Of a DNA stretch of 46,035 nt, positions 1 to 46,035 are shown in pieces. How positions within the stretch are numbered: position 1 is the first letter of the stretch; every line of letters starts with the position of its first letter. A program made the position numbers and the translations under genes. The notes under the pieces were generated by a model. That model was given only the letters and a program-made list of their open reading frames with translations, made no database searches and had not been told where the DNA came from. Origin of the DNA: a virus. The DNA lies in the IMG/VR virus record IMGVR_UViG_3300021959_000084, positions 1 through 46,035 of that record. One strand, 5' to 3'.

Positions 1-792
1 TGTAGGAGTAAAAGTGCCTTCCTCATAATCGTCCAACTTATTGGCCGCCACAGCCCCGCCGAGGTATATTCCACCTGATAGGTAAGCGTCTTTGAAGCGG
101 TATCCTGAAGCACCCAAATCCATAGCGCCATCAACACGATTACCCGTATTAAGGGAGGGCGTTATTGCAGTGCCGTTAATCATTATGGCGTGGGTGTTAC
201 TTGAAAAGTAAGTAGTACCTCCAAAAGTCCCAATATTACCTACAGTTGAGCCGTCTTTAAAAAACTTAGCAATATCACCATCACTAGATGTCCGGTTTAA
301 ACTAAGCGGGTTACCGCCATCTCGTGTAATTTGGCTGTCGTTGTTAGCGCGTAATGCTACGCCCTGTTGAGAAAATGTATTAGATGTTTTGCCGACAAGT
401 ACGACTTCTGAACTGTCAATAGTAAGTGCTGTAGCATCTGCGTTATCGTCAATACCTGGTGAGGTAAACGAACCTTGCACAGATACATTAGATGCAAACG
501 TAGTAGCGTCAGCTATTTCAGCGGGAGGTTGTGCTGTTGCTACAGCAGGGCCAAGATGTATTACATATATATTATTTGTTCCAGAGGGGGGAGCAGATGT
601 AAAGGTAATCGTAGTTCCTGATACAGTATATGCTACAGATGGGTCTTGGATAACGTTTTCTACAACTACTCTAACGTCATTTACCTGTGTCGGTTTTGAC
701 ATTGTAAAAGCAGTAGTAGAACCGTTACCATTAAACGAATCTTTTACAGTAGCTATATAAGATTCTACTGGTGTATTACCTTGATATGGCAT
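1..792 (-). CDS. Tail-fibre / appendage protein, C-terminus beyond the left edge
   Basis: From the ATG at 792 the frame stays open for 264 codons to the window edge. The product begins MPYQGNTPVESY. Residues about 18-80 form a beta-rich opening module (NGNGSTTAFTMSKP, then RVVVENVIQDP), followed by Asn/Ser/Thr-rich sequence, GYRFKDAYLSGGIYLGG near 235-250, and DDYEEGTFTPT at 254-264. That last string is one I associate with phage tail-fibre proteins just before their variable C-terminal part. The start overlaps the stop of the next gene upstream (TAATG), so translation is probably coupled. Role by inference: part of the adsorption apparatus. If the window ends are joined, the frame continues for 15 codons at 46035-45991 and stops, giving a 279-aa protein. 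Confidence 0.75.
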   Translation of the reverse strand, partial: MPYQGNTPVESYIATVKDSFNGNGSTTAFTMSKPTQVNDVRVVVENVIQDPSVAYTVSGTTITFTSAPPSGTNNIYVIHLGPAVATAQPPAEIADATTFASNVSVQGSFTSPGIDDNADATALTIDSSEVVLVGKTSNTFSQQGVALRANNDSQITRDGGNPLSLNRTSSDGDIAKFFKDGSTVGNIGTFGGTTYFSSNTHAIMINGTAITPSLNTGNRVDGAMDLGASGYRFKDAYLSGGIYLGGAVAANKLDDYEEGTFTPT

Positions 793-1130
793 TAGGTGAT
801 CTCCAAAATACTCAATGTGCTATCGACAGAATTTGCCGTATTAGAAGTAACTTTTAAAATATCGGATGCTTCCATAACAACTTTTTGGTCACCGCCTATA
901 GGAACAAACGAACCACCTGAAGATATTGGCGCATCTTTAATTAAATATACGTTGTTACCGTCATTGTTTTCTAACTGAACACTAACCAGTACTTGTGTAG
1001 CAATAATGTTTGCTATTGTAAGACCAATTATTGTTGTCGATGTACTAGAAGGTGCAGTATACACTGTCATTGCTGTATTAGCGTTTGTGCTGCCTCCACC
1101 AAAAGTTTTTACTTTAAATGTATTAGCCAT
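792..1130 (-). CDS. Small conserved virion protein (112 aa)
   Basis: The product starts MANTFKVKTFGGGSTN and is all-beta in character, with alternating hydrophobic and Thr/Ser residues; the middle (VQLENNDGNNVYLIKDAPI) and the end (SNTANSVDSTLSILEIT) match a small protein type common in the tail-gene clusters of marine phages. There are no catalytic motifs, signal peptide or membrane segment. It lies between two fibre-like genes and its stop overlaps the fibre ATG. Only a weak GGGATAA-type ribosome site precedes it, so coupling to the upstream gene is likely. A structural or capsid/tail accessory role is inferred from context. Confidence 0.7.
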   Translation of the reverse strand: MANTFKVKTFGGGSTNANTAMTVYTAPSSTSTTIIGLTIANIIATQVLVSVQLENNDGNNVYLIKDAPISSGGSFVPIGGDQKVVMEASDILKVTSNTANSVDSTLSILEIT

Positions 1131-1136
1131 GATATA

Positions 1137-1490
1137 TTATCCCAATGCGATTGCTAGAGCTACCGCAGTTCCGGCAGGGTCTACTTGTAAGTTTGTTTGC
1201 GCAGCAGATATACTTGACGCGCCAGTACCACCATCGGCTACAGCTAAATCTGTAATACCAGTAATACTACCTCCGTCTATGTCTACGTTGTTTGCAGCTT
1301 GTACAGCTATTGTACCTACGCCCAATGTACTCCTAGCTGCTGTTGCATTTGCATCATCAATGAGCGTTGCCCCAAACCCAGATATAGTAGACGTTTCAAC
1401 TTTATCACTATTAAGATTATTAAAGTTAGCGTCTACTTCTCCGTTTGTAAGCGGTGAGCCTTTACCCGATCTAGTTACAATAGTTGCCAT
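1137..1490 (-). CDS. Small tail-fibre-like protein (117 aa)
   Basis: The N-terminus (MATIVTRSGKGSPLTNGEVDANFNNLN) is the anchor sequence seen at the start of many phage tail-fibre proteins, where it precedes repetitive shaft sequence. Here the protein ends soon after a short GGSITGITDLAVADGGTGA segment, so it is either a minimal fibre or a fibre anchor without its receptor-binding end. GAGG lies 6 nt before the ATG. It sits in a run of short appendage genes and may assemble with the products of its neighbours. Function is inferred from the N-terminal motif and context. Confidence 0.7.
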   Translation of the reverse strand: MATIVTRSGKGSPLTNGEVDANFNNLNSDKVETSTISGFGATLIDDANATAARSTLGVGTIAVQAANNVDIDGGSITGITDLAVADGGTGASSISAAQTNLQVDPAGTAVALAIALG

Positions 1491-1498
1491 TAGTTACC

Positions 1499-1960
1499 TC
1501 ACGAAGCTGCTAGTGTAACTGTCCATGTAACTTGTAGTGTGTCACCTGAACCTTTGTTAACTACAGCAAATACGGTACGACAAAGCATTGTACCAGAAGA
1601 AGCAGCATTAAAAATACCTGCTTCGGTTACTGCACCTGTAGCTACACCTGCGCCAAAAGTAGTAACATATGCAATACTTTCATTGTTAGAGCCGCTACGT
1701 GTTGCACTAGTAAAAGTTACACGACTACCTAATTGAGAGCCGAGTGCTGTATTGCCTGCAGCAGCAGCAGTTGAGCCACTACCTAAAGCCATATGAGACA
1801 TTACATCTGAAGATGCTGCAGTCATACGACTAGTTATATGGCCTAAGCCTGCGTTTACGATTAAATTTTTTAGGTGTCGTTCTTCTTTTATACGACCATT
1901 GCTATCAGTTAGGACAAGCGTCAGCTTCCCGGATAGACCTAAGTTTTCTTTTGAGTTCAT
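1499..1960 (-). CDS. Phage tail-fibre/structural protein (153 aa)
   Basis: The core reads NLIVNAGLGHITSRM, then MALGSGSTAAAAGNTALGSQLG and VTEAGIFNAASSGTMLCRTVF, a pattern known from short phage tail or appendage proteins. Two in-frame ATGs lie at 1966 and 1960. AAGGGG ends one base before the first and seven before the second, so the second (MNSKENLG) is the better start. No enzyme motif is visible. The gene lies between a fibre-anchor-like gene and a repeat-rich tail protein on the late strand, which supports a virion role. Confidence 0.72.
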   Translation of the reverse strand: MNSKENLGLSGKLTLVLTDSNGRIKEERHLKNLIVNAGLGHITSRMTAASSDVMSHMALGSGSTAAAAGNTALGSQLGSRVTFTSATRSGSNNESIAYVTTFGAGVATGAVTEAGIFNAASSGTMLCRTVFAVVNKGSGDTLQVTWTVTLAAS

Positions 1961-1971
1961 TGCCATACCCC

Positions 1972-2781
1972 TTAGAAGGTTAACGAAGTTCCAACATAGT
2001 CTGCTGCAAAATAGTCAAAGCTACAATAACCTTGCGACCTTAGACTACCTGAGTCTGATGTATTTAAAGCATCCTGCACAACAGGGCCAATCACCAATGA
2101 AGAGATGTCAGACCAAGCAGCACTATCAGCCACACCCTTACTATACAACGTAATAAAGTTTTCGGCAACTGTTATCCCATCAGTAGCTGAATTACTAAAC
2201 AACGCTGCATATGCTTCTGATACATTTGCAGTATCTGTTTCTATTAATTTGCTTTTATTTAAGGCTATACCATCAGTAAACATAGGTGTATCAACTATAC
2301 CTTTAGTTATACTAAAGTTACCTAGTACATCACTAAACCCTGCAGAGTCTGATATATTTTTACCCATAGAAAGTATAGGCTGTGTACCGGCAGTATAATC
2401 AATAGAAGTATAATCTTCTAAAAAATATAATCCACCATCTTCAATACTAAATCTATCTGAAAAACCTTTAGCCTGTACTTTAGCAAATACTTCACTAACT
2501 GTAGTAGCGTCTGTAATACCTTTGCTAGGGTCTAGTACAGTTGTGTCATCTATAGTAGCTGAATCAGTTATACCCGCTTTGTTAAAAAACAATGCAGGCA
2601 AAGATAATATAGATATAGTTTCAGTAAAAAACTTTAAACTTAAAAAATGTCCTACTTCTATTTTTATTTTGTAAGCGTTTGCTCGTGTAGTTAACGCAAA
2701 GTTTGTAGCCCTCGTAGCAAGGTTAAACGCGGTAGTAGTTACTCTAGCCCGTATTTGTTGCGTAGTGGCTCTTATCTTCAC
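1972..2781 (-). CDS. Repeat-rich tail/appendage protein (269 aa)
   Basis: After a basic N-terminal 45 residues the protein is built of degenerate short repeats around a hydroxy-rich core, for example KAGITDSATIDDTTVL, KGITDATTVSEVF, KNISDSAGFSDVLG and KGVADSAAWSDISS, spaced about 30-40 residues apart. The C-terminus, YFAADYVGTSLTF, is the closing motif I know from such marine-phage proteins. It overlaps the upstream gene by ATGA. A fibrous structural role is inferred; I cannot name the receptor or partner. Confidence 0.7.
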   Translation of the reverse strand: MKIRATTQQIRARVTTTAFNLATRATNFALTTRANAYKIKIEVGHFLSLKFFTETISILSLPALFFNKAGITDSATIDDTTVLDPSKGITDATTVSEVFAKVQAKGFSDRFSIEDGGLYFLEDYTSIDYTAGTQPILSMGKNISDSAGFSDVLGNFSITKGIVDTPMFTDGIALNKSKLIETDTANVSEAYAALFSNSATDGITVAENFITLYSKGVADSAAWSDISSLVIGPVVQDALNTSDSGSLRSQGYCSFDYFAADYVGTSLTF

Positions 2782-3125
2782 GCAAAATCCTCTCGCAATC
2801 TAAACTGAATTGTATCATACACAGTTTGTCTAGTGCCGTCAGATAGTACTGTTTCTAATTCACCTTCGTAGTCTCCAGCATCGCGGTTAAGGTCAGTGCT
2901 TTGCCATGATAATACAGCCACTCCATCTGCAGGAGGAGCAGAAACGGCGCACGCCCTACTAAACAAATTAGTAGTAGTTCCTACAGCGCGAAAGTGCATT
3001 GTTACAGTAGCGCCAGTAAGATCAACAGCCGCGCCAGTTAAACTATCAGTAACAGTAAACTGAAGTTGAGGCCCTGTATCGCTGCTTACTAATTCTATTC
3101 GAGGGGTTGAAAGTCTTGCATCCAT
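2778..3125 (-). CDS. Ig-like small tail/baseplate protein (115 aa)
   Basis: The sequence (FTVTDSLTGAAVDLTGATVTMHFRAVG, then GDYEGELETVLSDGTRQTV) has the short beta-strand plus 'DLTGATV' arrangement of BppU N-terminal-like Ig domains found in phage baseplate and tail proteins. AGGAG lies 6 nt before the ATG. It is followed directly, with a 4-nt overlap, by the repeat-rich tail protein, suggesting that it anchors that protein to the tail. The family assignment is by motif memory and should be treated as moderate. Confidence 0.65.
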   Translation of the reverse strand: MDARLSTPRIELVSSDTGPQLQFTVTDSLTGAAVDLTGATVTMHFRAVGTTTNLFSRACAVSAPPADGVAVLSWQSTDLNRDAGDYEGELETVLSDGTRQTVYDTIQFRLREDFA

Positions 3126-3134
3126 AACGGTCTC

Positions 3135-3806
3135 CTAAGCAAAGGGTCGCATACGCACAGAAACTGAAGCACGCATATTACCTAGGCTTGCATTAGCTCT
3201 ATACTCAGAAACCTTAGAAATAAATTGTTTTGCATGATAAGATGCTAACTCTCTGTCAGACCATGCAACTCCAGGGAGTACTAATAGTTCTTGTAATGTT
3301 TTATGTATTATAGCTGGTTCTAATTCGTCCATTATTACTTCATCCATACCCTCAGAATCACGAGTAGGTTTTAAAGCATAAATCATACGTATTGTATAAG
3401 TTGCCTCAGCATCTGGAGCTGGTAACACAATATAACTATTAGGGCTAAGCTGTGTAAACACCATAGGTTGTGAGCCGTACAAAGCTATGTCAGCGTCAGT
3501 AGTAGAAGTTTTTGCCCAGTTAGGATACCTTCGAGTAGCGTCTTCTAATGTAACTGCCGATAAAGGAGAATCGTTAAGTGAGGCGTACATTACTGTTTGT
3601 ACAGTAGTTTCTACCGGTTTATTGTAAGCATACTTATAAACACCAGGTGTTAGGTTAAATGTAGGTTGTTCATACCGCCACGCTAAAGTACGTTCGCATG
3701 TAGCTATTGAAGCATCTCTAATATACTGTTCTAGCATAGGCAAAGAACACCCTGGTACGCTAGGGTTAATCCTAGCAGCAAGTGAAATATAAGAACGTGT
3801 GGCCAT
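3135..3806 (-). CDS. Head-tail connector / tail tubular-like protein (223 aa)
   Basis: The protein is a mixture of helices and short beta strands without enzyme motifs. It starts MATRSYISLAARINPSVPGC and has a helical region, VIMDELEPAIIHKTLQELL, near residue 160. The size, and the position directly after another adaptor-type gene and before the appendage genes, fit a tail-tubular A or gp4-type adaptor of podoviruses. The start overlaps the previous stop (TAATG). Structure prediction would be needed to say which ring position it fills. Confidence 0.62.
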   Translation of the reverse strand: MATRSYISLAARINPSVPGCSLPMLEQYIRDASIATCERTLAWRYEQPTFNLTPGVYKYAYNKPVETTVQTVMYASLNDSPLSAVTLEDATRRYPNWAKTSTTDADIALYGSQPMVFTQLSPNSYIVLPAPDAEATYTIRMIYALKPTRDSEGMDEVIMDELEPAIIHKTLQELLVLPGVAWSDRELASYHAKQFISKVSEYRANASLGNMRASVSVRMRPFA

Positions 3807-4483
3807 TATACAGTCATCCTTTTATACTTATCCCCTGCTAGTCGTCTAGCACGTTCTAATCCACCGCTTTCACTGTCGGTTAGTTCACGGCTAGTCAAGC
3901 CTGCGCCAAGTGAAGCAGTAAATGAATCTAGGAATAATTTAGCACGACCATTGTTTGCATGTTCGTCATCAATAGACTCAGCTAAAAACACAGTGCCGTC
4001 TACTAAAGCAGGTAAATAAGCATCAGGAAGAGATGCGATAGTAGCTCCAATAGCATAGTCCGCAGGTATCTGTACGTACTCACCGGTTATTACAATGCCA
4101 GAAACAGGTCGCGGATATAGAAAATATCTATTAGGATTTCTAACATGGCGCATATAGTTATACGGAGTACCTGCTGGATCACTAACCCAAGCAGGATAAG
4201 TTTGATCTAAAGATTCTCTATTTACTTCTGTTAAAACATTACCACTTTGTACAGAGTAAAGTTCTACAAGCCGTAACGAGTCAGACGGCATAGCCTGTAT
4301 AACAGTATTTGGCGTAGTTGTTATAGTTGTTATAGTAGAAAATAAATCAGGTCTTAAAATAATTACACGTTTTACAGTTTGATTAACAAACCCTAACATT
4401 TCAGCGTCAGTGTATCTATAAGACGCAGAGTCAGTATCTTGTACTAACTGTCTTACATCATCAATTACATCTTGCGGTGTCAT
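3806..4483 (-). CDS. Head-tail adaptor protein (225 aa, DUF6682-like)
   Basis: The N-terminus reads MTPQDVIDDVRQLVQDT, then RYTDAEMLGFVNQTVKRVIILRPDLF, the helical opening of a phage adaptor family I know as DUF6682. The middle holds a beta module (VSGIVITGEYVQIPADY) and the C-terminus returns to helix. This architecture is typical of head-completion or adaptor rings that dock under the portal. It overlaps the upstream 89-aa gene by ATGA and its downstream neighbour by TAATG, so the three are probably translated together. Confidence 0.7.
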   Translation of the reverse strand: MTPQDVIDDVRQLVQDTDSASYRYTDAEMLGFVNQTVKRVIILRPDLFSTITTITTTPNTVIQAMPSDSLRLVELYSVQSGNVLTEVNRESLDQTYPAWVSDPAGTPYNYMRHVRNPNRYFLYPRPVSGIVITGEYVQIPADYAIGATIASLPDAYLPALVDGTVFLAESIDDEHANNGRAKLFLDSFTASLGAGLTSRELTDSESGGLERARRLAGDKYKRMTV

Positions 4484-4749
4484 TCAGGTAACCCCCGTGA
4501 AGCATCAGCAGCTAACTCTGGTGCAGTTGTAATAGGAGCTGACTCAAATACGTTTTCAGTAGTAAGGTCTAGCTTGGATTTATTCTTAGCTCTAGTAGCT
4601 TTAGCACGTTTTACTTGTAAAGGCTTTAAAAATTTTTCAGGGAAAGCTTCTTCCTCAGTAACTTCTTTTACAAGAGGATGTTTTTCCAGATACTCATCCC
4701 ACCCGTAAATAAAACCGTCATTAACATTTTTTAACCAACGCTGTTTCAT
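4480..4749 (-). CDS. Small conserved phage protein (89 aa)
   Basis: The start at 4749 is chosen because its ATG overlaps the previous stop as ATGA; longer in-frame readings lack a ribosome site. The N-terminal half, MKQRWLKNVNDGFIYGWDE, then HPLVKEVTEEEAFPEKF, is a motif common in marine phage genomes between capsid and tail genes. The C-terminal half is Lys/Arg- and Ala-rich and probably disordered. Function is unknown; the place in the late block suggests virion assembly. Confidence 0.7.
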   Translation of the reverse strand: MKQRWLKNVNDGFIYGWDEYLEKHPLVKEVTEEEAFPEKFLKPLQVKRAKATRAKNKSKLDLTTENVFESAPITTAPELAADASRGLPE

Positions 4750-4982
4750 GTTGTCTTCCTTGTACCTGAAGGCGAAACGGGCCAACTCTGGCGTTTAGAA
4801 CTAGTCTTTTTTCTAGCCATATCATCTTTTTCTTTTTTTGTCATCTTATCAGATATGGATTTAGGTCGGCAGGCGGGATAACCTCTAGAAGTTTTCTGTG
4901 CTGTAGACCTACCGCAGGGTTCGCCCGAACTTACGTCTACCCATTTTTCAGCAAACCATTTACCTAAACCTTCTTTAGCCAT
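4746..4982 (-). CDS. Small basic Cys-containing phage protein (78 aa)
   Basis: Begins MAKEGLGKWFAEKWVDV. It has the pattern EPCGRS, then RGYPACRPKS, two Cys-containing basic segments, followed by a highly basic tail. This protein type is widespread in marine phages next to capsid genes. The ATG at 4982 sits one base after the previous stop (TAATATG). The charge and the paired cysteines would suit nucleic-acid contact or metal binding, but that is inference; no function is established that I can name. Confidence 0.7.
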   Translation of the reverse strand: MAKEGLGKWFAEKWVDVSSGEPCGRSTAQKTSRGYPACRPKSISDKMTKKEKDDMARKKTSSKRQSWPVSPSGTRKTT

Positions 4983-4983
4983 A

Positions 4984-5154
4984 TTACTTAACCCTATTAT
5001 CTGAACCAGACCAAGTACCGCCAGCTTTTTTATATTCTTTAGATGCCCAAGCATTAGCATACGCACTAGGGTATACATCAAACTTTTGTTTAGCAGCTCT
5101 TATTTTTGCTGCCCATAACTTAGGATTATTAGGTTTTGCTTTGCCTTTTACCAT
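4984..5154 (-). CDS. Small conserved protein with YPSAYANAW motif (56 aa)
   Basis: The sequence MVKGKAKPNNPKLWAAK, then KQKFDVYPSAYANAWASKEYKK, carries the 'KFDVYPSAYANAW' core that recurs in small phage proteins, especially in marine phages. The ATG at 5154 follows the upstream stop by one base (TAATATG), which decides the start over a longer reading. It is strongly basic. No role is known to me; it travels with the neighbouring small basic genes as a set. Confidence 0.72.
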   Translation of the reverse strand: MVKGKAKPNNPKLWAAKIRAAKQKFDVYPSAYANAWASKEYKKAGGTWSGSDNRVK

Positions 5155-5155
5155 A

Positions 5156-5416
5156 TTACCACGCTTTACACGACCAATATCGTGCCTTTGTTTTAGGGCC
5201 AGGGCTATCACAATTATGACGCGCTCTAAAATTAGAACGTCTACCTGGCTGTTCTTTTTTTATAGTCATGTTTGGGTCACCGAACATAACTTTTACTACT
5301 TTATCACTTTGCCCTTTTACGTAAACCTGAGATTTTTTACGGCCATATCCTGGCTGACCTTTACTAATTCTGCTAGGGCTATTAAGTGTAACGCTTTTAC
5401 CTTGATACTTAGCCAT
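5156..5416 (-). CDS. Small conserved basic phage protein (86 aa)
   Basis: MAKYQGKSVTLNSPSRI is followed by a basic stretch, then KVMFGDPNMTIKK, FRARHNCDSPGPKTKARYWSC and a terminal AW. The 'VMFGDPNM' and 'FRARH.C' to 'ARYWSC' blocks are conserved in a phage protein family that I recognise but cannot name with certainty. Two cysteines about 17 residues apart with a nearby His could bind a metal. The start overlaps the upstream stop as TAATG. It lies directly after a head/tail fibre-like gene. Confidence 0.72.
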   Translation of the reverse strand: MAKYQGKSVTLNSPSRISKGQPGYGRKKSQVYVKGQSDKVVKVMFGDPNMTIKKEQPGRRSNFRARHNCDSPGPKTKARYWSCKAW

Positions 5417-6000
5417 TAAGATGTAACTCCTTTAATAACTACAAAATTAAGTACTAGTGCTTCGCCTAATGCGCCGCCGCTATTATGACGTACACTAATT
5501 CTACAACTGCCTGCAGCTACTGCATCTACGGTAAGTATATACCCATCTGCTGTTGCGCCGCTAGCTATGTTTACTATAACAACATCTGTAGCCGCTACAA
5601 AACTATTAGTAAGTGTGAATCCAGCTGTAGTATTACTAGACATACTTGCATTGTTCATAGTAATTTGTCCGCTTTTAGCGTTTAAAGTTACTGCTGTAGT
5701 TTTGTTTGTAGTTTGAGTTACAGTACCGCCGCCTGTAGAATAACCAAACTTTCCTGTAAGTTGTACTTCGCCTGTACCGTTAGGAGTTAAAGTTAAATTA
5801 CCATTAGTATCTGTAGTAGAAATGACATTGCCGTCTAATTTAATATTATCTACAGAAACAGACCCTGTACCAATAGATAAAGCAGTAGCAACACCTGTAC
5901 CGCCATGTACTACTTTCTCAGCTGAAGCAGGGCCGTCACTAACATGTAGTAGTTGGTCGTAAGTATCTTTAATATCCGAACCAGTTAAATTAGTAGGCAT
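5416..6000 (-). CDS. Head/tail fibre-like virion protein (194 aa)
   Basis: The N-terminal part (GSDIKDTYDQLLHVSDGPAS, then SIGTGSVSVDNIKLDGNVIS and LTLTPNGTGEVQLTG) is the repeating beta module seen in marine-phage head or tail fibres. The C-terminal part (residues about 90-194, AKSGQITMNNASM to LVLNFVVIKG) looks like a compact beta-sandwich. AGGAG precedes the ATG by 7 nt, downstream of a hairpin that separates it from the capsid genes. A decoration or receptor-contact function is inferred. Confidence 0.7.
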   Translation of the reverse strand: MPTNLTGSDIKDTYDQLLHVSDGPASAEKVVHGGTGVATALSIGTGSVSVDNIKLDGNVISTTDTNGNLTLTPNGTGEVQLTGKFGYSTGGGTVTQTTNKTTAVTLNAKSGQITMNNASMSSNTTAGFTLTNSFVAATDVVIVNIASGATADGYILTVDAVAAGSCRISVRHNSGGALGEALVLNFVVIKGVTS

Positions 6001-6025
6001 ATGTTATCTCCTAAATAAGATGAAA

Positions 6026-6041
6026 GGGGGCGTTAGCCCCC
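6026..6041 (-). terminator. Hairpin, likely intrinsic terminator/attenuator after capsid genes
   Basis: A perfect 6-bp GC stem (GGGGGC / GCCCCC) with a 4-nt loop lies in the 55-bp gap after the decoration-like gene. On the minus strand it is followed by TTTCATCTTATTT, a broken T-tract. It probably limits read-through so that capsid and decoration mRNA exceeds tail mRNA; the T-tract is imperfect, so termination may be partial. Confidence 0.6.
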
Positions 6042-6055
6042 AATCTTTTAGTTAA

Positions 6056-6532
6056 TTAGCTGCAATCTGCAACTAGCGCCCATAAGCGCATAACAGCAGC
6101 ATCAGCAGCATTGACAGTTTTAATGTCAATTGTATCTGCAGCAGCATAATACTTACCGTTGCTATACCCAACTACAGTGTTAGGTGAAGCCTCTGCTAGA
6201 GTTAATGCAGTAGCATAAGACGCAGCAGTGTTAGCATTTACGCCATCAAGAAACCCATCTGGGTCTGTTGCATCACCAACATCAACAGTACAAGTACCGC
6301 CTTCAGCAGTAGTAACATCTAACCCAACTTGCATAACGTAAGTTTTAGCAGGGATAGGCATAACTTCTAAGATGTCGTTTGCACCAATTGCAGTTTGACC
6401 TGCAGCTGCACGATCAGCAGCGATAGTAGCCCAGTTAAGAGTTACCTCAATCATAGAAAGTTTGTTAAGCCCATTATTGGGGATAGCGGCAGTTCCTTTA
6501 TTGAAACCAGTTCCTTCAGTATAAGTAGCCAT
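6056..6532 (-). CDS. Capsid decoration-like protein (158 aa)
   Basis: A small Ala/Thr/Asp-rich beta protein directly downstream of the major capsid gene. It begins MATYTEGTGFNKGTAAIPNNG and contains the core VMQVGLDVTTAEGGTCTVDVG and ATDPDGFLDGVNANT, a pattern I associate with capsid-adjacent proteins in marine phages. GGAGG lies 9 nt before the ATG. It shares the capsid transcript upstream of the hairpin, implying high expression, as expected of a decoration protein. The role is inferred from position and composition. Confidence 0.68.
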   Translation of the reverse strand: MATYTEGTGFNKGTAAIPNNGLNKLSMIEVTLNWATIAADRAAAGQTAIGANDILEVMPIPAKTYVMQVGLDVTTAEGGTCTVDVGDATDPDGFLDGVNANTAASYATALTLAEASPNTVVGYSNGKYYAAADTIDIKTVNAADAAVMRLWALVADCS

Positions 6533-6547
6533 GATTCAGACCTCCGA

Positions 6548-7453
6548 TTAAAGCGTTACAACGGCTTGAGCGATAGCTTCAGGTTTTACAACCTTGTAAC
6601 CATACACTTGTAAACCGCGAACAATATTGCCGAATGTTGATTCGGAGCGAATAGTTTCCATTTCTGTCATCTGTGATGCAAAAGTGAAACCCATTTTATG
6701 ACCAGCAATAACGTCAAAGTTAGCACCAGTTTTCTTGATGTTGTGGCTCATGTAAACTGTGAACCGATCAATCATACCTAAACGACCATTACGTAAAGGC
6801 GATGTAGAATCACCAGTAATAGACGCATCTTTAAGGTCTGAACGCTTAATTAAACCAGCCATCTTAGCTGGAATTACAAGGTAACGATCTGATTCAGGAG
6901 CATTAGCTTCATCTAATACTGTACCCATATTAACAATCAAATCAATTACATTGTTTGTAGTCAATGCTTCAGGTGCGCCTTGCGTACCCAAATCAATATC
7001 ACCAGAAATTGCACCGGCAGTTGCGCCTTTATTAAGTGCAGAAATATCTGGAAGTATATCAGTAAGAACACGTTGGTCGATCTTAATTTTCATACGCTCA
7101 GAAGCGTCTTTAGACCATGTGTCCATTAAGTTTACGTCAGACTGAATGTTATCAACATCGTCTTCAACACAGGCAAAGTACTCGCCTTTGTCAATTAGAA
7201 GTTGCAACTTAGCTTTGTCAGGGTTTTCTACTGATAAAGTTTGACCCTTAACGTAATCACGAATAGTGATTTCTGGTGTGGTACGGATATTTACCGTGTC
7301 ACCCATATTACGAATTTCACCTTCGTAAGCAGTGTTTGAGATTGCTGACAATACTGTTGCATCGTAGAAATTCTCAATTAGTTTTCCTGACCAAATTTCA
7401 GGGATAAAGTTACCCGAATAGGCCGGGTTACCTGGGGATACTGGAAATGCCAT
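6548..7453 (-). CDS. Major capsid protein
   Basis: The 301-aa product starts MAFPVSPGNPAYSGNFIPEIWS and follows the layout of HK97-fold coat proteins of podovirus-like phages: an N-terminal arm with IWSGKLIENFYDATVLSAI, then GDTVNIRTTPEITIRDYVKGQ, a helix-rich P-domain-like middle, YLVIPAKMAGLIKRSD, and a C-terminal strand region ending YGYKVVKPEAIAQAVVTL. It lies immediately downstream of the scaffold gene and upstream of a decoration-like gene, the standard order. AGGAG precedes the start by 6 nt. It forms the icosahedral shell; confidence is high from order plus sequence style. Confidence 0.88.
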   Translation of the reverse strand: MAFPVSPGNPAYSGNFIPEIWSGKLIENFYDATVLSAISNTAYEGEIRNMGDTVNIRTTPEITIRDYVKGQTLSVENPDKAKLQLLIDKGEYFACVEDDVDNIQSDVNLMDTWSKDASERMKIKIDQRVLTDILPDISALNKGATAGAISGDIDLGTQGAPEALTTNNVIDLIVNMGTVLDEANAPESDRYLVIPAKMAGLIKRSDLKDASITGDSTSPLRNGRLGMIDRFTVYMSHNIKKTGANFDVIAGHKMGFTFASQMTEMETIRSESTFGNIVRGLQVYGYKVVKPEAIAQAVVTL

Positions 7454-7472
7454 GATTGGCTCCTATGTTTAA

Positions 7473-8483
7473 TTATGCAGTGACAATGCGACCTTCCCGC
7501 TGTGCAGCGAAAATGTCACGCTCTTTTCGGTCACGCTCTTGCTCTTTCCCTTTATACTTACCTTTTTGAACATCAGAAAAGAATTTCTTAATATCGTTTG
7601 AAGAGTAAGTAGCAGGTTCACCTGAGTTTTTAGTAGCGCTAGAACGACCTCGTCCTGGAGCAACTTGTTTCTCAAGTTGTGAATTAGCAGTAGCTTGCCG
7701 ACTGGGTTGAGCAACAGACTGGCCAGTTTGCGTCTTCCATGTAGAAAAGAAATTGGTCACACGCCGTGAATCAAGATTACGCTGTGCGTCATCCAGATAA
7801 GTTTGTCGGCTTATACCTGTTAGAGGGTCTACATCAAGTAACCAGGATTGAAACTCCGGGTCTGTGTTAACCTCCTGCCAGTCAGGTACTGCGGTCTGAA
7901 TATCAGCCCAGAACGCTTGTTCCGTGGTAACTGCTTGCCTATGCTGTAGTTGCTGCACTTGCGGCACTACGCTGGTTTGCATCCCTCGTACAAGATTTTC
8001 TAACTGGTCAATGCGCGACTGCTGGCTTGCAGCCTCTTCACGACTTACACGCCTCATAACATCAATAGATTCGCCATACTCCTCAACATCAGCATCTGTC
8101 ACTAGGACTTGCGCTGCTGTATTAGAAGCTACATTAGGCTCACTTAAAGTTGTCATTAGCGTTTCTAGTTGTGAAACACGCGATTCCAGTTCACGCTTTT
8201 CGGCGTGAAGACGTGGTACTTCAGCATTATACATTCCTTGAAGAGACTTATATCTCTTCTCAAATGTTTCTTCTTCATCTACATCATCTACTTTTACTTG
8301 CTCGTTATTAGTAGATTCGACTGCTTGTTGTTCTACACTGTCGGTGTCTTCCACTGGGTCAGGCTTAATGTTTTCAACTACAGCCTCGGATACAACATCC
8401 TGTTCTGTAACATCTTCATTAAGATCATCATACAATTTCTGAACAGCCTCAGACTGTTTTCTAACTTGCGCTGGTATTGCCAT
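7473..8483 (-). CDS. Scaffolding protein
   Basis: The 336-aa product is strongly acidic at its N-terminus (residues about 20-75 rich in Glu/Asp), has coiled-coil heptads around residues 85-110 and 145-185, and ends in a basic helix (KGKYKGKEQERDRKERDIF). This acidic/coiled-coil/basic-tail arrangement, together with a position between portal and coat genes, is diagnostic of podovirus internal scaffolds, whose basic C-terminus contacts coat protein. I see no protease motif. It would direct procapsid assembly and leave before or during packaging. Confidence 0.85.
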   Translation of the reverse strand: MAIPAQVRKQSEAVQKLYDDLNEDVTEQDVVSEAVVENIKPDPVEDTDSVEQQAVESTNNEQVKVDDVDEEETFEKRYKSLQGMYNAEVPRLHAEKRELESRVSQLETLMTTLSEPNVASNTAAQVLVTDADVEEYGESIDVMRRVSREEAASQQSRIDQLENLVRGMQTSVVPQVQQLQHRQAVTTEQAFWADIQTAVPDWQEVNTDPEFQSWLLDVDPLTGISRQTYLDDAQRNLDSRRVTNFFSTWKTQTGQSVAQPSRQATANSQLEKQVAPGRGRSSATKNSGEPATYSSNDIKKFFSDVQKGKYKGKEQERDRKERDIFAAQREGRIVTA

Positions 8484-8523
8484 GTTAAACGCTCCTATCG
8501 GTATGCGTAATTAAACAGCTGTC

Positions 8524-8748
8524 TCATGGGGAAGACTGTGCTGCATATTCAGGGGACTTTTCTAAAAGGTCTCTGACCTCTTTGAGAACTTGACACCGCC
8601 CCTGTGAACGTGTCACGTTCTCTCTGCCTATATTAGGCAACTGCTCTAGCTCGTGCTGATACCAGCTATCGAACCAGGAGAGTATTGCTGGATGTTGGCG
8701 CGTAGCTGCAGCCAACACTTTTATTGTATCGTTATCGGGACGCTTCAT
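8524..8748 (-). CDS. Small conserved protein between portal and scaffold (74 aa)
   Basis: Reads MKRPDNDTIKVLAAATRQHP, then WFDSWYQHELEQLP and QGRCQVLKEVRDLLEKSPE. The last block resembles the short helical proteins found between portal and scaffold genes in many phages, which carry a conserved 'GR.Q.L.E' helix. The ATG overlaps the portal stop (ATGA), so it is translated with the portal. No function is established to my knowledge; assembly is the likely process. Confidence 0.75.
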   Translation of the reverse strand: MKRPDNDTIKVLAAATRQHPAILSWFDSWYQHELEQLPNIGRENVTRSQGRCQVLKEVRDLLEKSPEYAAQSSP

Positions 8749-10784
8749 ACTGCCCCCGTTTGTTGGTTACTTACAACATTGCCATCGCCGCCACCTTTAG
8801 GTGATCCATCAGGTTGTGTAGGTGTTGGGGCGGGTTGCTGCGCAGCCATCTTTGCTTGGCCTCGCGCTTGTTGCGAACCTTTTTCTCTTGAAGGTACAAT
8901 GTCATCTACAGGCATTTGTAAACCTTTAGCTACTTCACGTAGTAAAGCTGCTCTACCATCTTGACCTACAATTTCCACATCAATCGGATTAGCAGTAGCG
9001 TTTAAGAACTCTACACGTCTAACATTTAATGTTTCTTTAACAGCTAAGTTTATAGCGCCACGGGCTAGTACTTCTACATCACCTTTAATAGACTCATCTT
9101 CGTCGTATCTCATATTATATACAAACTGCCGCTGTACAATAGGACGGACAACATCGTTATCTATATACATAACAATCTGACGTATACCTTTACCGGCTGA
9201 ACCCATAAGCATAGACAATCCAGAAGCAGTACGACCTGCACCGGATACATTAAGATCACCTGTAACATAGGATGGAACGCCTGAATGGTCGTCCGCTAGT
9301 TTACTAAACCTATCGTAAACACCCATTAACTCATTAGCACGAGAATCAGGTTGTGAAAACCTTACAGCTGGAGCGCTAGAACCTAAAGGATCGTTAGTTA
9401 CCTGCCAAATTTTCCAAGGATGTAATTGCGTAATGTCCTCATTAGGAGGGATACGCTCAAGGTTAACTTCAACTTGAGGCCCAGACGCGAGTCCCATATT
9501 GTTGACAAGGGAACGTGCTGCTGCATTGCAAACATTCTGTAAGTCTTCAATGATTTCCGGTATACCTTTACCCCAGAACGCGCCTGGAGCTTTAATAAAT
9601 GACGTTTTAACATATGGTTTTTCGCCTAAAGGGTCGTAGTTTAGTAGTGCTTTTATAACATAATTACCTACAACCCACACGTTTGCATCGTATTCTTTAG
9701 CAGGATCGGGTATATCTTCCTCTGATAAACCCCAGTCTAGTAACATTTCGCCACTAACTTTACCCCAAAACTCTAAAGCATCAAAGGTTTCTGTAGGAGA
9801 TTCATAAGAATAGTACTTACGTTCCTGCTCTTCTTCTTGTAACTTTACATCTTCATTGATCCAAGACTGGCCGTTACCAATTTTTAAAACTTCTCGTACA
9901 GCGTCTTCATCATAGCCAGGTACGCCAATAAGATCAGACAATTGACTACGGCTCATAGGGTGATGTTCAAATATATACCCTTCATTAATATGTGTAATAC
10001 CAGGTTCTGGGTATATATTAAAGGGGTTAACACGTTCATACTCAGGGCCTAAACGTTCAGTACCTTCTACAATAGTAGTACCATCTGACGCTCGGCTATA
10101 ACCTAAAACACGTTGTCGTCGTACTACTGGGCCTTTTATAAAAGCTGACGGGTAGGTAACCATGTCAGTAATAAATTCATCAAACGCATCAGCCCAACCA
10201 CCTTGGGCAAACTGATCGTTAATTTTTAATTTCATTTTATCAGCACGATTTTGTGCTTCTTGTAGTACGGCAAATCTAAAATCTTGTGCAGCAACTTCTT
10301 CAAGCTCTGCCATTTCTTCTTCACTGGGTGCTTGACCTGATGTCTGCAAAACTTTTATTACGCTTTGCGCAAAAATGTTTTTTATTTTTTCTTCTTGCTC
10401 AGGGCCAAGGTCAGGGATAGGTGTAGGGTTTAAGTCCCAGGGAGGAGAACCTGTGTCCAACAAAATATCTCTGAGCCAACTCTCTGCTCCACGACACTTA
10501 ACTTCTGTTAACATCATGTATACTTCTGAGCCGCCCTGAGCTTTGATCTGACTAAGTTTGTCAGCTTCATACTCACCGTTACGTTGCCTAAGGGCACGTA
10601 ACATTATGTTTTCTATGGGTTTCTTAGCTATACGTGCAGGATTCCAACACGCTTTAACGTGTGCTGCAAGTCCAAGTATAAGCTCGCTATTCTGTCGGTC
10701 TTCCATATCACTACGGATTTTAGCTTCTTCAGCTTTTACCATATCGTCATTGCTAACAACACGTAACATAGAAAGACCCGCCAT
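8745..10784 (-). CDS. Portal (head-to-tail connector) protein
   Basis: The 679-aa product has the length and composition of podovirus portals. Helical N-terminal residues 1-110 are followed by an acidic helical insertion (EQEEKIKNIFAQSV, EEEMAELEEVAAQ), a stem/wing region around 215-300 (AFIKGPVVRRQRVLG, ERVNPFNIYPEPG), the clip-like GKGIPEIIEDLQNVCNAAARS near 410-430, and the terminal helical crown with GRTASGLSMLMG near 515. The last 45 residues are Gln/Pro/Gly-rich. It forms the dodecameric vertex ring through which DNA enters and leaves. Only a weak GGGTAAG site precedes its ATG; the 20-aa ORF ending 2 nt upstream may provide coupling. Confidence 0.88.
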   Translation of the reverse strand: MAGLSMLRVVSNDDMVKAEEAKIRSDMEDRQNSELILGLAAHVKACWNPARIAKKPIENIMLRALRQRNGEYEADKLSQIKAQGGSEVYMMLTEVKCRGAESWLRDILLDTGSPPWDLNPTPIPDLGPEQEEKIKNIFAQSVIKVLQTSGQAPSEEEMAELEEVAAQDFRFAVLQEAQNRADKMKLKINDQFAQGGWADAFDEFITDMVTYPSAFIKGPVVRRQRVLGYSRASDGTTIVEGTERLGPEYERVNPFNIYPEPGITHINEGYIFEHHPMSRSQLSDLIGVPGYDEDAVREVLKIGNGQSWINEDVKLQEEEQERKYYSYESPTETFDALEFWGKVSGEMLLDWGLSEEDIPDPAKEYDANVWVVGNYVIKALLNYDPLGEKPYVKTSFIKAPGAFWGKGIPEIIEDLQNVCNAAARSLVNNMGLASGPQVEVNLERIPPNEDITQLHPWKIWQVTNDPLGSSAPAVRFSQPDSRANELMGVYDRFSKLADDHSGVPSYVTGDLNVSGAGRTASGLSMLMGSAGKGIRQIVMYIDNDVVRPIVQRQFVYNMRYDEDESIKGDVEVLARGAINLAVKETLNVRRVEFLNATANPIDVEIVGQDGRAALLREVAKGLQMPVDDIVPSREKGSQQARGQAKMAAQQPAPTPTQPDGSPKGGGDGNVVSNQQTGAV

Positions 10785-10786
10785 AT

Positions 10787-10849
10787 TTACTTACCCGTTT
10801 TAATTTTTTTGGTTGGTTTACCGTAACCCATTGGTTTTCCTTTAGGCAT
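10787..10849 (-). CDS. Tiny basic ORF upstream of portal (20 aa)
   Basis: ATG at 10849 and TAA at 10787 encode a 20-residue peptide starting MPKGKPMGYGK and ending KIKTGK, with eight Lys and no acidic residue. A perfect AAGGAG lies 8 nt before the ATG, and its stop is only 2 nt from the portal start. Tiny basic 'MPxGKx' peptides next to portal genes are a recurring feature of marine phages in my memory. It could be a real peptide or a translational leader for the portal, which lacks a good site of its own. Confidence 0.5.
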   Translation of the reverse strand: MPKGKPMGYGKPTKKIKTGK

Positions 10850-10868
10850 TGTGTGTACTCCTTATTAC

Positions 10869-10897
10869 AATATGTATATAGTTATACATCTAGTCAA
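10869..10897 (-). promoter_or_regulatory. Candidate sigma70 promoter upstream of portal
   Basis: On the minus strand TTGACT (5 of 6 to consensus, 10897-10892) is separated by 17 bp from CATATT (4 of 6, 10874-10869). It lies just downstream of a strong terminator and just upstream of the portal, a sensible place to restart transcription of the capsid genes. The predicted start near 10862 would leave a very short leader before the 20-aa ORF, so that ORF may be read only from longer transcripts. Confidence 0.45.
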
Positions 10898-10919
10898 GTT
10901 TTCATGCAAGTAAAAGAAA

Positions 10920-10949
10920 CCCCCGCCAGAGATGAGGAGATGGCGGGGG
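10920..10949 (-). terminator. Strong intrinsic terminator after large terminase
   Basis: A perfect 9-bp stem (CCCCCGCCA with TGGCGGGGG) encloses a 12-nt loop. On the minus strand it is followed by TTTCTTTTAC. It lies about 90 bp after the large terminase stop and would separate the packaging genes from the capsid genes. Confidence 0.8.
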
Positions 10950-11040
10950 CAAAATAGTCATAAAAACAAGCCTGAGAGGGAGAGCTTGTGTAGTAACACG
11001 CCTATGGCGTAACACACACAACATAATGTGTCAAGTCTTG

Positions 11041-12426
11041 TCATGTCCATCCTCCTGCTGACACAGTTTTTATTTCCCTGCGCCTAGCTAGTAAGTCCCC
11101 GTCAGATGCAGAGCCTACATGTAGCATAAAGTACTGTAAGGCTTCGGCAACGTGGCTATGTTTGTTTTTATCTATAGTCCCATTCTTTTTATGAAACCTA
11201 TACCCGCCCATCATCGCAGCTTTTAGCTGTGAACAACGAGGGTCTACTACAAATGCACTGTCGCCATCTACTTGTCGCATAAGAAAATCATCTACTGAAC
11301 TAAGTCTTGCACTAACATTGTTAGTTTTAGCGGCAATAACGCGTAATCCTTCTGCTTTTATGATGTCCACAGCGCTACGTTCGTCGGTCTGCGCACGCTG
11401 TACACCTGCCGGATCGACCACAATAATCACAGGAATACCGGAAAAACGCTCGTATAACAGGGGTTTTAGTATCGTGCGGACAAATCTTTGCACGCCCATG
11501 TCGAAACTAACAGCTTCGTCATATACAAGGACTCGTCCACGGGGGTCTTGTTGCCCTATAATTGCTGCTGGAGTCAACCCTAAATCCATGCCAACTACAA
11601 TAGGCCTTACACCGTTACTAATAGGGCGCAAAGAACCCTTACCCATATGGTAGTCTGGCCTAAAATACTTATACACAGGCTGACCTGCAGAGCTTAGGCC
11701 GTAGTCACCATCAATAAATACACGGATATATTCTTCACTACGCCCCTGTGTATCATAATACCCGTCAGGTAAATTCTCAATGTTCTCAGCAAACGCACTT
11801 CGTCCGCTTGGCTGTTTAAATACGTCCCAACCGTTATCATTAGTACCTACTCCATCTTTAGGGTCAATCTGTTCCATCTGATAGTACCACCACGTATCCA
11901 TAGTTGGCGGGTTTGTATCACCCCACATACCATACCACGTTGGGCCGCCGTCTTTAGAGCTAGGAAAACGCCCAATACGTTTAGACATCGCATCAACAAT
12001 GTCAGGGTGTATATCTCTACACTCGTTGAACCACGCAAACGAAAGCTCTAAAGAGTTAAGGTTAGCTACATCATCTGCATCGTCCAGCGCACGAAACATT
12101 ATCTCACACTCAACATCACCGACTTCAAAAAAATAAGTTTTAGTCGTACGCATGTAACGTCCGCACACCCCAGGGGGAAACCAGTCAAGAAAAGTTTTAA
12201 TGACTGTATCCTGTAGCTGCCTGGCAGTCTCACGAACAACAGCTGCACGAGTTCGCCGCTTACCTGTAGCGTCAGGTTTCTGCATAGAAGCGCGCCGTAT
12301 AATTTCAAATGAACAAGTCACGGACTTACCGGAGCCAACCGGCCCCATAAGCACCCGCATCTTTTTTTCCGAGTTCATAAATTTCTCACCTGTAGCAGGA
12401 GGAGTGTAACTTATGTCAAGTGCCAT
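11041..12426 (-). CDS. Terminase large subunit
   Basis: The 461-aa product has both halves of the packaging motor. Walker A is GPVGSGKS at residues 28-35; Walker B with the catalytic Glu is LSFAWFNE at 128-135 (E135). The RNase H-like nuclease half shows GMDLG (D281), VVDPAG (D338) and a terminal HSHVAEALQYF at 424-434. Length is typical of short podovirus terminases. It overlaps the upstream 69-aa ORF by 11 nt and ends before a terminator. It hydrolyses ATP to drive DNA through the portal and cuts concatemers; the cutting mode cannot be read from the sequence alone. Confidence 0.93.
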   Translation of the reverse strand: MALDISYTPPATGEKFMNSEKKMRVLMGPVGSGKSVTCSFEIIRRASMQKPDATGKRRTRAAVVRETARQLQDTVIKTFLDWFPPGVCGRYMRTTKTYFFEVGDVECEIMFRALDDADDVANLNSLELSFAWFNECRDIHPDIVDAMSKRIGRFPSSKDGGPTWYGMWGDTNPPTMDTWWYYQMEQIDPKDGVGTNDNGWDVFKQPSGRSAFAENIENLPDGYYDTQGRSEEYIRVFIDGDYGLSSAGQPVYKYFRPDYHMGKGSLRPISNGVRPIVVGMDLGLTPAAIIGQQDPRGRVLVYDEAVSFDMGVQRFVRTILKPLLYERFSGIPVIIVVDPAGVQRAQTDERSAVDIIKAEGLRVIAAKTNNVSARLSSVDDFLMRQVDGDSAFVVDPRCSQLKAAMMGGYRFHKKNGTIDKNKHSHVAEALQYFMLHVGSASDGDLLARRREIKTVSAGGWT

Positions 12427-12625
12427 TAGAAACCCCCGGAGGTATAGTATGAAGCAACATTATAATTATCTCCCTAGCTCTACGATTTTTTTTCGCTGGT
12501 ATAATCGCAGTCTTAAATGAATATCCTGCGCGAATAAGCAGTAGTCTAAATGTATTGTAGTCTGTCACGTTATTGAACCTAGCTGCAGGAAACCCTTTAT
12601 AATCTCCGTCAAACTTATCCAACAT
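12416..12625 (-). CDS. Small ORF between terminase subunits (69 aa)
   Basis: Starts MLDKFDGDYKGFPAARFNNV and ends in a basic/hydrophobic stretch (KKNRRAREIIIMLLHTIPP). The ATG at 12625, with GAGG 6 nt upstream, overlaps the small terminase stop by 11 nt, and its own stop overlaps the large terminase start by 11 nt. This tight nesting argues that it is translated. I do not recognise the family. A role in packaging or as a translational bridge between the terminase subunits is inferred. Confidence 0.6.
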   Translation of the reverse strand: MLDKFDGDYKGFPAARFNNVTDYNTFRLLLIRAGYSFKTAIIPAKKNRRAREIIIMLLHTIPPGVSNGT

Positions 12626-13085
12626 TAGAAACCTCAACGTCTTCTACTTCATGATCCACCGTCATAGTTTTATCTTGGCCGCCTAGGTTTATAGTTATCT
12701 TAACTCCACCTGCTGCACCCGCATCTCCATCATCGGCTTTCGTCTCTAACCCCGCCCACTTAACTGTAGACTTAATTAAATCTGCTTTAACAGCAGCAGA
12801 TACGTCTGGGTTGTGTATTAAAGTCCACGAAGTAGTAAGCAATTCTTCTGCTTGAGCACGCGCTTTTAGCTTAAAAGTAAGGCCTTTTTCCTTAATATCG
12901 TCCCGATATGCGCTTACACGCTTCATAAATACCGGGTCATTCTTGTACCCAGATATATCTTGACCACTTACTTTATGGCGCTGTTTAACTTCGTCGACTG
13001 TTTCACCGCTGCCTTCAAGCATTAATGCTATATCAAAGGCTAAACGATCAGACCACTTGGTATGAAATAACGGTAGGTTATCCAT
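12615..13085 (-). CDS. Terminase small subunit-like DNA-binding protein
   Basis: The ATG at 13085 has AGAGAGG 7 nt upstream; a longer reading from a TTG at 13136 has no such site, so 156 aa is preferred. The sequence MDNLPLFHTKWSDRLAFDIA has an HTH-like segment VDEVKQRHKVSGQDISGYK, then a helical oligomerisation region (LKARAQAEELLTTSWTL) and a beta/acidic tail (GGVKITINLGG, ending VEDVEVSNVG). Position at the head of the late block directly before the large terminase fits the recognition subunit that selects phage DNA for packaging. It is the first gene after the divergent regulatory gap. Confidence 0.75.
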   Translation of the reverse strand: MDNLPLFHTKWSDRLAFDIALMLEGSGETVDEVKQRHKVSGQDISGYKNDPVFMKRVSAYRDDIKEKGLTFKLKARAQAEELLTTSWTLIHNPDVSAAVKADLIKSTVKWAGLETKADDGDAGAAGGVKITINLGGQDKTMTVDHEVEDVEVSNVG

Positions 13086-13413
13086 TCTGATACCTCTCTT
13101 TGTGGCAACTATAGGTGCATTGTGCGGAATCGGCAAGCAAATTTAATTACAAAGTATACAAACTTTACACCTTCCTTTTTTTGGGTCGTGCTATGAGAGG
13201 TTTACTATATTAAGGGGGGCAAGAAAATTTGCCAGTCCAACTACCCCCCCTCCCCCCTACCTCTTAAAAATAAAACTCTTTATAAACAAGGGCAAAGGTA
13301 GCGAAACTTTACATTTTTAAATTAATATGGGAAAACATAATTGTCGACAGGGACAGTGACCCAACAGACAGTTCTTTGAAAGGTGGCACTGCACCAAACT
13401 AAAGGAGATTAGC
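13086..13413. promoter_or_regulatory. Divergent control region between early and late blocks
   Basis: This 328-bp gap has no convincing gene. It must hold the leftward late and rightward early promoters. Visible elements: a nested structure in which AGAGGT (13196-13201) pairs with ACCTCT (13259-13264) around a GGGGGG run (13214-13219) and two C runs (13244-13250, 13252-13257); an AT-rich stretch at 13308-13341 with TTTACA and CATAAT in the early direction but badly spaced; and TATACT/TGTAAT-like -10 elements in the late direction near 13155. No hexamer pair is close enough to consensus to call, so a phage-encoded or host activator may be needed. Confidence 0.55.
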
Positions 13414-13698
13414 ATGGCTAATTCAAAAACTAACTTAACTTGGCATGAAGTAGATGTGGACACAATGAGCGCGGCTCTTAAGAAACGATATAATGAATAT
13501 CGTGATCTTAACAAGAAAGCAGTCGACACAAAATTGGCCTTTCAGGCACAGTTCATAAACGAACTTCGCAAGCAGAGTATGATAGAAGCCGCAGAGACAA
13601 TGGCCTTCGCATACAAATTCGGCAAACTGTCGATAGCCAAGGTAGATGTAGAGGCGGAGAGACCTAAGTCATCTGCGAAGCCTAAGTTCAAGTTCTAA
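13414..13698 (+). CDS. First early gene, unknown (94 aa)
   Basis: AAAGGAG lies 7 nt before the ATG. The product, MANSKTNLTWHEVDVDTMSA, then helical sequence with FQAQFINELRKQSMIEAAETM, ends in a Lys/Pro-rich tail (RPKSSAKPKFKF). Small helical proteins with a 'LTW.E.D' opening occur near the start of early regions in other marine phages, as far as I can recall. Being first after the divergent promoter region suggests immediate-early expression and a possible host-takeover or DNA-associated role, but no function can be assigned. Confidence 0.72.
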   Translation: MANSKTNLTWHEVDVDTMSAALKKRYNEYRDLNKKAVDTKLAFQAQFINELRKQSMIEAAETMAFAYKFGKLSIAKVDVEAERPKSSAKPKFKF

Positions 13699-13709
13699 TC
13701 AACCAACAG

Positions 13710-13733
13710 GTAGGGCGGCGCGAGTCGCCCTAC
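13710..13733 (+). other. RNA hairpin with GNRA-type loop
   Basis: GTAGGGCGGC and GTCGCCCTAC form a 10-bp stem (one G-T pair) closed by the tetraloop GCGA. No T-tract follows, so it is more likely a transcript-stability or processing structure than a terminator. It sits between the 94-aa and 52-aa early genes. Confidence 0.55.
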
Positions 13734-13760
13734 TCAACTAATCAAACAAGGAATAACAAA

Positions 13761-13919
13761 ATGACATTATACAGATTAAAAATGACACTACTAGTAATCC
13801 TAATGATAGCCGCAACAGTACTATCATACATGTTCTACGATATAGGCATGATGTTGTCATCATTCTTAGTAGCAATAGTAGCAATACTCCAAGGTGTAAT
13901 CATATACATCGACAAATAA
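13761..13919 (+). CDS. Small two-helix membrane protein (52 aa)
   Basis: ATG at 13761 with AAGGAA 8 nt upstream; TAA at 13917-13919. The sequence has two strongly hydrophobic helices, LLVILMIAATVLSYMF (about residues 10-25) and MLSSFLVAIVAILQGVIIYI (31-50), with a short acidic turn (YDIG) and a basic N-terminus (MTLYRLK), which puts the N-terminus in the cytoplasm by the positive-inside rule. An early membrane peptide could act in superinfection exclusion or host membrane alteration; a holin-type role is also possible because no other holin is evident. Function unknown. Confidence 0.6.
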   Translation: MTLYRLKMTLLVILMIAATVLSYMFYDIGMMLSSFLVAIVAILQGVIIYIDK

Positions 13920-13928
13920 CACCAATCA

Positions 13929-13965
13929 ACCCTGTTAGAGCAATCTAGCAGGGTATTTCTTTGTC
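13929..13965 (+). terminator. Strong intrinsic terminator after the first early genes
   Basis: ACCCTGTTAGA and TCTAGCAGGGT form an 11-bp stem with one T-G pair and a GCAA (GNRA) tetraloop, followed by ATTTCTTTGTC. It lies 10 bp after the 52-aa gene and closes the first early transcript before the iteron region. Confidence 0.8.
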
Positions 13966-14079
13966 TATTGTTTTGTTGCTCACTATGTTCGCCATTCGTC
14001 GGGGGTTTATAGAGTCACGCGCGAGACCATCAAGAGCCACATTAGGGGCAGATAGGGTGTTATAGTGCTAGTTAAGCCA

Positions 14080-14105
14080 AACCTTACAACTAGTTAGATT
14101 AGTTA
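14080..14105. repeat. Left arm of perfect 26-bp inverted repeat
   Basis: Begins AACCTTACAACTAG and ends AGATTAGTTA. Its exact reverse complement is at 14325-14350, with a 219-bp spacer. The arm itself contains TAGTTAG iterons, and 13 bp of it (AACTAGTTAGATT, 14088-14100) is repeated directly at 14106-14118. Confidence 0.85.
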
Positions 14106-14200
14106 AACTAGTTAGATTTCTTACTGCCTCAAAACCTTACACCTTACACTCCGTAAACCCTTATAAACCATACATATTCGCTAAAAGTATACAGTTATAT

Positions 14201-14227
14201 TAGTTAGAATAGTTAGATTAGTTAGAT
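14201..14227. repeat. Three tandem 9-bp iterons
   Basis: TAGTTAGAA, TAGTTAGAT, TAGTTAGAT in direct tandem order. The same core is present in the inverted-repeat arms and scattered copies nearby, as expected for an initiator or repressor binding array. Confidence 0.8.
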
Positions 14228-14324
14228 TTATTTAATAACCCTTCCCCTGTAGAGATTATATGGCCATATACATAACTTGACATAATATATACTCCACTAG
14301 GCAGGCCTTATTATTATTTATTTC

Positions 14325-14350
14325 TAACTAATCTAACTAGTTGTAAGGTT
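14325..14350. repeat. Right arm of perfect 26-bp inverted repeat
   Basis: Begins TAACTAATCTAACTAG and ends TTGTAAGGTT. It is the exact reverse complement of 14080-14105; identity stops at the next base on both sides. Confidence 0.85.
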
Positions 14351-14480
14351 ACAGAAAATAAACCTAATAATATCATATACTTACTACTAGTTAAATTGCT
14401 AGTTATTCTGCCATATCTCTTATCTAAAATATCCCCCCTATTAACTAGTTGCATAACTCTTTGACTTGGCGGGGCGAAAC

Positions 14481-14509
14481 TTGACACTTTTTTGCCGATC
14501 TGCGATACA
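14481..14509 (+). promoter_or_regulatory. Candidate sigma70 promoter for second early operon
   Basis: TTGACA (6 of 6) at 14481-14486, 17-bp spacer, then GATACA (3 of 6) preceded by TGC, an extended -10-like context. A second TTGAC occurs exactly 20 bp upstream at 14461. It is placed 50-80 bp before the first gene of the long early operon. The -10 is weak, so activation may be needed. Confidence 0.5.
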
Positions 14510-14561
14510 GAAAACTCGATTTTTCGAAAGTTTTAATTTCAACCAAGCGGAGGAAATCCCT

Positions 14562-14837
14562 ATGAAGCTAACTAACCAATGGACATCACTGTCAAGTTTA
14601 CAAGACCTCGAACTCAACAAATCTATAAATGTGAAACCTCGTCGTCGTTCGTATCTATCACAGCGTGATGCTGTTTATGATTACATGGTAGGCCATGATG
14701 TTGTTATTATCGACAACACGTCTAGCTACAACGGAAGTGTAATGTCAGTACTCGACACTGAGTACCTCAAACGTAATGGTTATGTAACTTTACATCTACA
14801 CTACAACAACGATCAACAAGTGGAGCTAACCTTATGA
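14562..14837 (+). CDS. Unknown early protein (91 aa)
   Basis: GGAGG 8 nt upstream supports the ATG at 14562 rather than a longer reading. The product has a polar N-terminus with a basic patch (VKPRRRSYLSQRD), then DAVYDYMVGHDVVIIDNTSSYNG and a C-terminal strand region (YVTLHLHYNNDQQVEL). The central block resembles a small alpha/beta fold, but I do not recognise the family. It is the first gene of the long early operon and overlaps the next by ATGA. Confidence 0.68.
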   Translation: MKLTNQWTSLSSLQDLELNKSINVKPRRRSYLSQRDAVYDYMVGHDVVIIDNTSSYNGSVMSVLDTEYLKRNGYVTLHLHYNNDQQVELTL

Positions 14838-15004
14838 GACTTAACATCAGAACCTATTGGGTAAGCCAAGCTAAGTATAACCTTGGTGAACGTAAGCATA
14901 GCAACAAGACAACAGCTAATACTTACATCAAAAAGCAAGCTAACCGAGAGGTTAGACGTAACACTAAAGCTATCATCCAGTATGAACTGGAGGTAGCACG
15001 ATGA
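14834..15004 (+). CDS. Small basic early protein (56 aa)
   Basis: ATG overlaps the upstream stop and the TGA overlaps the next ATG, both as ATGA. The sequence starts MRLNIRTYWVSQAKYNLGER and contains many Lys/Arg (KHSNKTT, IKKQANREVRRNTK), ending YELEVAR. The codons for the end, GGAGGTAGCACG, serve as the ribosome site of the next gene. A nucleic-acid-binding peptide would fit its charge, but there is no recognised family. Confidence 0.6.
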   Translation: MRLNIRTYWVSQAKYNLGERKHSNKTTANTYIKKQANREVRRNTKAIIQYELEVAR

Positions 15005-15375
15005 GCAAGCAAACAACTGTATCTGGTAGTGATTGCAGATACTACGTACAGAATAAACTACCTATTAAGAACCATAGTAGTTCCCTTACTGGTAATTATT
15101 ACTTTTCCAAACGGCAGTACGTTGTCTGGTCATACGATCATTGGCCGCTTTATATATATGATTACCAAGCTCAACACTGGTTTGGTAACGAGACCAAGTA
15201 CAGCCGTACTACCAGTAAACATTCCACCCAAGCTAATCCCTTAGTTGATAACATTACATATTTGTCAGCTGAGCGTATGAAGTATTTGTATGCCAATGGT
15301 TACAAGAACTTAACTATAGCTAGGCTAGGTGCTGACTGTAGATGGCCAGTAAATGAGGAGGTAGCACGATGGTAA
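15001..15375 (+). CDS. Early protein, copy 1 of a tandem paralogue pair (124 aa)
   Basis: I do not recognise the family. The core, about residues 38-112, reads QYVVWSYDHWPLYIYDY, then AQHWFGNE, QANPL, ERMKYLYANGYKNL and LGA, and is closely matched by the next gene. The aromatic-rich first half (W, Y, F) and a helical RM.YL..NGY block suggest a compact domain of about 75 residues. The ribosome site is GGAGG 7 nt upstream, inside the end of the preceding gene. It overlaps its paralogue by 7 nt. Confidence 0.72.
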   Translation: MSKQTTVSGSDCRYYVQNKLPIKNHSSSLTGNYYFSKRQYVVWSYDHWPLYIYDYQAQHWFGNETKYSRTTSKHSTQANPLVDNITYLSAERMKYLYANGYKNLTIARLGADCRWPVNEEVARW

Positions 15376-15767
15376 CTCGTTTGAGACATAACACTAGGCC
15401 AGAGACTACTAAGCGTGATGTTGTTAGTATTAGAGAATGTAGAACTTATGTACGTTCTAAAACTCCATTCATCACTAACAACAAAACCATAGACAGTAGG
15501 TACTACCCTGAGAAAGACCAATACGTTGTCTGGTCATTTGATGAATGGCCGTTGTTCCTATATGACTACAAAGCTCAACACTGGTTCGGTAATGAGAGCC
15601 TTGATACCAGAGTGTCTACTTACATGAATAACTTTTACAAAGGGCATATGAGACAGGCTAACCCTCTTGATGGTGAGCTTAAATGGTTGCCCTCTGATCG
15701 TATGAATTACCTATTCATCAATGGTTACAACAACTTACTAGGTTTACATCTAGGTGCTTTTCGCTAG
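15369..15767 (+). CDS. Early protein, copy 2 of a tandem paralogue pair (132 aa)
   Basis: Shares with the preceding gene the ordered blocks QYVVWSFDEWPLFLYDY, AQHWFGNE, QANPL, DRMNYLFINGYNNL and LGA. The N-terminal 45 residues (MVTRLRHNTRPETTKRD) are longer and more basic than in copy 1. Both copies start after the identical 15-nt string GGAGGTAGCACGATG, so the duplication included the ribosome site. No function is known to me. The divergence between copies (variable segment between AQHWFGNE and QANPL) suggests that they are kept for different targets. Confidence 0.72.
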   Translation: MVTRLRHNTRPETTKRDVVSIRECRTYVRSKTPFITNNKTIDSRYYPEKDQYVVWSFDEWPLFLYDYKAQHWFGNESLDTRVSTYMNNFYKGHMRQANPLDGELKWLPSDRMNYLFINGYNNLLGLHLGAFR

Positions 15768-15772
15768 TCGAA

Positions 15773-15791
15773 ACAGGGTGTCATGCCCTGT
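15773..15791 (+). other. Intergenic hairpin after the paralogue pair
   Basis: ACAGGG and CCCTGT pair around a 7-nt loop, followed by a second weaker stem (CAGTA/TACTG). There is no T-tract, so it is more likely an mRNA stability element than a terminator. It lies in the only sizeable gap (81 bp) in this part of the operon. Confidence 0.4.
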
Positions 15792-15848
15792 CTACAGTAG
15801 TTGGTTACTGCTGTACTGATGAGACAAACCAAACAAAGGAGAGAGTGC

Positions 15849-16040
15849 ATGGCACTACAACTATTTGCTGTTCGTAAATATCCGAATGGTGACTTGCTTA
15901 CCGACGATAAGGGTAAGCCTCTGTACTTCCATAATAAGATGGAAGCCAAAGCGTTGCGTAACAACTCAGCGCATAACTATCCCAAGGCTGTGGTAACTTT
16001 TGCCCCAGACCATCACTCATATATAGCAGGAGATAAATGA
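15849..16040 (+). CDS. Small unknown early protein (63 aa)
   Basis: AAGGAGAG 5 nt upstream selects the ATG at 15849 over a longer reading. Sequence: MALQLFAVRKYPNGDLLTDD, then GKPLYFHNKMEAKALRNN and YPKAVVTFAPDHHSYIAG. The pattern of short strands followed by one helix (MEAKALRN) resembles small phage proteins of beta-alpha type, but I cannot place it. It is directly upstream of the MoxR-type ATPase and may be co-expressed with that module. Confidence 0.68.
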   Translation: MALQLFAVRKYPNGDLLTDDKGKPLYFHNKMEAKALRNNSAHNYPKAVVTFAPDHHSYIAGDK

Positions 16041-16041
16041 T

Positions 16042-17037
16042 ATGAGAGCAACACTTATGAAGGAAACGCTTAAAGATATGCACAAGATACTACGACCTGT
16101 AGTCATAACTGGAGCGCCTGGAGGTGGTAAGACACAGATCGTACAACAAGTTGCTAAAGAGCTTGGCGTTCACTACATCCAACGTCACTTACCTACAATG
16201 CCAGTAGAGGATTTCGGTATCCCTATGATTGATCAACCTCAACTCTATTACAAGATACCTGATTGGTTTCCTGCTGTTGGTTCAGTATGGGACGATGGTA
16301 GAGGTGGTATAGTTTGCTTCGATGATCGTAACCAAGCCGACAAAGACATACAGAAAGTCATGGCAAACATATCAGAAGAACGTGAGTTACATGGCGTTAA
16401 GATGGCAGATGGTTGGCATATTGTATCTACTGGTAACAGATCGACAGACAGAGCAGGTGCTTCCAAGGTTCTAGGACATCTTGCTAATCGTGAGACTGAG
16501 CTAGAGTTAGACACTCACCTAGATGACTGGCGTTCATGGGCTATAGACAACAGCGTTAAGACCGAGGTTATAGCGTTCATCGGTTTTCGTCCTAACCTAC
16601 TGCATGATTATGACCCTCAACGTGATGGTGCTAATCCTACCCCAAGATCATGGGTAGCAGGAGTTGGTGATGTACTAGGTGTTGTACGACCTGAGGCAGA
16701 GTTCGAGTGTTTCAAGGGTGCTATCGGTGAGGGTGCGGCGGCAGAGTTCGTTGGCTTTATGCGTATCTATCGTAAGCTACCTAACCCTGATGCTATACTA
16801 CTCAGTCCTGATACATCAGATGTACCTACTGACCCTGCTACATTGTATGCTTTGTCTGGTGCATTGGCAGAGCGTGCCAGTATCAAGAATATGCCCAAGC
16901 TATGTACCTATATCAAACGTATGCCGCCAGAGTTCGGTGTACTTTCTATGAGTACCGCTGTTCGTCGTGACCCTGATCTATGTACATCAGACGCATTTAC
17001 TAACTGGGCTGTAGATAACCAAGACGTATTATTTTAA
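16042..17037 (+). CDS. MoxR-type AAA+ ATPase
   Basis: The 331-aa product has Walker A GAPGGGKT at residues 24-31, a Walker B-like GGIVCFDDRNQA (D94, D95), a sensor-1-like block with IVSTGNRSTDRAGA, and the arginine-rich second half usual in MoxR/RavA-type ATPases. Members of this group work as chaperone-like partners of VWA-domain proteins. Here a DUF3150 gene and a metallopeptidase-VWA gene follow in the same operon, matching that pairing. GGAG lies 9 nt before the ATG. The phage role is unknown; remodelling of a host or phage complex is the likeliest activity. Confidence 0.85.
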   Translation: MRATLMKETLKDMHKILRPVVITGAPGGGKTQIVQQVAKELGVHYIQRHLPTMPVEDFGIPMIDQPQLYYKIPDWFPAVGSVWDDGRGGIVCFDDRNQADKDIQKVMANISEERELHGVKMADGWHIVSTGNRSTDRAGASKVLGHLANRETELELDTHLDDWRSWAIDNSVKTEVIAFIGFRPNLLHDYDPQRDGANPTPRSWVAGVGDVLGVVRPEAEFECFKGAIGEGAAAEFVGFMRIYRKLPNPDAILLSPDTSDVPTDPATLYALSGALAERASIKNMPKLCTYIKRMPPEFGVLSMSTAVRRDPDLCTSDAFTNWAVDNQDVLF

Positions 17038-17057
17038 CCAACCAAGTGGAGATTACT

Positions 17058-17915
17058 ATGAAGCTAACAGACAAAGCGTTGCTTGCTCAACTAAGCATAT
17101 CTGTTCCATCCTTTAACAAACTAGACAAGAAGATCAGTCTGGAAACTACTATTGCCAAGGGAGCTGTTGATGGTTCTGGTAGGTATCACAAATCATTACT
17201 ACCTACTTGTGACCTACTCAAAGACATCAAGCAGAAAGCTACCCTGATACGTACTAAGTTCTATACCAACACCCTACCTTGGGGTGTCAAGGGTATACAA
17301 ATGTTACCTAGTGCTAACTACCTAGAGTTTATGACTGACTTTCGTAAGCAGAAGTCCGAGTTCGAGATGCTAGTGGATAGGTTCTGTCCAGAGTACCCAC
17401 AACTTGTTGCTAATGCTCAGACGTTACTAGGTAAGTCCTACAACCCCGACGATTACGCTGACCCTGACAGCATACGAGACAAGTTCAGTATGGCTATGGC
17501 TATTACCAACGTAGCATCTGATGACTTTCGTTGTGCAGGTATCAGTGATGAAGAGGAGGCTGTACTACGTGCTGAGATACAAGCTACTACCAAGCGTGCC
17601 GCAGAACAAGCTATGACCGAGGTATGGCAACGCTTATACGACAGGGTAAAACATCTAGCTGATAAGCTAGCTGACCCTACTGCTACGTTCAAGAATACTA
17701 CCATAGAACATATCAACGAGTTGTGTAGTATCTTACCACGTCTTAACTTTGCTGATGACCCTGACCTTGAGAATATGCGTCAACAAGTTGAGGGTAAGTT
17801 GTCAGGTTTCCATCCTGATGCTTTGCGTAATGACCCTGACTTACGCCGTGACACTGCCGCAGATGCTAGTGACATCATGTCTAAGATGGGTGCTTTCATG
17901 GGTAAAGCCGCATGA
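17058..17915 (+). CDS. DUF3150-like protein (285 aa)
   Basis: GGAG with 6-nt spacing supports the ATG at 17058; a GTG four codons earlier overlaps that site. The protein is mainly helical. It opens MKLTDKALLAQLSISVPSFN, then TLIRTKFYTNTLPWGVKGIQM, and ends with KMGAFMGKAA. Sequence style and position between MoxR and a VWA protein match the DUF3150 family, which I know from the same gene trio in phages and some bacteria. It is probably an adaptor or substrate-recognition subunit. Its stop overlaps the next small gene (ATGA). Confidence 0.72.
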   Translation: MKLTDKALLAQLSISVPSFNKLDKKISLETTIAKGAVDGSGRYHKSLLPTCDLLKDIKQKATLIRTKFYTNTLPWGVKGIQMLPSANYLEFMTDFRKQKSEFEMLVDRFCPEYPQLVANAQTLLGKSYNPDDYADPDSIRDKFSMAMAITNVASDDFRCAGISDEEEAVLRAEIQATTKRAAEQAMTEVWQRLYDRVKHLADKLADPTATFKNTTIEHINELCSILPRLNFADDPDLENMRQQVEGKLSGFHPDALRNDPDLRRDTAADASDIMSKMGAFMGKAA

Positions 17916-18079
17916 TACCTAGATGGTTCAAAGCAGGACATAAAGAGTTAGAGGTTCTAACAATGTCCAGAGAAGCTGACAAAGTATACATTCAAGAAGT
18001 AGTTGAGAGTATACTTAGAGAGAAAGGAGTGAAGCCCAAGAGGTTTCACTTCACAATAACAATCCATTACGAGGAGTAA
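17912..18079 (+). CDS. Small protein inside the MoxR/VWA module (55 aa)
   Basis: ATG overlaps the DUF3150 stop (ATGA) and the stop lies 4 nt before the VWA gene. Sequence: MIPRWFKAGHKELEVLTMSR, then IQEVVESILREKG and RFHFTITIHYEE, suggesting helix-helix-strand. It ends in GAGGAG codons that act as the ribosome site of the VWA gene. Family unknown; its place suggests that it belongs to the same complex or serves to couple translation. Confidence 0.62.
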   Translation: MIPRWFKAGHKELEVLTMSREADKVYIQEVVESILREKGVKPKRFHFTITIHYEE

Positions 18080-18083
18080 CAAA

Positions 18084-19223
18084 ATGGATATAATGAAACG
18101 ACTATCCAAGGCTAAGACTGCCTTGGTACTAGAACATCCGTTCTTCGGTGCTATAGCTTTAGGTATGCCAAGTGTTATTGATGACACTATACCAACTGCT
18201 TGTACCAACGGCAAACTAATACGATACAACCCTGACTTTGTTGATGGGCTTACCGATGGTAACATTGTGTTTCTTATGGCTCACGAATGTTTTCATCCAA
18301 TGCTTGGTCATATATGGCGGCTATCAGGTCGTGACCCTAAGCTATGGAATGTAGCAGGCGACATCATTATCAATCAGATGCTTGTCGATGATGGCATAGG
18401 TGACTTCATAGAGGGCGGCCTGCTCGACAAGAAGATGTTCGAAGAGGGCGGCGGTACTACTGACGGAGTGTACAACCTGTTGTCACAACCTAAACGTGGG
18501 TCTGGAAATACAACAGGTGACGATAACATTGTTGTAGGTATGGATATTAACGGCGGTATCGGTATGGATATTGGCGAGGCTGAGGGTGAGAGTGCTGAAC
18601 AAGAGCAAGATGAGGCCGAGTGGCGTATCAAGGTAGCTCAAGCGGCACAGTCTGCTAAGATGGCAGGCAAATTGAGTGGCGGTTTAGAACGTCTTGTTAC
18701 TAACATACTCAATCCCAAAGTACCTTGGGAAAACGTACTAGATACTTTCTTACAACGATGTAAGGCTGACGAACGTACTTTTGCTAGACCTAATCGTCGT
18801 TTCATAACTCAAGGTATGTATCTACCATCTAGGACTGGTGAGATGTTAGGCGAGGTTGCTTTCTTTATAGATTGCTCTGGCTCTATAACTGATGAGGATA
18901 TAGCCCAGTTTGCGGCAGAGATTACCAAGGTACACCGCGATCTAATACCAACCAAGCTACACGTTATATACTTCGACACCGAGGTATCACACTACGATGT
19001 GTATGAACCTAACGATGAACTTGACATCAAGGCTCATGGCGGCGGCGGTACTAGCTTCGATAAGTTATGGCCGTTCCTAACTGACAACGATGTTGATCCT
19101 ATTGCGGCTGTAGTTCTTACCGACTTATGTTGTTACGACTTCGGCGATCAACCTGAGTACCCTATACTATGGGTATCAACTGATGAAACAGAAGCACCCT
19201 TTGGTGAAGTGGTGATGATGTGA
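18084..19223 (+). CDS. Putative metallopeptidase with C-terminal VWA-like domain (DUF2201 type)
   Basis: The 379-aa product has an N-terminal metallopeptidase-like domain with HECFH at residues 67-71 (HExxH) and a further His at 76 (GHIW), then an acidic Gly-rich linker (about 140-180), and a C-terminal VWA-like domain with FFIDCSGSI, whose DxSxS (D263, S265, S267) is a MIDAS metal site, plus GGGGTSFDKLW and VVLTDL later. This is the architecture of DUF2201 proteins, which pair with MoxR ATPases. The full set of MIDAS and zincin residues suggests that both sites are functional. The protein substrate is unknown. Confidence 0.82.
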   Translation: MDIMKRLSKAKTALVLEHPFFGAIALGMPSVIDDTIPTACTNGKLIRYNPDFVDGLTDGNIVFLMAHECFHPMLGHIWRLSGRDPKLWNVAGDIIINQMLVDDGIGDFIEGGLLDKKMFEEGGGTTDGVYNLLSQPKRGSGNTTGDDNIVVGMDINGGIGMDIGEAEGESAEQEQDEAEWRIKVAQAAQSAKMAGKLSGGLERLVTNILNPKVPWENVLDTFLQRCKADERTFARPNRRFITQGMYLPSRTGEMLGEVAFFIDCSGSITDEDIAQFAAEITKVHRDLIPTKLHVIYFDTEVSHYDVYEPNDELDIKAHGGGGTSFDKLWPFLTDNDVDPIAAVVLTDLCCYDFGDQPEYPILWVSTDETEAPFGEVVMM

Positions 19224-19420
19224 GTACAGAACAACTATTGATGGTGGCTATCATAGCCGCTGTCTCAATCTATACTTGGCTAACTGACAAAGAATGTAGG
19301 GAAGCCAAGCAACTAAGCGACTTTTATCTCAACGTGTTGACTGATGTAGCAAACAAAGAGGTAGAGATACGTGTGTATAACCAAGGCGAAATAGAAATTC
19401 GCAACATTAAAGGAGAGTAA
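19220..19420 (+). CDS. Small single-pass membrane protein (66 aa)
   Basis: The GTG start overlaps the VWA stop (GTGA). The N-terminus carries one hydrophobic helix, LLMVAIIAAVSIYTWL (about residues 6-21), and the rest is polar and charged (DKECREAKQLSDFYLNVLTD, ending EIRNIKGE). This gives a membrane-anchored protein with a cytoplasmic or periplasmic tail of about 45 residues. It may attach the preceding MoxR/VWA module to the membrane, or act as a spanin-like or exclusion peptide. No family is recognised. Confidence 0.58.
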   Translation: MSTEQLLMVAIIAAVSIYTWLTDKECREAKQLSDFYLNVLTDVANKEVEIRVYNQGEIEIRNIKGE

Positions 19421-19422
19421 AC

Positions 19423-20097
19423 ATGGCAACAGTACGATTTAGTATGGAGCTTGTAGCAGACATAGAAAAAAATGCGAGAGCATTACATAAAAATAGTATA
19501 GAGAAGGCGAGGTCTTTACCTGATGACTTTGGCTTCAGATTATACAAGCAGATTTTCTCAGAGGATATAAGGACTAAGATGGAGGCGTTACCTCTATACT
19601 TCTTTGATCAGAAACATGAGCTAACTTTCGATGGCTTTACAGGCGAGGGTGATAAAGTAATAGACATGGGCTTCGGAGATGATAATGGTCTTATTACCTC
19701 TGGCTTTTGGTGTACCCCAAAGTTTTCAGTATCAGGGCTTAGGTTTCCTGTAGATATAAAGATTGAAGGGGTTCAACTCAACTGGCGTGGCTGTTATCTT
19801 AATGCCAAGTACCACAAGGACACACCTATATGGGACGAGTACTTAGCGTGGGGTAAACGAGTGTATATAGCAGAGAAAAACTGCAAGGATTTTGTAGATG
19901 GTGTGATGCAAGTAGTTGGTATGTATTCTACACTAGCCCCTGCACTTAAAGCATGGCCTGCACTATGGGACTTGATACCCCCTGAGAAACAGCTTCGACA
20001 TAAGGAGATAGTAGAGCGTAAGTCTGCTAAGATAGTCGAAGATTTAGATACTAAAAGTCTAACTGCGTCTGTAACTATGGCTAAGTTGGTGAAATAA
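19423..20097 (+). CDS. Unknown early protein (224 aa), possible Nmad5-type
   Basis: AGGAG lies 7 nt before the ATG. Helical N-terminus (MELVADIEKNARALHKNSIEK), a beta-rich centre with GFWCTPKFSVSG and LNWRGCYLNAKY, and a helical end including APALKAWPALWDLIPPEKQ. The arrangement recalls phage proteins labelled as nucleotide-modification associated domain 5 (Nmad5), but the resemblance is from memory of the helical end and I hold it weakly. No catalytic motif stands out. It is followed one base after its stop by the next unknown gene (TAATATG). Confidence 0.65.
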   Translation: MATVRFSMELVADIEKNARALHKNSIEKARSLPDDFGFRLYKQIFSEDIRTKMEALPLYFFDQKHELTFDGFTGEGDKVIDMGFGDDNGLITSGFWCTPKFSVSGLRFPVDIKIEGVQLNWRGCYLNAKYHKDTPIWDEYLAWGKRVYIAEKNCKDFVDGVMQVVGMYSTLAPALKAWPALWDLIPPEKQLRHKEIVERKSAKIVEDLDTKSLTASVTMAKLVK

Positions 20098-20098
20098 T

Positions 20099-20986
20099 AT
20101 GACAAATGATTATGAACCTATGATAAAAGATTACCTTAGCACTGCTGAGTTGTTTGCTAAATGTCGTAAACCTGAGAAGGGTAAACCCATAAGGACTTTC
20201 ATGCGATTGTTTAAGTCGGATGATGGCACGTTTGTTTTTAGAATGGCTCACGATGGCGTAGATGTATGTACGCTAACACCTGACAACGTGTTGACATTTG
20301 TTATAACAAAGGAGAACGCTAGACTAGTAGCCAATACTTTAGCTATAGGTATGGAAAGGGTTGTACCTTTTAGATGGTATAGAAAGTCTACTGGTAGGTG
20401 GAAGGTAGTACCTATGCCTTTTTACTACCATCACTCTGAGTTCGAGAACCAACACCACTGGACATCTATGTGGGAAACACATCAGAAGTACATAACATCT
20501 GAGAGTGAAGAGTTCTTTAGCGGTTTACAGTTTAACATAGAGACAGGTATACCTATCAACCCCTTACCTGACATAGAAGAAACGCTAGTGTTAGAGAAGC
20601 GTAGACTGTGGCACAATGCAATACGTAAGTGGAAGCGTGCTGTTAGAGTACGCGGTAAGATTGGTGCGTTAGATAAACTTATAAAGGAGGAGTACGCTAC
20701 CAAAACTACCCACAACAGAGTAGACTTTGATATACTAAGGTTTAATACAGACGATCAACTTGACATACTTTACAAATGTATTAAGAATAACGAACATCCT
20801 ACTGAGTTACTAAGGCTGTTTGTTCAAGGTGCTATTAGGGATAGAGGTTATTACTATTATGGAGGTAGTAATACTTGTGATGCAAAGGAGGTACTATCAC
20901 ACATGGATACTATACTTAACAACCATAGTCTTGACCTACGTAAGTTATACGGAGTGTTTGGCGAAGAGTTTACTAATGAAGCGTGA
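20099..20986 (+). CDS. Unknown early protein (295 aa)
   Basis: The product is rich in aromatic residues and Lys/Arg. It has a beta-rich N-terminal half (TFMRLFKSDDGTFVFRMAHD, then LTFVITKENARLVANTLA and VVPFRWYRK), a basic helical middle (KRRLWHNAIRKWKRAVRVRG) and a helical C-terminus. I cannot assign a family. The basic helix suggests nucleic-acid contact. It lies in the middle of the early operon and its end overlaps the next small gene by 11 nt. Confidence 0.7.
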   Translation: MTNDYEPMIKDYLSTAELFAKCRKPEKGKPIRTFMRLFKSDDGTFVFRMAHDGVDVCTLTPDNVLTFVITKENARLVANTLAIGMERVVPFRWYRKSTGRWKVVPMPFYYHHSEFENQHHWTSMWETHQKYITSESEEFFSGLQFNIETGIPINPLPDIEETLVLEKRRLWHNAIRKWKRAVRVRGKIGALDKLIKEEYATKTTHNRVDFDILRFNTDDQLDILYKCIKNNEHPTELLRLFVQGAIRDRGYYYYGGSNTCDAKEVLSHMDTILNNHSLDLRKLYGVFGEEFTNEA

Positions 20987-21158
20987 AGAAGCCGAAGACA
21001 ACTACCGAATAAAGTGGGAAAAACAAATAAAGAAAGACATGGCAGATAACTCTGCACTGCGTGCGAGACAAAGACCTATGAAGAATGTAGGTAACAGCAA
21101 AGAGGGCGGAGCTAAGGGAGGTAGTGTCTCCGCCTACACCAGAAAAAATAAACTATAA
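20976..21158 (+). CDS. Small charged early protein (60 aa)
   Basis: ATG at 20976 lies inside the end of the previous gene (11-nt overlap); no strong ribosome site, so coupling is likely. The sequence starts with a charged helix (MKREEAEDNYRIKWEKQIKK) and ends in a Gly/Lys/Ser-rich tail (GGAKGGSVSAYTRKNKL). No family recognised. The high charge and disordered tail would fit a small nucleic-acid or protein-binding peptide. A shorter version from the ATG at 21038 is possible. Confidence 0.52.
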   Translation: MKREEAEDNYRIKWEKQIKKDMADNSALRARQRPMKNVGNSKEGGAKGGSVSAYTRKNKL

Positions 21159-21175
21159 TCATAAGGAAGTAACAC

Positions 21176-21607
21176 ATGAAGAAGAAATTAAAAGCAGATA
21201 AAATCTGGAAGTATAAGTTAGCTAATCCAACAGCTACAAACAGGCAGATAGCTAAGGCTTGTGGAGCGCACATTACATACGTTACGTCTCTAATGGGTAG
21301 GACAGGTACGCCTAAAGAAATACTTGAAGCACCTAAACCTATGAAGCGTGGTGACATACTAGACAAAGCTAAAGAGTATGTAACTAAAGACAGGGCTTCT
21401 CAACATGGTGACATGGAGAAAAACTTTACGCTTATAGCTGACTACTGGAGCATACATCTTGGGTGGCTAATAGAACCTACTGATGTAGCGGTGATGATGA
21501 ACCTATTAAAAATAGCACGCATCAAATCTAATCCTGCTAACCTAGACAACTTTATAGATGGTGCAGGCTATATGGCATGTGGTGGTGAGATTGCGGCCAA
21601 AAAATAG
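21176..21607 (+). CDS. HTH plus DUF6378-like protein (143 aa)
   Basis: Residues about 14-42 (LANPTATNRQIAKACGAHIT) form a helix-turn-helix; residues about 58-143 (ILDKAKEYVTKDRASQHGDM, then PTDVAVMMNLLKIARI and NFIDGAGYMACGGEIA) match the small all-helical domain I know as DUF6378, common in phages. An 'R..QHGD' and 'D...G' pattern in that domain resembles helical nucleotide-pyrophosphohydrolase-like families, which is speculative. The combination could be a regulator that senses nucleotides. It lies about 100 bp upstream of the polymerase. Confidence 0.7.
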   Translation: MKKKLKADKIWKYKLANPTATNRQIAKACGAHITYVTSLMGRTGTPKEILEAPKPMKRGDILDKAKEYVTKDRASQHGDMEKNFTLIADYWSIHLGWLIEPTDVAVMMNLLKIARIKSNPANLDNFIDGAGYMACGGEIAAKK

Positions 21608-21635
21608 GAAGATACTTACCAAATTAAAAAAGGAA

Positions 21636-21656
21636 CTGGGCATATATTATGCTCAG
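21636..21656 (+). other. Hairpin in the leader of the DNA polymerase gene
   Basis: CTGGGCAT and ATGCTCAG form an 8-bp stem (one G-T pair) with an ATATT loop, about 50 bp before the polymerase start in a 98-bp gap that is unusual for this compact operon. It may influence polymerase mRNA stability or translation. Confidence 0.4.
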
Positions 21657-21705
21657 TCCGATAAATCTACTGTAACATTAGTAGAAACACCTTGGAGAGA
21701 TGAAG

Positions 21706-23541
21706 ATGATGGACATAGTGACGTTGGATTTCGAGACGTACTACGACAAAGACTACAGCCTAAGAAAGATGACGACTGAAGCGTACATAAGAGACCCAAG
21801 GTTTGAAGTTATAGGTGTAGGCGTTAAAGTAAACGGCCATGATACCGATTGGTATAGCGGAGATAATCCTAGCAGGTTCTTACGATCAATAGACTATAGT
21901 AACAAAGCTATACTAGCACACAACACAGCGTTTGATGGTGCTATACTGGGGTGGCACTTTAATATCCAACCTAAACTGTGGCTAGACACGTTGTCTATGG
22001 CACGCCCCAAGCATCAGATGACAGTAGGAGGTTCGCTCAAGGTGTTGTCAGATCATTACGGCCTAGGTCAGAAGGGCGATGAAGTTATAAATGCTATGGG
22101 TAAAAGGCGTGAGGACTTTACTGCTGAGGATATGAACCGCTATGCAGATTACTGCGTCCAAGATGTAGAGCTAACATACAAACTATTTAAGAAGTTAGCT
22201 AAAGGTTTCCCTAGTAGTGAGTTGATGGTGATAGACCAGACCTTACGAATGTATACTGAACCTACTATAAGACTAGACAACAACGTGTTGGTGGAACATC
22301 TACAGCTTATTCAAGACCAGAAGACTGCACTACTAGACAAGTTAGGTGGAGAGGCTAAAGCTAAAGATATACTTATGTCTAACCCTAAGTTCGCTAGTCT
22401 ATTGAAAGCACTAGGTGTTACACCACCTATGAAAGTAAGCCCTACTACAGGTAAAGAGGCGTTTGCTTTTGCTAAGACGGATCAAGGGTTTAAAGAGTTA
22501 CTAGATCATCCGAAGCCATCAGTAAGGGCGGTTGTAGAAGCAAGGCTAGGTGTTAAGTCTACCATAGAAGAGAGTAGGACTATATCTTTCATGGGTATAG
22601 CTGAACGAGGGCGACTACCTATAATGCTTAACTATTATGGAGCGCATACTGGTAGGTTTAGTGGAGGTGATAAGGTAAACCTACAGAACCTACCGCGTAA
22701 CGGCAAGCTAAGGGCGGCATTGACTGCACCCAAAGGACAACTTGTTGTGGCATGTGATTCGTCGCAGATCGAGGCTCGTATGGTAGCGTACTTAGCAGAC
22801 CAGAAAGACTTACTTAAATCTTTTGCGTCAGGTAATGATGTATACTCTGAGTTTGCGTCCGATGTGTATGGCAAGCCAGTAACAAAAGCCAACAAGCTAG
22901 AGCGTCACGTTGGTAAGACAGCTATACTTGGGTTAGGTTATGGTATGGGAGCTGATAAGTTCCAAGCGTCACTCAAGTCAGGGTATCCGTCTGTAGTAGT
23001 AGAAACAGGGGAAGCTAAACGTGTTGTGGATTTGTACAGGAACAAGAACCATAAGATAGTATCGCTGTGGAACAGGAGTAACCATGTACTAAAAGCGTTA
23101 TCATCGGGAGGTTCTGGACAGCTATGTAATATACTTAGCTATGATGAACAAGGTATCCGTATGCCCAATGGATTTTATATAAGATACCCTGCACTACGCA
23201 GAGGTGAAGACGGACATGAGTATATAAACAACGCCAGATCATATAAGAATAGACACATGGATACTACCAAGTGGACTAAGATTTATGGTGGTAAAGTTGT
23301 AGAGAACATAACACAAGCTGTTGCTCGTATAGTTGTAGCTGAACAGATGGTAGCGATAGGACAACGATACCATGTAGCTCTACAAGTACACGATGAAGTA
23401 GTGTGTATAGTAGATGAAGATAAGGCTGAGGAAGCTAGGGATTTTATGGTAGAAGTAATGTCTACACCGCCTCAATGGGCGGCTGATCTACCTGTTGCTT
23501 GCGAAGCGGATATAGGTGCTAACTACGGAGACGCTAAATGA
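21706..23541 (+). CDS. Family A DNA polymerase with 3'-5' exonuclease
   Basis: GGAG 8 nt upstream favours the ATG at 21706 (611 aa) over one at 21700 that abuts it. Exonuclease motifs are present: DFETYY (D8, E10), HNTAFD (D77) and YCVQD (Y149, D153). Polymerase motifs: A is VACDSSQIEAR (D351); B is RHVGKTAILGLGYG (R400, K404, Y412); C is VHDE (562-564). All catalytic residues are intact. The residue equivalent to E. coli Phe762 is Leu408. It is T7-like in size and would be the replicative polymerase. It overlaps the nuclease gene by ATGA and opens the DNA-metabolism part of the operon. Confidence 0.95.
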   Translation: MMDIVTLDFETYYDKDYSLRKMTTEAYIRDPRFEVIGVGVKVNGHDTDWYSGDNPSRFLRSIDYSNKAILAHNTAFDGAILGWHFNIQPKLWLDTLSMARPKHQMTVGGSLKVLSDHYGLGQKGDEVINAMGKRREDFTAEDMNRYADYCVQDVELTYKLFKKLAKGFPSSELMVIDQTLRMYTEPTIRLDNNVLVEHLQLIQDQKTALLDKLGGEAKAKDILMSNPKFASLLKALGVTPPMKVSPTTGKEAFAFAKTDQGFKELLDHPKPSVRAVVEARLGVKSTIEESRTISFMGIAERGRLPIMLNYYGAHTGRFSGGDKVNLQNLPRNGKLRAALTAPKGQLVVACDSSQIEARMVAYLADQKDLLKSFASGNDVYSEFASDVYGKPVTKANKLERHVGKTAILGLGYGMGADKFQASLKSGYPSVVVETGEAKRVVDLYRNKNHKIVSLWNRSNHVLKALSSGGSGQLCNILSYDEQGIRMPNGFYIRYPALRRGEDGHEYINNARSYKNRHMDTTKWTKIYGGKVVENITQAVARIVVAEQMVAIGQRYHVALQVHDEVVCIVDEDKAEEARDFMVEVMSTPPQWAADLPVACEADIGANYGDAK

Positions 23542-24194
23542 CCAAACTATCACACTCTTTCTCAGCAATTAAGATGTATGAGAATTGCCCCAAGAGATAC
23601 TACCACCAACGTGTACTTAAAGAAGTCAAAGATCAGGGGGGTGAGGCTACCATATGGGGTGAGCGTGTGCATAAGTTCCTTGAAGACCGACTAGCCAAGG
23701 CGACTGAGTTACCACAAGAGGTTGCTCGTTATGATCCGTTATGTCAGTCTATTGTTAAGCTAGCAATCGGGGGTGAGTTGTTAGTAGAGCAACAGCTTAC
23801 ACTTAACGTAGCTTTAGAACCTACTAGTTGGTTCTCTAAAGACGCATGGATGCGGTCTATCGTAGATGTCTTAGTCATTCGGGGGGATGAGGCTATAATG
23901 TTTGATTGGAAGACAGGCAAACGTAGGCCAGACTTCTCTCAGCTAGAGTTGTTTGCACTACAGGTATTTAAACATTACCCAGAAGTTAAGCGAGTGCGTA
24001 CTGCTTTCGTATGGCTAAAAGATTTATCAATGGATCACGAAACGTATACCAGAGACAACGAACCAGAACTATGGGCGCGTCTTATGAATAAGGTAGTTCG
24101 TATAGAGAAGTCGCTTGAAACAGACAACTGGCCTGCCAAACCTAGTGGGCTATGCAACTGGTGTCCTTGTAAAAACTTTTGCGAATATTCATAA
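23538..24194 (+). CDS. PD-(D/E)XK nuclease, Cas4/RecB-like with Cys cluster
   Basis: The 218-aa product has FSAIKMYENCPKRYYH at the N-terminus (C17), H45, SIVDVLVI (D110), FDWKTGK (D123, K125), QLELFALQVF (Q135) and a C-terminal GLCNWCPCKNFCEYS (C206, C209, C211, C215). This is the arrangement of PDDEXK_1 nucleases in which Cys17 and the last cysteines hold an Fe-S cluster (Cas4, AddB, RecB-like). It probably resects or trims DNA during recombination-dependent replication or host DNA breakdown. It overlaps the polymerase end by 4 nt, indicating co-translation. Confidence 0.85.
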   Translation: MTKLSHSFSAIKMYENCPKRYYHQRVLKEVKDQGGEATIWGERVHKFLEDRLAKATELPQEVARYDPLCQSIVKLAIGGELLVEQQLTLNVALEPTSWFSKDAWMRSIVDVLVIRGDEAIMFDWKTGKRRPDFSQLELFALQVFKHYPEVKRVRTAFVWLKDLSMDHETYTRDNEPELWARLMNKVVRIEKSLETDNWPAKPSGLCNWCPCKNFCEYS

Positions 24195-24228
24195 CTAAAC
24201 TTGACATACTTTACAGATAGGAGTACAC

Positions 24229-24558
24229 ATGGCTACTACACCCGAAGGGCGTATCAAGAAAAAATTAGACAAGATGTTTAAGGAAGAAGGTATCTGGTAC
24301 TATAGCCCACAAGCAGGGCCATTTGGCGCGGCAGGGATACCAGATAGGGTTGCTATAGTTAGGGGTTTATTCCTTGGCGTTGAGTGTAAATCAGATAGGA
24401 CAAAGAAACCTACACGTTTACAAGAGCGAGCGATGGCAAACATAGAAGATGCAGGCGGCAAATGTTTTGTTGCTTGTGATGATGAGACAATAGAGATGGT
24501 GAGGGAATACATCCGTGTATGTAATAGAGAAATCAAAGGCGATAGTATTAAAACTTAA
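24229..24558 (+). CDS. VRR-NUC domain nuclease (109 aa)
   Basis: AGGAG 5 nt upstream of ATG. The motif set is that of the VRR-NUC family: E6, GIPDRVAI (D39), VECKSD (E52, K54) and LQER (Q65). The length equals the bare domain. Small stand-alone VRR-NUC proteins are common beside helicase or primase genes in phages and have been linked to branched-DNA cleavage. The GTG of the helicase gene lies inside its end (44-nt overlap). A Holliday-junction or flap-cleaving role is inferred. Confidence 0.85.
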   Translation: MATTPEGRIKKKLDKMFKEEGIWYYSPQAGPFGAAGIPDRVAIVRGLFLGVECKSDRTKKPTRLQERAMANIEDAGGKCFVACDDETIEMVREYIRVCNREIKGDSIKT

Positions 24559-26065
24559 TAACCCACAACGTGTACTGGCTACTGTACCTACTGCTAAAGC
24601 ATGGGTTAAGAATGGTGTTGATTACGTTGTAGCGCCGCATAGGATTAAAGAAGTGGGTATGTTACGCGAGCTTGGTATAAAAGCACCTTCACCTATACTA
24701 CATTATTATGATTGGGTAGGACAGTTCACGCCGTATGACCACCAACGTATGACTTCTGCGTTTCTTACCATGAACACAAGGGCGTTAGTACTTAACGAGA
24801 TAGGTACTGGTAAGACACAGAGCGCACTATGGGCGGCTGACTATTTAATATCAGTGGGTGCGGTAAAGAAAGTACTTATACTCTCACCTCTATCTACACT
24901 TGAGCGTGTCTGGGGTGACGGGGTTTTTACAGGGCTTATACACCGCAAACACGTTGTGCTACATGGTACTGCGGCAAGGCGTAAGAAATTACTAAACACC
25001 GAGGCTGACTTCTATATCATTAATCACGATGGATTTAATATTATACGTGATGACATAAAGGATATGTTCGACCTTGTTATTATAGATGAGGCGGCAGTGC
25101 TACGTAACCCATCTACCAGTAGGTTTAAGATATTCCGCAAGTGGTTGAAGCAACACGAACACATGCGCTTATGGCTTATGACAGGTACACCTACACCTAA
25201 TGACCCTACAGATGCTTGGGCTTTAGCTACTCTAGTAGGTAATCAAAATGTTAGTAAGACCTACACAGGTTTTAGAGAACAGGTGATGATGAAGATAGGC
25301 CAGTATAAGTATGTGCCGAGGCAGAACAGTATGGATATTGTTAAGCATACACTACAACCTGCTGTCAGATATACTAGAGACGAGTGCTTTGATCTACCTG
25401 ATACAGTGCGCCAGACTAGGGCTGTACCTATGACCCCCGAACAGACTAAGCATTACCAAACTATGATGCGCCATCTGGTTACAGAAGCGGCTGTCGAGGG
25501 TACTATAACTGCTGTCAACGAAGCGGTTAAGTTACAGAAACTTGTTCAGATAGCATGTGGTGTTGCCTATAGTGACGACGGACAGAACGTAGAACTAGAC
25601 TGTCAGCCTAGGGTAAACGCTGTCAAAGAAGTTATACAAGAAGCAGGGCAGAAGGTCATAGTATTTGTGCCACTTACAGGTACATTACATATGCTAGAGC
25701 GAGAGCTAAGTAAGACGTGGAGTGTAGCTGTAGTTAACGGACAAGTACCTGCATCTAAACGCAACATTATATTTCAAGACTTTCAGAACGCTAGAGACCC
25801 AAGGGTTTTGATAGCGCACCCTGCTACAATGGCACATGGTTTGACCCTAACATCAGCATCTACTGTTGTTTGGTATGGGCCAGTTACCAGTAACGAACAG
25901 TACGTCCAAGCCAATGGTCGTATCGAGAGGATTGGCAAGAAGCACACATCTAATGTGGTACATATAGAGGCTACGCAGATAGAACATATTATGTACGAGC
26001 GACTTGCTAATAAACAGAAGCTACAAGGCTTACTATTAGATTTAATCCAGAAGGAGATGGAGTAA
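24515..26065 (+). CDS. SNF2/DEAD-type superfamily 2 helicase (516 aa)
   Basis: Motifs in order: YDHQ (74-77), Walker A NEIGTGKT (94-101), LILSPLSTLERVW (motif Ia), DEAA (191-194), TGTPTPND (223-230), then in the second RecA domain VIVFVPLTGTL, HGLTLTSAS (motif V) and QANGRIERIGK (motif VI). This is the compact phage version of the SNF2 group. It probably remodels or unwinds DNA during replication or recombination. GTG is used as start with a GAGG-like site 10 nt upstream, within the end of the VRR-NUC gene; no better ATG exists in frame. Confidence 0.9.
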   Translation: MYVIEKSKAIVLKLNNPQRVLATVPTAKAWVKNGVDYVVAPHRIKEVGMLRELGIKAPSPILHYYDWVGQFTPYDHQRMTSAFLTMNTRALVLNEIGTGKTQSALWAADYLISVGAVKKVLILSPLSTLERVWGDGVFTGLIHRKHVVLHGTAARRKKLLNTEADFYIINHDGFNIIRDDIKDMFDLVIIDEAAVLRNPSTSRFKIFRKWLKQHEHMRLWLMTGTPTPNDPTDAWALATLVGNQNVSKTYTGFREQVMMKIGQYKYVPRQNSMDIVKHTLQPAVRYTRDECFDLPDTVRQTRAVPMTPEQTKHYQTMMRHLVTEAAVEGTITAVNEAVKLQKLVQIACGVAYSDDGQNVELDCQPRVNAVKEVIQEAGQKVIVFVPLTGTLHMLERELSKTWSVAVVNGQVPASKRNIIFQDFQNARDPRVLIAHPATMAHGLTLTSASTVVWYGPVTSNEQYVQANGRIERIGKKHTSNVVHIEATQIEHIMYERLANKQKLQGLLLDLIQKEME

Positions 26066-26068
26066 CAC

Positions 26069-26467
26069 ATGGCTACAGTAGAAGAAGTTATAGGTGCATA
26101 CATGAAGTTGCGCTTAAAAAAGGAGGCTATAGAGGCCGCCGCCAAGGCAGAAGCCAAGGTATATAAAGAAAAGATGACTAAGCTAGAGGCTTGGTTAAAA
26201 GTTAAGGCTGATGAGGATGGCGTAACGTCATTCAAAACAGACAGTGGTACTGCTTTCTTAACCACTACAGACTTTGCGGCTGTAGCTGATTGGGATTCAG
26301 TGCTAAATTTTATACGCGATAATGATGCGTATGACATGCTTGAGAAACGTGTAAGCAAGATGGCTGTACGTGGATACATTGAAGCAAACAAATCTGTCCC
26401 TGCAGGTGTCAACTACGGCACTAAGCTAGACATAAACATTCGTAAACCAGTACTCAAAGGAGAGTAA
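26069..26467 (+). CDS. Conserved phage replication-block protein (132 aa)
   Basis: Residues about 1-50 are a coiled-coil-like helix (AYMKLRLKKEAIEAAAKAEA). Then come the conserved blocks GVTSFKTDSGTAFLTTTDFA, ADWDSVLNFI, YDMLEKRVSKMAVRGYIEAN and VPAGVNYGTKLD, which I recognise from a small phage protein found next to helicase and single-strand binding genes. Gam-like host-nuclease inhibition is one suggestion sometimes made for coiled-coil phage proteins of this size; nothing here proves it. It lies 3 nt after the helicase. Confidence 0.72.
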   Translation: MATVEEVIGAYMKLRLKKEAIEAAAKAEAKVYKEKMTKLEAWLKVKADEDGVTSFKTDSGTAFLTTTDFAAVADWDSVLNFIRDNDAYDMLEKRVSKMAVRGYIEANKSVPAGVNYGTKLDINIRKPVLKGE

Positions 26468-26468
26468 A

Positions 26469-27428
26469 ATGAGCAACCTAGTACCAACAAATATCCAAAT
26501 CCCTGCACACCTAGCAGGTAAAGTAGGGCAACCTTCCTCTTTAGCACAGTCACTAACAGGTGGCATTACAAGTGGTGAAGGTAGTGGCTTCGCTAAAATA
26601 TCTATTAAAGGTAGTCGCTTCCGCATAGTAGAAGACGGCACAGAGACAGTCTTAGATACTACTAAGTTACCAGTAGTTATTGTGGGTGCTAACCCTAAGC
26701 TATCTAAAACTTACTACGCTAAAGCGTGGGACAAAGATGCGGAAGCTAGCGCACCTGATTGTTATTCCTTAGATGGCACAAGCCCTCACCCTGACAGTGA
26801 AACGCCACAGAACGATGTATGTGCGGCGTGTCAGTGGAACGCATGGGGTTCTAAAACTGGGAACAATGGTCAACAACTTAAGGCATGTGCCGACCAGAAA
26901 CGTCTTGCTGTAGTTGCGGCTGATGATCCTACAGGTAAGGTCTACCTACTACAAGTAACACCTGCCGCACTAAAAGGTCTCAACGCATACCAGAAAGAAC
27001 TATCGACACGCGGTATTCCACCAGAGATAGTTAAGACAGTAGTATCCTTTGATACTGATGCGTCATTCCCTAAGTTATTGTTTGGCTTTGGCGGCTTCAT
27101 TGATGAGACTACACAGTCAGCATTAGAAAATGTGTTTGGTTCTGAGCAAGTTAAAGAGATAACAGGCGAAGTGTTACCTGCTATTCCCCCGGTAATTACG
27201 GAGACAAAGAACCCTAAACCTGTTCTGGTAAAAGCTACACCAGACCCCGCTGGCAAAGAGGCTAAGACAACACACGGCTTTGGTTCTGGACAAACTCAGG
27301 CTGCGAAGATTGAAGCCCCTGCAGCCAGAGAAGAAGAACCTAAAGCTGCGAAGGTTGTCGATGCGGACGTAGGTAATCTTGCCAGTGAGATTGACGATTT
27401 ACTAGGAGACCTTGGTGCAGATGACTAA
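26469..27428 (+). CDS. SSB-like protein with Cys cluster and acidic tail (319 aa)
   Basis: An N-terminal beta region (GFAKISIKGSRFRIV, then VVIVGANPKLSKTYYAKAW) is followed by a Cys-containing module, DCYSLDG (C98), NDVCAACQWNAWG (C117, C120) and KACADQKR (C139), that could hold zinc; the middle continues YLLQVTPAALKGLNAY; and the last 70 residues are disordered, ending in a strongly acidic tail (EIDDLLGDLGADD). A single-strand binding protein with an acidic tail for partner contact fits best and agrees with the neighbours (primase-helicase, helicase, polymerase). Not homologous by eye to bacterial SSB. Its end overlaps the next gene by 8 nt. Confidence 0.65.
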   Translation: MSNLVPTNIQIPAHLAGKVGQPSSLAQSLTGGITSGEGSGFAKISIKGSRFRIVEDGTETVLDTTKLPVVIVGANPKLSKTYYAKAWDKDAEASAPDCYSLDGTSPHPDSETPQNDVCAACQWNAWGSKTGNNGQQLKACADQKRLAVVAADDPTGKVYLLQVTPAALKGLNAYQKELSTRGIPPEIVKTVVSFDTDASFPKLLFGFGGFIDETTQSALENVFGSEQVKEITGEVLPAIPPVITETKNPKPVLVKATPDPAGKEAKTTHGFGSGQTQAAKIEAPAAREEEPKAAKVVDADVGNLASEIDDLLGDLGADD

Positions 27429-27705
27429 GAAACCATTAGACTTTGAAAAGGTTGAAGCACTTAGGGAGCATATGCTCCTTAGTGTTAAACATATGTCACA
27501 GCTTATGGGTGTGTCGCGGATGACTTATTATGGGTGGGTTAGAGGTAAGCCCATCCGTGATAACAATGAAGCTAAAGCGAAACGGATATTGCGACAACTA
27601 ATATCTCTTGTTAAGGAAGGCCAATGGCCTACCGAGAGTTCAAGAAGTATGAGCGCGCTATCCAGATACGAAACTTTACTTGAGATTTTAGAAACTCAGG
27701 AGTAG
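27421..27705 (+). CDS. Small HTH protein (94 aa)
   Basis: The ATG at 27421 lies inside the end of the SSB-like gene; a GTG at 27415 has a better-spaced AGGAG and is a real alternative. The sequence has a clear helix-turn-helix, LSVKHMSQLMGVSRMTYYGW (residues about 20-39), of the type in Cro/MerR-like or transposase-like small regulators, followed by a basic helix (KAKRILRQLISLVKEG). It may control the primase operon or bind an origin. Only about 50 bp separate it from the primase gene. Confidence 0.72.
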   Translation: MTKKPLDFEKVEALREHMLLSVKHMSQLMGVSRMTYYGWVRGKPIRDNNEAKAKRILRQLISLVKEGQWPTESSRSMSALSRYETLLEILETQE

Positions 27706-27718
27706 TATAGAAAAACAA

Positions 27719-27736
27719 GGGGGGTATTTACCCCCC
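27719..27736. other. G/C hairpin before the primase-helicase gene
   Basis: GGGGGGT and ACCCCCC flank an ATTT loop. T-rich sequence (TTGTTTTTC) follows only in the minus-strand direction, so it looks like a terminator for leftward antisense transcripts, or a bidirectional attenuator in the gap ahead of the largest early gene. Confidence 0.5.
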
Positions 27737-27755
27737 ACATAAAAGGCAGTAACAC

Positions 27756-30614
27756 ATGGACACGTTGAGTTTTCTTCAGCGAGTTTTGCCAACGGAGGGT
27801 ATATACTGCACAATAGTTGTAGAACGTCAGGGTGAAAAAGATTACCTGAGACAAGCCTTTTACAACTCCGTTGGAGAACTTGAGCAGGCACTTATCAGTT
27901 TAGATAAGAGAAAAAGAAATGTTTACTACGCTACGTCAGCGTTTGTAACGAAAGAAAGTAGGAAACAATCTAACGTACGTACGACCAAGGCGTTGTATAT
28001 GGACGTAGATTGCGGTGAAGGTAAAGATTATCCATCGCAGAAAGAGGGGCTACAAGCCCTACTAAAATTTATAAAAGACACAGGGCTACCCAAGCCTATG
28101 GTGGTATCATCAGGTAATGGGCTTCATGTATACTGGGTACTCACGAGAGAACTAGAGCCAACCGAGTGGCAACCTCTTGCTGATGCTATGAAGCGTTGTG
28201 TTTATGAGAATAATTTTAAACAGGATATGTCTGTCCCTGCCGATAGTGCAAGAGTACTACGAGCAGTAGGTACACATAACCCCAAAGGTGGCAACCAAGT
28301 AAAGCTATTGGTAGACAAGCCCCCTGTAACACCAGAACAAATGGCAGAGTGCTTTAAAGATTACATAGTAGCACCGCCTGTAGGTCTAAAGAAAGCTGTT
28401 CAAGGTAGTTCTTTGTTAGCTAACTTGGCCGTAGAACAAGAGTACCCACCATCAGTAGCCAGTGTAGTCAAGACTAAATGTCAGCAGATTGCTTGGGCTG
28501 TGGATAACCAAGACCAAGTGCAAGAACCTATGTGGTATAACCTTATAGGCGTGGCGGCGTTTTGTGTAGACCCAGAAGAGACAGCTAAGGAGTGGAGTAA
28601 GAACCATCCTAGTTATGATGAAGCTGAGACACTGCGTAAGTTGCGCAACTGGCGACAGGCTGTAGATGGGCCAACAACTTGTGCTAAGTTTGACAGCGAA
28701 AGGCCAGGGGGGTGTAAGGGGTGTCCGTTTAGCGGTAAGATCGGAAGCCCTACCAGACTAGGTGCGCAGTTTGAAGAGGTAGATACATCGGCAGATGCAC
28801 CCGAAGATGTGATAACTGAGATCAACATACCTAAGCCATTCAAGAGAGCGCAAAGCGGTATAAAGATTACCTTGGACGATACTGATATAGATGTATGTGA
28901 CTTTGATATATACCCTGTAAGCTATGGCCGAGATGAATCACTGGGCTACGAGGTATGTAGGTTTAAATGGAACAGACCACATGTAGGTTGGCAAGACTTA
29001 ATACTAAGACAGGCTTACCTAGCAGATGGTACGTACCAATACTTTGTTAGTATAGTAGCTGACCAAGGTATTGTGTTAATAACTAAAAAACAAACGGAGT
29101 ACTTTCAGTATATGTTACGTTCATACATGAATGAATTGCGTAAGTTCAGAACTATGACTAACCTTTACGCTTCAATGGGTTGGAAAGAAGACCACAAACT
29201 ATTTGTCTTAGGTGATACTTTATACAGGCGTAAGCCTGATAGTACTATAGAAAAAGAATCTATAAAACTAGCGTCTGCTTCTTCTCGTATAGGTAGTGAT
29301 ATGTTTGGTGTGTCGGGAGACCTAGACACATGGAAAGGTATGACAGGTTTACTACAACGTGCTGACCTAGATGCTCACATGTTCTCTATAGGTATAAGTC
29401 TAGCCTCACCGCTACTTGAGTTCACTGGCCTTAAAGGTATGACTGTATCCCTGTTCGGTAAGACAGGCGGCGGTAAATCTTTAGCACAGTTAATGGCTCA
29501 ATCAGTATGGGGTAATCCAGATAAGCTACACTTCCAAGCTAAGTACACGCAGAACACACTGTTTAGCAGGTTTGGTTTGTACGCTAACCTACCTATAACT
29601 ATAGACGAAGTTACGATGATGTCCGATAAAGACGTAGGTGATTTCTTATATTGGGTCAGCCAAGGTAGAGATAAAGCTAGGCTTAATAGGAACGCAGAAG
29701 AACGTGAGGCTAAGACATGGGCTACGTTCTGCATAGTCTCTACTAACAGACCGCTTAGTTCTAAGATGGTTGCATCAGGGTTAGACACTGACGCACAGAT
29801 GGCTAGACTACTTGAGCTTACTGTTACACCTAGCAAGTTATTCACAGATAGTTCTAACATAGGTAAGAAACTCTTTGATCTTATGTCTACAAACTATGGT
29901 GGGGCAGGAGATATATTCGTACAGAAGTTAATGGAAATTGGGCCAGAAGGGTTGCGTGCTATGATAGCTGAGGCCACCAACAACTTCCATTCTAAGTATG
30001 GTGTTAAGTTTACAGGTGAAGAACGATACTGGGAACAGGTTATTATTCTTGCTGACTTAGCCATTAACTTGGCTCAAGGGTGGGGGCTACTAGCTTTCAA
30101 GTCAGAACCTTGTGTTAAGTGGGCGCTTAATCAGATCAGTACTCTACGTAGAACAGTATCAGAAAACCAGATTGATGCGTTTGATCTTATATCAGAGTAC
30201 CTCAACGAGTTTGCAGGTGATACTGTTAGGGTCATGCACACAGGTAAGATACCTATGGTTGATTATGAACGAGTACCACGTAATGGTATTAGAGCTAGAG
30301 TAGATGTACATAGGAAGGTATCATCAGACCCATTCGACAGTGGGACACTGATGTTAGACCGCGCTCACTTCCGTAAGTGGTTGTCTACTAGAGGTGGGGA
30401 TTACAAAGGTATAACAGATATACTTAAACAAGAACTCGCTGACGCTACACCATCTGGTATGAGAGCTTCGCTAGGTAGAGACACACCTATTAAGATACCA
30501 CAGACTTATGTGATAGGTATAAACCTAAGACACCCAAGGATGGTAGGTTTACTAGACGAAGCTGAGATAGCGTATGAAGACTTAACATTAGGTCAGTTAC
30601 AGATAGTACCTTAG
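27756..30614 (+). CDS. Primase / DUF927-type helicase fusion (952 aa)
   Basis: The N-terminal third is an archaeo-eukaryotic primase-like domain: YMDVDCGE (D83, D85), SGNGLHVYW (H124) and DSARVLRAVG (from D163), then a helical region with C309, C320 and C323 (TTCAKF, GGCKGCPF) that may bind zinc. The C-terminal half fits the DUF927 helicase group: FGKTGGGKS (Walker A, about 566-574) and LPITIDEVT (Walker B, about 612-620), then IVSTNRPLS. The fusion would prime and unwind at the fork, serving the family A polymerase. It ends by overlapping the stop of the convergent late gene. Confidence 0.85.
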   Translation: MDTLSFLQRVLPTEGIYCTIVVERQGEKDYLRQAFYNSVGELEQALISLDKRKRNVYYATSAFVTKESRKQSNVRTTKALYMDVDCGEGKDYPSQKEGLQALLKFIKDTGLPKPMVVSSGNGLHVYWVLTRELEPTEWQPLADAMKRCVYENNFKQDMSVPADSARVLRAVGTHNPKGGNQVKLLVDKPPVTPEQMAECFKDYIVAPPVGLKKAVQGSSLLANLAVEQEYPPSVASVVKTKCQQIAWAVDNQDQVQEPMWYNLIGVAAFCVDPEETAKEWSKNHPSYDEAETLRKLRNWRQAVDGPTTCAKFDSERPGGCKGCPFSGKIGSPTRLGAQFEEVDTSADAPEDVITEINIPKPFKRAQSGIKITLDDTDIDVCDFDIYPVSYGRDESLGYEVCRFKWNRPHVGWQDLILRQAYLADGTYQYFVSIVADQGIVLITKKQTEYFQYMLRSYMNELRKFRTMTNLYASMGWKEDHKLFVLGDTLYRRKPDSTIEKESIKLASASSRIGSDMFGVSGDLDTWKGMTGLLQRADLDAHMFSIGISLASPLLEFTGLKGMTVSLFGKTGGGKSLAQLMAQSVWGNPDKLHFQAKYTQNTLFSRFGLYANLPITIDEVTMMSDKDVGDFLYWVSQGRDKARLNRNAEEREAKTWATFCIVSTNRPLSSKMVASGLDTDAQMARLLELTVTPSKLFTDSSNIGKKLFDLMSTNYGGAGDIFVQKLMEIGPEGLRAMIAEATNNFHSKYGVKFTGEERYWEQVIILADLAINLAQGWGLLAFKSEPCVKWALNQISTLRRTVSENQIDAFDLISEYLNEFAGDTVRVMHTGKIPMVDYERVPRNGIRARVDVHRKVSSDPFDSGTLMLDRAHFRKWLSTRGGDYKGITDILKQELADATPSGMRASLGRDTPIKIPQTYVIGINLRHPRMVGLLDEAEIAYEDLTLGQLQIVP

Positions 30615-33600
30615 TCTGCAACCATAGCTTCAAAGAACTTGTCCAAGTCTTTACGTGCGGCAAGCGGAGAACTTCTGAGGGTACGTTGGGCGGCAGTCTT
30701 GCGTGCCTCTTTTTCTGCTTTGCGTACGTTCTTACGGAAGTTTCTAATCTCCATAGGCGTACCTTTGGCTGTCTTGTTCCACTCTTTAACGCTTTTCTCT
30801 ATGCTTCTTCTCTGGCTTTTATTACCTTTAAGCCATGCCTGCTTGAACTCCGTGGTTACACTACGTTGATAATCAGTAACTCGTTTAGCGTACTTGATCG
30901 CTCCGTACTGGTCAGCGGCTTCTTTAGGGTAGAAACCTAACAGCCTACCTAGAAGTAACATACTACCCATGTCTTCCGTCACAGTATAGCCACGTTTGTC
31001 TACGACAGTACCATTCTTTAAGTAAGCAAATGCGTCAGCAAAATTTCTTAGTGTAGTAGAGGGGGCTTTGCGAAGTGCATCACCTGTGGTTACTGTAGAG
31101 GAAAACGGAGCAGATGCGGCTAGGTATGCAAACTCACCTGACTGCTCAAGGAAACCATAGGCGGGGCCGAATATGTCTTTGATTTCTCTGTATTTATCTG
31201 AACCTGATAAAAAGAAACCTGTCCCAGGGATTACGTTGCCTAGAGACACACGACCACCAATATCTATAGGCATTACCTGATTGAGCGCACCAGTAAGTAA
31301 GAACTTAGACGATCCGGGGTATAAATCCTCAAGAAGTTTAGCCGCTTCGAACCTTACGCTACCTGATTTAAACCCAAGTGCTTGACCTAAAGTATCTATC
31401 AAGTCTTCTAAGTCTTCTGCTAGTGGTATACCTGACATACCTGACATAACTATAAGGCTAGTTAGCATACCTAACTTACCATTGCGTGACAGGTTAGCAA
31501 ACATCTGTATGGATGTAACTGGATACACCTTATACATATAGACAAAAGACATCCAACCATTACGGAAAGCATCTGGTCTGTTAAGAACAGAGTACTCACC
31601 CATAGTATTGTTTATAGCTTCAACAGAAAACTTAGTAGCTCCTGCGTTTGCTTCTGCATCTGATTTACCTACTGATTTTAGTCGCGCAAACTCTAGTCTA
31701 TACGCCGCAAGGCCAAAGCCTCTTCGCGCACCGCGTTCAGTTGCGTTAAACGGATACATGAAAGCGTCTACAAATTTTTGCATCCATGCTTTACTCATGT
31801 TGCCCCGTGATAGACCCATCATGGCGTTACTCTGTGCAGGTATCATCACACCTTCACGTATCTCTTGTGCTAAGAACTTAGCTTCTAGTTCAGTTAGGTT
31901 ATGTTCTGCCTGTAGTGTTTTGCTTTTGGCTACGCCATCATAGAACTCAGCCCTGTCAAAGTTTAACCCTGTATTCTTAGCGCCAAATCTTTGTAGTTGA
32001 TCTCCTGCTAGTCCCCTAACACCAACGTCAGCCATAGCTTTGTTGATAGAACCTATAGATGCAAAGCCAAATCCTCCGCCAAACCCTGTCTTACTGTTGT
32101 GGCTAGATAGATAAGGTAGTCCGTTCACATAAACACCTATAAAGTTTAGCGTACCTGTAGCAATAGAACCCCCTAGCTGAAACAAACTTGCGAATGAGCG
32201 AACGCCTGCCGCCATCTTACTGGCTTCAAAGTCCGACATAGATACGTCACGATTGTTATTAAGGAAGTCAATACCTCTAGCCGCTTCCGCGTGGTACTCG
32301 TTACCATAGTTTGTACCACCGCGTTGAGTGTTCTTTACCATACTATCCAGCTCTGCGTATTGATAAGAAGCGTCAGTGCGTACTGCTTGTGATAGCGACA
32401 TATCTTCCTTCATAGCTTTTAAGTTAGCTAATCTTTGTTTAGTTTCGCTACCATCCATACGCCACTTCTCTCTGGATTCACGTAGGTTTAGGTTCATTAG
32501 GTTAGTCATTGCAGGGCGTAACTGTGTCTTAGCTATAGTAGCGGCACGTTTATCTATGTGTTGTGACACTGAGAGTACACCATCAAGGTCACCCCCGGGG
32601 GTAAAGCTACGCTCAAGACGTTGTCGTGCGCTTGCGTTCTGTCTAGTAAGGCCTGTAACAACTCGCTCCATCTTGGTAGGCGATAGGTTAATATCAAAGA
32701 ACTGTATACCACGTACAAAATCATTTAGGTTAAGCTCAGGTGGGCCAGATACACTGTCAAGCACAGCTTCAGACACAGCTTCTAGTGTGACTGATTGCGT
32801 AGTAAAGTCACCTGTGTTTGTATCTTTTACTAGCGCTTTAAAGCTAGTAACTTTACCCATGTCTTCGTTGAACGTACCTGCAAGACGCTCAGCATCACTA
32901 GCTTTATCTACTTGTTTGTATACAAGTAAGTCTTGATGTCGTTCATGTAACTGTACAACCTTACCATTAACTTTAGCTTGTATACGTATTTGGAATCGAC
33001 CTTCTCTCATCACGGGGGTGTAGCCAGTTGCTATCGAACGCTTGGCATATAGGTCTGACTCACGGTTTAGATAGTCTGAAAGCATAACCCTACGTACTTC
33101 TTCTTGTAATAGGAACTTAGTACTGTCATCGTTAAGCAGGCGACTACGTAGGCTGTCTAGTTGTGCGACTACATCTTGACCTTTAGCTTTGTTAGTACCT
33201 TCGTAGAAAGTTTGTACTGTCTTACCTTTATCTTTTGTAGCACCGATAAGATATTTGTTTATGGATTCTATATATTTCTCTGCGTTTGCCATAGCAGTAG
33301 CGGATGGTACAAGCATACCTTTGTTGTCAGTAGTTAGGTCTGTAACGTACAACTCACCCATGTAGTCTATGATACCACGAATAGCAGTTTTGTCTTCAGT
33401 TGTTAGTCTACCATTATCACGTATCAAGTTGTTAAGGTTAGTCATTACGTTAGCTTTTTCTTGTAAGTATGCGTTATACTTAGCTTTTACTAACTCTATC
33501 TCTACGTTATCCATAGCTTCACGTACTTTTTTGTAAGCTATGTACTCTATACTTTGGTCTGTAAGGTTCGGTATACCTTTAACATCCACAGTTTTAGACT

Positions 33601-36600
33601 GTTCTACATTGTTTTCATCTAGGTACACATCTTGATACGTATACCCATCACGTAATTCTTGTAGGGTTCTAGTACCCATCTTCTTTAATCTTGCTAACTC
33701 TTTATCTATAGTCTCTGGCTTACCATCTATAATTTGTAGTAATGATACCTTACCATATTGGTTGTTAAATAGGTTAAGAGCTTTACGTTGCCCATCGAAT
33801 AGCATTGTGTTTACTGTATTAGTTTGCTCGCTAGTTATCTGTCCTGCGGGGCCGAACTTCCTGTTAAGCGCCGCTTTCATAGTATCATTGGCACGAATAC
33901 GTACGTCACTAGCTATGTTACCATGAGCCATAAACATCTGGTGGATGTCAGCAAGCCCTGCATTTTTACGTGCGCGGTAGTTAGATAAGCTAAGGTACTT
34001 AGCACTGAATCTGTCGAACCTATCTTTAATATCTTTACCGCCAGAGGTAGCTTCTTTCCATATTTCTTCCCAGTTAGTAGGTAGAGGTTTACCCTGACCC
34101 ATGGCTTTAGCCGCTATTATATTAGCAACACGCATGTTAGTGGCAGGTGCGAACCTACCAGTGCTAGCTTCTCCTGTATTAGTTGTCACGTCTTTGTACT
34201 GTTGTGCTACTTCGGACATGATAACTAGCTGACCACCGCCACTAGAGTTTGTTCGTGTGTATTTTCTCGACTGATCTACAAGGTAGCGGATGTCCTCGTC
34301 ACCAAACTTAGCGCCAAACTTGTTAAGAAATTTCTTAATGGCGTTAGATATACGTGCTATGACAGATGTGTCTATAACTGCGGCGTAGTCTGCTATGTAT
34401 TCTTCGACAGCTTCAGCTTTGCTTTGCCCATACGCTTCCATTGTACTGTCGACTGCTGACTGAACATACTCGTTGTTATCATACAAGCTCTCCATTAGAG
34501 CATTGAACTGTTTCTTAGGTACAATACTACGTAGTCCGTAGTGTCCTAGTACTTCGTGAGCCATGACAAAGTTTAGATGCTGTTGGTTAGCTATCTTATC
34601 TGAGAATATAATAACTGTACTACCATCGAACGCATAGCCTACTGCGTTCTGTGTGTCAAAGTCTCCTTCAGTACGTGCGGCGGCGGCGGCTTTATGCAAC
34701 TGGGGGTTTCTAGCTTTGAGGTCTGCTTGATCTCGGTATACAAATAGCTTTGGCTTTACTTCTAGTTTGTTTATAAACTGACGTGCAAGCATACGGACAC
34801 GGCCATTGGCCATGGTTCGTACCGGTGTACCGTCTTCGGTGACAGCTCCATCAAGTGAGAACCTACCTGAGTCTCTACCTTGTTTACCTGTAACAGCAAG
34901 GTCTTTCATAGCATCCACAAATTCCATAATAGATGTGTTATCATTTGGTTTTGTGTTAGCTAACTCTTCTTTAATATTTGCAGGGGTTGCTACTCTACCT
35001 CCTGCTTTAGCAGTGTTAAACTCTACGCCAACATTTAGTAAGTCAGGTATAAGCCCTTGCTGTTGTAATAAAGTAAACCCAGGGTTAACGCCTTTACTAT
35101 CCATAACATTAATAGTTTCTAGTTCTTCAGCTACTACTAATAGAACTGCACGACTATCATCATTATAAATAAAATCATCTAAGTATTCTCTAGCTTGATT
35201 ACGTTTCTTTATACCTTCGCCTTTAGTAGGTGAGAAGTAAGCAGTACGTACAAGAGCGTATAAGTTTTGTTTATACTTAGCTCCTACTTCTGTTTCTATA
35301 TTAGAAATCATGTCGTCAACGCTAGAGTCTCTGTATATTTGTTCTTCTGGTTCTAACGAAGTACCTACGGGGGCGTTAAGAGCTACGCTAGATAGGTCAG
35401 CATCTGTAAGTTTACCTTTTGTAGCTTTAGTATTTATACTACGTTGTTCTGATACAGATAGACTAGCAAACTCTGGTAGTGCGGCGTTACCACGTTGTTT
35501 CTTAAAGTCATTGTAAGCATCACGACCTACACTTAAGTCTTCTTCTACTACTGGTTTAGGTTCTACCTTAGGTTCTACCTTAGGTTCTACTACCACTGCT
35601 CCCTTTGGCTGAGTTTTCTTTAGAATTTTCTTTTTAGGCTCTGCTTTTTTCTTTAGCGTTTTCTTTGGCTGAGTTTTCTTTTTAGGCTCTGCTTTTTTCT
35701 TTAGAGTTTTTTTACCGCCAGTAGGTGGGCCATCAGGCTCGTTAGGGTTACGTATTAGCGGTTCACGTTGGCCTTTAGGTTGCGCTTTAGTTTTACGTAG
35801 CTTGTCAAACAATTCTTTGTTGGCAGTACCTTCTCGCACAGCTTGCACCCACTCTCGTTGAGCATCCATTTGCCGCGAATCAAGTGTAACTTTACTAGAT
35901 AACTTCTTGCGGCTGTCGTTAAACTGATCCCACAAGCTAGTAGCATCTACGTATTCATCTACTGTTAGTGTATCTGCAAAGGCTTGTTCGGATCGTTGTC
36001 GTTCTGCAGCTTGGAAGTCTGCATCTCGTTGTGTTCTATCAGCTTCAGCGTTACGTTGATCTTCTTGAGCTTGATTCATAGCCTGTCGTAATGGGTTAAG
36101 TCCTTCGAACATAGCTGAATTAATAGGGGGCGGCGGAGGCGTAGCGTTAAATGATTCAGTAAATCGTAGCTGCCCTTGGTCTTCTAATTCTGCTTGTGTA
36201 TCAGTCACTTGTACAGTTGGGCGCAGTACGTTGCCAGTAAATGGTAGCTCTTGCCCAGTAACACGCGCTTGTGTAGCTGTATCTAAACCCATTTCAGTTG
36301 GGGTAAACATCTCTGCCTGCCCTGTGCTATCAGGTGCAACAGGTGCAACAGGTGCAGGTAAATCTAATTCCAGTTGACCTTCTATTGGGCCTTGTGTCTG
36401 CGGCGGCCCAAAATCAAACGCTTCTTGAGCAGGGTCAGTAGTAATAGGTTGTTGACCTAACTCTGCACCAGCACCAAACAACTCTCCTTGTTCGCCTTGA
36501 TAGTTTGTTAGTAGCGTAGGAGCAGGAGCTTGGCCTAAGGGCGTGTCTTCGCCAAATAACTCTCCTTGTATAGGAGCGACAGGAGCGACAGGAGTTTCTT

Positions 36601-37912
36601 CTGTTTTCGTAGCACTACCTAATGCGTCAACAGGTTTGCCTTTACGTAAGTTAACAATACCACCGATTGTACCACCTACTGTAAACCCTGCAACAGCAGA
36701 CTCAATTATGCGTGATAGATATTCATCATCTTCGTAAGCTCTATACCGCCCACCCGCTGTCATGTTTAAAACTTCTTGACCTGCTTCGGTAGCACCTTCT
36801 AATGTTCCGCCTACAACAGCGCCTTTAAATAATCTTTTTGCTACACCACTAGGTGACACACCCGATAACCCAAATAGTTTACTAGCTGCTATAGCTTCTG
36901 GTATTGTAGATAGAATTGCATACGGTATACCGAGTGCTGCTGCTATGGCTCTAGCATCTTTATCACCTGCGCCTGCACCACGTTCTCGTTGCTCGTTGTA
37001 TATATCAGCTGTACCAATAGCATAATTGTTAATTGCTGTAGCCGCGCCTGCGCCACCTAATTGCGATAGTGCTTTACGTTGAGTAGCACTTAAACTTTTT
37101 ATACCACCCTTAGTATATTGTTCTGCCGCTTCCTTAGCAACTTTTTTAAATGCGGCTTTACTAAACATAGCCCCTACGGATGCAAGCGCACCACCTACTG
37201 GGTTAGCAGTAGTAGCAGTACCGGCTGCAAAACCTGCAAGGCCAACGCCGATAGTCTCTATAATATTTGGGCCTTGTTGTCCTATCATAGACACAGCGTA
37301 CTCAATCGCACTAAGTTCACCGCTAGCTACATCTGCAGCACTGGCTTGAAATGGCGATAGTTCTTCTGATCGTTCGCTTGCTCTGTTTACTATACCAGAA
37401 CCTAATTCTTCAGCACCAAGGAACTGTAGCCCTGCACCACCTAATGTCTTTAGTCCTTGCGTACCAAGTTCAAAGCTACGTTTAAATCTAGTGCCAAGAG
37501 TAGGGTCTTCAATACGCCCTAGGTATTCAGAGTATTGTTCTCTGGATAACGGCGACCAAGCTCCAGGTTTACGAGGCACTCCACCTTTGCCTAAATATTC
37601 TTTAGACCTTACAGCATCAGCATAGTCATCTACTTGGAACTCAAACCCATTAACAGACATAATACCTGAACCAGAATCAAATAATATATCATCACCTCCT
37701 GAAGGAGATGCTTTCATTTCGGGAACGCTGTAATCAAAATCACCTATACTAGACTCAGGCATTTTTTGGATTAACGAATCTGCCGCAGACGGAGTAAGCC
37801 CACCTAAACCTGTTGCGGCAGCTGCACTCCAAGGATCATTAGGTCTTGGTCGTAGTCCTATACCCATTGCTTCGTCTGGAGTTTGTCCATACCGCAAAGT
37901 TCTGTTGGCCAT
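30611..37912 (-). CDS. Giant polyvalent / ejection protein with zincin-like motif (2433 aa)
   Basis: AGGAG precedes the ATG by 6 nt. The N-terminal 430 residues include hydrophobic Gly/Ala-rich stretches (about 215-260 and 285-420) that could enter a membrane. Residues 449-590 are Pro/Gln-rich with repeated QxELF-like motifs; about 730-785 is a Lys/Pro-repeat linker. Around 1119-1126 is AHEVLGHYGLR followed by EEYIADYAA, the motif pair of zincin-like domains in polyvalent phage proteins. The C-terminal part (about 2120-2190, FVYMYKVYPVTSIQMFANLS, then GIPLAEDLEDLIDTLG) matches what I know as LPD38, with a basic tail. Position beside SLT and membrane-active proteins suggests ejection into the host. 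Confidence 0.8.
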   Translation of the reverse strand: MANRTLRYGQTPDEAMGIGLRPRPNDPWSAAAATGLGGLTPSAADSLIQKMPESSIGDFDYSVPEMKASPSGGDDILFDSGSGIMSVNGFEFQVDDYADAVRSKEYLGKGGVPRKPGAWSPLSREQYSEYLGRIEDPTLGTRFKRSFELGTQGLKTLGGAGLQFLGAEELGSGIVNRASERSEELSPFQASAADVASGELSAIEYAVSMIGQQGPNIIETIGVGLAGFAAGTATTANPVGGALASVGAMFSKAAFKKVAKEAAEQYTKGGIKSLSATQRKALSQLGGAGAATAINNYAIGTADIYNEQRERGAGAGDKDARAIAAALGIPYAILSTIPEAIAASKLFGLSGVSPSGVAKRLFKGAVVGGTLEGATEAGQEVLNMTAGGRYRAYEDDEYLSRIIESAVAGFTVGGTIGGIVNLRKGKPVDALGSATKTEETPVAPVAPIQGELFGEDTPLGQAPAPTLLTNYQGEQGELFGAGAELGQQPITTDPAQEAFDFGPPQTQGPIEGQLELDLPAPVAPVAPDSTGQAEMFTPTEMGLDTATQARVTGQELPFTGNVLRPTVQVTDTQAELEDQGQLRFTESFNATPPPPPINSAMFEGLNPLRQAMNQAQEDQRNAEADRTQRDADFQAAERQRSEQAFADTLTVDEYVDATSLWDQFNDSRKKLSSKVTLDSRQMDAQREWVQAVREGTANKELFDKLRKTKAQPKGQREPLIRNPNEPDGPPTGGKKTLKKKAEPKKKTQPKKTLKKKAEPKKKILKKTQPKGAVVVEPKVEPKVEPKPVVEEDLSVGRDAYNDFKKQRGNAALPEFASLSVSEQRSINTKATKGKLTDADLSSVALNAPVGTSLEPEEQIYRDSSVDDMISNIETEVGAKYKQNLYALVRTAYFSPTKGEGIKKRNQAREYLDDFIYNDDSRAVLLVVAEELETINVMDSKGVNPGFTLLQQQGLIPDLLNVGVEFNTAKAGGRVATPANIKEELANTKPNDNTSIMEFVDAMKDLAVTGKQGRDSGRFSLDGAVTEDGTPVRTMANGRVRMLARQFINKLEVKPKLFVYRDQADLKARNPQLHKAAAAARTEGDFDTQNAVGYAFDGSTVIIFSDKIANQQHLNFVMAHEVLGHYGLRSIVPKKQFNALMESLYDNNEYVQSAVDSTMEAYGQSKAEAVEEYIADYAAVIDTSVIARISNAIKKFLNKFGAKFGDEDIRYLVDQSRKYTRTNSSGGGQLVIMSEVAQQYKDVTTNTGEASTGRFAPATNMRVANIIAAKAMGQGKPLPTNWEEIWKEATSGGKDIKDRFDRFSAKYLSLSNYRARKNAGLADIHQMFMAHGNIASDVRIRANDTMKAALNRKFGPAGQITSEQTNTVNTMLFDGQRKALNLFNNQYGKVSLLQIIDGKPETIDKELARLKKMGTRTLQELRDGYTYQDVYLDENNVEQSKTVDVKGIPNLTDQSIEYIAYKKVREAMDNVEIELVKAKYNAYLQEKANVMTNLNNLIRDNGRLTTEDKTAIRGIIDYMGELYVTDLTTDNKGMLVPSATAMANAEKYIESINKYLIGATKDKGKTVQTFYEGTNKAKGQDVVAQLDSLRSRLLNDDSTKFLLQEEVRRVMLSDYLNRESDLYAKRSIATGYTPVMREGRFQIRIQAKVNGKVVQLHERHQDLLVYKQVDKASDAERLAGTFNEDMGKVTSFKALVKDTNTGDFTTQSVTLEAVSEAVLDSVSGPPELNLNDFVRGIQFFDINLSPTKMERVVTGLTRQNASARQRLERSFTPGGDLDGVLSVSQHIDKRAATIAKTQLRPAMTNLMNLNLRESREKWRMDGSETKQRLANLKAMKEDMSLSQAVRTDASYQYAELDSMVKNTQRGGTNYGNEYHAEAARGIDFLNNNRDVSMSDFEASKMAAGVRSFASLFQLGGSIATGTLNFIGVYVNGLPYLSSHNSKTGFGGGFGFASIGSINKAMADVGVRGLAGDQLQRFGAKNTGLNFDRAEFYDGVAKSKTLQAEHNLTELEAKFLAQEIREGVMIPAQSNAMMGLSRGNMSKAWMQKFVDAFMYPFNATERGARRGFGLAAYRLEFARLKSVGKSDAEANAGATKFSVEAINNTMGEYSVLNRPDAFRNGWMSFVYMYKVYPVTSIQMFANLSRNGKLGMLTSLIVMSGMSGIPLAEDLEDLIDTLGQALGFKSGSVRFEAAKLLEDLYPGSSKFLLTGALNQVMPIDIGGRVSLGNVIPGTGFFLSGSDKYREIKDIFGPAYGFLEQSGEFAYLAASAPFSSTVTTGDALRKAPSTTLRNFADAFAYLKNGTVVDKRGYTVTEDMGSMLLLGRLLGFYPKEAADQYGAIKYAKRVTDYQRSVTTEFKQAWLKGNKSQRRSIEKSVKEWNKTAKGTPMEIRNFRKNVRKAEKEARKTAAQRTLRSSPLAARKDLDKFFEAMVAD

Positions 37913-37921
37913 TATTGTCTC

Positions 37922-40372
37922 CTAGTTATCTACAGGTACTAGTCCTGTACCTTGTATGCGGTATATTACTGTACTCGGTAAGCCTTCTGGATTTTCTGGA
38001 TTTTCCACATTGGTATTCATAATACGTACTTGGCCTTGGTCATTAATGTATTGGAATTGTGTACCTGTATCACCCATAGCAGTAAACTTATTAGATTTTT
38101 TAATACGTTCAAGTATAACTTGTCTTGCAGCCTCAGTATTAGCTTTATTTAACTCGCCTGTATATTTGAGAGCAGCCTTGTGTGATTCTAATTGTAATTC
38201 TCGTTGGTACTCAACAGTGCTTTTGCTTAATGCACTCACTGATGCTTTGTAGTCTTGGTCAAACAAGTACCCAATGTGTGTAGATATTTCGTCTACTGTC
38301 ATACCCTTTACTGTTGGATTCTCTACACCGTTAACAAACAAAGTCCATCTACCACCCGCGCCATCTGACTCTCTAAGTTCTATGTCATTAGTCTTAAAAG
38401 TGTTGGCCATTAGATTTACAAAAGGCATTAAGTCACCCTTCTTAACTTCTCGGAGTATACCCATACCTTTTAGGTAGCCCCTTGTGGCTTCCATTTTTGC
38501 TTTGATAGTAGTAATGTTTTGTTCAGCTTCTAGTTCTGCTGATATGTTACCTGCCAACCTATGTAGTGCTTGTGCGCGTGATAAAGTTTTTATAGTTTCA
38601 TTAGCGCTAGCTATTGTAGCTTCAGCTAGTCTATATTTTTCAGGGTCTAGAGAATACACAGACGCATTAACTTTTATAGTACCATCATTCTTCTGAGGGT
38701 TTACGTTAAGTCCAGCTTTATCAAGTACTTCAACTAATGTTTTCTCTTTCTCTTTATCACTAGCATCAGAGTTAGCTAACTTAAGAGCTTCTTCCCTAGC
38801 TTTTTTGTCAGCTTCTATTTTCTTAAGGTTATCTAGTTCTTGCTTTCTAGTTATACCTGCTTCAGGGCCTTCGTTTGTAAACACATCTCCAACATTGCGA
38901 TACGGCCCTGGTACTTCTGCATTAGTAGTTTGCACTTGGTTTTTTGCGGTTTCTATTTGAGCCAATGTATCACGGTACTCTTGTAACTTAGCCGCATACT
39001 CTTCAGCCGAAGCGTTATCTACTTGAGTTCTTAGTAGTGCTGCTTTCTTTGTAAGCTCTGCAACACTTTGCTGTGCATTTTGATAAGGTGCTACTTTTGC
39101 ACCAAGGCTATACTTATTAAATATTTGACTTTGTATATTAGCACGTCCTGTATCAGAACCACCAAATAAAATTTCAGCGTTTGCCCCACGAGGGCGAACT
39201 TCACCTGTACGTGGGTTATAGTCAAACACAGCCGCGGCTGTTGTGCCTTCGTTTAAAGTTACAGGAACAAACCCATCGCCTTCTGTACCACTAGGAAATG
39301 TCGGTAGTTCTATAGCGGCGTTAGCCCCTGGTCTTGCACCAGAAGCCATTGCTTTGTCTACAATACTAGATGCTGTAACTTGTAGTCCGCCAGGTAACTC
39401 ATTAGGTGAAGCTACAGAAAAATCTTTTTGGCCTGTACCTGTTGCTGTACTACCAGTCCATCTAGTAGCTAACCACATACGAGTAAACTGCCCCGCAGTC
39501 ATACGTTCATTACCACCGTTAAGTAAAATAAATTGCGGATCATTAACTACGCTAGTAGCAAGTACATCATAATTTGCAGGGTCTAGTAGTTTAGCCGCAC
39601 CAGTAGCACCTTGTTGGTGCGCGAGATATAATTCTCCTGCTGTAGGCTGTCGTCCTAGTACTGCAGCTAAAGACTTAGCATTTCTTGCCGCTAGTTTGGC
39701 TGCAGCATTAGACGAAGCTACGGCATCAAACTTGTTTGTTAAACCAAACTCAGCAGCAGTGGCATCTAAAAATTGAAACAATCCTCCTGCTGATGAATTA
39801 GGATTTTGAGCATTAGGGTCGAGAGAGCTTTCTACTCTAGCAGTGCTTTCTAAATAGCCTTCCGGTAGACCGTATCTTTTTTCTAAGTTAGCCCATACAG
39901 GTGCTAGGTTTTGTACAACAGTTTCTGGTGTAGTTGTTTTGCTAGTAACCTTGGCATCTGTTTTAGTTGGAGCAACAGTAGTACCATCGGCTAAGTCAGT
40001 AGCAACAGTAGGAGTACCAAATGCTTCTTGTTCATAGTTAGTTCTTGTGTAGTTTATTCCGGCTTGTACCGCCGCAGGATCATTGTTGGCATACACGTTG
40101 CGTTTTAATGTGCCTGTATAATCTGTACCAACAGAAGATGGTTGTATACCTCCGGAGTTTGCAGCTATTACATTTTGGCCAGACCTGTAGCGTTCTAAAT
40201 CTCGCATCTTGCGTAGTCGTAGCTCATTGTCTTCTATTTTTTGTGTGTTTAATGTTTGCGCTTGGTTTTCACGTGCGGCTCTATCTGCGGCCTCAGCCGG
40301 AGACTCACCTTGAAGTCTACCTAATCTACCTGCACTAACTACTGTGCTATACGAAGGGCCAAAAGCTACCAT
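37922..40372 (-). CDS. Internal virion protein with lytic transglycosylase (SLT) domain (816 aa)
   Basis: Residues about 158-260 form an SLT-type lysozyme-like domain: the catalytic Glu is E181 in ARVESSLDP, followed by GGLFQF (196-201) and HQQG (252-255). The rest is mainly helical and charged, with long coiled-coil-prone regions (for example residues about 500-560, EGPEAGITRKQELDNLKKIEA). This layout parallels T7 gp16-type internal proteins, which cut the peptidoglycan during DNA entry. It lies directly upstream of the giant protein and downstream of the membrane-active protein, the order expected for an ejection set. AAGGAG precedes the ATG. Confidence 0.82.
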   Translation of the reverse strand: MVAFGPSYSTVVSAGRLGRLQGESPAEAADRAARENQAQTLNTQKIEDNELRLRKMRDLERYRSGQNVIAANSGGIQPSSVGTDYTGTLKRNVYANNDPAAVQAGINYTRTNYEQEAFGTPTVATDLADGTTVAPTKTDAKVTSKTTTPETVVQNLAPVWANLEKRYGLPEGYLESTARVESSLDPNAQNPNSSAGGLFQFLDATAAEFGLTNKFDAVASSNAAAKLAARNAKSLAAVLGRQPTAGELYLAHQQGATGAAKLLDPANYDVLATSVVNDPQFILLNGGNERMTAGQFTRMWLATRWTGSTATGTGQKDFSVASPNELPGGLQVTASSIVDKAMASGARPGANAAIELPTFPSGTEGDGFVPVTLNEGTTAAAVFDYNPRTGEVRPRGANAEILFGGSDTGRANIQSQIFNKYSLGAKVAPYQNAQQSVAELTKKAALLRTQVDNASAEEYAAKLQEYRDTLAQIETAKNQVQTTNAEVPGPYRNVGDVFTNEGPEAGITRKQELDNLKKIEADKKAREEALKLANSDASDKEKEKTLVEVLDKAGLNVNPQKNDGTIKVNASVYSLDPEKYRLAEATIASANETIKTLSRAQALHRLAGNISAELEAEQNITTIKAKMEATRGYLKGMGILREVKKGDLMPFVNLMANTFKTNDIELRESDGAGGRWTLFVNGVENPTVKGMTVDEISTHIGYLFDQDYKASVSALSKSTVEYQRELQLESHKAALKYTGELNKANTEAARQVILERIKKSNKFTAMGDTGTQFQYINDQGQVRIMNTNVENPENPEGLPSTVIYRIQGTGLVPVDN

Positions 40373-40383
40373 GATATTTCTCC

Positions 40384-41478
40384 TTAACCTATACCGCCAT
40401 AAAGACCACCACGGTTAGAACTTGTACTGCTTGAAGTGTCTGAGCTTCCGCCACCTATACCCATTACACGGCTAGCACCATAGACTAAATCTGCTTGTGC
40501 TTGTCGTTTGCGTTCCGCCAAGTCTTGGAAGTATGGACTAGCTAAACCTGCGTAACCTTCAGGAGATGCAGTAGGTAAAGCACTAAGGCCTGCTTGACGC
40601 AAGCGCATGGACGCTGCTTGACCGCGTTCTTCTTCTACAGCCGAAGCTATAGTACCTGATTCTGTACTGTCAATCTGAGAAGCTCTACGTAAACCTGCTG
40701 CTCTGTCTGCTGATAGACCACGTGTGTCTTCGTTTAGCTGACGTTCACTTCTAATTTTTGTTTCCGCGTAAGCTGCTTCTGGGTTACCTTGTTGTTGGTC
40801 AGCCATCTGCATAAACTCTTGCGCCGCTAAAACTTGTTGTTCAAACAAGGCACGATTGTCAGAAGCCATACGTTTTAGCTCAGCTTTACGTAGCTCTACT
40901 AGCTCTTGTTCTTCTGGAGATAAACCTGATATGTCAGCGTCACCAAGAGCCATGGCTGTAATTTTCTTTAGCGTTTCTGGGTTAGAAGCAAGACCTGTTA
41001 TAGTAGTACTAAATCCTGCTTTAGCCGCAGAAGTAATTGTGGGTGCTGTGACTGCACCGTTTGCCGCTATTGTAGTACCGTCTGCTAACAAAGCCGAGCC
41101 AGTAGTTGCGTCTACTTTTACTATGTTACTACCTACGGTTTCTGCCGCGGCAGTTACTTCTGGATTAGCCGCCGCTGCATTGTTTGCGGCTGTTGCGGAA
41201 CTATACCCTGAAAACCCGCCTGCTAAACCGCCCATAATAGCACCTTTTTCTACGTCATTACCAGTAACTGCAGCTCCCGCTGCACCTAGAACTGCACCTG
41301 TTGCGGCTGCTCCTACTGTCGCACCTATAGTAGCGGCTGCTGCTGTACTTGCACCTAACGTAGTTGCGGCACTAGATATAGCTGCTGTTGCTCCAACACT
41401 ACTAGCGATTGCTGGGGCTACAAAAGGAATGGCTACCGCTACTGCCACTGCTACAACTACTTTTACTGCTTTAGACAT
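40384..41478 (-). CDS. Membrane-active internal virion protein (364 aa)
   Basis: The first 100 residues are almost purely Ala/Gly/Val (VAVAVAVAIPFVAPAIASS, then GAAATGAVLGAAGAAVTG), with glycine-zipper repeats; the middle is helical with EELVELRKAELKRM-type charge; the end is Ser/Gly-rich. This resembles T7 gp14-like ejection proteins that form a conduit across the outer membrane. Adjacent SLT and giant proteins support that. AGGAG precedes the ATG. Function is inferred from composition and position. Confidence 0.72.
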   Translation of the reverse strand: MSKAVKVVVAVAVAVAIPFVAPAIASSVGATAAISSAATTLGASTAAAATIGATVGAAATGAVLGAAGAAVTGNDVEKGAIMGGLAGGFSGYSSATAANNAAAANPEVTAAAETVGSNIVKVDATTGSALLADGTTIAANGAVTAPTITSAAKAGFSTTITGLASNPETLKKITAMALGDADISGLSPEEQELVELRKAELKRMASDNRALFEQQVLAAQEFMQMADQQQGNPEAAYAETKIRSERQLNEDTRGLSADRAAGLRRASQIDSTESGTIASAVEEERGQAASMRLRQAGLSALPTASPEGYAGLASPYFQDLAERKRQAQADLVYGASRVMGIGGGSSDTSSSTSSNRGGLYGGIG

Positions 41479-41487
41479 TTTAATCTC

Positions 41488-41925
41488 CTATAGAATCATT
41501 CGTACATACGCGCAGGACTTTGTAAATCCGAATCGTTTTATGTAATGTTTTGCTAATCTTTCTGTACCATACGCATCAAGGAACATACATTCATTGGCTC
41601 TAAGCCAATCTAGTATAGATTCCCAGAAGGCATCTCTAAATTTAGATAAGTTTTTACCGGCCATTGCTATTAAGTCTGCACCTTTTTTACCATTCGCTAA
41701 GTGGAACTGTACAGCAATTACGCACTCAGGCATACCATTATTTGACAAAGCAAAAATTACACATTGATCTGTCTGTGCTAGGCAGTATATATCACCTGAG
41801 GTTATGTCGTCTGAGCCTATCTCATTGCTGTTACAAGACGCAGTAAGTAGTGGCTCTAACCAATCCCACAGTTCATCAACCCTTTCAGGTGTTAACATCT
41901 CTATATTTAGATTAGGCTTTGTCAT
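41488..41925 (-). CDS. GNAT-like acyltransferase fold protein (145 aa)
   Basis: The C-terminal half (IDW-like FWESILDWLRANECMFLDAYG and KHYIKRFGFTKSC) has the layout of the last helix and strand of GNAT acetyltransferases, where a Y or F in 'RFGF' packs near the CoA end; the canonical acetyl-CoA binding Q/R-x-x-G-x-G/A is not visible (NGKKGADLI lies at its place). Such GNAT-like genes occur beside internal virion genes in podoviruses. It may be a catalytically altered structural protein. Overlaps the upstream gene by 14 nt. Confidence 0.6.
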   Translation of the reverse strand: MTKPNLNIEMLTPERVDELWDWLEPLLTASCNSNEIGSDDITSGDIYCLAQTDQCVIFALSNNGMPECVIAVQFHLANGKKGADLIAMAGKNLSKFRDAFWESILDWLRANECMFLDAYGTERLAKHYIKRFGFTKSCAYVRMIL

Positions 41926-42655
41926 CCATCGGGCCTTTATTAATCATACTTTTAAAGAAAGCTGTTCCTTTTTCTTCTACTAACCATCTAGGCATAACCA
42001 TTTCTTTTTCGTGTGCCTTAATAACTACTTCGCCAGTAGGTGATTTACTATCGGGTACTTGTCCGCCATGACGCATAGATGGCATAGGTGGTTGCGCCGC
42101 AGGTACATTACCTTGCATTGCATCTTGTCCGCCCATAGAACCTTGAGCTGCACGAGCTGCTACAATTATACCAAACACTAAACCATCGTCATACTCTGCT
42201 GGAATATCTTGTTCGGTTGCTAGCCCTTGTTGTATAGCAAACTGTCTAATCTGTGGGTACATAGATGGGTTACGTAAAGCTGCCATAGCAAGTTGTGATA
42301 ACTTGTTTAACTCTTGTGCTGTAAGTTCGCCAGATTGTACCAACCCCATAACAGCTTGTTTAATTTGTGCTAGCTCTTGAGGACGCGAGTTCATAAACTC
42401 TTGAATCTGCATTTCCATCATGTCTGCGTTCATAGGTTGCTTAGGTGCGCCCATTGCTTCAGGACTAGGTGGTTGTATACCACCAACAGGTTGTCCGCCT
42501 GGGCCTATTTGCCCTCCCATTTCATAAGAAGGTAATCCTCCGCCTGAAGTCATAGCCCCTGCTAACCCACTACCTGGAGGAGTGTATTGTGTAGGAGAAG
42601 GCATACTCATAATGCCTTGTAGAACGGGTGGTAAAGTATTAGGTTGCTGCGCCAT
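41912..42655 (-). CDS. Virion-associated protein (247 aa)
   Basis: N-terminal 80 residues are Pro/Gly/Met/Gln-rich and probably disordered; residues about 85-150 are helical (MQIQEFMNSRPQELAQIKQA); the end has GGQVPDSKSPTGEVVIKAHE, EMVMPRWLVEEKGTAFFKSM. The last block is a motif I know from marine-phage virion proteins that carry 'E.VIP...V...G..FF'. AAGGAG lies 7 nt before the ATG. Role unknown; its position among tail and internal proteins supports a virion function. Confidence 0.68.
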   Translation of the reverse strand: MAQQPNTLPPVLQGIMSMPSPTQYTPPGSGLAGAMTSGGGLPSYEMGGQIGPGGQPVGGIQPPSPEAMGAPKQPMNADMMEMQIQEFMNSRPQELAQIKQAVMGLVQSGELTAQELNKLSQLAMAALRNPSMYPQIRQFAIQQGLATEQDIPAEYDDGLVFGIIVAARAAQGSMGGQDAMQGNVPAAQPPMPSMRHGGQVPDSKSPTGEVVIKAHEKEMVMPRWLVEEKGTAFFKSMINKGPMDDKA

Positions 42656-42658
42656 AGC

Positions 42659-43060
42659 CTAGCTCCTTAGTTGTGTTATAAGTATTTGTACAGTAGCTCT
42701 TAAATTAGCCACATCATTAGCAAGATTTTGTACGTCTATTACTAAAGAATTGTAATCTTCTAGTACTGGGACACTTGCCTGTCCTGTTATAGTTACTGTG
42801 TTGCCGGATATACTAAAGCTAGTTAGTACGTTTACACCTGCTCCGGCGGCAGATACGTTCGTCATGTTTTGCCCGACAGGTTCAGCTAAATTAGATACCT
42901 GTGCTTTAGTTATAGCTTTACTAGCTAGATCGTTCTCGCCACGTATACCCGCTAAGAGTTCTACATTTTCTTTAATAGCAGATAACATCCTAACTTGCCA
43001 CTCATCTACGCCTGTAGTAGGAACAGCAGGGATACCTGAATATCTAGTTGCTAAAGCCAT
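42659..43060 (-). CDS. Small virion protein with terminal coiled coil (133 aa)
   Basis: Starts MALATRYSGIPAVPTTGVDE with a helical segment WQVRMLSAIKENVELL, then a beta region (NVLTSFSISGNTVTITGQAS), and ends in a heptad-like helix (VLEDYNSLVIDVQNLANDVA). The opening 'RYSGIPAVPTTGVDEWQ' is common in small structural proteins of marine phages. Its ATG overlaps the tail-tube stop (TAATG). A trimeric appendage or connector role is possible from the coiled coil. Confidence 0.7.
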   Translation of the reverse strand: MALATRYSGIPAVPTTGVDEWQVRMLSAIKENVELLAGIRGENDLASKAITKAQVSNLAEPVGQNMTNVSAAGAGVNVLTSFSISGNTVTITGQASVPVLEDYNSLVIDVQNLANDVANLRATVQILITQLRS

Positions 43061-45480
43061 TATGTTTCTCTTAGTCCCGTTGGTGTATCTGCAAGATGTA
43101 TAGCTCTTACACGTACAACGCTTTCAAGTTCTACCTCGAATGTATCCGACTTATAGCCTGAAGGCAAACGAAAGGTTTTACTACTAGATAAAGACGTTGT
43201 ATGTTTTAATGTTTTATTAACGTAAAGTTTAAATGTAACCTCGTTTGCACCGTCCCAACGTATAGTTGTATCTTCCCAATCGGCTGTTACAGCATCCCAG
43301 TTAGCTGTGGTATTAGCTGTATAGTCTGCAACAACTCTAGCCGCACCTAAGTTAAGAGGGTTTTTAGTTACAATAGTTTTAGACTTCCATGTATAGTTAG
43401 ACAGTGGTTGTGTACTATCATCCCATAGGTATATGTCACCGTCTGTATCTGCACAGTAGTACAGTTTGTTTGTAAGCGTATCAAACCAAGCAGCTGTAAA
43501 TTTGTAAGTTGTATCTACAAAGAACCCGCCTTGTTTTTCATCTAGCTCAAATATAATACTGCCGTTAGAATGAGATGCAAAGTATGCGTCTTTAAAATAT
43601 GTACCTGTTAATGTACTAGGATCAAGATCAGCGCCCCATGTATCACTGTTATACAAAGCTCTAGTCGCAAGTTGTGCGCCTGTAGTTGTAGAATACAAAG
43701 CTAGACCATCGTGCGTAGCGTACATTACACCCACTCCGGTGTTAACAATACTATTTTTATTTAGGCAAGGAAACCTAGCATCAGTACGTGTAACAGTAAA
43801 TACGGATGGCTCACTACCAGATACAATGTACGCATACGCATCAGTCATAACAATTACGTTACCACTAAACAAAGCAAAACCTACTACGTTGTCTTCTAGT
43901 GTAAACTTATATTCTTCTGGCCACGCATGATACTGCCCAGGTTCTGTAAAGTAAATTTCATTGTTAACAAACCCTGCTAAGATATTGTTCTGTACCGCAG
44001 TAAGACCTTGTAATCCGGCAGGGGGTGGCACAAATAAATTTGTGTTTAATACATTGCCAAGGCTAGCTACTGCAAAATCATCTATAAACGTATAGTTACT
44101 TTCACCCCAATACCTAGCAGTATCTACACCAGGGCTTTCAGAACTATCTATATAGAACGTACCTGTGGCAGATGTAGAAGATACATCAGAAGCCGTTTGC
44201 GCATACTCAAAAGTATAGTCATCTATAATTTCAGTTACTATACCGCCTGCAATATTAAAAGAAGAGTTAGAACAGTTAGCTATTTTAAAATACGTACCTA
44301 CTGCAGTATTATGTGGGTAGGCTAAGGTAACCCTAGATACGTTGCTGGTTCTCTGCACACTAGCTAAAGCAGTAGGAAACCACAATGTTGCAATACGTAA
44401 ATAGTCTGCTGTAGTAGTACCAGTCACAGTACGATATAGCCTAATACCCCTTACAAAATTTTTACCCGATGGTTTTGCTGTAGGTAGATTAGTAACTGTA
44501 ACTACTTGCCCTTCACGTATAAACAACGGATCAGATGGCTCTGAGCCTATTGACTCTTCTTCCCACGGTGTAAACCAAGTGTATAAGTAGTTACGAGAAC
44601 GTATGCTACCGGCTAAATCTATTTTACCATCTGTATTAGCAGTGGTAGCTATAGTAAACCCTGGGCTAGTATAAGTAATAGTAGTATCGGAAGGCGCATT
44701 AACTTCAATAGAGCGTGCGTTAAACGAGCGTAAATCCCACTCGACATTACCAGAAGTACTAACAGATGTAGATGATGTTACTGTAAAACTATTTGCATTT
44801 ACTTTAGTCATAGTAAACACACCACTAACAGCATCGCCAGATGTAAAACGTAGCACAACTTGTGCGCCAGTAGATAACCCGTGGGCGGTAACAGTAATAG
44901 TTATAGTAGTTCCAGACTGAGAGTAAGTGCCACCTACGTGAGTAAACCCAGTAATCGTAGCAACTGCACCAGACTTTAAACCATGTGCCGCACTTGTTGT
45001 TAAAGTGACTACGCCACTAGCATCTCTAGCATAGTTAGTTGTAGTTTTTGTAGTAAAGTTTGCAGCAGCTACTGACAATATAGTATCAGGTAAGGGTAGA
45101 CCTAAATTGTAATAGTCTATAGGATACGGCTCTGCCCCCGTGGTCGCAAGATCGTATGTACTAACCTTAGGTGCGCCATCGCCAGAATAATAAAATCTTT
45201 GTTCGTCAGCGTCCGCCGCCCCCGAGGGAGTAGCAATGTCTACGTCAGTAGGCCACGACAACCACTTTAGTTCGCCAGTGCTAGGCGTACGTAGAGCATG
45301 TAGTTTTTTTATTGTGCCATTACGTTCAGTATTATCTACAATAACAGGTGTAGGGTAAGGGATTAAATCTCCAGAGTATAATTTAATATTTGTAGCAATC
45401 TGTGCAGCTGTATCAGGTAACAGCTCAGGAGCTATCTTTGGCGCTTTACCAAAAAACTTCTGGATTTTAACCCCGGCCAT
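43060..45480 (-). CDS. Large tail-tube/nozzle protein (806 aa)
   Basis: The ATG at 45480 is one base after the endolysin stop and has GGAG 10 nt upstream; a longer reading into the endolysin gene is unlikely. The protein is all-beta. It starts MAGVKIQKFFGKAPKIAPEL and contains Ig-like inserts with AAHGLKSGAVATITGFTH and TAHGLSTGAQVVLRFTSGD (about residues 155-235), then blade-like repeats such as NNEIYFTEPG, SIIFELDEKQGGFF and LYYCADTDGDIYLW. Size and order fit the T7 gp12-type tail nozzle or P22-like stabilising protein. It completes the short tail. Confidence 0.75.
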   Translation of the reverse strand: MAGVKIQKFFGKAPKIAPELLPDTAAQIATNIKLYSGDLIPYPTPVIVDNTERNGTIKKLHALRTPSTGELKWLSWPTDVDIATPSGAADADEQRFYYSGDGAPKVSTYDLATTGAEPYPIDYYNLGLPLPDTILSVAAANFTTKTTTNYARDASGVVTLTTSAAHGLKSGAVATITGFTHVGGTYSQSGTTITITVTAHGLSTGAQVVLRFTSGDAVSGVFTMTKVNANSFTVTSSTSVSTSGNVEWDLRSFNARSIEVNAPSDTTITYTSPGFTIATTANTDGKIDLAGSIRSRNYLYTWFTPWEEESIGSEPSDPLFIREGQVVTVTNLPTAKPSGKNFVRGIRLYRTVTGTTTADYLRIATLWFPTALASVQRTSNVSRVTLAYPHNTAVGTYFKIANCSNSSFNIAGGIVTEIIDDYTFEYAQTASDVSSTSATGTFYIDSSESPGVDTARYWGESNYTFIDDFAVASLGNVLNTNLFVPPPAGLQGLTAVQNNILAGFVNNEIYFTEPGQYHAWPEEYKFTLEDNVVGFALFSGNVIVMTDAYAYIVSGSEPSVFTVTRTDARFPCLNKNSIVNTGVGVMYATHDGLALYSTTTGAQLATRALYNSDTWGADLDPSTLTGTYFKDAYFASHSNGSIIFELDEKQGGFFVDTTYKFTAAWFDTLTNKLYYCADTDGDIYLWDDSTQPLSNYTWKSKTIVTKNPLNLGAARVVADYTANTTANWDAVTADWEDTTIRWDGANEVTFKLYVNKTLKHTTSLSSSKTFRLPSGYKSDTFEVELESVVRVRAIHLADTPTGLRET

Positions 45481-45481
45481 A

Positions 45482-45991
45482 CTATACCATCTCCAACGCT
45501 TGATGTAATGTTTCTTTGTTACGGCGCGTCCAGCCTCGTCCAAAGGTTTCAAAAGTCTTTAACCCTTTATAGAAGTCTTGACGTACGCCGTAAACATAAT
45601 TTATTATTTCTTCTGGGTCTTTTTCCATGATAAGACCTATTGTAGCTGGCCCTATAGCCCCATCTTGAGTAGCCCCAACTGCACGTTGGATAGCCTTGGA
45701 TGGCCTACTTTTTCCGGAATTTACAGCCCAATCAAAGGCGCACCAATCAACCCCAGAAGGAAGCAAATCTCCTTTGACTCGATCCCAGTAGTTCTTCTTG
45801 TATATTGGGCCTACATCTTCTGGCGTTAAGTCACGCATTTCTTGCTCTGTAGACTCACGACCAATCCACTCATCGTATACTTTTTTAGTTACACCTAAAT
45901 TTGTCATACCCCCAGGGTCATCAGGGTGGTCAACAAATCCTCCTTCATGAGAAAGAAGCATGTCTAAACATTTATCAAAGTTCTCTTTCAT
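45482..45991 (-). CDS. Endolysin, GH108-type muramidase with PG-binding domain (169 aa)
   Basis: Residues 1-100 match GH108 N-acetylmuramidases: HEGGF (catalytic E16), DDPGGMTNLGVT and YWDRVKGDLLPSGVDWCAFD. The remainder (SKAIQRAVGATQDGAIGPAT) is the short peptidoglycan-binding-like helix pair seen in this family. AAGGAA lies 8 nt before the ATG, and there is no signal or SAR helix, so release needs a holin. No holin gene is adjacent. Its ATG overlaps the stop of the gene that ends at 45988 (ATGA). Confidence 0.9.
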   Translation of the reverse strand: MKENFDKCLDMLLSHEGGFVDHPDDPGGMTNLGVTKKVYDEWIGRESTEQEMRDLTPEDVGPIYKKNYWDRVKGDLLPSGVDWCAFDWAVNSGKSRPSKAIQRAVGATQDGAIGPATIGLIMEKDPEEIINYVYGVRQDFYKGLKTFETFGRGWTRRNKETLHQALEMV

Positions 45992-46035
45992 TTTGTAATT
46001 CCTTGTTTTTTCTCGTAGCTGCGGAGTCCGCCCAA
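45988..46035 (-). CDS. C-terminal end of an upstream gene cut by the right edge
   Basis: The minus-strand frame is open from the edge for 15 codons (LGGLRSYEKKQGITK) and ends in a TGA that overlaps the endolysin ATG as ATGA, the same coupling used throughout the late block. The residues resemble the 'SY...QG.Y.K' end of tail-fibre proteins. Joined to the left edge, the frame continues the fibre gene at 1-792 exactly, so this is probably its last part. Confidence 0.65.
   Translation of the reverse strand: MGGLRSYEKKQGITK

Follow-up and report, generated by a model that had tools for sequence, protein, structure and literature searches.

A repeat element at 13920-14561 is very probably the replication origin of the podovirus in which it was found, with the phage's own 952-aa PrimPol-DUF927 helicase as its initiator. 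The window, by which we mean the whole stretch of DNA analysed, is a virus record of 46,035 bases from an uncultured and widespread podovirus; the full genome may measure about 50-60 kb, and the contig is possibly incomplete. Early and replication functions are encoded on the plus strand from 13.4 to 30.6 kb, where the operon specifies a MoxR-like AAA ATPase, a DUF2201 metallopeptidase/VWA protein, a family A DNA polymerase, a RecB-like exonuclease, a DNA helicase, a small HTH protein and the 952-aa protein, which combines a primase-like N-terminus with a DUF927 helicase. Minus-strand genes occupy 30.6-46 kb and 0.8-13.1 kb and include those for the terminase large subunit (11041-12426), a portal-like protein, the major head protein and an internal virion protein. 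GC skew reaches its minimum at 15240 and its maximum at about 30.7 kb; the minimum fits an origin and is inseparable from the gene-strand switch, and because skew follows gene strand it was left out as evidence. There is no close isolate on record; among named phages the nearest are Pseudomonas phage Rollin and Rhizobium phage RHph_TM27A, which share about 22-27% of the 952-aa protein.

The element had been singled out from the sequence as a candidate origin, a TAGTTA-rich field framed by a perfect 26-bp inverted repeat, and every part then described is present beyond chance expectation. The arms of the inverted repeat are separated by a spacer of 219 bp. TAGTTA, described as occurring more than ten times in both orientations, has nine copies on the plus strand and three on the minus strand within 14040-14450. 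The whole window has 65 copies. Of the nine window copies of TAGTTAGA, seven fall in the same interval. When 13920-14561 was shuffled 1000 times with dinucleotides preserved, perfect inverted repeats reached a length of 15 at most (26 observed), TAGTTA reached 8 copies at most (12 observed), and the best 9-bp periodicity was 17 of 22 (19 observed). The 14-bp palindrome is found in the core (Table 1). The stretch is also gene-free, with no ORF of at least 60 aa between 13919, where a 52-aa plus-strand ORF ends, and the early operon at 14562, bar a TTG extension upstream to 14466. No RNA family was detected in the element by Rfam, and a DNA search with it among phage records gave no true match.

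Table 1. Positions of the origin features and of the proposed initiator in the window
Feature	Position	Strand	Basis or content
Terminator-like hairpin and tail, left border	13929-13964 (hairpin 13929-13954)	+	pattern scan, 11-bp stem
Conserved motif CCATTCGTCGGGGGTTTA (also window CATTCGTCGGGGG)	13992-14009	+	sequence recurring in many relatives
Left outer iteron copies	14068-14118	+	TAGTTA at 14069, 14091, 14100, 14109
Left arm of perfect 26-bp inverted repeat	14080-14105	+	box B and two iterons
Box B ACCTTACA	14081-14148	+	copies at 14081, 14134, 14141; ACTTTACA in relatives
Inner left array, four 9-bp units	14192-14227	+	CAGTTATAT / TAGTTAGAA / TAGTTAGAT / TAGTTAGAT; layout kept in relatives
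AT-rich core between arrays	14228-14322		31% GC; holds CCCTTCCCCTG (14239-14249) and palindrome TATATGGCCATATA (14257-14270)
Inner right array, two inverted 9-bp units	14323-14343	-	TAACTA at 14325 and 14334
Right arm of perfect 26-bp inverted repeat	14325-14350	-	box B (ACCTTACA) at 14342-14349
Right outer single iteron copies	14388-14447		14388 (+), 14400 (+), 14442 (-)
Early-operon promoter-like site	14481-14509	+	sequence: TTGACA, 17 bp, GATACA
Proposed initiator: AEP/PrimPol domain, Cys cluster, DUF927 AAA+ helicase, C-terminal winged-helix-like domain	27756-30614	+	Pfam, NCBIfam, PDB profile, AlphaFold, Foldseek
C-terminal domain of proposed initiator, residues 784-946, including Q805 and S905	30105-30593	+	covariation, model

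Relatives were drawn from IMG/VR through the ATPase, the DUF927 protein and the polymerase. Lack of iteron conservation among them had been named as grounds for abandoning the origin reading; about 40 genomes keep the architecture but not the spelling, which drifts. Nearly every genome with DNA available upstream of the ATPase gene repeats one hexamer 3-12 times within 450 bp; plus-strand copies lie on the left side of an AT-rich core and minus-strand copies on the right, and most genomes have exact 9-bp pairs. Where automatic detection worked, the inner arrays of relatives were 78-115 bp apart; the spacing is 96 bp in the window, 105 or 96 bp in L084, 106 bp in L104 and 107 bp in L093. In relatives the array pair, accompanied by scattered single copies, precedes the MoxR-like ATPase gene by 1.4-3.6 kb, and the inverted 9-bp layout persists at ATPase identities of 57-76%, despite diverged sequence and iteron spelling. 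Many relatives also have CCCTTTCC and a palindrome in the core, the latter constant in position and variable in sequence. The perfect 26-bp repeat is restricted to the window's species, and the nearest relatives keep the inner array pair instead; because it is not conserved, we no longer regard this repeat as the functional frame of the element.

The drift in spelling follows genome groups. The window's species spells the hexamer TAGTTA and L084/L085 spell it TAGGTA; a second set uses TATCTA and a third AATCTA. Within the third set, G024 is rich in GATCTA and some copies in the L095 group read AATCTG. L086 mixes AATCTA with AAGGTA sites. AC precedes the hexamer in most single copies, which fixes the reading strand as (A)C-WANNTA. 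The left array can be read on the opposite strand as ATCTAACTA, a reading that was rejected as the single copies share (A)CTAGTTA and not ATCTA. Some of the genomes whose iterons begin with A (A-type), namely G022, G024, G042 and G043, carry degenerate left arrays and only a few copies that are perfect.

Thirteen early proteins, together comprising 4,337 alignment columns, were then sorted by the first base of the iteron (T or A) in 31 and later 42 genomes. Perfect sorting was seen in two of the 4,337 columns, and both belong to the 952-aa helicase, at residues 805 and 905 of its C-terminal domain; within a class, both vary little. At 805 all T-type genomes have Q and A-type genomes have K, R or S, and at 905 T-type genomes have S and A-type genomes have Y or F. 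A tree of five other early proteins shows four changes of the first base, and residue 905 moved the same way as the first base in essentially all pairings. The pair sign test gave a p value of 0.125, which cannot reach significance because there are only four independent changes of iteron type. When labels were randomised on the tree with an equal number of changes, at least two such columns in one protein arose in 2.5% of 600 trials. The iteron types of the first 28 genomes, which were the rule-setting sample, were assigned by eye. All 14 genomes typed after the rule had been set agree with it (G041, G042, G043, seven from polymerase flanks, G070, G072, G076 and G077), many of them being close kin of genomes already typed and G043 adding an independent change. 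L331 and L387, with upstream DNA included, conform to the rule. A similar rule for the third base, which pairs R908 with G, comes from two genomes only, and a search for a genome with both AAGGTA iterons and the helicase gene found none. Separately, the DUF927 proteins of L065-L067 and L329/L398 have unusual residues, N905 and T905, at the proposed specificity position, and the stretches retrieved for them hold no origin.

The helicase belongs to a family with known origin-binding members. Pfam recognised DUF927 (E 2e-29), the family of SCCmec Cch and SaPIbov1 Rep (PMC7581432), and the NCBIfam match to SCCmet_Cch1 was far below its cut-off. A PDB search with a profile built from 30 relatives returned SaPI Rep (8tch) and SCCmec Cch (5dgk). 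The whole-protein AlphaFold model had Cch (5dgk) as its best fold match in Foldseek (E 1e-17), its N-terminus matched the PrimPol domain of cyanophage S-2L (TM-score 0.72 on target), and Cch was the sole confident match of the C-terminal model alone. Residues 869-892 are predicted to fold into a pair of helices, after which come a loop and a strand (893-923), a winged-helix-like arrangement with S905 in the wing; the C-terminal region of the model is of moderate confidence (mean pLDDT 74), and residue 805 lies in a low-confidence junction.

These results suggest that the element is a SaPI/PICI-type replicon with features specific to the podovirus clade. In a SaPI/PICI origin, two sets of iterons flank an AT-rich region (Ubeda et al. 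2007, as given in PMC7581432; PMC6092414). The C-terminal domain of SaPI Rep recognises the iteron origin, the isolated C-terminal domain of Cch2 binds Cch2 iterons, and binding by two hexamers has been proposed (PMC7581432). The podovirus shares with these replicons the AT-rich region between two sets of short iterons and a DUF927 helicase of the SaPIbov1 Rep family encoded in the same genome as the origin, and it shares with some PICIs an AEP primase fused to the helicase. The C-terminal domain of its helicase, in which residues 805 and 905 covary with the iteron type, may likewise recognise the iterons. In contrast to a PICI, which is a satellite without virion genes, it is a tailed phage with its own genes for terminase, portal, capsid (major head) and internal virion proteins and its own PolA-type polymerase. 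Its iteron sequence, the 9-bp spacing and the possible wing code are the clade's own. Moreover, the origin lies directly 3' of rep in PICIs, whereas here it lies at 14.2 kb, about 13.5 kb upstream of the initiator gene (27.8-30.6 kb), a distance that counts against the origin reading. SCCmec differs further in that no primase is fused to Cch, the Cch2 origin has only three 5-nt iterons and SCCmec is a chromosomal cassette (PMC7581432).

Two phages offer further parallels. The alpha protein of phage P4 unites primase, helicase and C-terminal origin recognition in one polypeptide that acts on short iterons, as proposed here for the 952-aa protein. P4 replication needs two separate regions, ori and crr, whereas the window has a single iteron cluster, on a contig that may be incomplete. 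Pseudomonas phage Rollin (OR577172) encodes a 27%-identical PrimPol-DUF927 protein with V at residue 905. Its gene-free region contains TTGCATA three times at 9-bp spacing (TTGCATAC/TTTGCATAC/TTTGCATAT, at about 526-553), then an AT-rich stretch and inverted AATATGCAA copies (615-623), in a partial record with an N-run beside this region. The two-arm arrangement therefore appears to extend past the metagenomic clade, with an iteron spelled differently from those of that clade. Rhizobium phage RHph_TM27A was dropped as a carrier, as no clear two-arm iteron layout was recognised in it.

Conserved architecture, covariation of iteron and helicase, and family precedent all support the original prediction of a replication origin. 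We prefer an origin over a simple regulator operator because the iteron type covaries with C-terminal residues of a primase-helicase, whose family has iteron-binding C-terminal domains (PMC7581432). The minimal origin would span about 14192-14343, with two opposed sets of 9-bp iterons around a core of about 95 bp and accessory iterons flanking it on both sides. The C-terminal winged-helix-like domain would read WANNTA, often with AC before it, and residues 905 (in the wing) and 805 would set the first base, T with S905 and Q805 and A with Y/F905 and K/R805; a short recognition code in the wing is our hypothesis. One helicase hexamer would assemble on each array, and the inverted arrays would place two hexamers head to head. 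The core would then melt, the fused primase would lay primers and the PolA-type polymerase would extend them in both directions. Loading or early transcription is probably tuned by the outer iteron copies and the repeats of box B. On balance we favour the broader view that the two-arm iteron origin, attributed as of 2018 to no bacterial replicon but PICIs, also replicates a large and diverse clade of free-living podoviruses, in which iteron and C-terminal domain co-evolve via a short code (S905-T and Y/F905-A for the first base of WANNTA, possibly R908-G for the third).

We also considered that the iterons might serve early transcription. As a refinement compatible with an origin, the helicase may, tentatively, both initiate replication on the iterons and repress or time the early promoter, with box B bound by a second protein such as the HTH protein at 27412-27705. 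The accessory iterons come as close as about 40 bp to the promoter-like site and two distinct repeat classes are interleaved, as this would predict, though regulation by the helicase or by a box B binder is putative. The promoter-like site itself was not reached by a sigma-70 consensus scan. Many relatives have a -35-like ACTTGAC[A/G] followed after 17 bp by a hexamer such as GAGACT, TAGTCT or TAGACT; the -35 is constant (ACTTGACA) and the -10 unusual. Box B repeats of the ACCTTACA/ACTTTACA class are interleaved with the iterons, and in L118 (2300-2600) some five of these copies have changed in concert to ACTATACA, which points to a second DNA-binding protein that has a specificity of its own.

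That the iterons are solely the sites of a phage transcription factor switching the early operon, with the origin elsewhere, is unlikely. A conserved promoter-like site just to the right would suit such an operator, as would box B, which changes jointly per genome between ACCTTACA, ACTTTACA and ACTATACA as protein sites would; yet the covarying residues belong to the replicative primase-helicase rather than to an HTH regulator. Two HTH proteins had been put forward as iteron binders, and both fit worse than the helicase: the recognition helix of the 27412-27705 protein, SRMTYYGW, is almost unchanged across all iteron types, where a reader of the repeat should change with it, and the 21176-21607 protein is patchy, having been found in only 9 of 31 genomes. 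To our knowledge, paired 9-bp arrays around an AT-rich core are also no usual layout for operators. A packaging or recombination site, or chance repeats, is very improbable: the terminase genes (11041-13136) are nearby, but contig ends do not cluster at the element among the loci listed, and the shuffle test and the covariation with the helicase argue against it. Least probable of all is a partition site (centromere) of a plasmid-like phage; clustered direct repeats can act as parS-like sites, but Pfam and PHROGs found no ParA/ParB-type protein among the early proteins searched, and the covariation implicates the helicase.

An origin initiated by the helicase would have wider consequences. The origins of most environmental phages are unknown, and here sequence suffices to name the origin, the initiator and candidate residues for specificity in about 40 genomes; co-evolution of initiator and iteron is therefore directly testable. 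If the recognition code is true, origin specificity could be read and predicted from the protein. The reading also links satellite (SaPI/PICI) and SCCmec replicons to a class of complete phages, and bears on where satellite replicons come from and on whether satellites may share an origin with such phages.

Several minor features were observed in the window and its relatives. The largest gene by far (30611-37912, minus strand) encodes a late protein of 2,433 aa with zero Pfam matches. The MoxR-like AAA ATPase and the DUF2201 metallopeptidase/VWA protein form a pair within the replication operon (16042-17037 and 18084-19223), and N4-like phages carry distant homologues of the ATPase. In L310 alone an additional tandem-repeat block (GTAGCAGTTGTGTACGATTGT) was seen on the right-hand side of the origin, about 2.2-2.5 kb ahead of the ATPase gene. 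The motif CATACGTCGGGGGG occurs in most relatives (for example L301, L095, L406 and L087) after the terminator, about 80-250 bp left of the iterons, and is possibly a packaging or priming site.
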